NCBI GenBank assembly: GCA_017549605.1 | Contig: JAFYUH010000067.1 | Coordinates: 1 to 44,405, forward strand | Direction: 5' to 3' | Origin: Bacteroidales bacterium | Lineage (GTDB): Bacteria; Bacteroidota; Bacteroidia; Bacteroidales; F082 | DNA: 44,405 nt | Shown: piece after piece, positions 1 to 44,405 of the stretch | How positions within the stretch are numbered: position 1 is the first letter of the stretch | Layout of the letters: each line of letters opens with the position of its first letter | Made by a program: the position numbers and the translations under genes | Notes under the pieces: generated by a model | What the model saw: the letters and a program-made list of their open reading frames with translations, nothing else | The model's database searches: none | Told to the model about the DNA's origin: nothing

Positions 1-40
1 AATAACTTTGATGAAAACGTTTTCATCAAAGTTATTTTTT
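1..40. terminator. Perfect 18-bp inverted repeat, intrinsic terminator
   Basis: Bases 1-18 and 19-36 are exact reverse complements, followed by a run of T on the plus strand and preceded by AAT-rich sequence, so the hairpin could end transcripts from either side. It probably closes a gene lying left of the window. This is read directly from the sequence. Confidence 0.8.
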
Positions 41-78
41 ATGTCAAAAACAAGGAGAGAAAGTATACTCAAATCAGC

Positions 79-288
79 TCCGTAGGAGCGGCAGTTCCTA
101 GGCAGGTGATGAAGCGCAAAGCGCGAAATCCCTGCAAAAAAAGATTCCCAAACAAATCAGAGCGCCGTAGGTGCGACAGATGTAGTCTCTGTCGTCCCTA
201 CGGGACTAGGATTGTCAATCAATCATTTAAGCAGGGGTTCCGTGCTACGCACTCCACCGCCTGCCTAGAAACTATCGTCCCTAACGGG
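79..288. repeat. Nested imperfect inverted repeat (REP/BIME-like element)
   Basis: Three nested layers are visible. The core is CCGTAGG-TG-CGACAGA (165-180) against TCTGTCG-TC-CCTACGG (188-203), two 7-bp stems with an internal mismatch. Around it, about 42 bases at 92-134 (starting GTTCCTAGGCAGG, ending CCCTGC) match the reverse complement of 230-272 imperfectly. The outer ends carry related CCGTAGGAGCGGCAG (82-96) and CGTCCCTAACGGGAC (274-288) motifs. GC content is well above the surroundings. The form resembles the REP/BIME palindromes mobilised by TnpA-REP (RAYT) transposases; no such transposase is in the window. No credible gene overlaps it. Confidence 0.7.
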
Positions 289-314
289 ACTTATGGGTGT
301 TTAAGAACAATGTC

Positions 315-368
315 AAAAAAGACAGGTAATTTGGGCTGTTTTGTATGCCCGTTACCTGTCTTTTTTTT
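315..368. terminator. Bidirectional intrinsic terminator
   Basis: The stem GACAGGTAA (321-329) pairs with TTACCTGTC (352-360), and an inner GGGC/GCCC stem extends it. A-run 315-320 and T-run 361-368 flank it, so it can work on both strands. It lies 3' of the minus-strand engB gene. Confidence 0.75.
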
Positions 369-401
369 CGCTCAATTACCGGCAACATTACCAAATAATT
401 T

Positions 402-457
402 GAAGTTCTGAGGTTTTTTTGTTTTGGGGTTTTGAGTTTCTGAAATTCTGAGTTTTT
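402..457. repeat. Degenerate 8-nt word array (CTGAGGTT/TTGAGTTT type)
   Basis: Words such as TTCTGAGG, TTTTGAGT, TTCTGAAA and TTCTGAG follow each other at about 8-nt spacing directly downstream of engB. The same words recur at 27101-27150, 28501-28584 and 29211-29242, where they make terminator hairpins. Here only one arm is clear. Confidence 0.55.
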
Positions 458-460
458 ATA

Positions 461-1072
461 TCAAAACGTTAAGTTTTTTAATTCGTTATTGAGGTTGTCG
501 ATGTAATTCAAGACATCGTCTTTTCCTATTTCTTTTTCCGATGAAGTTATGAAAATAGGAGGGAGTTCTTCCCATTGCTCGGCGAGTTTGTCTTTGTAAA
601 CCTGAACGTTGCGTTGAAGTTCTGCCTCTTTGATTTTGTCAACTTTGGTGAAGATGATAGAGAAAGGCATCTGTAATTCTCCGAGGTGACTGATGAATTC
701 CAAGTCGATTTTCTGTGGTTCGATGCGGCTGTCGACAAGGACGAACATGCATACCAAATTCTTTCTGTTTTTGATATAGCTGTCGAGCATTACTTTCCAT
801 GACTCGCGGTCTTTCTTGGAGCGTTGCGCAAAGCCATAGCCAGGCAAGTCGACGAGGTACCATTCGTCGTTGATCATGAAATGGTTTATCGTGATTGTCT
901 TTCCTGGAGTGGAAGATGTCTTGGCAAGCTGCTTCTTGTTTGTCAGCATATTTATCAAGGATGACTTGCCTACATTGGAACGTCCGATGAAGGCATATTC
1001 CGGTTTGTTTGCTGCAGGAAGCTTGTCGACCTTAGTGTTGCTTTGGAGAAAAATCGCTTTTCTTATGATCAT
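461..1072 (-). CDS. engB: Ribosome biogenesis GTPase EngB/YsxC (YihA)
   Basis: This is a 203-residue EngB-family GTPase, the family that helps mature the large ribosomal subunit. The P-loop is GRSNVGKSS at residues 30-38, the G3 motif DLPGYG at 75-80 and the G4 motif TKVDK at 142-146; STPGKT near 54-59 is the switch I threonine region. Length is normal for the family (about 200 aa). It is the last gene of the minus-strand group glsA-glsB-engB but is separated from glsB by a 97-bp gap filled with an 8-nt word array, so it may not be strictly co-transcribed. Identification is secure. Confidence 0.95.
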
Positions 1073-1086
1073 AACTTTATGTTTTT

Positions 1087-1170
1087 AGGATCTGAGGATT
1101 TGAGGATTTGAGGGTCTAGTCTTTATGTTATAAAATTCCTTAGTTCCTCAATTCCTCAGTTCCTTAATTC
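1087..1170. repeat. Mirrored 8-nt word arrays (GAGGATTT, then CCTCAATT)
   Basis: Bases 1087-1117 carry about four GAGGATTT-like units, and 1135-1170 carry the complementary TTCCTCAA-like units, so the gap can fold into an imperfect hairpin. The array runs up to the stop codon of glsB on the minus strand. The organisation matches that of 3084-3225. Confidence 0.65.
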
Positions 1171-2126
1171 TATTTCAAATGTTCTGGTTTTTCATCTTTG
1201 TTATAGATGAGGTGGCGTTCTATCTTTTCTGGATATACGTCTTCTATTGTAATCAAGATTGCTGTTTCTTCGACGTCGCCGAATGGCGCGTTCAAGGCTG
1301 TTCCGAATGTCTTCATTGTTGCGGAAAGGCTCATGTAAGCGTTGAACAATGGAGGTATCACAGAACCATGTTCGCGGATGTATTTGCTGAGAGTGCGGTA
1401 GCTGTTTTGGTAGTTGTTTCCGTCGAGTCTCAGTTTCATGATGGCAGTTCTTGCCTTGGTCTTGATAGCCACTTCTGGATAAGGGTAGATGAGGTTATCA
1501 TTGTCTGGGAAGAATTTGTGCATGAAGAAGAGAATCATGTCACGGAGAGCCTCGTCGTATTGAGAATACATTGTGACTTTTCCGAAGAAATATTTAGCGT
1601 CAGGAGTCTGTGTGAGCACTGCGCCCAAGCCGTCCCAAAGGTTGTCGAGGGTGAAGATGCTCTTTCTTACGTTGCCTGTTGATTGATATTTAGGCTGTAC
1701 GAAAGAACGGCCCAATTCTATAGTGTAAGGCAAGTAATTCTTGATGAAGTCTTCTGAATAGTAGAATAACTCTGATGTTGGAGTGTCTACCTGACCGTTA
1801 TTTTTTATTGGTAATTTGCTGCATTCGATGAAGCGGTAGCCGCCGAGGATTTCTTTTTCGACTGGATCCCATACGATGAGCTGTTCGAAGTAAGCCTCAT
1901 CTCTTGTGTCGAATTCGTCGATGTCGATGCTTTTGCCTGTGCCTCCGCCAGATTCGCGGAAAGCCCATTCGCGCAAGCGACCGATTTCGCGCATTGTGTT
2001 AGGTGCGTTATGTGCATTGACGATGTAAATCTCGTTGTGGCCAAAATTTGTTTTTCTGACAAAACGTTCCTCAGTAAGTTCTTTTATGATGTCTTCTACT
2101 GGAACGGCATCGATGATTTTTTCCAT
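1170..2126 (-). CDS. glsB: GNAT-type N-acyltransferase, GlsB-like (glycine lipid synthesis, first step)
   Basis: The 318-residue protein belongs to the hemolysin-like/OlsB GNAT group that attaches an acyl chain to an amino acid nitrogen. Visible family features are the N-terminal VRFLREWAF-like stretch (here IGRLREWAFRES), the GTGKSIDIDEFD segment and the following block WDPVEKEILGGYRFIEC. In Bacteroides thetaiotaomicron the adjacent pair glsB-glsA makes N-acyl-glycine and then O-acylated glycine lipid; the same pair sits here with a 3-bp gap, glsA being upstream. Function is therefore inferred from family plus pairing. The amino-acid substrate (glycine or ornithine) cannot be told from sequence, and older annotations would say hemolysin or GNAT acetyltransferase. 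Confidence 0.8.
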   Translation of the reverse strand: MEKIIDAVPVEDIIKELTEERFVRKTNFGHNEIYIVNAHNAPNTMREIGRLREWAFRESGGGTGKSIDIDEFDTRDEAYFEQLIVWDPVEKEILGGYRFIECSKLPIKNNGQVDTPTSELFYYSEDFIKNYLPYTIELGRSFVQPKYQSTGNVRKSIFTLDNLWDGLGAVLTQTPDAKYFFGKVTMYSQYDEALRDMILFFMHKFFPDNDNLIYPYPEVAIKTKARTAIMKLRLDGNNYQNSYRTLSKYIREHGSVIPPLFNAYMSLSATMKTFGTALNAPFGDVEETAILITIEDVYPEKIERHLIYNKDEKPEHLK

Positions 2127-2129
2127 AAT

Positions 2130-2999
2130 TTATATTGTATAATTTTTTTCTGGGTCAAAAGTTTGTTCGCAATCGTTAGGGAGGTTGTAGGCGAAGTTTC
2201 TCAATTTCATAGCCCATTCGGCGTCAGTATGTCTTTTGTCGAAAGTCTGCCATGGAATTGGTTTGCCGAAAGTTATGGTTAAAGTCTGATTCTTTTGTTT
2301 GTAGAATTCATTAACCAAAAACAACATTTCTATGTTGGCTTTGATACCTAACTTTTTGCGTAGGTTAGAAAAGTTATAGAAGAAGTTGCTGTTTCTTCCT
2401 GAAATGTGCGTTGGGATTATGTCACGATGAGAAGCCTTGGCTTTTGCAATGAAAGTCTTCTTCCATTCCAAGTCGATGATCTTTCCGTTTTGTTTTCTAG
2501 AACATAAGCCAAAAGGATAGTAGCAAATCGTTCTGTCGCCAGCGAATGTATCGTTGAGTATCTTGATATTGTCGGCGTTGCTGCCAAGTTTGTTGACCGG
2601 GATGAAAAGAGGTCTTAAGTTTGGAACGAAAAGAAGGAAATCGTTTACAGGAGTGATGACGTCTGGCTTAACCTTGCCGACGGTGTCGATGAGAGCGATT
2701 CCGTCGAGTCCGCCAATTGGATGGTTTGCTGCTATGACGTAACGGCCGTCTTTTTCAATGTGGTCGAGACCTACGGCGTTTACGGTTGTCTTGAATTCGT
2801 TCATGGCTTCGGCTACGAAAGGTAGTCCTGACACGCCTTCTGTTCTTGCCAATAAACCGTTGATGTCATCCTGATGAAGAATCTTCTTTAAATATCTGAA
2901 TACGAAACGAGGAAGTTTCTTGGCGAGTTTTGGAATCTTTTCTCCAATAATCTTCTCAATGTCAATTTGTAATGCTTCTTTATTGCTCATTGTGTTCAA
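2130..2999 (-). CDS. glsA: PlsC-family O-acyltransferase, GlsA-like
   Basis: This 289-residue protein is a lysophospholipid-type acyltransferase. The catalytic histidine block is NHPIGGLDGIAL, with five residues between His and Asp as read here rather than the usual four. FIPVNKLG, CYYPFGLCSRKQNG (in place of the glycerolipid FPEGTRS block) and PTHISGRNSNFF follow in the usual order. It is the first gene of the minus-strand group and lies 3 bp from the GlsB-like gene, so the two probably act in sequence: N-acylation, then esterification of the hydroxyl of the first chain. A good minus-strand promoter lies at 3039-3068. Family call is firm; the exact lipid product is inferred. Confidence 0.8.
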   Translation of the reverse strand: MNTMSNKEALQIDIEKIIGEKIPKLAKKLPRFVFRYLKKILHQDDINGLLARTEGVSGLPFVAEAMNEFKTTVNAVGLDHIEKDGRYVIAANHPIGGLDGIALIDTVGKVKPDVITPVNDFLLFVPNLRPLFIPVNKLGSNADNIKILNDTFAGDRTICYYPFGLCSRKQNGKIIDLEWKKTFIAKAKASHRDIIPTHISGRNSNFFYNFSNLRKKLGIKANIEMLFLVNEFYKQKNQTLTITFGKPIPWQTFDKRHTDAEWAMKLRNFAYNLPNDCEQTFDPEKNYTI

Positions 3000-3038
3000 T
3001 ATTATAAAAACCGATTTTGAGAAATCGTTTCATTTCTG

Positions 3039-3068
3039 CAAAAATAAATAATTATTGAAATAATGCAA
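3039..3068 (-). promoter_or_regulatory. Bacteroidetes-type promoter for glsA-glsB(-engB)
   Basis: Read on the minus strand, TATTTTTG (3046-3039) fits the -7 consensus TAnnTTTG exactly, and a TTG (3068-3066) lies 19 nt upstream, the usual place for the -33 element. The predicted start is about 30 nt before the glsA ATG. Confidence 0.65.
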
Positions 3069-3083
3069 TAAAGTTTTTTTTTC

Positions 3084-3225
3084 TGGATTTGAGGGTATGA
3101 GGGTATGAGGGTATGAGGGTATGAGGGTCTTCCTTAAATCCTCAATTCCTCAGTTCCTCAATTCCTCAGTTCCTCAATTCCTCAATTCCTCAATTCCTCA
3201 ATTCCTCAAATCCTCAATTCCTTAA
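3084..3225. repeat. Mirrored 8-nt tandem arrays, GAGGGTAT x5 then CCTCAATT x10
   Basis: Five units GAGGGTAT (last one GAGGGTCT) occupy 3091-3130, and about ten units CCTCAATT/CCTCAGTT occupy 3140-3222. One strand switches from purine-rich to pyrimidine-rich at about 3131, and the two halves are roughly complementary. The array lies between the glsA promoter and the mraZ control region. Unit identity is high enough to allow slippage. Confidence 0.85.
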
Positions 3226-3285
3226 ACCCCTATGTTTTGTTGGCTGTTGGAGCATTGTTGAAAACTTTTTGAAAAAAAATAGACG

Positions 3286-3322
3286 AAAGTGGTGGAAAGT
3301 GGGAAAAAATGCACTAATTTTA
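3286..3322 (+). promoter_or_regulatory. MraZ box operator and likely dcw promoter
   Basis: Two exact AAAGTGG heptamers start at 3286 and 3296, a 10-nt period, just upstream of mraZ. Repeated AAAGTGG-type boxes at 10-nt spacing are the known binding site of the MraZ regulator in other bacteria. A possible -7 box TAATTTTA (3315-3322, one mismatch to TAnnTTTG) follows, so MraZ would bind over or next to the promoter. Autoregulation is inferred from position. Confidence 0.75.
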
Positions 3323-3345
3323 CAAGTTGAAAAAATGATTTGATA

Positions 3346-3810
3346 ATGAATTATCCAATAGGCGAATATTATTGTAAATTAGACAGTAAGGGCAGACTGC
3401 TTCTTCCTAGCAGTTTCAAGGAACAGCTTGGAGATGTGGTAGAAGAGGGCTTTGTGTTGCGTCCTAGTCTTTTTGGCGATTGTCTCGAGCTTTTTGGAAT
3501 GAGCGACTGGCGTGCGATGCAGGAGAAACTCGGCAAGTTGAATCCTTTCAAGGCTGAGAATGTGATGTTGATTCGTCGTTTTAATGCAGGCGCTCGTATG
3601 GTGAAAGTCGATGCTAATGGTCGTCTTCAAATCCCAAAAGATTTGATGGAGAAAACAAATCTTGTAAAAGAGGTTGTTATGACTTCTTTGATTGATAGAA
3701 TGCAGATCTGGGATCGCTCTATGAAGGAAATAGAGGATTCTAAGATTTCAGAAAAAGAATTTGCAGAGATGCTTACTGCAAAATTAGGTGATTGTGATTT
3801 TATTGGTTAA
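3346..3810 (+). CDS. mraZ: Transcriptional regulator MraZ
   Basis: The 154-residue protein opens with GEYYCKLDSKGRLLLPSSF and repeats the motif in its second half as VKVDANGRLQIPKDL, giving the two SpoVT/AbrB-like half-domains that define MraZ. It is the first gene of the dcw cluster and represses that cluster in other bacteria through the upstream boxes, which are present at 3286-3302. I chose the ATG at 3346 over an in-frame TTG at 3340 because family proteins start just before the YPIGEY-like stretch. The gap to rsmH is 19 bp. Confidence 0.95.
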   Translation: MNYPIGEYYCKLDSKGRLLLPSSFKEQLGDVVEEGFVLRPSLFGDCLELFGMSDWRAMQEKLGKLNPFKAENVMLIRRFNAGARMVKVDANGRLQIPKDLMEKTNLVKEVVMTSLIDRMQIWDRSMKEIEDSKISEKEFAEMLTAKLGDCDFIG

Positions 3811-3829
3811 CAAATAAAAAAATAAAGAG

Positions 3830-4732
3830 ATGTATCATATTCCTGTAATGTTGAACGAAAGTATTGAAGGTTTGAATATCAATCCTAATGGAACTTATGT
3901 TGATGTGACATTCGGCGGCGGCGGTCACTCGCGTCGTATTTTGGAATGCCTTGGTGAAGGCGGTCGTCTCTTTGCTTTTGATCAGGATGAAGATGCGGCT
4001 AAGAATGTTATCGATGACAGTCGTTTTACATTCATTCAGCAGAATTTCCGTTATATGAAAAACTTCCTTCAGCTTTATTGCGGAGGTAAGGTTGATGGCA
4101 TTCTTGCTGATCTTGGCGTTTCTTCATATCAGTTCGATACTCCTGAAAAGGGTTTCTCTACGCGTTTCAACGGTCGTCTTGATATGAGAATGAATCAGAA
4201 CGCTGCTGTGGATGCGTCAAGCGTTGTCAATACATACGACGTGTCGTCTTTGGCGTCTGTGTTTTCTCGTTATGGCGAGTTGAGAAATGCAATGGCTATA
4301 GCTGATGCGATAACTATGGCTCGTGAGGTGAGTCCTATAGAAACTACAGATGATTTGAAAGCTGCTGTAGCAAGATTCTTGCCTAGAGGTTCGGAGAATA
4401 AGGTTTTGGCTCAGATATTTCAAGCTCTTAGAATTGAGGTCAATGAAGAGATGAAGGTGCTTGAGGCTTTCTTGGGTCAGTGCGCTGATGTTCTTAATCC
4501 TGGCGGAAGACTTGTTGTACTTTCTTATCATTCTCTTGAAGATAGACTTGTTAAGAATTTTATGAAGACTGGCAATGCTGAAGGTAACTTGGAAAAGGAC
4601 TTCTTCGGCAATCAGCTTACACCTTATAAATTAATGACAAGTAAGCCTATCGTTCCGTCTGATGAGGAAATTCAGTTGAATAGCAGAGCTAGAAGTGCTA
4701 AGCTTCGCGTGGCGGAAAGGAGAACCAAATGA
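3830..4732 (+). CDS. rsmH: 16S rRNA (cytosine1402-N4)-methyltransferase RsmH (MraW)
   Basis: This 300-residue enzyme methylates N4 of C1402 in 16S rRNA using S-adenosylmethionine. It starts with the typical HIPVMLNESIEGLNI, followed by the SAM-binding motif VDVTFGGGGHSRRIL, FDQDEDA, ILADLGVSSYQFDTPEKGFS and, near the end, LSYHSLEDRLVKNFMK. Length is normal. Its stop overlaps the start of the next gene by four bases (ATGA at 4729), which indicates translational coupling with the ftsL-like gene. Confidence 0.96.
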   Translation: MYHIPVMLNESIEGLNINPNGTYVDVTFGGGGHSRRILECLGEGGRLFAFDQDEDAAKNVIDDSRFTFIQQNFRYMKNFLQLYCGGKVDGILADLGVSSYQFDTPEKGFSTRFNGRLDMRMNQNAAVDASSVVNTYDVSSLASVFSRYGELRNAMAIADAITMAREVSPIETTDDLKAAVARFLPRGSENKVLAQIFQALRIEVNEEMKVLEAFLGQCADVLNPGGRLVVLSYHSLEDRLVKNFMKTGNAEGNLEKDFFGNQLTPYKLMTSKPIVPSDEEIQLNSRARSAKLRVAERRTK

Positions 4733-5142
4733 GAATCTTTAATAAAATAAATGAAGATCCTGAGGAAGGTCTGGTCGGTGGCGTGGATTCTCCTAAAAAG
4801 AGGGCGAAGGTCAATAGGCTGATTGTTGATATAGTTGGCGGTGATGTGTTCTCTAAGGATGGTTTTGTTGGTATGTTTCCTTTTGTTTTTTATATAGTCT
4901 TTTTGTCAATGTTGTATATTACAAATATTTACATTGCTGAAGATATGAGCAGGGAGATTGCTGCCTTGAATCGTAAAGTTGAAGATCTTCATGTTGAGTA
5001 TGTGTATCTTGAATCGGAGATAACAAAGATAACTAAGCAGTCTAACATGGTTAGCATGTTGAAGAATAAAGGTATAAAGGAATCTGTTGAGCCTTTGAGA
5101 AAGATTGTCGTTGACGAGAAAGGAGGACGTTATGAAGATTGA
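4729..5142 (+). CDS. ftsL: FtsL-like bitopic division protein
   Basis: The 137-residue protein has an N-terminal cytoplasmic part of about 45 residues, one membrane segment (around FVFYIVFLSMLYITNIYIA, residues 50-68) and a periplasmic tail with heptad character (EIAALNRKVEDLHVEYVYLESEI), i.e. a short coiled coil. Size, topology and its place between rsmH and ftsI are those of FtsL in Bacteroidetes, where sequence conservation is poor. FtsL bridges FtsQ/FtsB and the FtsW-FtsI synthase. It overlaps the ftsI start by 11 bases. The call rests on topology and synteny. Confidence 0.8.
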   Translation: MRIFNKINEDPEEGLVGGVDSPKKRAKVNRLIVDIVGGDVFSKDGFVGMFPFVFYIVFLSMLYITNIYIAEDMSREIAALNRKVEDLHVEYVYLESEITKITKQSNMVSMLKNKGIKESVEPLRKIVVDEKGGRYED

Positions 5143-7255
5143 TCCTAAGAATGATGTATTGTGGAGGGTGTTTCTTGTTTACTTTATCGTTGTCGCTGTC
5201 GGGGTGTGGGTTATCCTTGCGATGGTTAGGATACAGGTTAAGGAGAAGGATGAACTTCTTGAGAGGGCAAGTAAAAGAGAACTGAAAATCAGAGATGAGA
5301 AAGCGCATAGGGGTAATGTCATCTCTAAAAACGGAACCTTGTTGGCTACTTCGGTGCCAAGATATAGCATCTATTTCGATCCTGTTTCTGTTGAAAAGGA
5401 GTTGTTCAATAGAGAAGTTACTCAGTTGGCTGATAGCTTGAGCCGTTTGTTGAAGAACAAGTCGAAACAGCAATATGTCTCTTATCTTAAAGACGCTCGC
5501 GCTAAAGGAAGACGTTATGTTAAGATTGCCAATAAGATAAGTGTTGCTGATTATAAAAGGATGCAGAAATTTCCAATCTTCAGAGCTGGAAAGAATAAAG
5601 GCGGTTTTATAGCAGAGAGAAGTTATGTGAGAGAGTTGCCTTATGGTGAGTTGGCGGCTCGTACCATCGGATATGTCAGGGAGGAAGAAAATATTTTCGT
5701 AGGACTTGAAGGTGCTTATAATAGTAGTCTTAGAGGCAGTGACGGAAAGCAGTTGGTCAGGCGTATCAACGGTAACTTCTGGATGCCAATGCCTTCGTCT
5801 GATAATGTTGATCCAGTAAACGGTGATGATATCTATACTTCTATAGATATTGAGATACAGGATGTTGCGGAGAATGCGCTTAAAAAATGCCTTGTAGAAA
5901 ATGACGCTCTTCAGGGTTGCGTGGTTCTTATGGATGTCAAGTCTGGCTTTGTTGAGGTCATGGCGTCTTTGAGCTATAATGAAGAGAAGAATAAATACGA
6001 AGAGGCTTATAACTTCGCATTGCGTCATAATGTGGAACCAGGTTCAACATTCAAGGCTATAACGATGTGTGCGCTCCTTGAGAACAATCCTGGTTTGGAT
6101 ATAGACAGCAAGCTTCATTTGGGAACTACCGACTATAAGGTCTTCTATAAAAGAACAATGCGTGACTCGCATCGCGTTACTGATGAGAAAGGTTATACAA
6201 CAATACGCAATGCCTTTGAACAGTCGTCGAATATCGCTTTCGCGACATTGGTGGAAGATGCTTTTGTTGATAATCCTCAGAGATATATCGACTTTATTTA
6301 TAAGACAAAGATTCAGGAACCTTTAAACCTTGACATAAAAGGCGAAGCTAAACCTGATATCAAAACTACAAAAGATAAAAGATGGTCTAAGTTGTCATTG
6401 CCATGGATGTCTATTGGCTATGAGGTGATGATGACACCGATACAGATACTTACGTTCTATAATGCTATAGCAAATGACGGCGTGATGGTTAAGCCTCAAT
6501 TCGTTAAGGAGATACGTCACGGCAATGAGGTTAAGCAAGTTTTTGACACTATAGTGATAAACGAACGTATCGCTTCAGCGGGAACGATAGAAACCTTGCA
6601 AGAGCTTTTGGAAGGCATTGTGCAAAATGGTACGGCTAAGAATATGAGCAAGTTGGGTTTCTCTGTTGCTGGTAAGACCGGTACAGCTCAGATCTCACAA
6701 GGTTCTGCTGGATATAACAAGAAAAACTATACTGCTACATTCGTGGGCTATTTCCCAGCTGATGAACCTAAGTATTCTTGTATCATAGTTGTCAGCAACC
6801 CTCGCGGCAAAAAATATTACGGCAGCTCTGTATCTGGTCCGGTGTTTAAGGAAATTGCTGAGAAAATCTATGCGACACGTTTGGGAGTCGTTGATGAAAC
6901 TGGCGAATATCAGGCTGACTGCAACTCTTTCGTAGGTTCATCGATGGTGTATTTCAACGATTTCCTTGATTATTGCAATACGGAAAATATATCATTTGTC
7001 GATAACGTACAAGATAACGAATGGGTTTCTGTAAATCAAGCCAATGATGAATTGTTTGTGAACTCTGTGGAGTTTGAGGATAATGTAGTTCCGGATGTTA
7101 AGGGTATGAGCGTGACAGATGCTGTATATCTTTTGGAATCGATGGGATGGAAGGTGAAGTTTGAAGGATATGGCAGGGTGAAGTCACAGTCTGTGAAACC
7201 TAATTCAGAATTAAGAAAAGGAAGTGTTATTAACTTAGTTTTAAGTTCAAAATGA
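5132..7255 (+). CDS. ftsI: Division transpeptidase FtsI (PBP3-like, with PASTA domain)
   Basis: This class B penicillin-binding protein of 707 residues cross-links septal peptidoglycan. It has one N-terminal membrane segment, a dimerisation domain, and a transpeptidase domain with the nucleophile motif STFK (Ser305), SSN (365-367) and KTG (515-517). A single PASTA domain ends the protein, beginning VVPDVKGMSVTDAVYLLES. The start is set by the ATG at 5132, preceded by AGGAGG at 5121-5126, an unusually strong Shine-Dalgarno for this phylum; an in-frame TTG at 5105 is upstream of it. The stop overlaps the murE start by four bases. Partner of FtsW, encoded at 10580-11788. Confidence 0.95.
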   Translation: MKIDPKNDVLWRVFLVYFIVVAVGVWVILAMVRIQVKEKDELLERASKRELKIRDEKAHRGNVISKNGTLLATSVPRYSIYFDPVSVEKELFNREVTQLADSLSRLLKNKSKQQYVSYLKDARAKGRRYVKIANKISVADYKRMQKFPIFRAGKNKGGFIAERSYVRELPYGELAARTIGYVREEENIFVGLEGAYNSSLRGSDGKQLVRRINGNFWMPMPSSDNVDPVNGDDIYTSIDIEIQDVAENALKKCLVENDALQGCVVLMDVKSGFVEVMASLSYNEEKNKYEEAYNFALRHNVEPGSTFKAITMCALLENNPGLDIDSKLHLGTTDYKVFYKRTMRDSHRVTDEKGYTTIRNAFEQSSNIAFATLVEDAFVDNPQRYIDFIYKTKIQEPLNLDIKGEAKPDIKTTKDKRWSKLSLPWMSIGYEVMMTPIQILTFYNAIANDGVMVKPQFVKEIRHGNEVKQVFDTIVINERIASAGTIETLQELLEGIVQNGTAKNMSKLGFSVAGKTGTAQISQGSAGYNKKNYTATFVGYFPADEPKYSCIIVVSNPRGKKYYGSSVSGPVFKEIAEKIYATRLGVVDETGEYQADCNSFVGSSMVYFNDFLDYCNTENISFVDNVQDNEWVSVNQANDELFVNSVEFEDNVVPDVKGMSVTDAVYLLESMGWKVKFEGYGRVKSQSVKPNSELRKGSVINLVLSSK

Positions 7256-8709
7256 AAAAGATAAACGACATATTAAAAAGATGTGACATCATTGAGACTG
7301 TCGGACGTGACGACAGAAGTGTCTCGGGTTTGGCTTTCGACTCTAGAAAGTCGGCTGAAGATGTGGCTTTCTTCGCGGTACGCGGAACACAAGTCGATGG
7401 TCATGACTATATTTCTAAAGCTATAGAACAAGGTTCTAGCGTCATCGTGTGCGAACGTCTTCCTGAGAATGTCAGCGATGAGGTTACTTATTATGTCGTG
7501 GAAAATACAGCCAAGGCTTTAGGTTATGCTGCTTCAGAGTTTTACGGAAGACCGTCAGAGAAATTGCGTCTCGTCGGCGTTACCGGCACTAATGGCAAGA
7601 CAACCATTGCGACTTTGCTGTACAGGCTTTTCTTTAACGCTGGATATCCTTGCGGCTTGTTGTCGACAATAGAGAATAGAATCAATAATGTTGTGGTTCC
7701 GTCGACACATACTACAGGTGATCAGCTGCAGATCAACGAGATGTTGAGAAAGATGGTCGACGCTGGATGTGAATATGCTTTTATGGAAGTCAGTTCACAT
7801 GCCGTTGATCAGGATAGAATCGCTGGACTTCGTTTCGAAGGCGGCATATTCACCAACCTCACTCATGATCATCTTGACTATCATAAGACAGTGGCGGCAT
7901 ATCGTGATGCCAAGAAGAAATTCTTTGATAATCTTGAATCATCGGCATTTGCTCTTACAAACCTCGATGACAAGAACGGCATGGTGATGCTTCAGAATAC
8001 AAAGGCAAAGAAAAAGACATATTCTTTAAGAACGGATGCTGATTTCAAAGGCGTTGTCTTGGAAAGCTATTTCGATGGTATGGAACTTAAGATCAATAGA
8101 AATAATGTGTTCACATACTTAGTCGGAAAGTTTAATGTAAGTAATTTGCTTGCGATCTTTGGCGCAGCCTCATTATTGGGAATGAATGACGACGATTTGT
8201 TAAAAGGTGTCAGCCAGCTCCAGAGCGCTCCTGGCAGATTCCAAGTCGTTCAGTCTGAAGCGGGAATAGTCGGTATCGTGGATTATGCCCATACTCCTGA
8301 TGCTTTGAAGAACGTGCTTGACACTATCAATGAGATAAGAACGCATAATGAGACTCTTATCACTATAGCAGGCGCCGGCGGCAACAGAGACGCTGCCAAG
8401 AGACCGGAGATGGCGGCTGTTGCAGTGGCGAAGAGCGACAGACTCATACTCACCAGCGACAATCCTCGTTTCGAAGAACCGGAAGAGATTATAAGACAGA
8501 TGCGTGCTGGTGTCGGCGGCGAGTATTATAATAAGGTGCTGAGCATAACAGATAGAAGAGAAGCTATCAGGACAGCTGTGGCGCTAGCGAAGAGAGGCGA
8601 TATCATCCTCGTGGCAGGAAAAGGCCATGAAGACTATCAGGATGTGAAAGGCGTGAAACATCATTTTGACGATGTTGAAGAATTGACAAAAGCATTTAAC
8701 GAAAAATAA
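7252..8709 (+). CDS. murE: UDP-MurNAc-L-Ala-D-Glu:meso-diaminopimelate ligase MurE
   Basis: The 485-residue Mur ligase adds the third amino acid of the stem peptide. The three domains are all present: N-terminal UDP-binding domain with DSRKSAED, central ATPase with GTNGKT (112-117), substrate motif STHTTGD, the HAVDQDRI region and LTHDHLDYHKT, and C-terminal domain with YAHTPDAL and the DNPR motif (403-406). DNPR is the signature of meso-DAP rather than lysine specificity, so the peptidoglycan is of the DAP type. It overlaps ftsI by four bases and ends 12 bp before mraY. Confidence 0.96.
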   Translation: MKKINDILKRCDIIETVGRDDRSVSGLAFDSRKSAEDVAFFAVRGTQVDGHDYISKAIEQGSSVIVCERLPENVSDEVTYYVVENTAKALGYAASEFYGRPSEKLRLVGVTGTNGKTTIATLLYRLFFNAGYPCGLLSTIENRINNVVVPSTHTTGDQLQINEMLRKMVDAGCEYAFMEVSSHAVDQDRIAGLRFEGGIFTNLTHDHLDYHKTVAAYRDAKKKFFDNLESSAFALTNLDDKNGMVMLQNTKAKKKTYSLRTDADFKGVVLESYFDGMELKINRNNVFTYLVGKFNVSNLLAIFGAASLLGMNDDDLLKGVSQLQSAPGRFQVVQSEAGIVGIVDYAHTPDALKNVLDTINEIRTHNETLITIAGAGGNRDAAKRPEMAAVAVAKSDRLILTSDNPRFEEPEEIIRQMRAGVGGEYYNKVLSITDRREAIRTAVALAKRGDIILVAGKGHEDYQDVKGVKHHFDDVEELTKAFNEK

Positions 8710-8721
8710 AATTATTAAAAG

Positions 8722-10002
8722 ATGTTGTATTACTTATTTGAATATCTGGATAAATGCTGCGACTTCCCTGGCGCAGGTATGTTTACATACGTAACATTCC
8801 GTGCCTTGTTCGCGATAATATTGTCATTGGTGATATCGATATGGTTCGGCAAATATTTTATCAAGTTATTGAAAAGACATCAGATATCAGAGACACAGAG
8901 AGATGAGAGCATAGATCCATTCAATACACAGAAAAAAGGCGTGCCTACAATGGGCGGTCTCATCATCATAACAGCGATCTTGATACCATGTCTCTTGATA
9001 GGTAAGTTGAAAAACACTTATATGATATTGATGATAATAACAACAATATTGTTGGGTGTTGTCGGTTTCGCTGACGATTATATCAAGACTTTCAAAAAGA
9101 AAAAAGACGGTCTCAATGGCTGGTATAAAGTAGCGGCTCAGATACTTCTCGGACTTATCGTCGGACTTACATTACGTTTCAGTCCAGCGGTGGTGATGAA
9201 TGAGAAGGTTGAGACAAAGATTGAAAACAACAAGGAAGTTGTCATCAAGACTCCAGACGTAAAGTCAACAAGAACAACTATCCCTTTTATCAAGGATAAC
9301 AACTTGAACTATTCAGATTTGTTCAGATTCTTGGGCGAGCCATATAAATATTGGGCTGGCTGGATCTTCTTCGTGGTGTTGACAGTCTTTGTCGTGACAG
9401 CGGTGTCTAACGGATCAAACCTCAATGACGGCATGGATGGCATGGCGGCGGGCAACTCGTCTATAATGGGTATCGCCATCGGAATCTTGGCGTATGTGTC
9501 AAGTAACCTCGTCATGGCGGACTATCTGAATATCATGTTTATTCCAGGCAGTGAGGAAGTCGTGGTGTTCATGTGTGCCTTCGTAGGTGCCTTGATAGGA
9601 TTCTTATGGTACAATTCATATCCTGCACAGATATTCATGGGCGACACGGGCAGCCTTACAATAGGCGGCATCATCGCTGTGTCTGCCATCATAATACATA
9701 AGGAATTGCTGCTTCCATTGATATGCGGCGTCTTCTTGTGGGAGAGCGTGTCTGTGATATTGCAGAAGTTCTATTATAAAGCAGGAAAGAGAAAAGGCGT
9801 CAAACAGCGTCTTTGGAAAAGAACGCCGGTGCATGATCATTACAGAACATCATTGGCATTGGTAGAGAAAAACGACCCTGGATGCAAGGTGATGTTCAAA
9901 GGCTCGTCTCAGCTTTATCACGAGACAAAGATAACATTCCGCTTCTGGATTATAAGCATAATACTTGCAGCAGTAGCAATATTAACATTGAAAATTAGAT
10001 AA
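8722..10002 (+). CDS. mraY: Phospho-N-acetylmuramoyl-pentapeptide transferase MraY
   Basis: This 426-residue polytopic membrane enzyme transfers phospho-MurNAc-pentapeptide to undecaprenyl phosphate, forming lipid I. Recognisable motifs are KKGVPTMGG, FADDYIKTFKKKKDGL (catalytic aspartates), NGSNLNDGMDGMAAG and FMGDTGSLTIGG, and the C-terminal region has KRTPVHDHY. A hydrophilic insertion with EKVETKIENNKEVV lies between membrane segments, making it longer than the E. coli enzyme (360 aa); Bacteroidetes MraY proteins are generally this long. It is followed after 24 bp by the truncated murD. Confidence 0.96.
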   Translation: MLYYLFEYLDKCCDFPGAGMFTYVTFRALFAIILSLVISIWFGKYFIKLLKRHQISETQRDESIDPFNTQKKGVPTMGGLIIITAILIPCLLIGKLKNTYMILMIITTILLGVVGFADDYIKTFKKKKDGLNGWYKVAAQILLGLIVGLTLRFSPAVVMNEKVETKIENNKEVVIKTPDVKSTRTTIPFIKDNNLNYSDLFRFLGEPYKYWAGWIFFVVLTVFVVTAVSNGSNLNDGMDGMAAGNSSIMGIAIGILAYVSSNLVMADYLNIMFIPGSEEVVVFMCAFVGALIGFLWYNSYPAQIFMGDTGSLTIGGIIAVSAIIIHKELLLPLICGVFLWESVSVILQKFYYKAGKRKGVKQRLWKRTPVHDHYRTSLALVEKNDPGCKVMFKGSSQLYHETKITFRFWIISIILAAVAILTLKIR

Positions 10003-10025
10003 CGATATATAATACACTAGATATT

Positions 10026-10574
10026 ATGACATTAGAACAATTGGCAAAGCAAGGTAGAAGAACAGCTACAATGACAACAGCTGCTACTATCACATCAAAA
10101 ATGAGTCAGATAAGAAAAGAAAGCATCAGACAGGCTTTCTGTGATTTTGAAAATGTGAAATATAGATATGAATATGTTGACGTCGTTGATGGTGTTACAT
10201 ATTATGATGACTCAGCGGCATCTTCAACAGAGGCTACTTGGTTCTCATTCGACAATATGCATCAGCCAGTGATATGGATCACTTATGGCAACAACAACGA
10301 TTGCGAAGACTTGATAGTTCAGGTAAAGAGACATGTCAAGGCTATAATATGTATTGGCAATAACACAGAAAAGATCCATAGGGTTTATGATGATATCTTG
10401 AAGGACAATGTCGTCGACTGTGACTCTTTGGCTAAGGCTGTGAGATTGGCTTCTGTTATGGCAGAGTCTGGCGATAGCGTGATGCTTTCTCCTGCTACAT
10501 ATGCTAATTCTGACTATGACTCATATATGGACAGAGGCAACGATTTCAAACAATTGGTTTATTCTTTAAAATAA
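10026..10574 (+). CDS. Truncated MurD: C-terminal Mur-ligase domain only, motifs degenerate
   Basis: The 182-residue ORF lies exactly where Bacteroidetes carry murD (between mraY and ftsW). Residues from about 28 onward align by eye with the C-terminal third of MurD: IRKESIRQAFCDFENVKYRYEYV, then VDGVTYYDDSAASST, then GDSVMLSPATYANSD and YMDRGNDFKQLV. A full MurD is about 440 residues; the UDP-MurNAc-Ala domain and the ATPase domain with GTNGKT are absent. The remaining domain has lost the DSKATN motif (DDSAASS at 61-67, lysine replaced) and SPACASFD (SPATYANSD at 155-163). The frame is open with no stop, and spacing to both neighbours is short (24 and 5 bp), so it is probably still translated. 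It cannot be a D-Glu ligase alone. It may be a decaying pseudogene or a kept structural domain. Confidence 0.8.
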   Translation: MTLEQLAKQGRRTATMTTAATITSKMSQIRKESIRQAFCDFENVKYRYEYVDVVDGVTYYDDSAASSTEATWFSFDNMHQPVIWITYGNNNDCEDLIVQVKRHVKAIICIGNNTEKIHRVYDDILKDNVVDCDSLAKAVRLASVMAESGDSVMLSPATYANSDYDSYMDRGNDFKQLVYSLK

Positions 10575-10579
10575 AAATA

Positions 10580-11788
10580 ATGAAACTGTTTAATAAGATA
10601 TTTCAAGGAGACCGGGTCATCTGGATGATTGTTGCCATGTTGACTTTGGTATCGCTGTTGGCTGTATATAGCGCGACGGCCACCTATGCCAATGTGAAAT
10701 ACGGCGGCAGCAATACACACGCCTTGTTGCGTCATGCTGTGACGTTAGCATTGGGTCTGGTTGCTGTGTATGCGTCTCATCGATTGAAATATACTTATTA
10801 TTCTAAATTGTTTCAGATCGCATTCTGGGTCTCGATTCCTTTGTTGGCTTATACGTTGTTTCGTGGGGCTGACTATAACGATGCGAAACGTGTAGTTGAG
10901 ATTTTCGGCATTTCGTTTCAGAGTAGCGATTTCGCCAAGATAGCTCTTATGGGTTATCTGGCAAGAGAACTGACTATAAGACAGGACGAGATAAAGAGTT
11001 TCAAAAGCGCTTTTATTCCATTGATGTTGCCGGTCCTGGTGATAGTGGGTCTGATATTCCCAGAGAACTTCTCAACAGCGGGTATCTTGTTCGCCAGTTG
11101 CATGGTGCTCTTGTTTGTTGGAAGAATCAATATGAAATATCTTGCTATATTCTTGGCTGGAGCTTTGGTCATCATGAGCATATATATAATAATAGTGTTG
11201 AACGTTGCAGAAGATAAAGGTAGGACAGGAGTTTGGGTTCAACGTATAGAGAGTTTCGTTGAGAAATTCAAGAAAGATGAAGATAAAAGCGTTGAAGATA
11301 TTGCTAGAGAAGAGAATGCCGAAGACTTTCAGGCGATACAGTCTAAGATTGCCATTGCTGGCGGCGGATTGTTGGGAAAAGCACCGGGAAGAAGCACTCA
11401 GCGTAACTATCTTCCACACCCATATTCTGATTTTATATTTGCCATTATCGTAGAGGAATATGGTTTGCTGGGTGGTGCCTTCGTGGTATTGCTTTATCTT
11501 ATATTACTATATCGAGCCATTCGGATTATGGTCACGATACCGCAGTCGTTCGGCGGTTTCGTGGCTTTCGGTCTGGCGTTCATGCTGGTGATGCAGGCCA
11601 TGGTGAATATGGGCGTCGCTACTGGAATATTCCCTGTGACGGGACAGCCGCTGCCGTTCGTGAGCATGGGCGGAACGTCGCTGCTGTTTACAGGCTGTGC
11701 CTTTGGAATAATATTGAGTGTATCAAAAGAAATAGATAAGATAAATGAAAGAAAAAATGAACTCACAACAACCGAAAGTGATAATTAG
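10580..11788 (+). CDS. ftsW: Septal peptidoglycan polymerase FtsW (SEDS family)
   Basis: A 402-residue polytopic membrane protein of the RodA/FtsW/SpoVE family, which polymerises lipid II at the septum together with FtsI. It has around ten hydrophobic segments, a long periplasmic loop with an acidic/basic insert (EKFKKDEDKSVEDIAREE), the family block GGGLLGKAPGRSTQRNYLPHPYSDFIFAII and the C-terminal GQPLPFVSMGGTSLLF. Position between the murD remnant and murG favours FtsW over RodA. The end overlaps the murG start. Confidence 0.94.
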   Translation: MKLFNKIFQGDRVIWMIVAMLTLVSLLAVYSATATYANVKYGGSNTHALLRHAVTLALGLVAVYASHRLKYTYYSKLFQIAFWVSIPLLAYTLFRGADYNDAKRVVEIFGISFQSSDFAKIALMGYLARELTIRQDEIKSFKSAFIPLMLPVLVIVGLIFPENFSTAGILFASCMVLLFVGRINMKYLAIFLAGALVIMSIYIIIVLNVAEDKGRTGVWVQRIESFVEKFKKDEDKSVEDIAREENAEDFQAIQSKIAIAGGGLLGKAPGRSTQRNYLPHPYSDFIFAIIVEEYGLLGGAFVVLLYLILLYRAIRIMVTIPQSFGGFVAFGLAFMLVMQAMVNMGVATGIFPVTGQPLPFVSMGGTSLLFTGCAFGIILSVSKEIDKINERKNELTTTESDN

Positions 11789-12869
11789 TGGCGGTGGTAC
11801 AGGAGGTCATATCTTTCCTGCTATAGCAATCGCCGACAGTCTGAAGAAACGTTATCCTCAGGCTGAGATACTTTTTATAGGTGCCAAGAACCGTATGGAG
11901 ATGGATAGAGTGCCGAAGGCCGGTTATCCTATAGAGGGATTGTGGATTAGCGGATTTAAAAGAGAACTTTCATTGGATAATCTCAGCTTTCCTTTCAAGC
12001 TTATCAGCAGTATGATAAACGCAAGAAGGATATTGAAGAGATTCAGACCTGATGTGGTGATAGGCGTGGGAGGATTCGCTAGCGGCCCTACTATGAAGAC
12101 TGCCGCCTCGATGAACATACCTATCGTGATACAAGAACAGAATTCCTATCCGGGAATAACAAATAAGATAGTAGCTAAGAAAGCCGCCAAGATATGCGTG
12201 GCTTACGACAATATGGAACAGTGGTTCCCTAAAGATAAAATAGTCTTGACTGGTAATCCGTTGAGAAATAATATAGTCCCGATGGATGACAGAAGAGACG
12301 AAGGCGTGAAGTTCTTTGGCCTCTACCCTGAAAAGAAAACGATATTGTTGGTCGGCGGAAGCCAGGGCGCTCTTGGAATCAACAGAGGCATCTCTGCACA
12401 GCTCGCTTCTTTTAAGGAAAATGACTATCAGATGATATGGCAGACCGGTAATCATTATTACGAAAAGGCTCTTAAGGAAGTGGAGGAAAACGGACTTCAG
12501 GACAGAATAAAATGCACTGTCTTCATCGATAGAATGGACCTCGCTTACGCTGCGGCTGACGTGGTCATCTCTCGTGCCGGCGCGATGTCGATATCAGAGC
12601 TCTCTCTGCTCCATAAGGCGGTGGTGTTCGTGCCGCTACCTACAGCAGCAGAGGACCATCAGACTAAGAACGCGATGAGTCTCGTGAATGCCGACGCTGC
12701 TATGATAGTGAAGAACTCGGAGACAGAGAAAGAACTGCTTCCTGCGGTATTCGGCTTGTTGGGTGATGTCGACAAGCAAAATGAAATGAAAGGCAATATC
12801 GCTAAGTTCGCTAGACCTAATGCGGCAGAGGATATTGTAGATCAGATAGAAATGATATTGAATAAATAA
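11757..12869 (+). CDS. murG: UDP-GlcNAc:lipid I N-acetylglucosamine transferase MurG
   Basis: This 370-residue GT28 glycosyltransferase converts lipid I to lipid II on the inner membrane face. It shows the N-terminal ISGGGTGGHIFPAIAIAD, the VVIGVGGFASGP and QEQNSYPGITNKI blocks, GGSQGALGIN at the domain junction and the C-terminal nucleotide-sugar site with SRAGAMSISEL and PLPTAAEDHQ. The ATG at 11757 is preferred because family members begin 5-8 residues before the GGGTGGH block; an in-frame ATG at 11745 is also possible. Either start overlaps ftsW. Confidence 0.95.
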   Translation: MNSQQPKVIISGGGTGGHIFPAIAIADSLKKRYPQAEILFIGAKNRMEMDRVPKAGYPIEGLWISGFKRELSLDNLSFPFKLISSMINARRILKRFRPDVVIGVGGFASGPTMKTAASMNIPIVIQEQNSYPGITNKIVAKKAAKICVAYDNMEQWFPKDKIVLTGNPLRNNIVPMDDRRDEGVKFFGLYPEKKTILLVGGSQGALGINRGISAQLASFKENDYQMIWQTGNHYYEKALKEVEENGLQDRIKCTVFIDRMDLAYAAADVVISRAGAMSISELSLLHKAVVFVPLPTAAEDHQTKNAMSLVNADAAMIVKNSETEKELLPAVFGLLGDVDKQNEMKGNIAKFARPNAAEDIVDQIEMILNK

Positions 12870-12877
12870 TATTTGTC

Positions 12878-14227
12878 ATGAATAAGATTGCTAAACAAAA
12901 CATATATTTCTTGGGTATAGGTGGCATAGGAATGAGTGCCTTGGCTCGTTATTTCTATAACAAAGGATGTCAGGTGTCGGGTTATGACAAGACACCGTCG
13001 CCATTGACCAAGAAGTTGGAAGAAGAAGGCATTCTTATTCATTACGAAGACTATCCTGCATTGATACCTGAGAATGTGGATCTCGTGATACTCACTCCGG
13101 CGATACCTTCGGATTCTAAGGAACTCGCTTATCTTCGTGAAAAGGGCGTGAGGATAATAAAACGCGCTCAGGTGTTGGGTGAGATATCTCGTCAGTGCGA
13201 CACTGTGGCTGTCGCTGGCAGTCATGGCAAGACAACCGTTACATCATTGGTATCGCATCTTTTGCATTATGCCCAGAAACCGATGTCGGCTTTCATAGGC
13301 GGCATAGCAAAGAATATAAACAGCAATGTGATTATCGGTGATGAAAACGATGAGGTAGTTGTCATGGAGGCTGATGAATTCGACAGGTCATTCTTGCAGA
13401 TAACACCCTATATCAGCATTGTGACATCAATAGATGCGGATCATCTCGATATCTATGGCGATGAAGAGCAAGTCGTTGAGGCTTTCAACCAATTCGTTGA
13501 CAAGACAAAGTCTGATGGCGTGGTGATATGTAATAGCGCATTGCCTATAGTCACAGATAGAAAGAAACTTACTTACGGCTTGAAAGACGCCGACGTGATG
13601 GCTCGTAACATAAGGGTGGTAGACGGCATGACGAGATTCTCTGTCGTGACATCGGAAGGGATGGACTTTGGAGAATATAAGATGCAGCTCTTTGGCGAGC
13701 ATAATGTCATGAATGCCTTGTCGGCTATCATGGCATGTCTGCAGCTTCATGTCGATATGAAAACCATAAGAGAAGGCCTCGCTGCTTTCCAAGGAGTGGC
13801 TCGTCGTTTCGACATAAGAGTCAAGGATGAGAAGGTGTGCTATATCGACGATTACGCTCATCATCCAGAAGAGATAAAGGCCTCGTTGAAAGCGGTCAAG
13901 ACGATATTCCCTGATAAGAAACTGACTTTGGTGTTCCAGCCTCATCTCTTTTCAAGAACCAACGACTTCATGGATGGATTCGCAGAGGCGCTGTCGCTCG
14001 CCGATCAGTTGCTGCTGATGGAGATTTATCCGGCTCGCGAAAAGCCGATGCCTGGAGTGACGTCATCGGTCTTGCTTGAGAAAATCACTTGCAAGAAAAA
14101 GCAGATATGCCAGAAGGAAGATCTTCTTGATACGATAAAGAAAATAAAACCAGAACTTATTGTGACAATGGGAGCTGGCGACATCGACCGTTTTGTGCCA
14201 CAAATAGAAACATTGCTTAAGTCATGA
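12878..14227 (+). CDS. murC: UDP-N-acetylmuramate:L-alanine ligase MurC
   Basis: The 449-residue first Mur ligase adds L-alanine to UDP-MurNAc. Motifs in order: GIGGIGMSALARYFY (UDP site), AGSHGKTTVTSL (P-loop), EADEFDRSFLQI, ITSIDADHLDIYG-like SIVTSIDADHLDIYG, and C-terminal YIDDYAHHPEEIKASL and FQPHLFSRTNDF. Length is normal. It follows murG after 8 bp and overlaps ftsQ by four bases. All three Mur-ligase domains are intact, in contrast to the murD position upstream. Confidence 0.96.
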   Translation: MNKIAKQNIYFLGIGGIGMSALARYFYNKGCQVSGYDKTPSPLTKKLEEEGILIHYEDYPALIPENVDLVILTPAIPSDSKELAYLREKGVRIIKRAQVLGEISRQCDTVAVAGSHGKTTVTSLVSHLLHYAQKPMSAFIGGIAKNINSNVIIGDENDEVVVMEADEFDRSFLQITPYISIVTSIDADHLDIYGDEEQVVEAFNQFVDKTKSDGVVICNSALPIVTDRKKLTYGLKDADVMARNIRVVDGMTRFSVVTSEGMDFGEYKMQLFGEHNVMNALSAIMACLQLHVDMKTIREGLAAFQGVARRFDIRVKDEKVCYIDDYAHHPEEIKASLKAVKTIFPDKKLTLVFQPHLFSRTNDFMDGFAEALSLADQLLLMEIYPAREKPMPGVTSSVLLEKITCKKKQICQKEDLLDTIKKIKPELIVTMGAGDIDRFVPQIETLLKS

Positions 14228-15009
14228 GAAAAGTCCTTAACATATTAGTACTCGTATTGACGCTGTCGGCATTGATTGCATTGTCGGTGTATTGCGCCTA
14301 CGATCATTTCCATGATAATCTTAAAGATGTCAACCTGGAAATCTCAAGGAAGACCGAGAAAGGATTTGTGGATTATGACAAGACTTATAAGATGATACTC
14401 GACATCTGTGATACGGCGAATAACTATCAGGTCAATATGATAGACGTCGATTCTGTCTTGAATGCTTTGAACGCTAATCCTTGGATTATCAAAGCTGAAG
14501 CAAATATAAATCTCAAAGCATATCTCGACGTTGAGATAACAGAGTGCGAACCTATTGCTCGTATATATGGCAAAAACGGAAAATCGGTATATGTCGACGA
14601 TGAAGGAAATCTTTATCCAAGCAGCAGTCAGTATGTTCCACGCCTCCTGATTGCTAGTGGACTTGGCTTCCCTGCCGACAAGTTGGGCAACGTCAATGAT
14701 GAGCATTATGCTAATACGGAGTTGCCTCAGACATTCGGTCTTATAAAGGAAGTTTTAAGTGATGATTACGCCAAAAAATGTGTCAGACAGATTCATTATG
14801 ACAAGAAGAAAAATTACATTTTTTCAGTAAATAACACGAATATTATTGTTATCTTTGGCGATGTTAATTATACTGGAGAAAAGTTGTTGAAAATGAAGCA
14901 TTTCTTTGATAAAATGCAAGGAAATCCTGAACTTGATAACTATAAAGAAATAAATTTGAATTATAAAAACCAAGTAGTTTGTACCAAAATAAAAAATAAG
15001 AAAATATGA
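14224..15009 (+). CDS. ftsQ: Cell division protein FtsQ
   Basis: A 261-residue bitopic protein with a short N-terminus, one membrane segment (residues about 5-24) and a periplasmic part. After the membrane segment come a POTRA-like region containing NANPWIIKAEANINLKAYLDVEI and the FtsQ domain with the typical block EPIARIYGKNGKSVYVDDEG. Divergent in sequence, as FtsQ usually is in Bacteroidetes, but topology, size and position between murC and ftsA support it. It overlaps both murC and ftsA by four bases. Confidence 0.88.
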   Translation: MRKVLNILVLVLTLSALIALSVYCAYDHFHDNLKDVNLEISRKTEKGFVDYDKTYKMILDICDTANNYQVNMIDVDSVLNALNANPWIIKAEANINLKAYLDVEITECEPIARIYGKNGKSVYVDDEGNLYPSSSQYVPRLLIASGLGFPADKLGNVNDEHYANTELPQTFGLIKEVLSDDYAKKCVRQIHYDKKKNYIFSVNNTNIIVIFGDVNYTGEKLLKMKHFFDKMQGNPELDNYKEINLNYKNQVVCTKIKNKKI

Positions 15010-16361
15010 GTGATCCTGTATATATAGTTGGTCTGGATATCGGCACGACAAAAATTGCCTGTATCGTTGGCGAGAAAATGCCTAATGGAAAAATAGAGAT
15101 ACGCGGTTACGGCAAGACAGAGTCAACCGGCGTGAAAAGAGGTATGGTCTTTAATATCGAAGAGACCGTAGATGCTATCAAACGCGCTGTCGCTGAAGCG
15201 TCGGAACAGTCAAAGGTTGAAATTAAAAGCGTCAATGTCGGTATAGCAGGTCATCATATCAAGAGCCTTCAACATCGTGGCGTGTTGATCAGAGAGAATG
15301 CTGATGTTGAAATATCAGATCAGGAACTCGATAAATTGAGACAAGATATGTATAAGATTGGTGTCTCTCCAGGTGAAGAGATTATCAATGTTATACCTCA
15401 AGAATATATCGTTGATGGTGAAGTCGGCGTACGTCCTAAAGGTATGGTGGGTAATAAGATTGAAGCTAACTTCCATGTCATCATCGGACAGACTTCAGCT
15501 GTTAAGAACATCATCAAATGTATAGAACATGCAGGTCTCGAGATGGAGAATATGATACTCGAACCTATAGCATCTGCTGCTGCAGTGCTCGGCGAAGATG
15601 AAAAAGAAGCTGGCGTAGCTATCGTCGATATTGGTGGTGGTACAACAGACATCGCTGTGTTCTATGACTCAATAATTTACCATACAGCTGTTATTCCTTT
15701 CGGAGGTAATATCATAACAGAAGATATCCGTCAAGGCTGCTCAATCATCAAGAAGCACGCTGAAGAAATCAAGGTTAAGTTCGGTTCTGCAGTGGCAAGC
15801 GAAAACAGCGAAGACGAAGTGGTTTCAATTCCAGGAATACGCGGACGTGAACCAAAAGAGATTTCTTTCAAGAACTTGGCAAACATCATCCAGGCTCGTC
15901 TTGAAGAGATATTCGACCTCGTGAACTTTGAAATTCAAAAAGTTAACTCAGAACATAAACTCATAGCAGGTATCGTTCTTACTGGTGGCGGCGCTATGAT
16001 GAAACATATCCGTCAACTCGCTGAGTTCAAGACAGGACTCGAAGTAAGATTGGGTTATCCTAATGAATATCTTGCAAACGAGACATCAGAAGATTTGGCA
16101 AGTCCTTTATATTCAACAGGTATCGGTCTCGTGATAGAAGGTATCGCTAAATATGAAAACGACCTTAGAAGAGGCAAGAGCGAAGGCATCGCAAACGGAC
16201 CTGTCAAAAGTGTAGTGGCAGATACTGCTAACAATGTTAATGTAGAAGATGAAGAAGAAGGCGAAACAAGAACAAGTAACTTCTCACTCGGTAGCATTAT
16301 CACTACAATATCAAAGATCTTCAAATCAGAAAACTTAGACAAGGATATTACAGACAAATAA
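15006..16361 (+). CDS. ftsA: Cell division protein FtsA
   Basis: The 451-residue actin-like ATPase tethers FtsZ to the membrane. The N-terminal phosphate loop is GLDIGTTKIACIVG, the 1C domain includes INVIPQEYIVDGEVGVRPKGM, the second phosphate loop is AIVDIGGGTTDIAVF and the adenosine motif is IVLTGGGAMMKHI. After about residue 390 a variable acidic linker (VEDEEEGETRTS) leads to a C-terminal amphipathic stretch (SLGSIITTISKIFKSE) that would bind membrane. Stop is 9 bp before ftsZ. Confidence 0.95.
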   Translation: MSDPVYIVGLDIGTTKIACIVGEKMPNGKIEIRGYGKTESTGVKRGMVFNIEETVDAIKRAVAEASEQSKVEIKSVNVGIAGHHIKSLQHRGVLIRENADVEISDQELDKLRQDMYKIGVSPGEEIINVIPQEYIVDGEVGVRPKGMVGNKIEANFHVIIGQTSAVKNIIKCIEHAGLEMENMILEPIASAAAVLGEDEKEAGVAIVDIGGGTTDIAVFYDSIIYHTAVIPFGGNIITEDIRQGCSIIKKHAEEIKVKFGSAVASENSEDEVVSIPGIRGREPKEISFKNLANIIQARLEEIFDLVNFEIQKVNSEHKLIAGIVLTGGGAMMKHIRQLAEFKTGLEVRLGYPNEYLANETSEDLASPLYSTGIGLVIEGIAKYENDLRRGKSEGIANGPVKSVVADTANNVNVEDEEEGETRTSNFSLGSIITTISKIFKSENLDKDITDK

Positions 16362-16370
16362 TAAATAACT

Positions 16371-18020
16371 ATGACAGAATTAATTAAATTCGATACTAAG
16401 GAAGAAAGACCTAACATCATCAAAGTCATTGGCGTTGGTGGCGGTGGTAGCAATGCTGTTACTCACATGTTTACCGAAGGTATCCAAGGTGTCGATTTTA
16501 TACTTTGTAATACTGACTATCAGGCTCTTGAAAAAAGTCCTGTGGCTATGAAGGTGCATCTCGGAAAACGTACCCTCGGTGCTGGTAACAAACCAGATGT
16601 AGGTCGTGATGCAGCTTTGGAGACGACAGACGAATTGCGAGAGATACTCGGTGAAGACACTAAGATGTTGTTCATCACCGCTGGTATGGGTGGCGGAACT
16701 GGTACAGGCGCTGCTCCAGTCGTTGCTGCAGTGGCAAGAGAACTCGATATACTAACAGTCGGTATAGTGACAATGCCTTTCAGCTGTGAAGGCAAACGCC
16801 GACAACAACAGGCTCTCGATGGTATAGCAGAACTCCGTAAACATGTAGATACTCTCCTCGTTATCAGCAACGACAAGCTTCGCGACGAATACGGTGACAT
16901 GAAACTGACTCAGGCTTTCAAAAAAGCTGACGACGTGCTCAAGACTGCCGCCAAAGGTATAGCCGAAATCATTACTGTGACAGGTTATGTCAACGTTGAC
17001 TTCCAGGATGTCAATACCGTTATGCGTAACAGCGGTAAGGCAATCATGGGTTCTGGTTACGCAGAAGGCGAAGATAGAGCATTACGCGCTGTGGAAGAAG
17101 CAGTTCATTCTCCGCTCCTCGATGACTCTGATATCAAAGGCGCTAAGAATATCCTTATATATATCACATCAGGTACAGATGAGGTGTCTCTCGATGAGGT
17201 TATGGAAATAACAGAATACGTACAAGATGCAACAGGAAATTGCTCAGAAGTGATATGGGGTAATGGCGAAGATGTAGCACTCGGTGATGGCATCAATGTC
17301 ACACTCATCGCTACAGGTTTTAATGATGCTGACGATAAACGTTGCGGTTTGGCTGATAGCGACTGCGATGTAAAGGTACATAGAATGTATGGCGATTTGA
17401 CAGGAAATGTTCCTGCAGAAGAACCACAACAAGAGATATGTAGGTTCGAAAAACCAGAACCTGCACCAGAGCCAGAGATTCAAGTCATCGACAAGAGAAA
17501 GGCGGAAGAACCTATTTCTTTTGAACCTAAAGAAAAAGAAAACAAGAAAATCCACACTCTCGGCGGTAATGATGAAGATGATAATTTCGGTGGCGGCAAC
17601 GGATTCAATCCAACAAGAAATGCAGGCACTTCTTCTGACAGAAATGTAAATCCAACAACACCAACAACTCGCGTCTATAACAATCCATTCAATAATAATG
17701 ATGACGACGAGGATTATGGAATAACATCTTATGTGAGAGATAGCGCAGACACTCAGACTCTCGTCAAACATAAGGTCAAGACAGAACAGGATAAAGCAAT
17801 GGACCAACAGGAAATGCTTCGCCGTCAACGTCTGTCTTCTCTTAACATGAACTTAAGATCAATAGCGAAGATTGAAGAATTGGAAAACCAGCCAGCATAC
17901 AAACGCATGGGCGTCAATGTCTTCAATAACAAAGAGGAACAAGAACTTTCATCTTATTCTTCTAATAAAGGAAAAGGACTACGTGAAAGCAATTCCTTCC
18001 TCCATGACAATGTCGATTGA
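16371..18020 (+). CDS. ftsZ: Cell division GTPase FtsZ with long disordered linker
   Basis: A tubulin-like GTPase that forms the Z ring, 549 residues. The GTP-binding motifs GGGGSNAV (23-30) and GGGTGTG (107-113) are intact, as are NTDYQAL and the synergy region with ISNDKLRDEYG. From about residue 330 a long, charge- and N/D-rich linker runs to about 530, and the protein ends in the Bacteroidales-type tail SFLHDNVD, the likely contact for FtsA. It is longer than E. coli FtsZ (383 aa), entirely through the linker. Last gene of the dcw cluster; a terminator follows at 18045. Confidence 0.97.
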   Translation: MTELIKFDTKEERPNIIKVIGVGGGGSNAVTHMFTEGIQGVDFILCNTDYQALEKSPVAMKVHLGKRTLGAGNKPDVGRDAALETTDELREILGEDTKMLFITAGMGGGTGTGAAPVVAAVARELDILTVGIVTMPFSCEGKRRQQQALDGIAELRKHVDTLLVISNDKLRDEYGDMKLTQAFKKADDVLKTAAKGIAEIITVTGYVNVDFQDVNTVMRNSGKAIMGSGYAEGEDRALRAVEEAVHSPLLDDSDIKGAKNILIYITSGTDEVSLDEVMEITEYVQDATGNCSEVIWGNGEDVALGDGINVTLIATGFNDADDKRCGLADSDCDVKVHRMYGDLTGNVPAEEPQQEICRFEKPEPAPEPEIQVIDKRKAEEPISFEPKEKENKKIHTLGGNDEDDNFGGGNGFNPTRNAGTSSDRNVNPTTPTTRVYNNPFNNNDDDEDYGITSYVRDSADTQTLVKHKVKTEQDKAMDQQEMLRRQRLSSLNMNLRSIAKIEELENQPAYKRMGVNVFNNKEEQELSSYSSNKGKGLRESNSFLHDNVD

Positions 18021-18044
18021 TTGATATAAAAGCAGAAAACAAAT

Positions 18045-18080
18045 AAAGCGATAAGGTTTAAAACTTTATCGCTTTTTTAT
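18045..18080 (+). terminator. Intrinsic terminator closing the dcw cluster
   Basis: AAAGCGATAA (18045-18054) pairs with TTATCGCTTT (18066-18075). The stem can extend inward through GTTT/AAAC, and a T-run follows. It lies 25 bp after the ftsZ stop and just before the buk-like gene. Confidence 0.85.
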
Positions 18081-18104
18081 TGTTGTTTGTTAAAAATTAA
18101 CAAT

Positions 18105-19172
18105 ATGTCAACAATAATTTTAGCAATAAGAACAGAAGTTTTTTATACAAGTATAGCTTTAAGCAAAGGTGAAAATATAGTATATCAAAGTGATATAGAT
18201 CATTCAAGAGATGATTTCATTCTGATGGATGAGGTTGTCGATCAGCTTCCTTTCCGTCGTGACGCCATTATGAACAGACTGCGTCAAGATGCTGTCGATA
18301 TAAAGTCGATAGAATATGTGGTGGCAGAAGGAGGACTGCTTAAGCCTTGTGAGTCGGGCGTTTATGAGATTGATAAGATTATGGTTGGCGATATGATTGA
18401 TGGAGTGGGAGGTGACGACGTGATAAATATGGCTGGACTTCTGGCTTTTACCATCGCCAATACTTTACGTGTGAAGTCTTTGGTCGTGGATCCAGCTTCC
18501 GTTGATGAGCGTTCAGAGATAGCGAGCTTCTTCACACATCCGATAACAAGGAAAAAATCGCTTTTCCATGCGCTCGTGCATAAATATCTGTCAAATAAAT
18601 ATGCGAGATCTCTTAATAAAAAATATGAAGACATGAATATCATATTCTGTCATGTGGGCGACAGAAACGTCTCGGTAGCTGCTCATAAAAAAGGTCTCGT
18701 CGTTGATGTGAATCAGGCTTATATGGGATTCGGACCAATGGGATTCTTTGAGACAGGAACGATGCCTGTGTCGAATGTGATGGATATGCTGCTGAAAAAA
18801 CATTATACCAAAGAAGAAATGTTAAAGCTTGTTAACAGAAATGCTACGTTCAATTATTATATACATACCAACTCATGCGATGAGATAATGTCGTCGCATA
18901 AAGATAACAGGACAGATACTATTCTGGATGTCATGTCTTATCAGATAGCCAAAGAGATAGCGTCTCATTATGTTACGCTGGAAGGTAAAATAGACGCGAT
19001 TATTTTGTCAGGAAAAATATTCTCCGACAAACGTTTTTTTAAGTATCTTTCAACTCGAATTGAAGATATTGCGCCGATAGCTTCTTATCCTAAAGATTAT
19101 ACTATCGAGGCAATGGTTTACAATGTTTTACAAACAGTAAAAGGAGAGAAGAAAGTAAAGACCTATGACTGA
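18105..19172 (+). CDS. Butyrate-kinase-like ASKHA protein with eroded active site
   Basis: The 355-residue protein follows butyrate kinase along its length, e.g. VVDPASVDERSEIASF, RKKSLFHALVHKYLSNKYAR and the C-terminal YQIAKEIASHYVTLEGKIDAIILSG. The phosphate- and nucleotide-binding motifs are not conserved: the N-terminal NPGSTSTK block reads AIRTEVFYTS (7-16), HMGGGISVGAH reads HVGDRNVSVAAH (183-194), DGEGPFSPERSG reads MGFGPMGFFETG (207-218), and the late glycine pair is SGKIF. No ptb partner is adjacent. ATG 18105 is preferred to an upstream TTG at 18087. It overlaps the following lipoprotein gene by 8 bases. I infer loss of kinase activity; a changed substrate is the alternative. Confidence 0.75.
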   Translation: MSTIILAIRTEVFYTSIALSKGENIVYQSDIDHSRDDFILMDEVVDQLPFRRDAIMNRLRQDAVDIKSIEYVVAEGGLLKPCESGVYEIDKIMVGDMIDGVGGDDVINMAGLLAFTIANTLRVKSLVVDPASVDERSEIASFFTHPITRKKSLFHALVHKYLSNKYARSLNKKYEDMNIIFCHVGDRNVSVAAHKKGLVVDVNQAYMGFGPMGFFETGTMPVSNVMDMLLKKHYTKEEMLKLVNRNATFNYYIHTNSCDEIMSSHKDNRTDTILDVMSYQIAKEIASHYVTLEGKIDAIILSGKIFSDKRFFKYLSTRIEDIAPIASYPKDYTIEAMVYNVLQTVKGEKKVKTYD

Positions 19173-21624
19173 TCTGTTGAAGAAAATATCTTTTTTATCG
19201 CTGATTTTATCAATAATGATTTCGTTAGTGAGCTGTCTAGATGATAATCCTGATTTTGATGGTTCAAAGATGTTTTTCAATGACTTTGAGAATGTATATG
19301 AAAATTCAATATGGAAAAATATTTTGCGTGTAGAAAACGACGCTGCTTTCTCTGGTAATTACGTGTGTGAATGCACCGCTGATATGATATATGCCTTCGG
19401 ATTTAATTGCGATATCGATGATAGCATTGAAAATGCAAACGCCTTGATTTCAATAGATATGAAACTTAAGGCTGAGCATAAGCTTAATTCTGTTTTCGTC
19501 GTTTCGGTTAAAAAAGACGGCAATACTAAGTTCTGGAAGTCATTCCCTATGTCAGAAGGATTCGTTGAAAATCAATGGTATGACAATGCTTTGTCTTTAA
19601 GCCTTCCTAACGATGTCATTGAAGGCGGTGAACTTAACTGTTACATATTGAACGATAAGCATGAATCATTCTTTATAGATGACTTTAATTTTGAGTTAAA
19701 ATATTTTAAGACCCCAACTTATCTCGAAGATGTTGAGCAATATGATTTGCCTAAAGATTTGAAAAATGTTTTTAACACAAAATCTCTTAACATTCTTTAT
19801 TCAGAAAAAAGAAAGCAGATAGTCATTGCAGATGAAAATGATAAGCCTTTGACAAAACCATTGTCCTTGTTTTATTCTTTGATCATTGACAACGACACTA
19901 TTAGTTTTCAAATCTCAGAATTTAAAAACCTCAAAATCTCAGAACCTCAAAGTTCAGAGTTCAAAGCTCAAAGCTCAAAACTCAAAGCTCACAGCTCAGA
20001 GCTCACAGCTCAATTAATTGTATTTGAAGAAAACGCTTCTAATGTTAATTTCCATTTAGAAACAACATACGACAAAGACGTAAGGGTTTTGAAGTCATCT
20101 CTGATAATTCCATTCTTGAATGATGACTTTACCGTTTACAGAAGAAATCCGTTTGTCGACACTTGTGATTATCAGGATGTATATTATTTAGATAAGGAGG
20201 GATTTTCTCTATCCTTTGATGATAAGCAATTGAATCTTTATCATCCGGACAATGTCTCATCGATTCAGTTGGATGTGAAAAATGCGACAGCTCATATCAA
20301 CGCGGATTATTATTACGACCATCTGCTGATGCGTTATGAGCTTTTGGATACATCTTATTATTATATAGACAATTCGTCAACATTCATGAAAGAAGGTGAT
20401 GTGCAGAAGTCGTCTTTCGTGATCTCGTTGACAGATAAGGCAGAACTGCCTCGTATTATGCCTATCTTCGATGGTTATGAATCTGCTTTCATCTGGACGG
20501 AACATGCTGATTGGACGGATATCAAGACACATCGCGCCACATATTTCGGAAGCGATGATGTTGCGAAAGCAGAAGATGCGATAGGAGGTTTCGCTTATTA
20601 CGACATTCCTGTGACAAAGAGCGTGTTCTATCATAATCCTGACTCTGTGACTAACTTTGAAAAAAATCCTGATTTCCCAGGATTGCATTCTACGATAAAG
20701 ACTGACGAATCTTACTTCGATTTCTTGAAGCAGCTTAAAGACAATGGCTTCGATGTTTGTCTTCACACTCCAGAACAATATACGTCAAATCGCGAGTATC
20801 TGGAAGAGGCTCTCGCTTTTATGAAAGAGCATTTCGCTTCGCCATCATGGATTGACCATGGCTATAACAATGGCGCGAGAAACAACAGAGAGGATCTTGT
20901 ATGTGACGGCTTGGATTCATCATCGCCTTATTATGCTTATGACTTATGGAGAGAATATGGTGTGAAGTATCTCTTCAACGCTTCATACGAGGAAATGATA
21001 CCGCGTCCGTTTGTCGATTACGTCTTCGACAATGAACTGATGCGTCCGTATCCAGGCTTCGGTGATGCGATGCCGTTGCCTAAAGTCGGATATCATCCTT
21101 CATATCCCGACATACTCCTTTGGTCGACGCCATACACCATGGAACCGGGTGAGGACTGGGGCTGGGATTATTATCTGGCACAAGATAAGCTTGACAAGGT
21201 CCTTGACTTGAGATATGTCTTCATAACACATTTCTATGCTCCTTGGGTGCAAAAAGAACGTGGCTATTGGGATATGAAAAACGGTAAGTATGTTGCTAGA
21301 GAAGGATTTAACAAGGCTCTGAAGCGAATGTCGGATATGCGCGACAATCATCAGCTGCTGCCTACGACAATAGCGAAATATATGACATATCAGCAGCAGC
21401 TTCGAGCTCTGGAATATAGAGTCAATGATGATGGAAGCATAATGTTAAAAAATAATAACAACGAAACGATAAAAGGTTTATCTTTGATTTCTCTTAAGGA
21501 GATGTGTCTGGATGACGGAAAATCCTTTAACAAGAGAAAGACACATTCTGGTGATGAATGGATTGTGTGGTTTGACATGGAACCGAATGAGGTCGTAAGA
21601 GTTTTTAATGTGAATGAAAATTAA
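19165..21624 (+). CDS. Large surface lipoprotein with polysaccharide-deacetylase-like C-terminal half
   Basis: This 819-residue protein has a lipoprotein signal peptide ending LVSC (Cys24) followed by LDD, acidic residues of the type that direct Bacteroidetes lipoproteins to the cell surface. Residues about 30-190 look like a beta-sandwich, carbohydrate-binding-like domain. The second half (about 430-750) resembles a NodB/polysaccharide-deacetylase-like barrel: FIWTEHADWTD near 445, CLHTPEQ near 531 and SWIDHGYNNG near 570 are candidate metal ligands. Catalysis is not proven. Residues about 249-283 are encoded by a low-complexity DNA repeat (19911-20013). The start overlaps the buk-like stop, so the two are translationally coupled although no link in function is evident. 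Confidence 0.7.
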   Translation: MTDLLKKISFLSLILSIMISLVSCLDDNPDFDGSKMFFNDFENVYENSIWKNILRVENDAAFSGNYVCECTADMIYAFGFNCDIDDSIENANALISIDMKLKAEHKLNSVFVVSVKKDGNTKFWKSFPMSEGFVENQWYDNALSLSLPNDVIEGGELNCYILNDKHESFFIDDFNFELKYFKTPTYLEDVEQYDLPKDLKNVFNTKSLNILYSEKRKQIVIADENDKPLTKPLSLFYSLIIDNDTISFQISEFKNLKISEPQSSEFKAQSSKLKAHSSELTAQLIVFEENASNVNFHLETTYDKDVRVLKSSLIIPFLNDDFTVYRRNPFVDTCDYQDVYYLDKEGFSLSFDDKQLNLYHPDNVSSIQLDVKNATAHINADYYYDHLLMRYELLDTSYYYIDNSSTFMKEGDVQKSSFVISLTDKAELPRIMPIFDGYESAFIWTEHADWTDIKTHRATYFGSDDVAKAEDAIGGFAYYDIPVTKSVFYHNPDSVTNFEKNPDFPGLHSTIKTDESYFDFLKQLKDNGFDVCLHTPEQYTSNREYLEEALAFMKEHFASPSWIDHGYNNGARNNREDLVCDGLDSSSPYYAYDLWREYGVKYLFNASYEEMIPRPFVDYVFDNELMRPYPGFGDAMPLPKVGYHPSYPDILLWSTPYTMEPGEDWGWDYYLAQDKLDKVLDLRYVFITHFYAPWVQKERGYWDMKNGKYVAREGFNKALKRMSDMRDNHQLLPTTIAKYMTYQQQLRALEYRVNDDGSIMLKNNNNETIKGLSLISLKEMCLDDGKSFNKRKTHSGDEWIVWFDMEPNEVVRVFNVNEN
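19911..20013 (+). repeat. 7/8-nt word array inside the lipoprotein gene
   Basis: Units such as AATCTCAG, AACCTCAA and then AAAGCTC/ACAGCTC repeat at 8- and later 7-nt period. The words are the same type as in the intergenic arrays at 27101-27150 and 28501-28584. Translation stays open and gives a Ser/Lys/Glu-rich segment (ISEFKNLKISEPQSSEFK and similar). Confidence 0.8.
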
Positions 21625-21632
21625 TATTAAAT

Positions 21633-22196
21633 ATGAAAAGATTATCGATATTTGTCTCAGGAGGAGGCACCAATTTACAGAGAATAGCAGAATATTTTGC
21701 AGATAACAAGGAAGTAGAAATCGTAAATGTAATCTGTAACAATCCTAATGCATACGCTATCGAGAGAGCCAAGAACTTAGGAATTCCATGTAAGATTATC
21801 AACAGAGCAGAGTTCAAGAGCGAGGACTTCACCAAAGAGCTCGTGGAACAAAACATCGACCTCGTGGTATTGGCAGGTTTCTTATGGCTTCTTCCAAAAC
21901 ATCTCATCGACGCTTTCCCAAATAAGATCGTTAATATTCACCCAGCCTTGTTGCCAAAATACGGAGGCAAAGGATTCTATGGCGAACACGTCCACGAGGC
22001 AGTGGTAGCTGCTAAAGAAGAAGTCTCAGGCATCACAATACATTACGTCAATGAATGTTACGACAGCGGAGCTATCATCTTCCAGGCACAGGTCGCTCTT
22101 GAAGAAGGCGAGACAGCCGACAGCCTCGCAGCGAAGATTCATACACTCGAATATCAACATTATCCAGTCGTTATTGAAGAATTAATTAGGAATTAG
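21633..22196 (+). CDS. purN: Phosphoribosylglycinamide formyltransferase PurN
   Basis: The 187-residue enzyme formylates GAR with 10-formyl-tetrahydrofolate in purine synthesis. It begins with VSGGGTNLQ, and the catalytic triad is visible: Asn101 and His103 in NIHPALLPKYGG, and Asp144 in CYDSGAIIFQ. Length is normal. It starts 8 bp after the lipoprotein gene; no other purine gene is nearby. Confidence 0.96.
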   Translation: MKRLSIFVSGGGTNLQRIAEYFADNKEVEIVNVICNNPNAYAIERAKNLGIPCKIINRAEFKSEDFTKELVEQNIDLVVLAGFLWLLPKHLIDAFPNKIVNIHPALLPKYGGKGFYGEHVHEAVVAAKEEVSGITIHYVNECYDSGAIIFQAQVALEEGETADSLAAKIHTLEYQHYPVVIEELIRN

Positions 22197-22272
22197 GAAT
22201 GATTGGTAGAGACAAATTCGTGTAGAGATACAAGGACGTGTGTCTTGAAATATTATACATGATGCGTCTTAA
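22187..22272. repeat. Degenerate GAGAC/GCGTCT inverted elements after purN
   Basis: An AATTAGGAATTAGGAAT direct repeat lies at the purN end. It is followed by TAGAGAC at 22207 and ATGATGCGTCTT near 22259. The same two end motifs bracket 27011-27065. This looks like an eroded copy of a GTAGAGACGC...GCGTCTC type repeat. No gene is seen here. Confidence 0.4.
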
Positions 22273-22281
22273 ATGCAATTT

Positions 22282-22686
22282 ATGAAAAAGTACCTTTTAT
22301 TAATATCAATGCTTTTTGTCTCGATGTTCGCTTCGGCTCAGGTGGAGAAGATTTTGGGCGAGTGGCGTACCGTCGATGATGTTACTGGCGAGACTAAAGG
22401 CATAGTGGAATTTTATCAAGGCGACAACGGCCTTTATTACGGAAAGATAATAAGAGTCTTCTGGAAAGGGCAGGAACTGAAAGACACTGGCTTCGAGAAC
22501 ATGGTTGTCATCAAAGACATGGAAGCTGTGGATGGCATGTTGAAAAACGGCATCATCTACGAACCTGAAGGAAAGAAAGACTATTACGGAAAGATTTATT
22601 ATAACAAAGAAAATAACACCATAACGCTGCGAGGTTCCCTTGGCAGAAGAGGCTGGATCGGGAGATCGCAGACTTGGGTGAGATGA
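22282..22686 (+). CDS. Secreted DUF2147 family protein (copy 1)
   Basis: A 134-residue protein with an N-terminal signal peptide ending FASAQ. The mature domain starts VEKILGEWRTVDDVTGETKG, includes QGDNGLYYGKI and ends with RGSLGRRGWIGRSQTW, the layout of the DUF2147 family (small lipocalin-like beta-barrel, function unknown, periplasmic). The ATG at 22282 is chosen because it starts the MKKY signal peptide; an upstream ATG is at 22273. A paralogue follows immediately, so this is a tandem duplication. Confidence 0.85.
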   Translation: MKKYLLLISMLFVSMFASAQVEKILGEWRTVDDVTGETKGIVEFYQGDNGLYYGKIIRVFWKGQELKDTGFENMVVIKDMEAVDGMLKNGIIYEPEGKKDYYGKIYYNKENNTITLRGSLGRRGWIGRSQTWVR

Positions 22687-22725
22687 AAATTGAAAATTAA
22701 TTGTTTAACTACAAAAAGGAGAATT

Positions 22726-23139
22726 ATGAAAAAGTATTTTTTATTACTCGTATTAGCATTTAGCTCGATGTTCGCATCAGCACAAATCGACAAGATCGTT
22801 GGTGAATGGTATACTGTTGATGATGAAACAGGTGCTGTAAAAGCGCTTGTCGATATCTATCAAGGCGATAATGGCCTTTATTACGGAAAGATTATCAAGG
22901 CTTTTAAAGATGGCGTAGAAAATCCAAACAGTCCAAACAAAGGCATGGTCATCGTAAAGGACATGAAGGCTGATGGCGGAATGTTGAAAGACGGTACTGT
23001 TTACGAACCAGAGTCAAAGAAGACTTATTACGCTAAGATTTCTTATAATGCTGCCGACAACACCATAACCTTGAGAGGCTCTATCGATAAGAAAGGTTGG
23101 TTGGGAAGATCGCAGACTTGGATTAAAGAACGTAAATAA
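22726..23139 (+). CDS. Secreted DUF2147 family protein (copy 2)
   Basis: A 137-residue paralogue of the preceding gene, with the signal peptide again ending FASAQ. The blocks IVGEWYTVDDETG, QGDNGLYYGKI, VIVKDMKADGGMLKDG and KKGWLGRSQTWIK match copy 1 almost position by position. AAAAGGAG lies just upstream of the ATG at 22726, which sets the start. A strong terminator overlaps the gene's downstream end and is shared with tdh on the other strand. Confidence 0.85.
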   Translation: MKKYFLLLVLAFSSMFASAQIDKIVGEWYTVDDETGAVKALVDIYQGDNGLYYGKIIKAFKDGVENPNSPNKGMVIVKDMKADGGMLKDGTVYEPESKKTYYAKISYNAADNTITLRGSIDKKGWLGRSQTWIKERK

Positions 23140-23170
23140 AAAATGGGACTTTTAAAGTCCCATTTTTTTT
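23138..23170. terminator. Bidirectional terminator between convergent DUF2147 and tdh genes
   Basis: TGGGACTTT and AAAGTCCCA form a perfect stem flanked by an A-run and a T-run. The TAA stop of the minus-strand tdh gene lies inside the hairpin (23152-23154). Confidence 0.85.
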
Positions 23171-24102
23171 CTTAATGATTCTATCATATCGACCGTCATC
23201 TTGTCGAGGTCGTATTTTGGACTCCAGCCCCATTCGTTGCGGGCGCAGGTGTCGTCTAAGCTGTTTGGCCATGAACTGGCGATGGCTTGTTTGATAGGAT
23301 CTATCTTGTATTCCATCTCGAAGTCTGGAATATATTTCTTGATTGAGTTATAGATGATTTCAGGGTCGAAAGCCATTGAAGTCAAGTTGAATGAGTTGCG
23401 GTGTACGAGCTTGTCAGGGTCAGCTTCCATAATGTTGACCATGGCGTCTAATGCGTCAGGCATATACATCATATCCATGAAAGTGCCTTTTTCGATAGGG
23501 CAGACGAACTTCTCGCCTTTGACAGCAGCGTAGTAGATCTCCACTGCGTAGTCTGTTGTTCCGCCGCCAGGTAATGTGAGGTTTGAAATCAAGCCAGGGA
23601 AACGGACAGAACGTGTGTCAACGCCGTAACGTCTGAAATAATAATCACTCAACATCTCGCCTGTGACCTTGGTGATACCGTAGATGGTAGTAGGACGTTG
23701 GATAGTATCCTGAGGTGTGAAGTCCTTTGGTGTGTTAGGACCGAAGGCGCCGATTGAAGAAGGAGTGAAGAGCGCGCAGTTGAAGACGCGTGCTATTTCA
23801 AGACAGTTGATGAGACTGCCGATACCGACGTTCCAGCCTAACATTGGATTCAACTCAGCTGTGGCTGATAAGATAGCAGCGAGGTTGTAGATGGTGTCGA
23901 TATTGTATTTCTTTACGACTTCAATAATCTGTACTATGCTTGTTGAGTCTATTCTTTCAAAAGGACCTGTTTCGACAATCTCGCCTGTGAGCTGACGTAA
24001 GTCGCTGGCGACAACGTTTTCATTGCCATAGATGCCACGAAGTTTCTTTACCAACTCTGTCCCGATTTGTCCGCCGGAACCAATGATTAATATCTTTTTC
24101 AT
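23152..24102 (-). CDS. L-threonine 3-dehydrogenase, SDR (epimerase-like) type
   Basis: This 316-residue NAD-dependent short-chain dehydrogenase has the Rossmann motif GSGGQIG (8-14) and the catalytic Tyr141-x3-Lys145 in YGITK. Blocks such as NLAAILSATAE, TPSSIGAFGP and FPGLIS and the context match the epimerase-like threonine dehydrogenase of Bacteroidetes, which is unrelated to the zinc-dependent Tdh of E. coli. It lies 24 bp downstream of kbl in the same direction, so the pair would convert threonine to 2-amino-3-oxobutyrate and then to glycine and acetyl-CoA. The neighbour makes this reading much stronger than a generic epimerase call. Confidence 0.88.
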   Translation of the reverse strand: MKKILIIGSGGQIGTELVKKLRGIYGNENVVASDLRQLTGEIVETGPFERIDSTSIVQIIEVVKKYNIDTIYNLAAILSATAELNPMLGWNVGIGSLINCLEIARVFNCALFTPSSIGAFGPNTPKDFTPQDTIQRPTTIYGITKVTGEMLSDYYFRRYGVDTRSVRFPGLISNLTLPGGGTTDYAVEIYYAAVKGEKFVCPIEKGTFMDMMYMPDALDAMVNIMEADPDKLVHRNSFNLTSMAFDPEIIYNSIKKYIPDFEMEYKIDPIKQAIASSWPNSLDDTCARNEWGWSPKYDLDKMTVDMIESLRKKMGL

Positions 24103-24126
24103 AAATGATATGCTTTTAGTTAATGA

Positions 24127-25314
24127 TTATTTTATTACTCCTAATTCTTGACCGATCTTGACGAATGCGTTGATACATTTGTCGAGATGTTCTTTTTCGT
24201 GAGCTGCAGAGATCTGTACTCTGATACGTGCCTGTCCTTTTGGAACGACAGGGTAGTAGAAGCCTGTCACGAAGATGCCTTCGTCTTGCATACGAGCAGC
24301 GAATTTTTGTGATAGAGGAGCGTCGTACAACATGACAGCGCAGATCGCTGATTCTGATGGCTTGCAATCGAAGCCTTTTGCCACCATCTCTCTGATGAAA
24401 TATTCGGTGTTGGAGTGTAATTTATCTTGGAGTTCGTTAGTCTCGCTCATCATCTCGAACATGCGGATGCCAGCTGCTACCAGACCTGGTGCCATTGAGT
24501 TGGAGAATAAGTAAGGACGAGAGCGTTGACGTAACATATCGATGATTTCTTTCTTGCCTGTTGTGAATCCGCCCATAGCGCCGCCGAATGCCTTGCCGAG
24601 AGTGCCTGTGATGATTTCTATCTGGCCTTTGAGGTTGAAGCGTTCTGTCACGCCGCGACCTGTTACGCCAACTACGCCGGCAGAGTGACTTTCGTCGACC
24701 ATGACCATAGCGTCATATTTTTGTGCGAGTTCGTAGATCTTGTCTAAAGGACATACGTTGCCGTCCATAGAAAAGACACCGTCTGTAACGATCAATTTGA
24801 AGCGGCAGTCTTTTGCTGCTTGGAGCTGAGCTTCGAGGTCGGTCATGTCGGCGTTGGCATAACGGAAACGCTGTGCCTTGCAGAGACGTACGCCGTCGAT
24901 GATGGAGGCGTGGTTCAAGGCGTCGGAGATGATAGCGTCTTCAGCGCCTAACAATGGTTCGAAGACACCGCCGTTAGCGTCGAAGCATGCAGCGTATAAG
25001 ATAGTGTCTTCAGTGCCGAAGAACTCGGAAATCTTTGCTTCTAATTCCTTGTGTAAGTCCTGGCAGCCGCAGATGAAACGTACAGATGACATGCCGAAAC
25101 CGCGGGCGTCCATGCCTTTCTTGGCTGCTTCAATAAGTTGTGGATTATTGGCTAATCCGAGGTAGTTGTTGGCGCAGAAGTTGAGACATGTCTTGCCTTT
25201 GACAACGATTTCTGCACCTTGTGCGCTTTCAATAATACGTTCGTTTTTATATAAACCATCAGCTTCAATCTGAGCTAATTCCTTTTGTAAATATTCTTGA
25301 AATCTATTATACAT
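24127..25314 (-). CDS. kbl: 2-amino-3-ketobutyrate CoA ligase (glycine C-acetyltransferase)
   Basis: The 395-residue PLP enzyme of the alpha-oxoamine synthase family cleaves 2-amino-3-oxobutyrate with CoA to glycine and acetyl-CoA. Visible are the NFCANNYLGL block (45-54), DESHSAG (207-213, aspartate for the pyridine nitrogen) and TGTLGKAFGG with the PLP lysine at 241. Length is the family standard. It precedes tdh in a two-gene operon with its own -7 box at 25360-25367. Confidence 0.95.
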   Translation of the reverse strand: MYNRFQEYLQKELAQIEADGLYKNERIIESAQGAEIVVKGKTCLNFCANNYLGLANNPQLIEAAKKGMDARGFGMSSVRFICGCQDLHKELEAKISEFFGTEDTILYAACFDANGGVFEPLLGAEDAIISDALNHASIIDGVRLCKAQRFRYANADMTDLEAQLQAAKDCRFKLIVTDGVFSMDGNVCPLDKIYELAQKYDAMVMVDESHSAGVVGVTGRGVTERFNLKGQIEIITGTLGKAFGGAMGGFTTGKKEIIDMLRQRSRPYLFSNSMAPGLVAAGIRMFEMMSETNELQDKLHSNTEYFIREMVAKGFDCKPSESAICAVMLYDAPLSQKFAARMQDEGIFVTGFYYPVVPKGQARIRVQISAAHEKEHLDKCINAFVKIGQELGVIK

Positions 25315-25359
25315 AACGTAATTGTGTTAAATAATTTCTAAAATGAGTTTTGTGTCTCG

Positions 25360-25367
25360 CAAATGTA
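25360..25367 (-). promoter_or_regulatory. -7 box for kbl-tdh
   Basis: On the minus strand the octamer reads TACATTTG, an exact TAnnTTTG match, about 46 nt before the kbl ATG. I see no good -33 element 19-21 nt upstream. Confidence 0.5.
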
Positions 25368-25446
25368 AACAATTAAAATCGAAAAAGGAAGAAATTTTTT
25401 TAAGAAAAATAACACCTCTTTATATTTTATCTCTCAAAATAAATCG

Positions 25447-25454
25447 TACCTTTG
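25447..25454 (+). promoter_or_regulatory. -7 box for cysS
   Basis: TACCTTTG is an exact match to the Bacteroidetes -7 consensus. Transcription would start around 25460. This excludes the in-frame ATG at 25452 as a start and supports the one at 25479. Confidence 0.65.
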
Positions 25455-25478
25455 CATATTATTGAAAAAATTGTCACA

Positions 25479-26951
25479 ATGGAAAACAACCTTTTTATAT
25501 ACAACAGCTTGACTCGTTCTAAAGAGTTATTCAAGCCTCTCAACGCTCCTCATGTAGGAATGTATGTCTGCGGTCCAACCGTTTACGGTGACGCTCACCT
25601 CGGTCACGCTCGTCCAGCAATCACTTTCGACCTCGTGTTCCGTTATCTCAAACATTTAGGTTATAAAGTGCGCTACGTCCGTAACATCACCGACGTCGGT
25701 CACCTTGAACACGACGCTGACGAAGGCGAAGACAAGATCGCAAAGAAGGCTCGCCTTGAGAACCTCGAACCAATGGAAGTAGCACAATATTATAAAGACA
25801 GATACCATGTAAGCATGGATAAGCTTAACGTGTTGCGTCCTTCAATCGAGCCACACGCTTCAGGCCATATCATCGAACAGATCGAGATGATTCAAAAGAT
25901 TCTTGATGCAGGTTATGCATACGAATCAAATGGTTCAGTCTATTTCGACATAGAGAAATATAATAAAGACTTTCGTTATGGTATCCTCTCAGGACGTAAT
26001 GTAGAGGAGATGCTCAATAACACTCGCGAACTCGCTGGTCAGCTCGAGAAGAGAAACGGCGCCGACTTCGCATTGTGGAAGAAGGCTGAGCCTAAACATA
26101 TCATGCGCTGGAACTCACCATGGGGCGAAGGTTTCCCAGGATGGCACGCTGAATGTTCAGCTATGAGCTGCAAATACCTCGGCGAGCAATTCGATATCCA
26201 CGGCGGCGGCATGGACTTGCTCTTCCCACACCATGAGTCAGAAATTGCTCAGTCAATGGCATTCAACGGCGGCAAACAGCCTGTCAAATATTGGATGCAT
26301 AACAATATGATTACTTTGAACGGACAGAAGATGGGTAAGTCTCTCGGTAATGCAATGTCACTTGAAGACTTCTTCGCAGGCAACCACCCACTTTTGGAAC
26401 GTCCTTATCCACCAATGACAATACGTTTCTTCGTGCTTCAAGCTCAATATCGTAGCACTGTCGACTTCTCTAACGAAGCATTACAGGCAGCAGAAAAAGG
26501 CTACAAACGCTTGATGGAAGCTACTAAGATTGTTAAGGGCATCAACGCTACAGAAGGCGCAGAAGAACTCGGCGTACAAAAAATCATGGATGCTTGCTAC
26601 GAAGCAATGAACGACGACTTCAACAGCCCTGTAGTTATCGCTAACTTGTTCGAAGCAGTAAGAATCGTCAACACAGTGAAAGACGGTAACGCTAAGATCA
26701 ACGCACAGGAATTAGAATTATTAAAACAATTGTTCCAATCATTCGTATTCGACATCTTAGGATTGTTGGATGTTGAAGCTGGTGGCGACGATGGCTTGGT
26801 AGATGGCTTGATGGAGACAATCATCGACATCAGAAAAGAAGCACGCGCTAAGAAAGACTGGGCAACCAGCGACATCATCCGCGACAAACTCGCTTCTTTA
26901 GATATCGTCTTGAAAGACGGCAAAGAAGGAACAACCTGGAGCAAGAAATAA
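25479..26951 (+). CDS. cysS: Cysteinyl-tRNA synthetase
   Basis: A 490-residue class I aminoacyl-tRNA synthetase that charges tRNA-Cys. It shows the zinc-binding Cys31 in [12 protein letters not shown], the HIGH-type motif HLGH (40-43), WHAECSAMS and HHESEIAQS (the remaining zinc ligands) and the KMSKS-type loop KMGKS (284-288). The upstream ATG at 25452 lies inside the promoter, so I start at 25479. Length is usual. Monocistronic with its own promoter. Confidence 0.96.
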
Positions 26952-27198
26952 TGCATAATTCATAATTCATAATTCATAATGGGACGTCGATGCATCGCGT
27001 CCAATATAGTAGAGACGTATCATATTACACCATAAAAATAAACAATATGTAATTGATGCGTCTTTATTTGTCAATGAACTTTGTTAATTGTTAAATATTA
27101 AAAACTCAAAACCTCAGAATCTCAAAACATTTTGAAATTCTGAGGTTTTTTATTTATGAATTATGAATTATTAATTATGAATTATGAATTATGCAATG
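26951..27198. repeat. Inverted-repeat-bounded intergenic block
   Basis: ATAATTC units at 26953-26980 and TATGAAT units at 27153-27196 are reverse complements and bracket the block. Inside are a GGACG..CGTCC hairpin with a GATGCATC core (26982-27002), a GAGACGTATCA..TGATGCGTCTT inverted pair (27012-27064) and the terminator at 27108-27153. No open frame of note lies here. Confidence 0.6.
27108..27153. terminator. Terminator hairpin built from 8-nt words
   Basis: AAAACCTCAGAAT (27108-27120) pairs with ATTCTGAGGTTTT (27137-27149), followed by further T residues. The arms consist of the CTCAAAAC/CTCAGAAT words found in other gaps. It would end cysS transcripts. Confidence 0.75.
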
Positions 27199-27227
27199 AT
27201 TAAGATTATTTGTTGTTTTATAAAAAG

Positions 27228-27284
27228 TTTAAAGTATATTTAAAACTTTTATTATATTTGCATTATATTTAAAGTATACTTAAA
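27228..27284 (+). promoter_or_regulatory. Promoter of the DUF4143 ATPase flanked by two operator-like palindromes
   Basis: Two 17-bp near-palindromes, TTTAAAGTATATTTAAA (27228-27244) and TTTAAAGTATACTTAAA (27268-27284), differ at one base and are 40 bp apart centre to centre. The -7 box TATATTTG (27253-27260, exact consensus) lies between them, and the second copy ends 3 bp before the ATG. The layout suggests a repressor binding both sites and blocking the promoter. Confidence 0.6.
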
Positions 27285-27287
27285 GTT

Positions 27288-28499
27288 ATGAGAATTCCAA
27301 GTGTGATATATAATAGAGATAGTTATATCAATCGAATCAAACCTTTTATGCGTACAAATACAATTAAGGTTATGGTTGGTCATCGTCGAGTTGGCAAAAG
27401 TTATATTCTTTATCAATTGATAAACTTGATCAATTCGGAAGAGTCTAATGCTAACATTATATATATCAATAAGGAAGATCTGGATTTTGATTTTATTCGC
27501 ACTTATCGTGATTTATATTCGTATGTAAAAGATAGATTGTTGGAAGAGCGGAGAAACTATATTTTTATAGATGAAATTCAGGAAATAGAGGATTTTCATC
27601 TGGCAATACGATCTTTGGCTTTGAACGATAATAATGATATTTACATAACAGGAAGTAATTCAAAAATGTTGTCGAGTGAATTGGCGAATGAGTTAGGAGG
27701 ACGATATGTTGAGTTTAAGATATATAGTCTTTCTTATATGGAATTTTTGCAGTTTCACAAACTTGATAACGATGATGAGTCATTGGAGAAATATATTCAT
27801 TTTGGTGGTCTGCCGTATCTTATAAATATTCCTATGGAAGAGCAGATTGTGATGGAGTATGTTAAGAGTGTATATTCGACTATAGTGTTAAGGGATGTCA
27901 TTCAAAGGAAAAACATTCGTAATACGATTTTCTTGGAACAGCTGATACGTTTTCTTGCAGATAATACAGGAAGTTTGTTTTCGTCAAAAAGCATAAGCGA
28001 TTTTTTAAAGAGTCAGAATGTGAAATTGGCTTCCAATCAAGTTTCTGAATATGCTGATTATCTCGCAGAAGCATTTGTAGTGCATCGTATTGGAAGATAT
28101 GACGTTATAGGGAAGAGGTTTTTTGAAATAGGGGAGAAGTATTTTTTCGAAAATATGGGAATACGCAATGCTGTTGCTGGTTATAAGATTCAAGATAGAG
28201 CGAAACGTATTGAAAATGTTGTTTGTAATCATCTAATATATTGTGGTTATGAAGTTAAAGTAGGTACAATGATGTCAGAAGAGATAGATTTTGTCTGTAC
28301 TAGAAATGGTGAGACTATGTATGTACAAGTGTCAGCTGAATTATCTCGTCAAGAAACCATAGATCGAGAGTTTGGCAATCTTCTAAAAATAAAGGACAAC
28401 TATCCTAAGATTGTCGTTTCAGGAGAGCGCTCATTTGGAAATACATATCAAGGCATAAAACATATTTATATAAGAGATTTCTTGTCGGAAGAAATATAA
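27288..28499 (+). CDS. AAA-14/DUF4143 family ATPase
   Basis: A 403-residue P-loop ATPase with Walker A GHRRVGKS (31-38) and Walker B IFIDEIQ with Asp95-Glu96. A sensor-like TGSNSKML follows, then a linker with EFLQFHKL and GGLPYLIN, and the DUF4143 C-terminal domain (about 200-390) with a PD-(D/E)xK-like stretch EIDFVCTRNGETMYVQVSAEL. Such genes are abundant and scattered in Bacteroidetes; their role is unknown, and links to mobile or defence DNA have been suggested. It stands alone with its own promoter. Family call firm, function open. Confidence 0.88.
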   Translation: MRIPSVIYNRDSYINRIKPFMRTNTIKVMVGHRRVGKSYILYQLINLINSEESNANIIYINKEDLDFDFIRTYRDLYSYVKDRLLEERRNYIFIDEIQEIEDFHLAIRSLALNDNNDIYITGSNSKMLSSELANELGGRYVEFKIYSLSYMEFLQFHKLDNDDESLEKYIHFGGLPYLINIPMEEQIVMEYVKSVYSTIVLRDVIQRKNIRNTIFLEQLIRFLADNTGSLFSSKSISDFLKSQNVKLASNQVSEYADYLAEAFVVHRIGRYDVIGKRFFEIGEKYFFENMGIRNAVAGYKIQDRAKRIENVVCNHLIYCGYEVKVGTMMSEEIDFVCTRNGETMYVQVSAELSRQETIDREFGNLLKIKDNYPKIVVSGERSFGNTYQGIKHIYIRDFLSEEI

Positions 28500-28520
28500 A
28501 GAAACTCAGAATATTAAAAA

Positions 28521-28563
28521 CTCAAAACCTCAGAATCTCATATAGAAGTTCTGAGGTTTTGAG
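28521..28563. terminator. Bidirectional terminator between DUF4143 ATPase and outer membrane protein
   Basis: CTCAAAACCTCAGAA (28521-28535) pairs perfectly with TTCTGAGGTTTTGAG (28549-28563), a 15-bp stem with a 13-nt loop. Flanking words (ACTCAGAATATT, TTTCTGAATTTCTGAAA) extend the pairing. It serves convergent genes at 28499 and 28588. Confidence 0.8.
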
Positions 28564-28587
28564 TTTCTGAATTTCTGAAATTTTTAT

Positions 28588-29142
28588 TTAAAACCTAAAT
28601 ATAAATCCGTATTTGTGAGTTGTTAAAAATAAATTGCTGTAGTTTAACTCGAAAAACAAACCGAATGATTTGGTGATGTTGAATCCTATACCGCCACCGG
28701 CATTGAAAGAAAACAATGTCTGATTGTCTGTATTTAATGATTTGCCGTAAAAAAACGAATGAGCTCCAACTTCTAAGTTGCCATAAATATCAACACGATA
28801 AAATGAAGGATTTACGATTAGAGGAAGGAAATGTATTTTTCCTTTAATACCATAATTGAAAATATTTATTCTATTTTCACTATGTTTAGGGTAGCAAAAG
28901 ATAGGAACATCTCCTGTATATAGAGTTGTAACAGCACCTGCTTCTAACCAATTGTTTAATCCATATAATGCTTCGCCAGAGATTGTATGAGCATTATAAA
29001 ATGGCATAAGATGGTGATAACCTCCACCAATATTTATGCTTATTTTATCTTTTATGAAAGAATTTTCTGATACATTGCTTTGTGCATTGACATTGGTGAT
29101 AAAAGCGCCAATGAGCAATAATATTAATAAGAACTTTTTCAT
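28588..29142 (-). CDS. Small outer membrane beta-barrel protein
   Basis: A 184-residue protein with a signal peptide ending NVNAQ. The mature part alternates hydrophobic and polar residues in about eight strands and ends in FIFRF, a terminal phenylalanine typical of proteins inserted by BamA. Size fits an eight-stranded OmpX/OmpW-like porin-family barrel. No specific family recognised. Minus-strand -7 box at 29185-29192. Confidence 0.65.
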   Translation of the reverse strand: MKKFLLILLLIGAFITNVNAQSNVSENSFIKDKISINIGGGYHHLMPFYNAHTISGEALYGLNNWLEAGAVTTLYTGDVPIFCYPKHSENRINIFNYGIKGKIHFLPLIVNPSFYRVDIYGNLEVGAHSFFYGKSLNTDNQTLFSFNAGGGIGFNITKSFGLFFELNYSNLFLTTHKYGFIFRF

Positions 29143-29184
29143 ACTGATTAATATTTGATTATGAATTTGTTTTAGTTATCAACG

Positions 29185-29192
29185 CAAATATA
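29185..29192 (-). promoter_or_regulatory. -7 box for the outer membrane protein gene
   Basis: The minus strand reads TATATTTG, an exact consensus match, 43 nt before the ATG at 29142. Confidence 0.5.
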
Positions 29193-29210
29193 TATAATTA
29201 TTATAATTTT

Positions 29211-29242
29211 GAAGTTCTGAGTTTTTGAGGTTTTGAGTTTTT
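29211..29242. repeat. 8-nt word array (TTCTGAGT, TTTTGAGG, TTTTGAGT)
   Basis: Four units of the same type as at 402-457 and 28549-28584 lie just 3' of the minus-strand gene that ends at 29258. Only one arm is present, so no hairpin forms locally. Confidence 0.5.
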
Positions 29243-29257
29243 ACTTCACACTAACTA

Positions 29258-29791
29258 TCAAAAGTTCAAAGTAAGTCCGATGCCGTTGTTTGTAGCTCCG
29301 AAATTAAGTGTTATATCAGATGTATTGGGATTATAGTTTTCAACTACTTCGTTAAGATTCCTATTGCTGCATATTGTCAATATTGTTGATGGGATAGCGA
29401 ATACCACAGCTTCTAACGACAAAAGTATTCCGCCGGCATAGTAGATAGCGAATCCTAGTCCGTTGCTGAACTCTTCGGAACTATTATTGGCAGTAGCGTT
29501 TTTCATTTTATTAGCCATGATGAAACTTGCTGTTGCCAGAGCAGCGCTGCTTCCTGTGTAACACCATAATGGTATTGAGGCAATGTGTTGTCCTCTGCCT
29601 CTTATATAAGTGCTGTATGATTCCTCGTCAAGCATCAGCTTAAGATCATTTTTATGAATCTTTTTGTTGGTTTCGGTATTGACTATTTTGCCATAACGTT
29701 TTTCAATAGTGTTGACGTCGTTTGATAGACTCTGTGAAGAAGCTGCTAAGCTTACAAATAAGAATCCGATAATGAATAATATTTTTTTCAT
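29258..29791 (-). CDS. Hypothetical secreted or membrane protein
   Basis: The protein has 177 residues when started at the ATG at 29791, which opens the signal peptide MKKILFIIGFLFVSLAASSQ; a longer in-frame start at 29845 would bury the signal. Two hydrophobic segments lie at about 80-95 and 120-150 (SAALATASFIMANKM and FAIYYAGGILLSLEAVVFAI). The C-terminus is strand-like and ends in GIGLTLNF. I do not recognise a family. It precedes the outer membrane protein gene by 115 bp on the same strand. Confidence 0.6.
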   Translation of the reverse strand: MKKILFIIGFLFVSLAASSQSLSNDVNTIEKRYGKIVNTETNKKIHKNDLKLMLDEESYSTYIRGRGQHIASIPLWCYTGSSAALATASFIMANKMKNATANNSSEEFSNGLGFAIYYAGGILLSLEAVVFAIPSTILTICSNRNLNEVVENYNPNTSDITLNFGATNNGIGLTLNF

Positions 29792-29924
29792 AGTAGTTGA
29801 TTTTTTGTTGAAGGCAAAGTTGATTATTTTTATTTTGAAAAACAAGAGATTTTAAAAAAATAAACACTCGTTGACACGTCTTATTAATTATAAATCGATT
29901 TTATGCTGTTATCGGTAAAAAAAT

Positions 29925-29932
29925 TATATTTG
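29925..29932 (+). promoter_or_regulatory. Possible plus-strand promoter facing the T9SS operon's 3' end
   Basis: TATATTTG matches the -7 consensus exactly, but no -33 element is evident. A transcript from about 29939 would hold the hairpins at 29947-29966, 29974-29999 and 30047-30070, the last followed by TTTTAT. It could be a small RNA of about 135 nt; equally the box may be chance in AT-rich DNA. Confidence 0.3.
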
Positions 29933-29980
29933 CAGACAGTAGCAGTGGACGTAATTTATCACGTCCGAACTATGTGGCGT

Positions 29981-30017
29981 TTAAAATAAAAGACGCCACG
30001 TTTCACAACGCGGCGTC
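29981..30017 (-). terminator. Minus-strand terminator of the T9SS gene group
   Basis: On the minus strand GACGCCGCG (30017-30009) pairs with CGTGGCGTC (30000-29992), followed by TTTTATTTTAA. It lies 100 bp after the stop of the small anchored protein and would end the whole 41820-30117 group. Confidence 0.7.
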
Positions 30018-30046
30018 GGGAATAGGGATAAATAATAATATTAACT

Positions 30047-30131
30047 ACTACAAACTAGGGAATTTGTAGTTTTATAAGGGCATGAGAGACCCTTATATCT
30101 TTATCAAGGACGAGGATTATTCTTCGTCCTT
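30047..30131. repeat. Three consecutive hairpins at the 3' end of the T9SS group
   Basis: ACTACAAA/TTTGTAGT (30047-30070), ATAAGGG/CCCTTAT (30074-30096) and AAGGACGA/TCGTCCTT (30106-30131) follow each other with 3-9 nt gaps. The last contains the stop codon of the gene at 30117. Confidence 0.6.
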
Positions 30132-30368
30132 TCTTGATTTCATGGCGTATGCAACACCAAGTCCTGCTAATACCAATAATCCAGAACCGAGTGGAGCAGC
30201 GTCCTGGTCTTTTCCTTGTCCTTGTTCTGGGAACAAAGGCATACCGGCACGAGTTTTTTCTTCCATTTTGTATGATGAAAAGAATCCGTCTGATGATTGG
30301 GTGTTTTGTGCATTAGCATTGAGACCTAATGCAGCTATAATTGATAATGTTATTATTACTTTTTTCAT
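30117..30368 (-). CDS. Small exported protein with PLGSG-TM-basic C-terminal tail (PID-CTERM-like)
   Basis: This 83-residue protein has a signal peptide ending NANAQ, a short hydrophilic middle (SSDGFFSSYKMEEKTRAG), a Pro/Gln/Asp-rich stretch and then PLGSGLLVLAGLGVAYAM followed by KSRKDEE. The last part, a short motif plus one membrane span plus a charged tail, has the three-part form of C-terminal sorting signals such as PEP-CTERM or the Bacteroidetes PID-CTERM. The match to any named family is by eye only. It begins 20 bp after the 612-aa T9SS gene, so it is probably co-transcribed. Function unknown. Confidence 0.7.
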   Translation of the reverse strand: MKKVIITLSIIAALGLNANAQNTQSSDGFFSSYKMEEKTRAGMPLFPEQGQGKDQDAAPLGSGLLVLAGLGVAYAMKSRKDEE

Positions 30369-30388
30369 TTATTTATCTTATTTGGTAA

Positions 30389-32227
30389 TTAGTCAATTAT
30401 TGCTTTTTGTGTTCTGATTCCGTTTGCATCTGTCATTTGGATGATGTAAACTCCTTTTTCCAATGATGATGTTGAGATGACAGCTGATTCAAAAACGTTG
30501 TATTTTGCAACAGTGCGGCCCATCATGTCGATGATGCTTACTTGAGCATTGCCTTGGATGTTGTTGATGACTATTTCGCTATTGTTGATGTAAACGAATG
30601 CCTCTAATGTATTGCTTTCGATGCCAGTTGGTTCTGTAGTTGTAAGTACGAATCTGTTAGCTTCATCGTTGCTTGTTGCCATGAATGTATAGCTGTCTGT
30701 GTTAAGGTTGATGCTTGCGCCTGTGAGCATATCTTTGAGATATAATGTTTCGAACTCGCAGTTTTGTGCTTCAACAGAAATTGTATATTCACCCATTGTC
30801 ATAGCTTTGAATGATACTGGAATTTCTGTAACATCTTTGCTCATTGTTGCTACAGCGTAGTCCTTTCCTTCAGCTGTGATATAAAGCATTGCAGAAGTGC
30901 TGTTGTTGTGGCTGATTTTATCCAAGCCGATGCCTTCGTTGAAAGAAACGTAAGCGACGTCTTGGCAGTTGTTGCCGTTTACATTGATTCTCAAGCTGCC
31001 TTCAGAAACGCTTCTTGTAGCAGCAACTTGTTTGCTGATTTTAACGCTGCTATTTGCAGCTGTTGTCTGTACGAGAACTGACTGCATTGGCTCAATAGTT
31101 TCTTCACCGTCATATCTTGACAACCATTCGCCGTTTTCGCTGATTACGTAATAACCTTGAGAGAGGGCGGAGGCAGAGAAGTTGTTTTCGTTGATGTTAT
31201 GTGTGAAAGGATTGCCTATAAGATTGAAGCCTTTGAGTTCATTGCCTTCAGTGTAGCTGAGTGGGAATTCAACATCAGCGACGTTAAGCTCGCCATTGAG
31301 TTCTACTGTGATGTCGTTTTTACCAGCTGCATAGAGATAGCCGCGGCCTAATTCCAAAGTAGGGAAACCTATTCCGTCAGCGTCTAAGTAATATTCCCAT
31401 TCATGTTCTACTTCATCATAACGATAAAGGTCATGTGTGGCATTTGTTGGGATTGCGGCACCGCCAACGATAGGAGCGCTGATAGTGTTCCAGTATGATT
31501 GTGGAGTGAATGTTTTCTTCACTGTAGCCATAACGCCATCATTGTTGTGATAGAGCTGACCGCCGTTGATTATGAATTGACCAGCGAGGTTCATGCCGCC
31601 GGTTTCAACAACTGTGAGCACGCCACCTTCAACTACTTCTATGCTGTTACCTTCTGTAATTGTATATGTCTTTCCGTTAAAGTCTATTGTAATGTCTTTG
31701 TCGATTACGATGCCAGAACCTTCAGCATCTTTTAAAAGTGTTACAGTCTCTTCGTCTTGTGCTGCTTCAACAGCCTCTGCGAGAGATGTATATTTTGTGT
31801 CACCTATTTTAGCAATATAATCTGATTCGAAATAAACGATAAAAGGATTTTTTGTTGAACCAACCATTTTATCAGCTACAAAAGTCACAACCTCATGATT
31901 GGATGTTAAGTTTAATTCCTGTTTAAGATTATGATCATAAATTTTAAATGTAATAATGTCACCATTATCATCTTCTGCATTTCCATAAACTTGAAGATAT
32001 ATAATGTTTTTAGAGTTTGGTCTGCCAGCTCCACGACATTCGTTACCATTGAAAGCTCCAAGTTCAATATTATTGCCTTGAATTTCTCCATCAATTTTAA
32101 CTTGAGCAACAACTGTCATGTCACCACCCATGTACGAATTGTATTCATAATAGTTTTGGCTGTTTTGTCCAAAACTAAAAGAACATAGTGTTAATAGTAA
32201 TGTTAGTGTCGTTAAAATTCTTTTCAT
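30389..32227 (-). CDS. T9SS-secreted surface protein, 612 aa
   Basis: Signal peptide to FSFGQ (about residue 21). A first module (about 25-150) starts MTVVAQVKIDGEIQGNNIELGAF and contains NECRGAGRP; the same module occurs in the two larger neighbours. A single repeat unit follows (AKIGDTKYTSLAEAVEAAQ), then a short beta-helix stretch and a middle region with YWNTISAP and NLIGNPFTHNI. The end (about 540-612) is a type A T9SS sorting domain, with VSIIDMMGRTVAKYNV, LEKGVYIIQM and a terminal KAIID. This CTD differs from that of the two larger proteins. Destination: cell surface or outside. Ligand unknown. Confidence 0.82.
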   Translation of the reverse strand: MKRILTTLTLLLTLCSFSFGQNSQNYYEYNSYMGGDMTVVAQVKIDGEIQGNNIELGAFNGNECRGAGRPNSKNIIYLQVYGNAEDDNGDIITFKIYDHNLKQELNLTSNHEVVTFVADKMVGSTKNPFIVYFESDYIAKIGDTKYTSLAEAVEAAQDEETVTLLKDAEGSGIVIDKDITIDFNGKTYTITEGNSIEVVEGGVLTVVETGGMNLAGQFIINGGQLYHNNDGVMATVKKTFTPQSYWNTISAPIVGGAAIPTNATHDLYRYDEVEHEWEYYLDADGIGFPTLELGRGYLYAAGKNDITVELNGELNVADVEFPLSYTEGNELKGFNLIGNPFTHNINENNFSASALSQGYYVISENGEWLSRYDGEETIEPMQSVLVQTTAANSSVKISKQVAATRSVSEGSLRINVNGNNCQDVAYVSFNEGIGLDKISHNNSTSAMLYITAEGKDYAVATMSKDVTEIPVSFKAMTMGEYTISVEAQNCEFETLYLKDMLTGASINLNTDSYTFMATSNDEANRFVLTTTEPTGIESNTLEAFVYINNSEIVINNIQGNAQVSIIDMMGRTVAKYNVFESAVISTSSLEKGVYIIQMTDANGIRTQKAIID

Positions 32228-32279
32228 TTTTTTTTGATTTTAAATTTGATTTGACGTTCTTTTTTAAGCTTTGAGCTAT

Positions 32280-32333
32280 GGGCTGTGAACAGATTTCACA
32301 GCCCTTTAGCCCTTAGCCTTTAGACATTAGTCT
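32280..32333. repeat. Hairpin plus TTAGCCC-type 7-nt array between T9SS genes
   Basis: GGGCTGTGAA (32280-32289) pairs with TTCACAGCCC (32295-32304). TTTAGCC, CTTAGCC, TTTAGAC and ATTAGTC follow at 7-nt spacing. The arrangement copies that at 37161-37257. Confidence 0.65.
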
Positions 32334-35300
32334 TATTTAACAACTAATCTGCAATGTTTAACATTGCCATTATTAGTAACTCTGATTACGTAAATACCTG
32401 CTGCTTCTAAAGCATCGATAGTGTCAACATTTTGATATTCTGCAACCTTAACGCCGAGTGCGTTGAATACTTCAACTTTGTCGCATGTTGTTGTGAGGTT
32501 GATTTCTCTATCAGTTGTTGTTGGGTTAGGATAGATGTTGAAGTTGTTTGAAAGTTCTTCAAGACCTAATGTGCCACGTGATAATAAGTATGGGTCTCTG
32601 ATAGTACCGACTCTAGCATCGTTTGAATAGTTGATTACGTTGCTGAGAGCGTATTCTGTGTCTGTATCGATGTCGTAGCACTTGAATGTTACTTCTTCAA
32701 CATCATCGCCGAGGATTGTGAGGAAGAACATATAAGCGTCTAATGATTCAACATAGATAGGACGTGCGCTGCCGCGTACTTCGCCGTTTACGAATGCTGC
32801 AACTTCATAGTTAGCACCTTTAACATCAAGCATAGCAACCATTGTCATATTGTTTGCATATTGAGCTACAGATGGTACCCAGTAGTTGTTTTCAGCAGTG
32901 ATATTAGCTTTTACGCTTTCTTTTGAGGTTGTGTATGTGAAATCAACTGTTGTATTTGTGTTTGATCTGAAGTACATGTAACCTACACCTGGTTTCATGG
33001 TTTCGAGAGATCCCCACCATTTACCATCGATGTATTCTGCGAATCCATTACGTGTCTTGACCAAGTCTCCGTCTTCAGCCATTTCAACAGCGCTGAATGC
33101 TGTAGTAACAGAAGTTTCTTGTGTTAAAGGATATCCGATATAATTCCAACCTCTGTTATCTAATGTAATATAACATGTTGTATAATCTACGATATTACCT
33201 TTAATGCTTATTTTTTGATTGTTACTTACATTGATCTTGTATGATTGTGCTGGGTTTGTTGAATAGAGTGTGCCATTCCAGCCATCTGTAACATCGTATT
33301 CTGAGAATGCATTTCTAGTCTTAATCATTATTCCGTTTTCACCGAGTCCATTTTTTAATTGACCAAGAACATCACCTTCTACATAGTGTGAGAACCAATT
33401 CCAGCCTGATGCCAATTCTTGTGTGTTTATACGGAGAACAGTCCAGATTGCATCAACTTGATCTACAGTATATGTTTCTGGAACATTGCCTGTAACAACT
33501 GTTGATTCTTCATCAAATGCAGCGTTAGCGATAGATACTTCAACTGGCCATTCTGTTGAACCTGCTGTAACGTAGAGATATACATCGCCTTTGAGAACAG
33601 CGTTTGCACTTACAGTAACTGTACCGTTATTAGCTTTAGCGCTTGGATCGTGGAAGAAGATAGACTTGTTATCACCTTCTAAAGTACCACCATTTACAGT
33701 AAGATTATTTTCTTTGCTGTCTGAGTTGAGGAACTGACGTACTGCACGGTATGTTGATTTGATTGTACCGCCATTGATTGTTGTGTTAACATTGCCGATG
33801 TTGCCGTTTGTCAAAGCGTCGATACCGTAAGCCATGTCTGTACCGCCGAGGTGTTCTATTGTACCGCCATTGACTGTGAGTGTAGCACCTGGATTGTTAA
33901 AGATAACAGCTGAGTATCTTCCCCAACCGCTATTGACTGTAGCGACAACTGTCATCATACCACCGTTTGGAGCGTTGACTGTCAAAGTACCGTTGTTTTG
34001 GATAAGACCAAAGTTCTTTGTTGTGTTGTCTGTACCTTGGAGAGTCTTGCCGTTTAAGTTGAATGTAATAGTTTCACCAGCTTTGATTGTATAGACTTTA
34101 TCAGTTGTTATGTCTTTTGATAAACCAACTGTTGTGTAGTTCTTGTCCATTGCAACAGCAAAAGCTTCTGTTAATGTTACATAACCAACTTTACGTTCTG
34201 TAGCATTTGAGCTTGTTGCTTTTTCTACAACGTATGCTTCTGCTTCAACAACTGTCCATGTACCATTGCCATTATTTTGGAGAGCTAATGTTTCTGGAAT
34301 ATAAACTTCATTTGCCCAGAATTGATGGTTGACATCAGCATTGAAGGTACCTCCATTTACAATTACATTGTTAGTGTTTGCTTCCAAAGCATTGAAAATC
34401 CATGGTTTACCATTTGTACCATCACCAACATTGCCAAGGTGGAAGTAACCTCCATTAACTACTATACCTTCATCTCCACCGGTGTACATGTGAGAGTCTA
34501 TAGCTTTATCAAGTTTATATGTACCTCTGTTAATTGTGATTGTACAACCTGGCTCATAGTTTGCAATGAGTGCATATACTTTCTCATTTTTAGCACAAAT
34601 ATTAACTGTACCTGTCTTTTCTGTTGAATTATCTTCAAGGGTGAGGTGACCGTTGTTTTCTGTTGAGAAGAGACCTACGAGCATTGATGTGTTAGATTTA
34701 TAATTACCGCTGATAGTCTTTCCATTCAAGTCGATAGTTACAGTCTTGCCTTCAACTTTGAAGTAAGTGTCATACTTGCCATCTAAAGTTTCAGTAGCGA
34801 GTTCGTCAATTACTACATCTTTCAATACAACAACAGTTTCGCCGTTTTGTGCTGCGTCGATAGCATCTTGGATGCTTCCGAATGAGTCAACATCTTTACC
34901 TTCTGCATCAACAACTTTTGCTACGCTAGGAACAACTGTGTAAACACCATTTATATGTTTTACAGTGTGTTCTGCAACTGTTGTTGTAACTGCTGCACCT
35001 GCAGGAGCTGTAATTGTTGCGTCTGTAGCTGTGAGAACGTATTTTGCATATTGTGATGCACTCAAAGTGCCAACTGTGTTATCGCCTTCAAATTTGAAAG
35101 TTTGAACTCCAGAATAACCGCTTCTTTCCCAAATAGCGATGCTGCTGATATTGCTGTTCTTGACTGTGATAGTCTTTGAAGCATAGTTTTGGATATAAAG
35201 ACCCTTTGCTACGTTAGTCATTGTTACGTTTTCAAGAGTTGCGTTTGAACCATATACCCAGTGCATACCGTAGTTGGCACCATCAACAGTAACATTCTTA

Positions 35301-37120
35301 ACTACAATAGTTGAAGTGCTCTTGTTAGCATATAAGAAACCATAATTATAGTTTTTAACTGTACAGTTTTCAACAGTAATGCTTCCAATGGTGTTTGTAG
35401 TAATAGCATAACCTGTACCGTTGATGAAATTAACGTTTTTAACTGTTACCTTAATATTTTTACCTGTAACTGAGATATTACCTGTATAGTTATTATTTGC
35501 ACCATCAATTGTGAGGTTCTTTTTAACTGTAACATCATCTGTAATGTCTGCGATAAGAGTGATTGTTTCACCTGCTGTTGCTGCAGAAACAGCAGCTGAG
35601 AGAGTTGTATAGCCAGTTTCACCAATCTTAGCAACTATTGCTGCTGGAAGTGTTTCTGTATATTCATCACCGCAACCGCATTTGTATGTTACAGAACCGT
35701 CTACACCGTAAGTTGGTTCGACTCTGCTGATTTCTACATGGTTGTGTTTGATAGTTGCATCATTAGCTTTGATGTAAATGACGAGGTCTGTTTTACCATC
35801 GTTATTCCAGTCAATCTTATAATCGAATTCTCTTTTATATTGGATGCTTACCCACATTGAAGCGTAATTTTTGCCAGCATCGAGGATAGAAGCGAGTGTC
35901 TTTTCATTGTATGTGCCATTTGAACCAGGAGTAAATACTCTTGCAACATTAGCGTCTACGCCTTCTGGCATTGTGATTCTGAATCCAATCCAGTTGCTTA
36001 CAATACCTAAACCGTTTGCGATGCAAGGAACTTCGCCGTCGACTGTAATTGTAGCAGATTCATAACCAAATGGACTTACTTCATAATCTGTAGAAGAAAC
36101 GATTTTTTCTGCTGTAGGTAGAGCTACGACAGTCCAATAATCATCCTCACCTTTAACAGTGATGCAATTTGCAATAACGAAGTTTGTGCCAGCGCCTTCT
36201 GCTGCGTTGTTCATAGGGTCGAAGTTGTAGAACTTACCTTTTTGGATAGAAACTTTAGCTGTACCGTTTTTGTAGTTTGCATCAACGCAGTTGATTGTAT
36301 ATTCGTAGCTACCTTGGTATGGTTCAACTTGGAATGTACCATCCATAATTTTTACTTCACCTTTAGTGACAGAAACTGCTGTTGTAGCACCTTTATATGT
36401 GCCGCCATAGATTTCTACGCTAGCGCCAGAAGAACCGTCAGAAGCACCGACGATGATACAGTAGTCGTTAGATTCAATTGTCATGCCACCGAACCATACG
36501 TAAGCACCGTCTTGTACACGGAATGCAGCTTCACCGAATTCGGCTTTAACAGTGATGTTTTTCTTTGAATAGTTGATCCAAGCTTTGCTTTTTGTGATAA
36601 CTGCAGTTCTGAGAAGTTCAATGACATCACCTGTCTTTGCTGCTGTGTATGCAGCATCGAATGTTTTGTAGTATTTTGTGCCTATTTTTGCAACAGCAGA
36701 TGTGAAGTGTGTGATGTATTGATCTGCCAATAATCCAGTTTCTTTGTCTAAATAGGCAACACTACCTATGTGTGCGTCTTCTATATAATTTACTGTATTT
36801 TCACAAATAGAATTCAATACAGTGTTGTTTGTATGATCGTATAATTTAAATGATATCTTATCATTTTGTTCACCAACAATGGTTAAATATACTAAGCCAT
36901 ATTGACTGTCTGAAGGTCTTGCGCTTCCGCGAAATTCATCACCGCAGAAAGCTCCAATTTCAATGTTGTTACCTTGTATCTCGTTATCAATCATGATTTG
37001 AGTTACAATGGTCATGTTTGATGAGTACTTGTTTGGAGTTGTACCCCAATCTTGTCCAAAAACTACAGAACAAAACATCATCAAAAATGATAGAATAAAT
37101 GTCTTTGTCTTCATCTTCAT
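32333..37120 (-). CDS. Giant T9SS-secreted beta-helix surface protein, 1595 aa
   Basis: Signal peptide to VVFGQ (about residue 23). The N-terminal module has MTIVTQIMIDNEIQGNNIEIGAF and CGDEFRGSARP. Then come several units opening with AKIGxTxYxTLxxAVxAAxxGETI-like text (for example AKIGETGYTTLSAAVSAA), each leading into right-handed parallel beta-helix repeats rich in VTVKN, TINGGT and NNGTLTV. Near the end are two GWNWFSHY/GWNYIGYP repeats, a second copy of the first module (NNMTMVAMLDVKGANYEVAAF, VNGEVRGSARP) and a T9SS type A domain beginning NIYPNPTT. It is probably a long surface fibre or adhesin; the ligand is unknown. Paralogous to both neighbours. Confidence 0.85.
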   Translation of the reverse strand: MKMKTKTFILSFLMMFCSVVFGQDWGTTPNKYSSNMTIVTQIMIDNEIQGNNIEIGAFCGDEFRGSARPSDSQYGLVYLTIVGEQNDKISFKLYDHTNNTVLNSICENTVNYIEDAHIGSVAYLDKETGLLADQYITHFTSAVAKIGTKYYKTFDAAYTAAKTGDVIELLRTAVITKSKAWINYSKKNITVKAEFGEAAFRVQDGAYVWFGGMTIESNDYCIIVGASDGSSGASVEIYGGTYKGATTAVSVTKGEVKIMDGTFQVEPYQGSYEYTINCVDANYKNGTAKVSIQKGKFYNFDPMNNAAEGAGTNFVIANCITVKGEDDYWTVVALPTAEKIVSSTDYEVSPFGYESATITVDGEVPCIANGLGIVSNWIGFRITMPEGVDANVARVFTPGSNGTYNEKTLASILDAGKNYASMWVSIQYKREFDYKIDWNNDGKTDLVIYIKANDATIKHNHVEISRVEPTYGVDGSVTYKCGCGDEYTETLPAAIVAKIGETGYTTLSAAVSAATAGETITLIADITDDVTVKKNLTIDGANNNYTGNISVTGKNIKVTVKNVNFINGTGYAITTNTIGSITVENCTVKNYNYGFLYANKSTSTIVVKNVTVDGANYGMHWVYGSNATLENVTMTNVAKGLYIQNYASKTITVKNSNISSIAIWERSGYSGVQTFKFEGDNTVGTLSASQYAKYVLTATDATITAPAGAAVTTTVAEHTVKHINGVYTVVPSVAKVVDAEGKDVDSFGSIQDAIDAAQNGETVVVLKDVVIDELATETLDGKYDTYFKVEGKTVTIDLNGKTISGNYKSNTSMLVGLFSTENNGHLTLEDNSTEKTGTVNICAKNEKVYALIANYEPGCTITINRGTYKLDKAIDSHMYTGGDEGIVVNGGYFHLGNVGDGTNGKPWIFNALEANTNNVIVNGGTFNADVNHQFWANEVYIPETLALQNNGNGTWTVVEAEAYVVEKATSSNATERKVGYVTLTEAFAVAMDKNYTTVGLSKDITTDKVYTIKAGETITFNLNGKTLQGTDNTTKNFGLIQNNGTLTVNAPNGGMMTVVATVNSGWGRYSAVIFNNPGATLTVNGGTIEHLGGTDMAYGIDALTNGNIGNVNTTINGGTIKSTYRAVRQFLNSDSKENNLTVNGGTLEGDNKSIFFHDPSAKANNGTVTVSANAVLKGDVYLYVTAGSTEWPVEVSIANAAFDEESTVVTGNVPETYTVDQVDAIWTVLRINTQELASGWNWFSHYVEGDVLGQLKNGLGENGIMIKTRNAFSEYDVTDGWNGTLYSTNPAQSYKINVSNNQKISIKGNIVDYTTCYITLDNRGWNYIGYPLTQETSVTTAFSAVEMAEDGDLVKTRNGFAEYIDGKWWGSLETMKPGVGYMYFRSNTNTTVDFTYTTSKESVKANITAENNYWVPSVAQYANNMTMVAMLDVKGANYEVAAFVNGEVRGSARPIYVESLDAYMFFLTILGDDVEEVTFKCYDIDTDTEYALSNVINYSNDARVGTIRDPYLLSRGTLGLEELSNNFNIYPNPTTTDREINLTTTCDKVEVFNALGVKVAEYQNVDTIDALEAAGIYVIRVTNNGNVKHCRLVVK

Positions 37121-37160
37121 AGTAATTTGATTTAATAGATGTTATTTTACTCATAAAGCT

Positions 37161-37257
37161 ATGAGCTGTGAGTTAGGGGCAAAACCCCATAACTCACTTC
37201 CCACAGCTCATTTGCTTTTAGCCATTGGCCGTTAGCCGTTAGCCATTAGCCTTATTT
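37161..37257. repeat. Hairpin plus TTAGCCA/G 7-nt array between T9SS genes
   Basis: ATGAGCTGTG (37161-37170) pairs with CACAGCTCAT (37202-37211), with an inner AGTTA.GGGG/CCCC.TAACT stem. Next is a 7-nt array TTAGCCA-TTGGCCG-TTAGCCG-TTAGCCA-TTAGCC running to the stop of the 1522-aa gene. It could attenuate readthrough on the minus strand, but a T-run is lacking. Confidence 0.7.
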
Positions 37258-40200
37258 CACAACTAATCTGCAATTTTGTGTATTGCCGTTGTTAGTTACT
37301 CTGATTACGTAAACACCAGCTGCTTCTAAAGCATCGATAGTGTCAACGTTTTGATATTCTGCAACCTTAACGCCAAGTGCGTTGAATACTTCAACTTTGT
37401 CGCATGTTGTTGCAAGATTGATATCGTTGCTTGTTGTTGCTGGGTTAGGGTAGATAGCAACAGCGTTAGCTGAAACTTCACCCATACCGAGTGTACCACG
37501 CAATACTACAGGTTCTTCGACTGAACCGAGGATAGCATTGTTTGAATAGTTGATTCTTTCACCGAGTGTGTATTCAGTGTTTGTGTTGATGTCGTAGCAC
37601 TTGAATGTTACTTCTTCAATATCGTTGCCGTTGATTGTGAGGAAGAACATATATGTATCTAATACGTCAACGTAGATTGGACGTGCGCTGCCGCGTACTT
37701 CACCGTTTACGAATGCTGCGAGTTCGTAGTTTTCGCTGTTAGCACCGAGTGTTGCAACCATTGACATATTGTTTGCATATTGACCTGCTGGAACCCAGTG
37801 GTTATTTTCTGTTGTGATGTTAGCTTCAACAGCACCTCTTGTTTGTGTTGGATATGTAAATTTAAATGTTGCTCCTTCAACTTTTCTTTCGTACATATAA
37901 CCTACACCTGGTTCTAAGTTTTTGAGAGAACCCCACCATTGGTTATTGAAGTATTGAGCAAATTGACCTTGTGATTTAACGATGTCTTTGCTTTTAACTA
38001 CACTTGCGAATGCGTCTGCAACGCTGATTGTTCTATCCATTGGTAAGCCAATGTAGTTCCAGTTGTAAGCATTATCTGCATCATATGCTAATGTGATAGC
38101 ATAATCTTCTGGGTTTACGATATCACCGACAATCTTGATGGTTTTATCAGCATTAACATTGATTTTGTACATTTCTGAAGGTGTTGTTGATTCGAGGCTA
38201 CCATCCCATTCGCCATCTTCATATCTCAACATACCTACTTGAGCTTTGATTTCAATGCCGTTTGCACCGATTTTTGTTTGTAACTGATCGAATACAGTTT
38301 CATAATCTGTTCCGATAACATATTGTGATACCCAGTTCCAGTCTTTCTTGAGTTCAATAGTTTGTACAGGTTTAACCATCCAAACATTTTCAGCTGCATT
38401 TAATGAACTGAAGCCTTCAGCGCAGAAGTTTGTATGTTCGCTTTCAGCTTTATTGTCTTCTGGGTTCCAGTTGTGGAATGTACCGCCATAGATAGCAACT
38501 GTAGCCAAATTAGCGCTGTAAGAAGCATCATAGCAGTTGATGAGGTATCTGTAGTCACCGGTGTATTCTGCTGGTGCTGGTTCAGCTGAGAATTCACCGC
38601 CGTTGATTGTGAGATTACCTTTTACAACATTAGCAACTGTTGTTTCACCATGGTATTTACCGCCGTTGATTACGAGGTTTCCGAAAGTATCTTCTGCTGA
38701 TGCGCCTTCACCGAGTGTGAATACATAGTCACCGTTTTCGAAGTTACCGCCGTTGAATGTAGCTGTTGCACCGTTTTGGATACGGAACATTGGATATACG
38801 TCACCTACAACATTGATACCTGTCAAGTCGTATGATTTATTATTTTCTGTAATAACAACTGGGTTGAGAACTGTGATTGTATTGCCATTTTCAGCTGCTG
38901 TATAAGCATTGTTGAATGTTGCATAGTATGTATCAACTATTCTTGCTTCAACAGCTTTATGATTATCATAAGTAGCACCTACAACTGCTGTTGCGCCTGT
39001 TACGTTTTCAAATACAACGTTAGAGATTGTAGATGGACCACCCAAAACACCAGATACAACACCTACGCCAGCATTGCCGCTTAATGTAACGTTCTTAACT
39101 GAAGCACCGTCAAGTGTTTGTGTAGCGATGATACCGCTGATACCACCAACATTCTTTATACCTTTAACAGCAATACCTTGAGCACTGAAGTTATCATAAT
39201 CTGCGATGAGACCGCCATTCATTTGAATGTTAGAAATTACACCACCAACAACTTGATTACCTTCAACGAATGAACCTTCGTTACCAACAATGCTTAAATT
39301 GCTTGCATTAACGCAACGTCTTGTGTAAGCAAGTATACCAGATGTGTAGTCACCACCTTCGATTTTGATATTACCGCAAACCTTAACATTATCTACAATA
39401 GTGTAGTAAGGATAAGCGATAGCTGCAGATACGATGTGACCTGTTGTTGTAATTGTAACATTTTCAATTGTGAGATTCTTAATAGTATTTTGGTTGTCCT
39501 TATCAGTACCTTCTGTTACAGCGAAGAGACCTGCATAAGCATAACCGTCGCTATCGAGAGTTGGATCTGTAATAGTAAGGTTCTTAATTTTAAAGTTCTT
39601 ACCATCGAAGTTACCCATGAAACCGTGATCTGCTGTAGCTGAACCGATACCAACCCAGTTAACACCTGTCATATTGATGTCAGCACCTAAAGCTACATAA
39701 ACGCCAGGAGCGTTGTATTTTGAATTAGCTACTGTGTTTACTTCATCGCGGAAGAAAATAAGGTCTTCAATTGTCATGATGACGAATGGATCATCTTCTG
39801 TACCTGAGCCTTTGAGACCACGAACTACTATATATTTGCCGTCTTCATACTTAACGATGTAGCCGTCTTCTTTAGCAGTAGCTGTAATATCATTTGGAGC
39901 TGTAAGTGTTGCGCCTAATGCGAGCTTGAAGCTGTCGAGAGATGCTTCTATTTGGAATTCACCAACTGTGTTGTCACCTTCGAATACATATGTTGTCTTG
40001 AAAGTGTCTTTTCTCTTCCATGTGCCTAATTTGTTGAGCTTGCTGTCTTTGATTGTTATAGTCTTATCGCCGTAGTTAGAGTTGAGAACAGCAGCAACGT
40101 CAGCTGTGATGTCAACGTTTTCAAGTACTACTGCATTGCTGTAGTCAACCTTGACACCGTAATTCATGTTAGAAACAGTAACGTTCTTGACTGTTGTGAG

Positions 40201-41820
40201 AACTGTGCCAGAAGCGAGTTGTACGAAACCGTATCCGTAGTTCTTAGCTGTACAGTCTTCGATTGTTACGTAATATGCGCCACCACCTTGGACTGCATAA
40301 CCATTATAGCCCTTACCATCAAAGTTAACATTCTTGATTGTAATGTCAGCCTTGTTAGTAAGAGTCATCTTACCGGTGTAAGTTTTGCTTGCACCGTTGA
40401 TAGTAACGTTCTTGCCAACAGTAACGTCTTCTGTGATGTCAGCGAGGAATGTGATTACATCGTTTGCTTGAGCTGCTGTAAGAGCTGATGCCAATGTGTG
40501 GTATTTTGTATCACCGATAGCTGCTACAGGTGTACCTAAAACTGTTACTAAACCGTTTGTTGCTTCGCTTACAACCCAGCCTTCTGATCTTAATTGTTCT
40601 GCGCAAGTAGCAGGAACTGTAATTGAATTGTCGCCTAATACTTGGTTGTCATGCAAGCCTAAGATAGATGCTTCTTTTTCACCATCTAAAGCCAATGTTG
40701 AATTTGCGTTAACGTTGATATCAAGGCCTGTAATGGCTTCTGTTACATATTCATTGCCAAGACCGAAGATAGCTTGTGGGTTGTTTTGGGCAACAGCTTT
40801 CAATGTACTGTTTTCAACATTGATTTCGATATTCTTGTCTTCAACCATAACAACGCTGAAGCTGTTTGTTTCACCTTCAGCAGCATTGTTTGTACCGATT
40901 AATTCAGAACCATTTACAATGTTGAATACTGAACCTGCTGAACCGACTGAGCTAGAGGCAAGCTTGATGTTAAGAGCACCATAACCTGATACTTCTGTAG
41001 CATTGAGTGTCATTACGACTGGATTGAATGTTGTGATGCCGTAGCCTGTGCCTGCACTGATTTTTGAAGATTTAGCGTTAACTACTATGTTGTTGCCATA
41101 ACCGCCTACTGTTAATGGTTGTGAAGCACCATTTTTTGCGATTAATTCTACTTCGTTAAGGTTCAATGTGACGTTGCCTGTTCTTGTCTCGATACAACGG
41201 CCGCCTGAAACTTCGTTCAAGATTGTACCATTGCTGATTGTAACTTCTGACGCTGCTGTGATGCGGAAGAGGCGGTTGGCGGTACCTTCAACTGTATTGC
41301 TGTTGAGGTCGATAACAACGTCTCCTTTTATTTCGATAATCTTGTCTGATGTTTCGTTAGCGAGGAGAGTTACAGTTTCTCCATCAGCTGCAGCTGCAAC
41401 AGCGTCTGCTAATGTTTCATAGATTAAACCGTTTGATTCAGCAACAGCTGCTGTTTCTAACACTGTAGGATTTTCAATGTCAGGAGTGTTGTTTGCTGCA
41501 TAAGTTAAGGTTTCTTTCAAAACATATTCATTGCCGTTATAATATAACTTTAATGAAATAGTATTTGATGTTACGCTCGCTGGTTTGCAAATTGTCAAAA
41601 AAGCATAGCCATCTTCTAATATTGCACTTCCGTAGCAAACATTGTCAATGAACGCACCAACTTCAACGTTGGCAGTTTGTGGTTGACCTGCAATGTTTAC
41701 TTTTACGAAAGCATTCATGTTTTCGGAACTCGTATTTTTAATAGGAGTCCAATGATTCTGTCCAAATAGGAATGGACATGACATTAACAGGAATGTCAGA
41801 ATAAATGTTTTGATTTTCAT
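37252..41820 (-). CDS. Giant T9SS-secreted beta-helix surface protein, 1522 aa
   Basis: Signal peptide to FLFGQ (about 21), then a divergent N-terminal module (AFVKVNIAGQPQTANVEVGAF). Beta-helix units follow, each begun by text like LADAVAAAADGETVTLL or ALTAAQANDVITFL. At about 700 a GTEDDPFVIMTIEDLIFFRD segment starts a GLUG-like region (GNFDGKNFKIKNLTI, AGLFAVTEG, TSGILAYTRR). The tail repeats the neighbour's plan: DWNWVSQY and NWNYIGLP units, NNMSMVATLGANSENYELAAF with VNGEVRGSARP, and a T9SS type A domain with YPNPATTSNDINLATTCDK. First gene of the group. Role inferred as surface adhesin or fibre. Confidence 0.85.
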   Translation of the reverse strand: MKIKTFILTFLLMSCPFLFGQNHWTPIKNTSSENMNAFVKVNIAGQPQTANVEVGAFIDNVCYGSAILEDGYAFLTICKPASVTSNTISLKLYYNGNEYVLKETLTYAANNTPDIENPTVLETAAVAESNGLIYETLADAVAAAADGETVTLLANETSDKIIEIKGDVVIDLNSNTVEGTANRLFRITAASEVTISNGTILNEVSGGRCIETRTGNVTLNLNEVELIAKNGASQPLTVGGYGNNIVVNAKSSKISAGTGYGITTFNPVVMTLNATEVSGYGALNIKLASSSVGSAGSVFNIVNGSELIGTNNAAEGETNSFSVVMVEDKNIEINVENSTLKAVAQNNPQAIFGLGNEYVTEAITGLDINVNANSTLALDGEKEASILGLHDNQVLGDNSITVPATCAEQLRSEGWVVSEATNGLVTVLGTPVAAIGDTKYHTLASALTAAQANDVITFLADITEDVTVGKNVTINGASKTYTGKMTLTNKADITIKNVNFDGKGYNGYAVQGGGAYYVTIEDCTAKNYGYGFVQLASGTVLTTVKNVTVSNMNYGVKVDYSNAVVLENVDITADVAAVLNSNYGDKTITIKDSKLNKLGTWKRKDTFKTTYVFEGDNTVGEFQIEASLDSFKLALGATLTAPNDITATAKEDGYIVKYEDGKYIVVRGLKGSGTEDDPFVIMTIEDLIFFRDEVNTVANSKYNAPGVYVALGADINMTGVNWVGIGSATADHGFMGNFDGKNFKIKNLTITDPTLDSDGYAYAGLFAVTEGTDKDNQNTIKNLTIENVTITTTGHIVSAAIAYPYYTIVDNVKVCGNIKIEGGDYTSGILAYTRRCVNASNLSIVGNEGSFVEGNQVVGGVISNIQMNGGLIADYDNFSAQGIAVKGIKNVGGISGIIATQTLDGASVKNVTLSGNAGVGVVSGVLGGPSTISNVVFENVTGATAVVGATYDNHKAVEARIVDTYYATFNNAYTAAENGNTITVLNPVVITENNKSYDLTGINVVGDVYPMFRIQNGATATFNGGNFENGDYVFTLGEGASAEDTFGNLVINGGKYHGETTVANVVKGNLTINGGEFSAEPAPAEYTGDYRYLINCYDASYSANLATVAIYGGTFHNWNPEDNKAESEHTNFCAEGFSSLNAAENVWMVKPVQTIELKKDWNWVSQYVIGTDYETVFDQLQTKIGANGIEIKAQVGMLRYEDGEWDGSLESTTPSEMYKINVNADKTIKIVGDIVNPEDYAITLAYDADNAYNWNYIGLPMDRTISVADAFASVVKSKDIVKSQGQFAQYFNNQWWGSLKNLEPGVGYMYERKVEGATFKFTYPTQTRGAVEANITTENNHWVPAGQYANNMSMVATLGANSENYELAAFVNGEVRGSARPIYVDVLDTYMFFLTINGNDIEEVTFKCYDINTNTEYTLGERINYSNNAILGSVEEPVVLRGTLGMGEVSANAVAIYPNPATTSNDINLATTCDKVEVFNALGVKVAEYQNVDTIDALEAAGVYVIRVTNNGNTQNCRLVVK

Positions 41821-42093
41821 AATACTTAAATTTTAAGTGGTTAAAAATTTATTATTAAAATAATTTGGTTTAAAATCTAATACGGGTAATACCCTATAGT
41901 GCCAGAATAATTATCCTGGCAATTAGGGTTAACGAAGAACAAGGGTAATATGAGTCTGCTCCGGCATTCGGAGTAGAGTTGATAACGATGTATGAAGCTA
42001 AGGCAGGAGCTATAGCTTAAATTGAATGATGGAAGTCGAAAGACTGAATTGGTTTGTGGAAGGGTAGAGGTTTTGGTTTTGGTTGAAGAAAAA

Positions 42094-42120
42094 CGGCTAA
42101 AAGCCAATAGCCAAAGGCTA
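42094..42120. repeat. GGCTAAAAGCC-type 7-nt word array
   Basis: Units GGCTAAA, AGCCAAT, AGCCAAA and GGCTA lie in the leader region. The same words are found after tsf (42531-42567) and, in the other orientation, between the T9SS genes. TAGCC AAA GGCTA makes a small hairpin. Confidence 0.5.
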
Positions 42121-42156
42121 GAAATGAGAGATTTTAGATTTTGAGAACAGAATTTA

Positions 42157-42166
42157 CCCCCCCCCC
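42157..42166 (-). repeat. Homopolymer of 10 C (10 G on the coding strand)
   Basis: Ten C residues in a row stand out in AT-rich DNA. They lie about 115 nt downstream of the candidate promoter and 337 nt before the 1522-aa gene. A tract of this length is prone to slippage. Confidence 0.9.
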
Positions 42167-42280
42167 GTTGCGGTTAACAGGGTGAGAGTCAATAAGATAT
42201 GTGTAAATTCACTTCTCATTATTATTATCTTTTTGATAAAAATCTTTATAAATCTTGTATATAGTATCTCTATTGGTTTG

Positions 42281-42288
42281 CAAAAGTA
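42281..42288 (-). promoter_or_regulatory. Candidate -7 box for the T9SS gene group
   Basis: The minus strand reads TACTTTTG, an exact TAnnTTTG match. A TTG (42306-42304) lies 15 nt upstream, closer than usual. No better match occurs nearer to the gene. Confidence 0.45.
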
Positions 42289-42332
42289 TAATTTTTTTTA
42301 ACACAATGCCGAAAAAACTGTTAAAAAAAATT

Positions 42333-42416
42333 AAGACACCAAGACACCGAGACACTGAGACATCGAGACACCAAGACACCAAGACACCAAGATTCGTGTT
42401 TATTAGTGTCTTTTAG
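42333..42416. repeat. AAGACACC 8-nt tandem array with short complementary tail
   Basis: Seven units AAGACACC/GAGACACC occupy 42333-42388, with an eighth decayed unit. AGTGTCTTTTAGTG at 42405-42418 is partly complementary, so this is another mirrored array, with the second arm much reduced. Confidence 0.8.
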
Positions 42417-42487
42417 TGGATGGTTATTTTCGTGGATGATTATTTTCGTGGATGATTATTTTCGTGGATGATTATTTTCGTGGATAC
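42416..42487. repeat. Four and a half 16-bp tandem repeats (GTGGATGATTATTTTC)
   Basis: Units start at 42416, 42432, 42448 and 42464. The first differs at one base, the next three are identical, and a half unit follows. There are no spacers, so it is not a CRISPR array. It lies between the tsf terminator and the AAGACACC array. Confidence 0.9.
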
Positions 42488-42488
42488 A

Positions 42489-42523
42489 AAAAAAATCCCG
42501 TCTCGAAAGAAACGGGATTTTTT
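42489..42523 (-). terminator. Intrinsic terminator after rpsB-tsf
   Basis: AAAAAATCCCGT and AACGGGATTTTTT form a strong stem with a 9-10 nt loop. The T-run on the minus strand follows the stem. It lies 47 bp past the tsf stop. Confidence 0.85.
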
Positions 42524-42530
42524 GTATAGA

Positions 42531-42567
42531 TAGCCAATGACCAGAAGCCAAAAGCTAAAAGCCAATA
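42531..42567. repeat. AGCCAAA-type 7-nt word array
   Basis: Units AGCCAAT, GACCAGA, AGCCAAA, AGCTAAA and AGCCAAT at 7-nt spacing fill the space between the tsf stop and its terminator. Confidence 0.6.
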
Positions 42568-42569
42568 TC

Positions 42570-43565
42570 TTATCCTAATTTTACGCGGTTGAAAGCTGTA
42601 ACTGTAGCTTCTTTATCACCAGCTTGGATATATTCGCGAACTGTTTTAGGGTCAGCGATGAGTGATATTTGGTCGAGTAAGCAGTTTTCTTTGAAGAATT
42701 TAGCGAGGCGGCCTTTAGCGATGTTTTCTAACATTGCTGTGTTGAGGTTACCAGCTTTTTCTTCTGCTACTTGTTCTTTAATTTCGCGAGCTTTAGCAGC
42801 GTCTTCTTCTGTAATCCAACCTTTAGCCATGTTTGAGTTGATGTGGTCATCACTGTCAACGTGAGCTGGGTTGATACCTGCTTTTCTCAATGCAGCTTCA
42901 ACTGCTTTTTGAATTTGCTCTTGTTTTGTCTTTTCGATAGCGACTTTGTATTCGTTATCTTTTGTTTCTTGTGGAACGTCGTTTTCATCGATAGCGACTG
43001 GATCCATAGCAGCGATTTGAAGAGCAACTTCGTGAGCTACTTCGCTAATACCATCGAATGATTTGTTGAAACCAACGATAGTAGCGAGGCGGTTACCTTG
43101 GTGGTTGTAGTTTGTTGCGTATTCAGCTTCGATAGCGAAGTATTTACCAACTTGAACTTTTTCACCAGTTTTAGCTGTGAGGTCAGTTACGATAGCTTCA
43201 AGTGTCATGCCGTTGATTGTAGCAGCATTGAGAGCTTCCATATCTTTAACTCTGTTTTCTACTGCGAAGTCGAGGAGTTGTTTTGCTGTACCAACGAAGT
43301 CAGCGTTAGCACCAACGAAGTCTGTTTCACAGTTTAACATAATAACAGCAGCGAATTTGTGATCTTCAGTTGCTTTAGAGATTACACAACCTTCAGTAGC
43401 TTCGCGGTCAGCTCTTTTCATAGCGATTTTTTGACCTTTTTGACGGAGGTAATCGATAGCAGCTTTTTGGTCACCATTGCATTCAACGAGAGCTTTTTTG
43501 CAATCCATCATGCCGGCACCTGTTATTTGTCTAAGTTCGTTAACTTGAGCAGCTGTAATGTTCAT
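42570..43565 (-). CDS. tsf: Translation elongation factor Ts
   Basis: The 331-residue factor exchanges GDP for GTP on EF-Tu. The N-terminal UBA-like region has VNELRQITGAGMMDCKKALVE, followed by KAIDYLRQKG-like AAIDYLRQKGQKIAMKRADREATEG, then CETDFVGANADF of the core domain. An expanded second half holds AEEKAGNLNTAMLENIAKGRLAKFF-like text; this length (about 330) is usual for Bacteroidales. It lies 23 bp downstream of rpsB in the conserved rpsB-tsf order. Confidence 0.97.
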   Translation of the reverse strand: MNITAAQVNELRQITGAGMMDCKKALVECNGDQKAAIDYLRQKGQKIAMKRADREATEGCVISKATEDHKFAAVIMLNCETDFVGANADFVGTAKQLLDFAVENRVKDMEALNAATINGMTLEAIVTDLTAKTGEKVQVGKYFAIEAEYATNYNHQGNRLATIVGFNKSFDGISEVAHEVALQIAAMDPVAIDENDVPQETKDNEYKVAIEKTKQEQIQKAVEAALRKAGINPAHVDSDDHINSNMAKGWITEEDAAKAREIKEQVAEEKAGNLNTAMLENIAKGRLAKFFKENCLLDQISLIADPKTVREYIQAGDKEATVTAFNRVKLG

Positions 43566-43588
43566 AATAAATTGTGTTTAAGATTTAT

Positions 43589-44405
43589 TTATTTTTTGTT
43601 AACGGCTTTACGAGGTCTTCTTGGACGTCTTTCTTCTTTTTCTTCGTCTTCGCCCTTGTTTTCCATTACGTTTTCATCGTCGATCATTTCATCTTCAATG
43701 ATGTCTTCTTTATCGCGTGAATTTTTACGTTCTGTCAAACCTTCTTCGATAGCTTCGATCATTTTGCTGATGATGAGTTCGATTGATTTTGAAGCGTCAT
43801 CGTTTGCAGGGATTGGGAAGTCGATGAGGTTAGGGTTTGAGTTTGTATCAACGATAGCGAAAGTAGGGATGTTAAGTTTTCTAGCTTCTGCTATAGCGAT
43901 ATGTTCTTTAATAACGTCAACAACGAATACTGCGCTTGGGAGACGGTTGAGGTCAGCGATACTACCTAAGTTCTTGTTTAACTTTTCGCGTTCACGTTCG
44001 ATTTGTAAACGTTCACGTTTTGAAAGGTTGTTGAATGCACTGCTTGCCATCATCTTGTCGATGCTAACCATCTTGCGAACTGCTTTACGGATTGTAGAGA
44101 AGTTGGTGAGCATACCACCTGGCCAACGTTCTGTTACGTAAGGCATGTTAACTTTCTTTACGAGTTCAGCAACGATGTCTTTAGCTTGTTTTTTTGTAGC
44201 AACGAAGAGGATCTTTTTGCCTGATCTTGCTAATTGACGTACTGCATTAGCTGCTTCGTCAATCTTGGCTTGTGTTTTATACAAGTCTATAATATGGATA
44301 CCATTACGTTCCATGAAGATGTAAGGAGCCATGTTTGGATTCCACTTTCTTCTTAAGTGTCCAAAGTGACAACCTGCATCTAATAATTGTTCGAATGTTA
44401 CTTGT
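43589..44405 (-). CDS. rpsB: 30S ribosomal protein S2 (N-terminus cut by window end)
   Basis: The frame stays open to the window edge. Upstream of the internal methionine at 44332 it still reads FEQLLDAGCHFGHLRRKWNP, the true S2 N-terminus, so only a few residues are missing. The core includes MAPYIFMERNGIHIIDLYKT and RWPGGMLTNFSTI. After the core comes a charged extension of about 50 residues (IIEDEMIDDENVMENKG, then basic RRPRRPRKAVNKK), which is seen in Bacteroidales S2 proteins. Co-transcribed with tsf. Confidence 0.96.
   Translation of the reverse strand, partial: QVTFEQLLDAGCHFGHLRRKWNPNMAPYIFMERNGIHIIDLYKTQAKIDEAANAVRQLARSGKKILFVATKKQAKDIVAELVKKVNMPYVTERWPGGMLTNFSTIRKAVRKMVSIDKMMASSAFNNLSKRERLQIEREREKLNKNLGSIADLNRLPSAVFVVDVIKEHIAIAEARKLNIPTFAIVDTNSNPNLIDFPIPANDDASKSIELIISKMIEAIEEGLTERKNSRDKEDIIEDEMIDDENVMENKGEDEEKEERRPRRPRKAVNKK

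Follow-up and report, generated by a model that had tools for sequence, protein, structure and literature searches.

The dcw cluster of a Bacteroidales bacterium contains, at the position where a full-length murD of about 440 codons would be expected, an open frame of only 182 codons, which raises the questions of what this frame encodes, how its host carries out the ligase step, and why the frame has been kept. The window considered here (the whole 44,405-nucleotide stretch that was analysed) is contig C45 of a 2.53-Mb genome that is 84.75% complete.

Anatomy of the MurD-C Frame

The frame (10026..10574, + strand), referred to here as MurD-C or the stump, is a stand-alone remnant of MurD that starts with ATG and is comprised of the end of the central domain, the hinge, and the C-terminal domain. 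It lies on the same strand behind murE (7252..8709, a full three-domain Mur ligase by Pfam and NCBIfam) and mraY (8722..10002, recognized by Glycos_transf_4, with the MraY signature under its cut-off), and is followed by ftsW (10580..11788) and murG (11745..12869), both assigned with Pfam, and by murC (12878..14227), again a full three-domain Mur ligase by Pfam and NCBIfam. An A/T-rich gap of 23 nt (10003..10025, + strand) separates the mraY stop from the stump start, and it is here that the ∼240 N-terminal codons present in relatives are missing.

A Pfam search with the stump revealed Mur_ligase_C (PF02875) alone (E = 1.3e-8, residues 47–157), where the score of 36.1 bits against a cut-off of 28.4 identifies a C-terminal Mur ligase domain. 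The NCBIfam murD model TIGR01087 matched residues 9–178 at profile positions 269–439 of 441 with E = 8e-32, and the homology to MurD is therefore far beyond chance and restricted to the end of the protein; the score of 110.9 bits is about half the equivalog cut-off of 211.95, which places the stump outside the MurD equivalogs. By Pfam and TIGR01087 alike, the N-terminal UDP-substrate domain and the ATP-binding central domain are absent. A profile of the stump family matched 11 PDB sequences, every one of them a MurD, and neither NCBIfam nor Pfam gave a family specific to the stump. Within the remaining part, the MurD motif NDSKATN has become DDSAASS, and the K348 and SPACASFD regions are also altered (residue numbers follow E. 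coli MurD and were placed on the stumps by alignment). MurD-C shares with MurD the homology over the last ∼170 positions and the place in the dcw cluster, but differs from it in having neither the UDP domain nor the ATP-binding domain and in its changed substrate and ATP residues. The original prediction had described 182 codons matching only the C-terminal domain of MurD, in an open frame packed between mraY and ftsW, with DSKATN changed to DDSAASS and SPACASFD altered, and the profile searches and alignments agree with it on each of these points. An artefact of a contig edge or of a single assembly was considered and rejected, as the short frame behind mraY recurs across the genus and in separately deposited named genomes.

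A Probable Replacement Ligase in the Same Genome

It had also been predicted that an essential step must have passed to another protein, to be sought as a second, full-length MurD or as MurD2/MurL-type genes, and both were found on contig C100. A full-length MurD of 431 aa, of the MurD2 type (L005 1162-2457), lies there directly behind a homologue of the MurL epimerase on the same strand (L005 60-1169). The MurL homologue matched NF041275 with E = 2.9e-74 and 250.2 bits, below the equivalog cut-off of 700 bits, which belongs to the Xanthomonadales, the group for which the model is named. Where full MurD has D-H and D-K-G, the C100 ligase has EEHLDHF and GGFDRGIDY (L063), and the available text of PMC8788868 gives the Glu and Arg of these motifs (E-H and D-R-G) as the marks of the L-Glu enzyme MurD2 as opposed to MurD. 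A check of these patterns against 14 MurD2 proteins recovered the Glu motif in 13 and the Arg motif in 11, the pattern being unmatched or matched elsewhere in the remainder. The MurI racemase (TIGR00067) was found neither in the window genome (84.75% complete) nor in any of 36 genus genomes. With a MurD2-type ligase beside MurL and no MurI detected, gene content indicates that the ligase step is very probably done by another protein in this genome, as predicted.

The arrangement resembles the MurD2/MurL pathway of Xanthomonas oryzae (available text of PMC8788868) in that MurL is followed by a MurD of the L-Glu type in a genome without MurI, but differs from it in that the MurL homologue scores 250 bits here, under the Xanthomonadales cut-off. 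The taxa named for MurD2/MurL in the available text of that study are Proteobacteria and actinobacteria, with no word beginning "bacteroid," and the stump is no component of the pathway as it is described there.

A murD split in trans was rejected as a candidate, since a spare MurD N terminus is absent from the Mur_ligase_M matches of the genome, which are MurE, MurC, MurF, a fusion of the MurF-alanine racemase type, MurD2 (two rows), a FolC-like protein, and one further weak match (E = 0.299); the fusion and the FolC-like protein were named by eye. The fusion of a MurF-like ligase to alanine racemase is located on contig C196 (L003 1-2391, − strand), with a separate MurF in L002. In five genus members (G019:C17, G021:C20, G024:C4, G028:C22, and G031:C23) the MurL and MurD2 matches fall in a single frame of 901–996 aa, which appears to be a natural MurL-MurD2 fusion protein.

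Distribution of the Stump

An open stump frame was found in 33/36 genus genomes, the window genome included. The three genomes in which it was missed (G002, G003, and G006) are 62–72% complete, and G002 and G003 are also without an mraY match. One and the same set of 32/36 genus genomes gave both a MurL match and a MurD2 match above the murD cut-off. G023 (97% complete) and G016 (77%) have a stump, yet neither a MurL nor a MurD2 match was obtained in them. Scanning named genomes, for the most part rumen and gut Bacteroidales and in some cases duplicates of the G-numbered set, yielded 72 loci, one of them on a Candidatus Limimorpha equi contig, with 64 stumps and eight full MurDs; every one of the 72 has mraY upstream and ftsW downstream. 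No murG was detected in the ftsW–murC interval of two stump loci (L143 and L158), and the gene may have moved.

Across a sample of 148 Bacteroidales genomes, each at least 85% complete except for the window genome itself, MurI was detected in 90 genomes and MurL in a separate 52, and six genomes showed neither gene. The 52 MurL genomes divide into 22 with a stump, 27 with a full MurD, and three that cannot be judged (G055 and G159, with no mraY match, and G111, with mraY outside the cluster), so that all 49 judged MurL genomes carry one or the other form and 22/49 carry the stump. Twenty of the 22 stumps were identified by search and two diverged ones (G105 and G113) were added on inspection, and two of the 27 full MurDs are cut by contig ends (that of G185 is a full MurD so cut). 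Among the 90 MurI genomes no stump was seen; one of them, G160, was without a match, and in G182 a contig end interrupts the frame. Conversely, 22 of the 23 stump genomes in the sample have MurL. The one other, G050 (98% complete), has a diverged stump between mraY and ftsW (G050:C4:297600-304500, L213), and no MurL, MurI, or full MurD was found in it. In G087, G109, G121, G149, and G157 neither MurI nor MurL was found, and each has a full-length or edge-cut MurD. The short frames of G138 and G087 were excluded from the stump count, being N-terminal MurD sequence that runs into a contig end, and so were those of G182 and G041:C60, which contig ends also interrupt. Of 137 Bacteroidota genomes from outside the order, none gave MurL and 135 gave MurD frames of at least 431 aa, the other two giving no match to the MurD query, which was a stump from within the clade.

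Collectively, these counts reveal the stump as a recurrent state in a MurL-bearing clade of Bacteroidales and not a peculiarity of one genome, and, judged by genes, the MurL/MurD2 route would reach a broad clade of the order that includes rumen and gut lineages. The full MurDs of MurL genomes (for example, L189–L208) retain intact ligase residues in the 23 examined, with no MurI found and mostly no transaminase. D-Amino-acid transaminase was considered as the source of D-Glu where full MurD and MurL coexist and was rejected as too rarely matched, with E ≤ 1e-30 in 11/148 genomes, of which one is above the cut-off and only G081, G134, and G055 are MurL genomes. DapF reportedly can have racemase activity (title of PMC5885031), which is one idea for the D-Glu source in these genomes.

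Recurrence of the Truncation

On a tree of MraY, FtsW, and MurG built from 78 chosen rows of 132 loci, the stump label requires 12 changes, ten of which are forced by starred branches. The rows in which MurL was found, plus eight named full-MurD rows, are set apart from the others by one starred branch (98). A more careful tree of 41 of the 78 rows gave ten changes (10–11 over a bootstrap that had not settled), six of them forced. Clear cases of recurrence are G084, which lies inside G184 plus L128; G107, next to L116 and L141; G069, whose neighbor G176 belongs to its own genus; and G169, next to G047. In the tree of the MurD domain itself, for which 47 full-length rows and 12 less diverged stumps were chosen, starred branches likewise join G084 and G107 to full-length MurDs, but only two changes are forced overall, and a single stump clade is not rejected by this domain alone (AU p = 0.141, 167 columns). 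Consequently, the truncation count depends on the neighboring genes. Moreover, the changes cannot separate loss from regain, the deleted part being assumed never to return, and regain by transfer of a full murD would mean fewer truncations than changes. On the neighbor-gene trees, the N-terminal and central parts of MurD have been lost repeatedly within the MurL clade.

Start Site, Residue Conservation, and Selection

The stump begins 1–101 nt past the mraY stop (19 loci), and its start is shared. In three sets of stumps, 16/19, 10/10, and 54/56 rows have a Met at the alignment position of the internal MTLEELALQG Met of full MurD, and the length from this Met is exactly 182 residues in 12/19 rows. 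In the full-length murD genes of MurL genomes, A makes up 50.5% of the 21 nt preceding the internal ATG, where the gene average is 33.2%, as compared with 34.6% in MurI genomes, 42.6% outside the order, and 52.4% at stump starts (13 starts). This A-richness ranks 11th of 440 columns, ten being as rich or richer without being starts; the columns richer in A include one near codon 40 and neighbors of the same site.

Every one of 85 stump rows has Asp at position 317 and the Trp of the NxTW motif, and position 302 is Arg in 81 and Lys in 4. The ATP-side residues His267, Asn268, and Asn271, plus Lys348, are the first to go. Stumps outside the genus have Lys at 348 in 7/19 rows and Thr at 321 in 12/19, and several retain NDSKATN and SPACASFD. 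In the window clade, Lys319, Thr321, and Ser415 were each found in 0/10 rows, so that by residues these stumps do not qualify as MurD, and Lys is not among the five commonest states at position 348. In the 23 full MurDs of MurL genomes (22 of the 27 from the order sample plus G048), all examined ligase residues from Lys115 to Lys348, as well as Ser415, are present in 23/23, with Asn271 in 22/23, which argues that the catalytic residues decay only after truncation.

Selection was estimated as dN/dS by the NG86 method at dS of 0.15 to 1.2, using 24 disjoint pairs of relatives drawn from 65 stumps (409 pairs in all). The stump median is 0.156 (range 0.036–0.469), as compared with 0.157 for FtsQ, 0.132 for MurC, 0.092 for FtsW, 0.090 for MurG, 0.067 for MraY, and 0.061 for MurE, and the window stump against its nearest named relative (L097) gives 0.131. 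The stump evolves faster than MraY, MurE, and MurG, with one pair as high as 0.469. Comparison of coding sequences thus shows the stump to be kept by purifying selection on its protein, looser than that on the surrounding enzymes. Retention of the stump had been proposed from the window alone and is borne out by its orthologues and their median; the two observations named beforehand as speaking against it, a full-length murD at the locus or frameshifted copies in near relatives, were looked for and not found. The original prediction is supported in part, and its scaffold role, with any partner, keeps the status of a proposal.

Possible Functions of MurD-C

On balance, and with modest assurance, the sequence evidence points to MurD-C being a functional non-catalytic protein that was left once the D-glutamate ligase MurD became dispensable, with docking as its most likely job; the tail probably has a job separate from the original MurD reaction. 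The clade carries MurL and a MurD2-type ligase and lacks MurI, a gene content that indicates a bypass of the D-glutamate ligase. Within it the upstream parts of MurD were lost repeatedly on the neighbor-gene trees, with the last ∼182 residues retained in the gap between mraY and ftsW and kept under purifying selection while the ATP-site and substrate residues decayed. This would imply that MurD always had a second, structural job in its C-terminal part, presumably docking within a complex of cytoplasmic precursor enzymes and the membrane (the MurG, MraY, and FtsW side), and that the docking module stayed at the locus after the enzyme was no longer needed. Thermotoga maritima MurD binds MurG and MreB, as cited in the available text of PMC6420597 and PMC4929429, which makes docking in a precursor or divisome complex the most economical idea. 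In those MurG/MreB-scaffolded Mur complexes MurD is a binder, so a non-catalytic role is plausible, but it is the full enzyme that was studied and the text available from the two papers has no mention of a stand-alone MurD domain. The evolutionary rate of the stump correlates best with FtsQ and FtsW (partial r = 0.33 and 0.32, as compared with 0.04 for MurG and −0.12 for MraY, in an exploratory analysis confounded by adjacency and recombination), which does not favor MurG or MraY as the partner. Against the docking explanation stand G050, outside the clade and without MurL and MurI, and G023 and G016, with a stump and neither a MurL nor a MurD2 match. The faster evolution of the stump than of MraY, MurE, and MurG and the compatibility of the MurD domain with one stump clade also count against it.

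The same three genomes weigh on the proposal that MurD-C serves the replacement pathway itself as a subunit for regulation or assembly, which would bind MurD2, MurL, or MurE (or UDP-MurNAc-dipeptide) and tune or channel the conversion of L-Glu to D-Glu. We regard this as rather unlikely. The C-terminal domain of MurD is the part that holds D-Glu, NDSKATN and SPACASFD persist in several stumps outside the genus, and MurL accompanies the stump in 22/23 stump genomes of the Bacteroidales sample, but this last association may arise simply because MurD is dispensable only in the presence of MurL. Moreover, the gene sits between mraY and ftsW and not with murL-murD2, and substrate residues are not generally kept (Lys348 in 7/19 and Thr321 in 12/19 rows outside the genus, Lys319 in 0/10 of the window clade). 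That MurD-C gained a ligand-binding or enzymatic function of its own is improbable, as most stumps have lost His267, Asn268, and Asn271 along with the P-loop domain, and no new conserved motif was noticed in the stump alignments; the invariance of Asp317 and Arg/Lys302 in 85/85 rows can be counted in its favor, Arg302 being an ADP contact and hinge handle of MurD in the available text of PMC4816537.

Two readings dispense with the protein altogether. A translational spacer that couples mraY to ftsW translation would suit the tight packing of the cluster, but is hard to reconcile with constraint on amino acids (dN/dS of 0.036 to 0.469 in 24 pairs), with residues kept across lineages, and with the near-constant length from the internal Met (182 in 12/19), and we hold it to be highly improbable. 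That the frame is a decaying pseudogene, or a product of misassembly, is more improbable still: domains and catalytic residues have indeed been lost, but the frame is open in 33/36 genus members (the misses being 62–72% complete) and 64 named loci, and its start, place, and selection are conserved.

The sharing of one Met as the stump start suggests that a short product from an internal start may already have been made by the murD of this clade. We put forward tentatively, and as doubtful, that murD was here a two-product gene before truncation, in which the internal Met gives an essential 182-residue MurD-C and deletions repeatedly ended just upstream. The use of this Met by most stumps, the 182-residue length, and the A-rich 21 nt are suggestive of such an arrangement; against it speak the conservation of the same Met in MurI genomes and beyond the order and the A-richness of other columns. 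If this were true, the deletions would have exposed a hidden second gene within murD after MurL/MurD2 had freed the ligase.

MurD is regarded simply as an enzyme and as a target for drugs. If its enzyme part was repeatedly lost with the tail kept, this would be natural evidence of a non-catalytic MurD task in wall synthesis or division. The idea of a Mur complex has long been suspected, yet the essentiality of MurD makes it hard to test; in this clade, evolution would have separated the two functions of MurD, such that MurD-C can be studied without the ligase. The clade concerned comprises bacteria from gut and environmental habitats whose wall appears to be made in part through an alternative route. 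In a search of open-licence papers, judged by titles and the openings of abstracts, no account of a stand-alone MurD domain or of MurL in Bacteroidota was recognized. Pseudoenzyme remnants are a known kind, but the recurrence and precision seen here have not been met in descriptions so far.

Other Features of the Window

A frame for a 403-aa ATPase-like protein (27288-28499, + strand) has a G+C content of 28–32%, as compared with ∼40% around it, and was possibly acquired. The − strand at 30389-41820 encodes three tandem secreted-looking proteins of 612, 1595, and 1522 aa. The two larger proteins end in near-identical repeat and sorting-type tails, and an N-terminal repeat style is common to all three.
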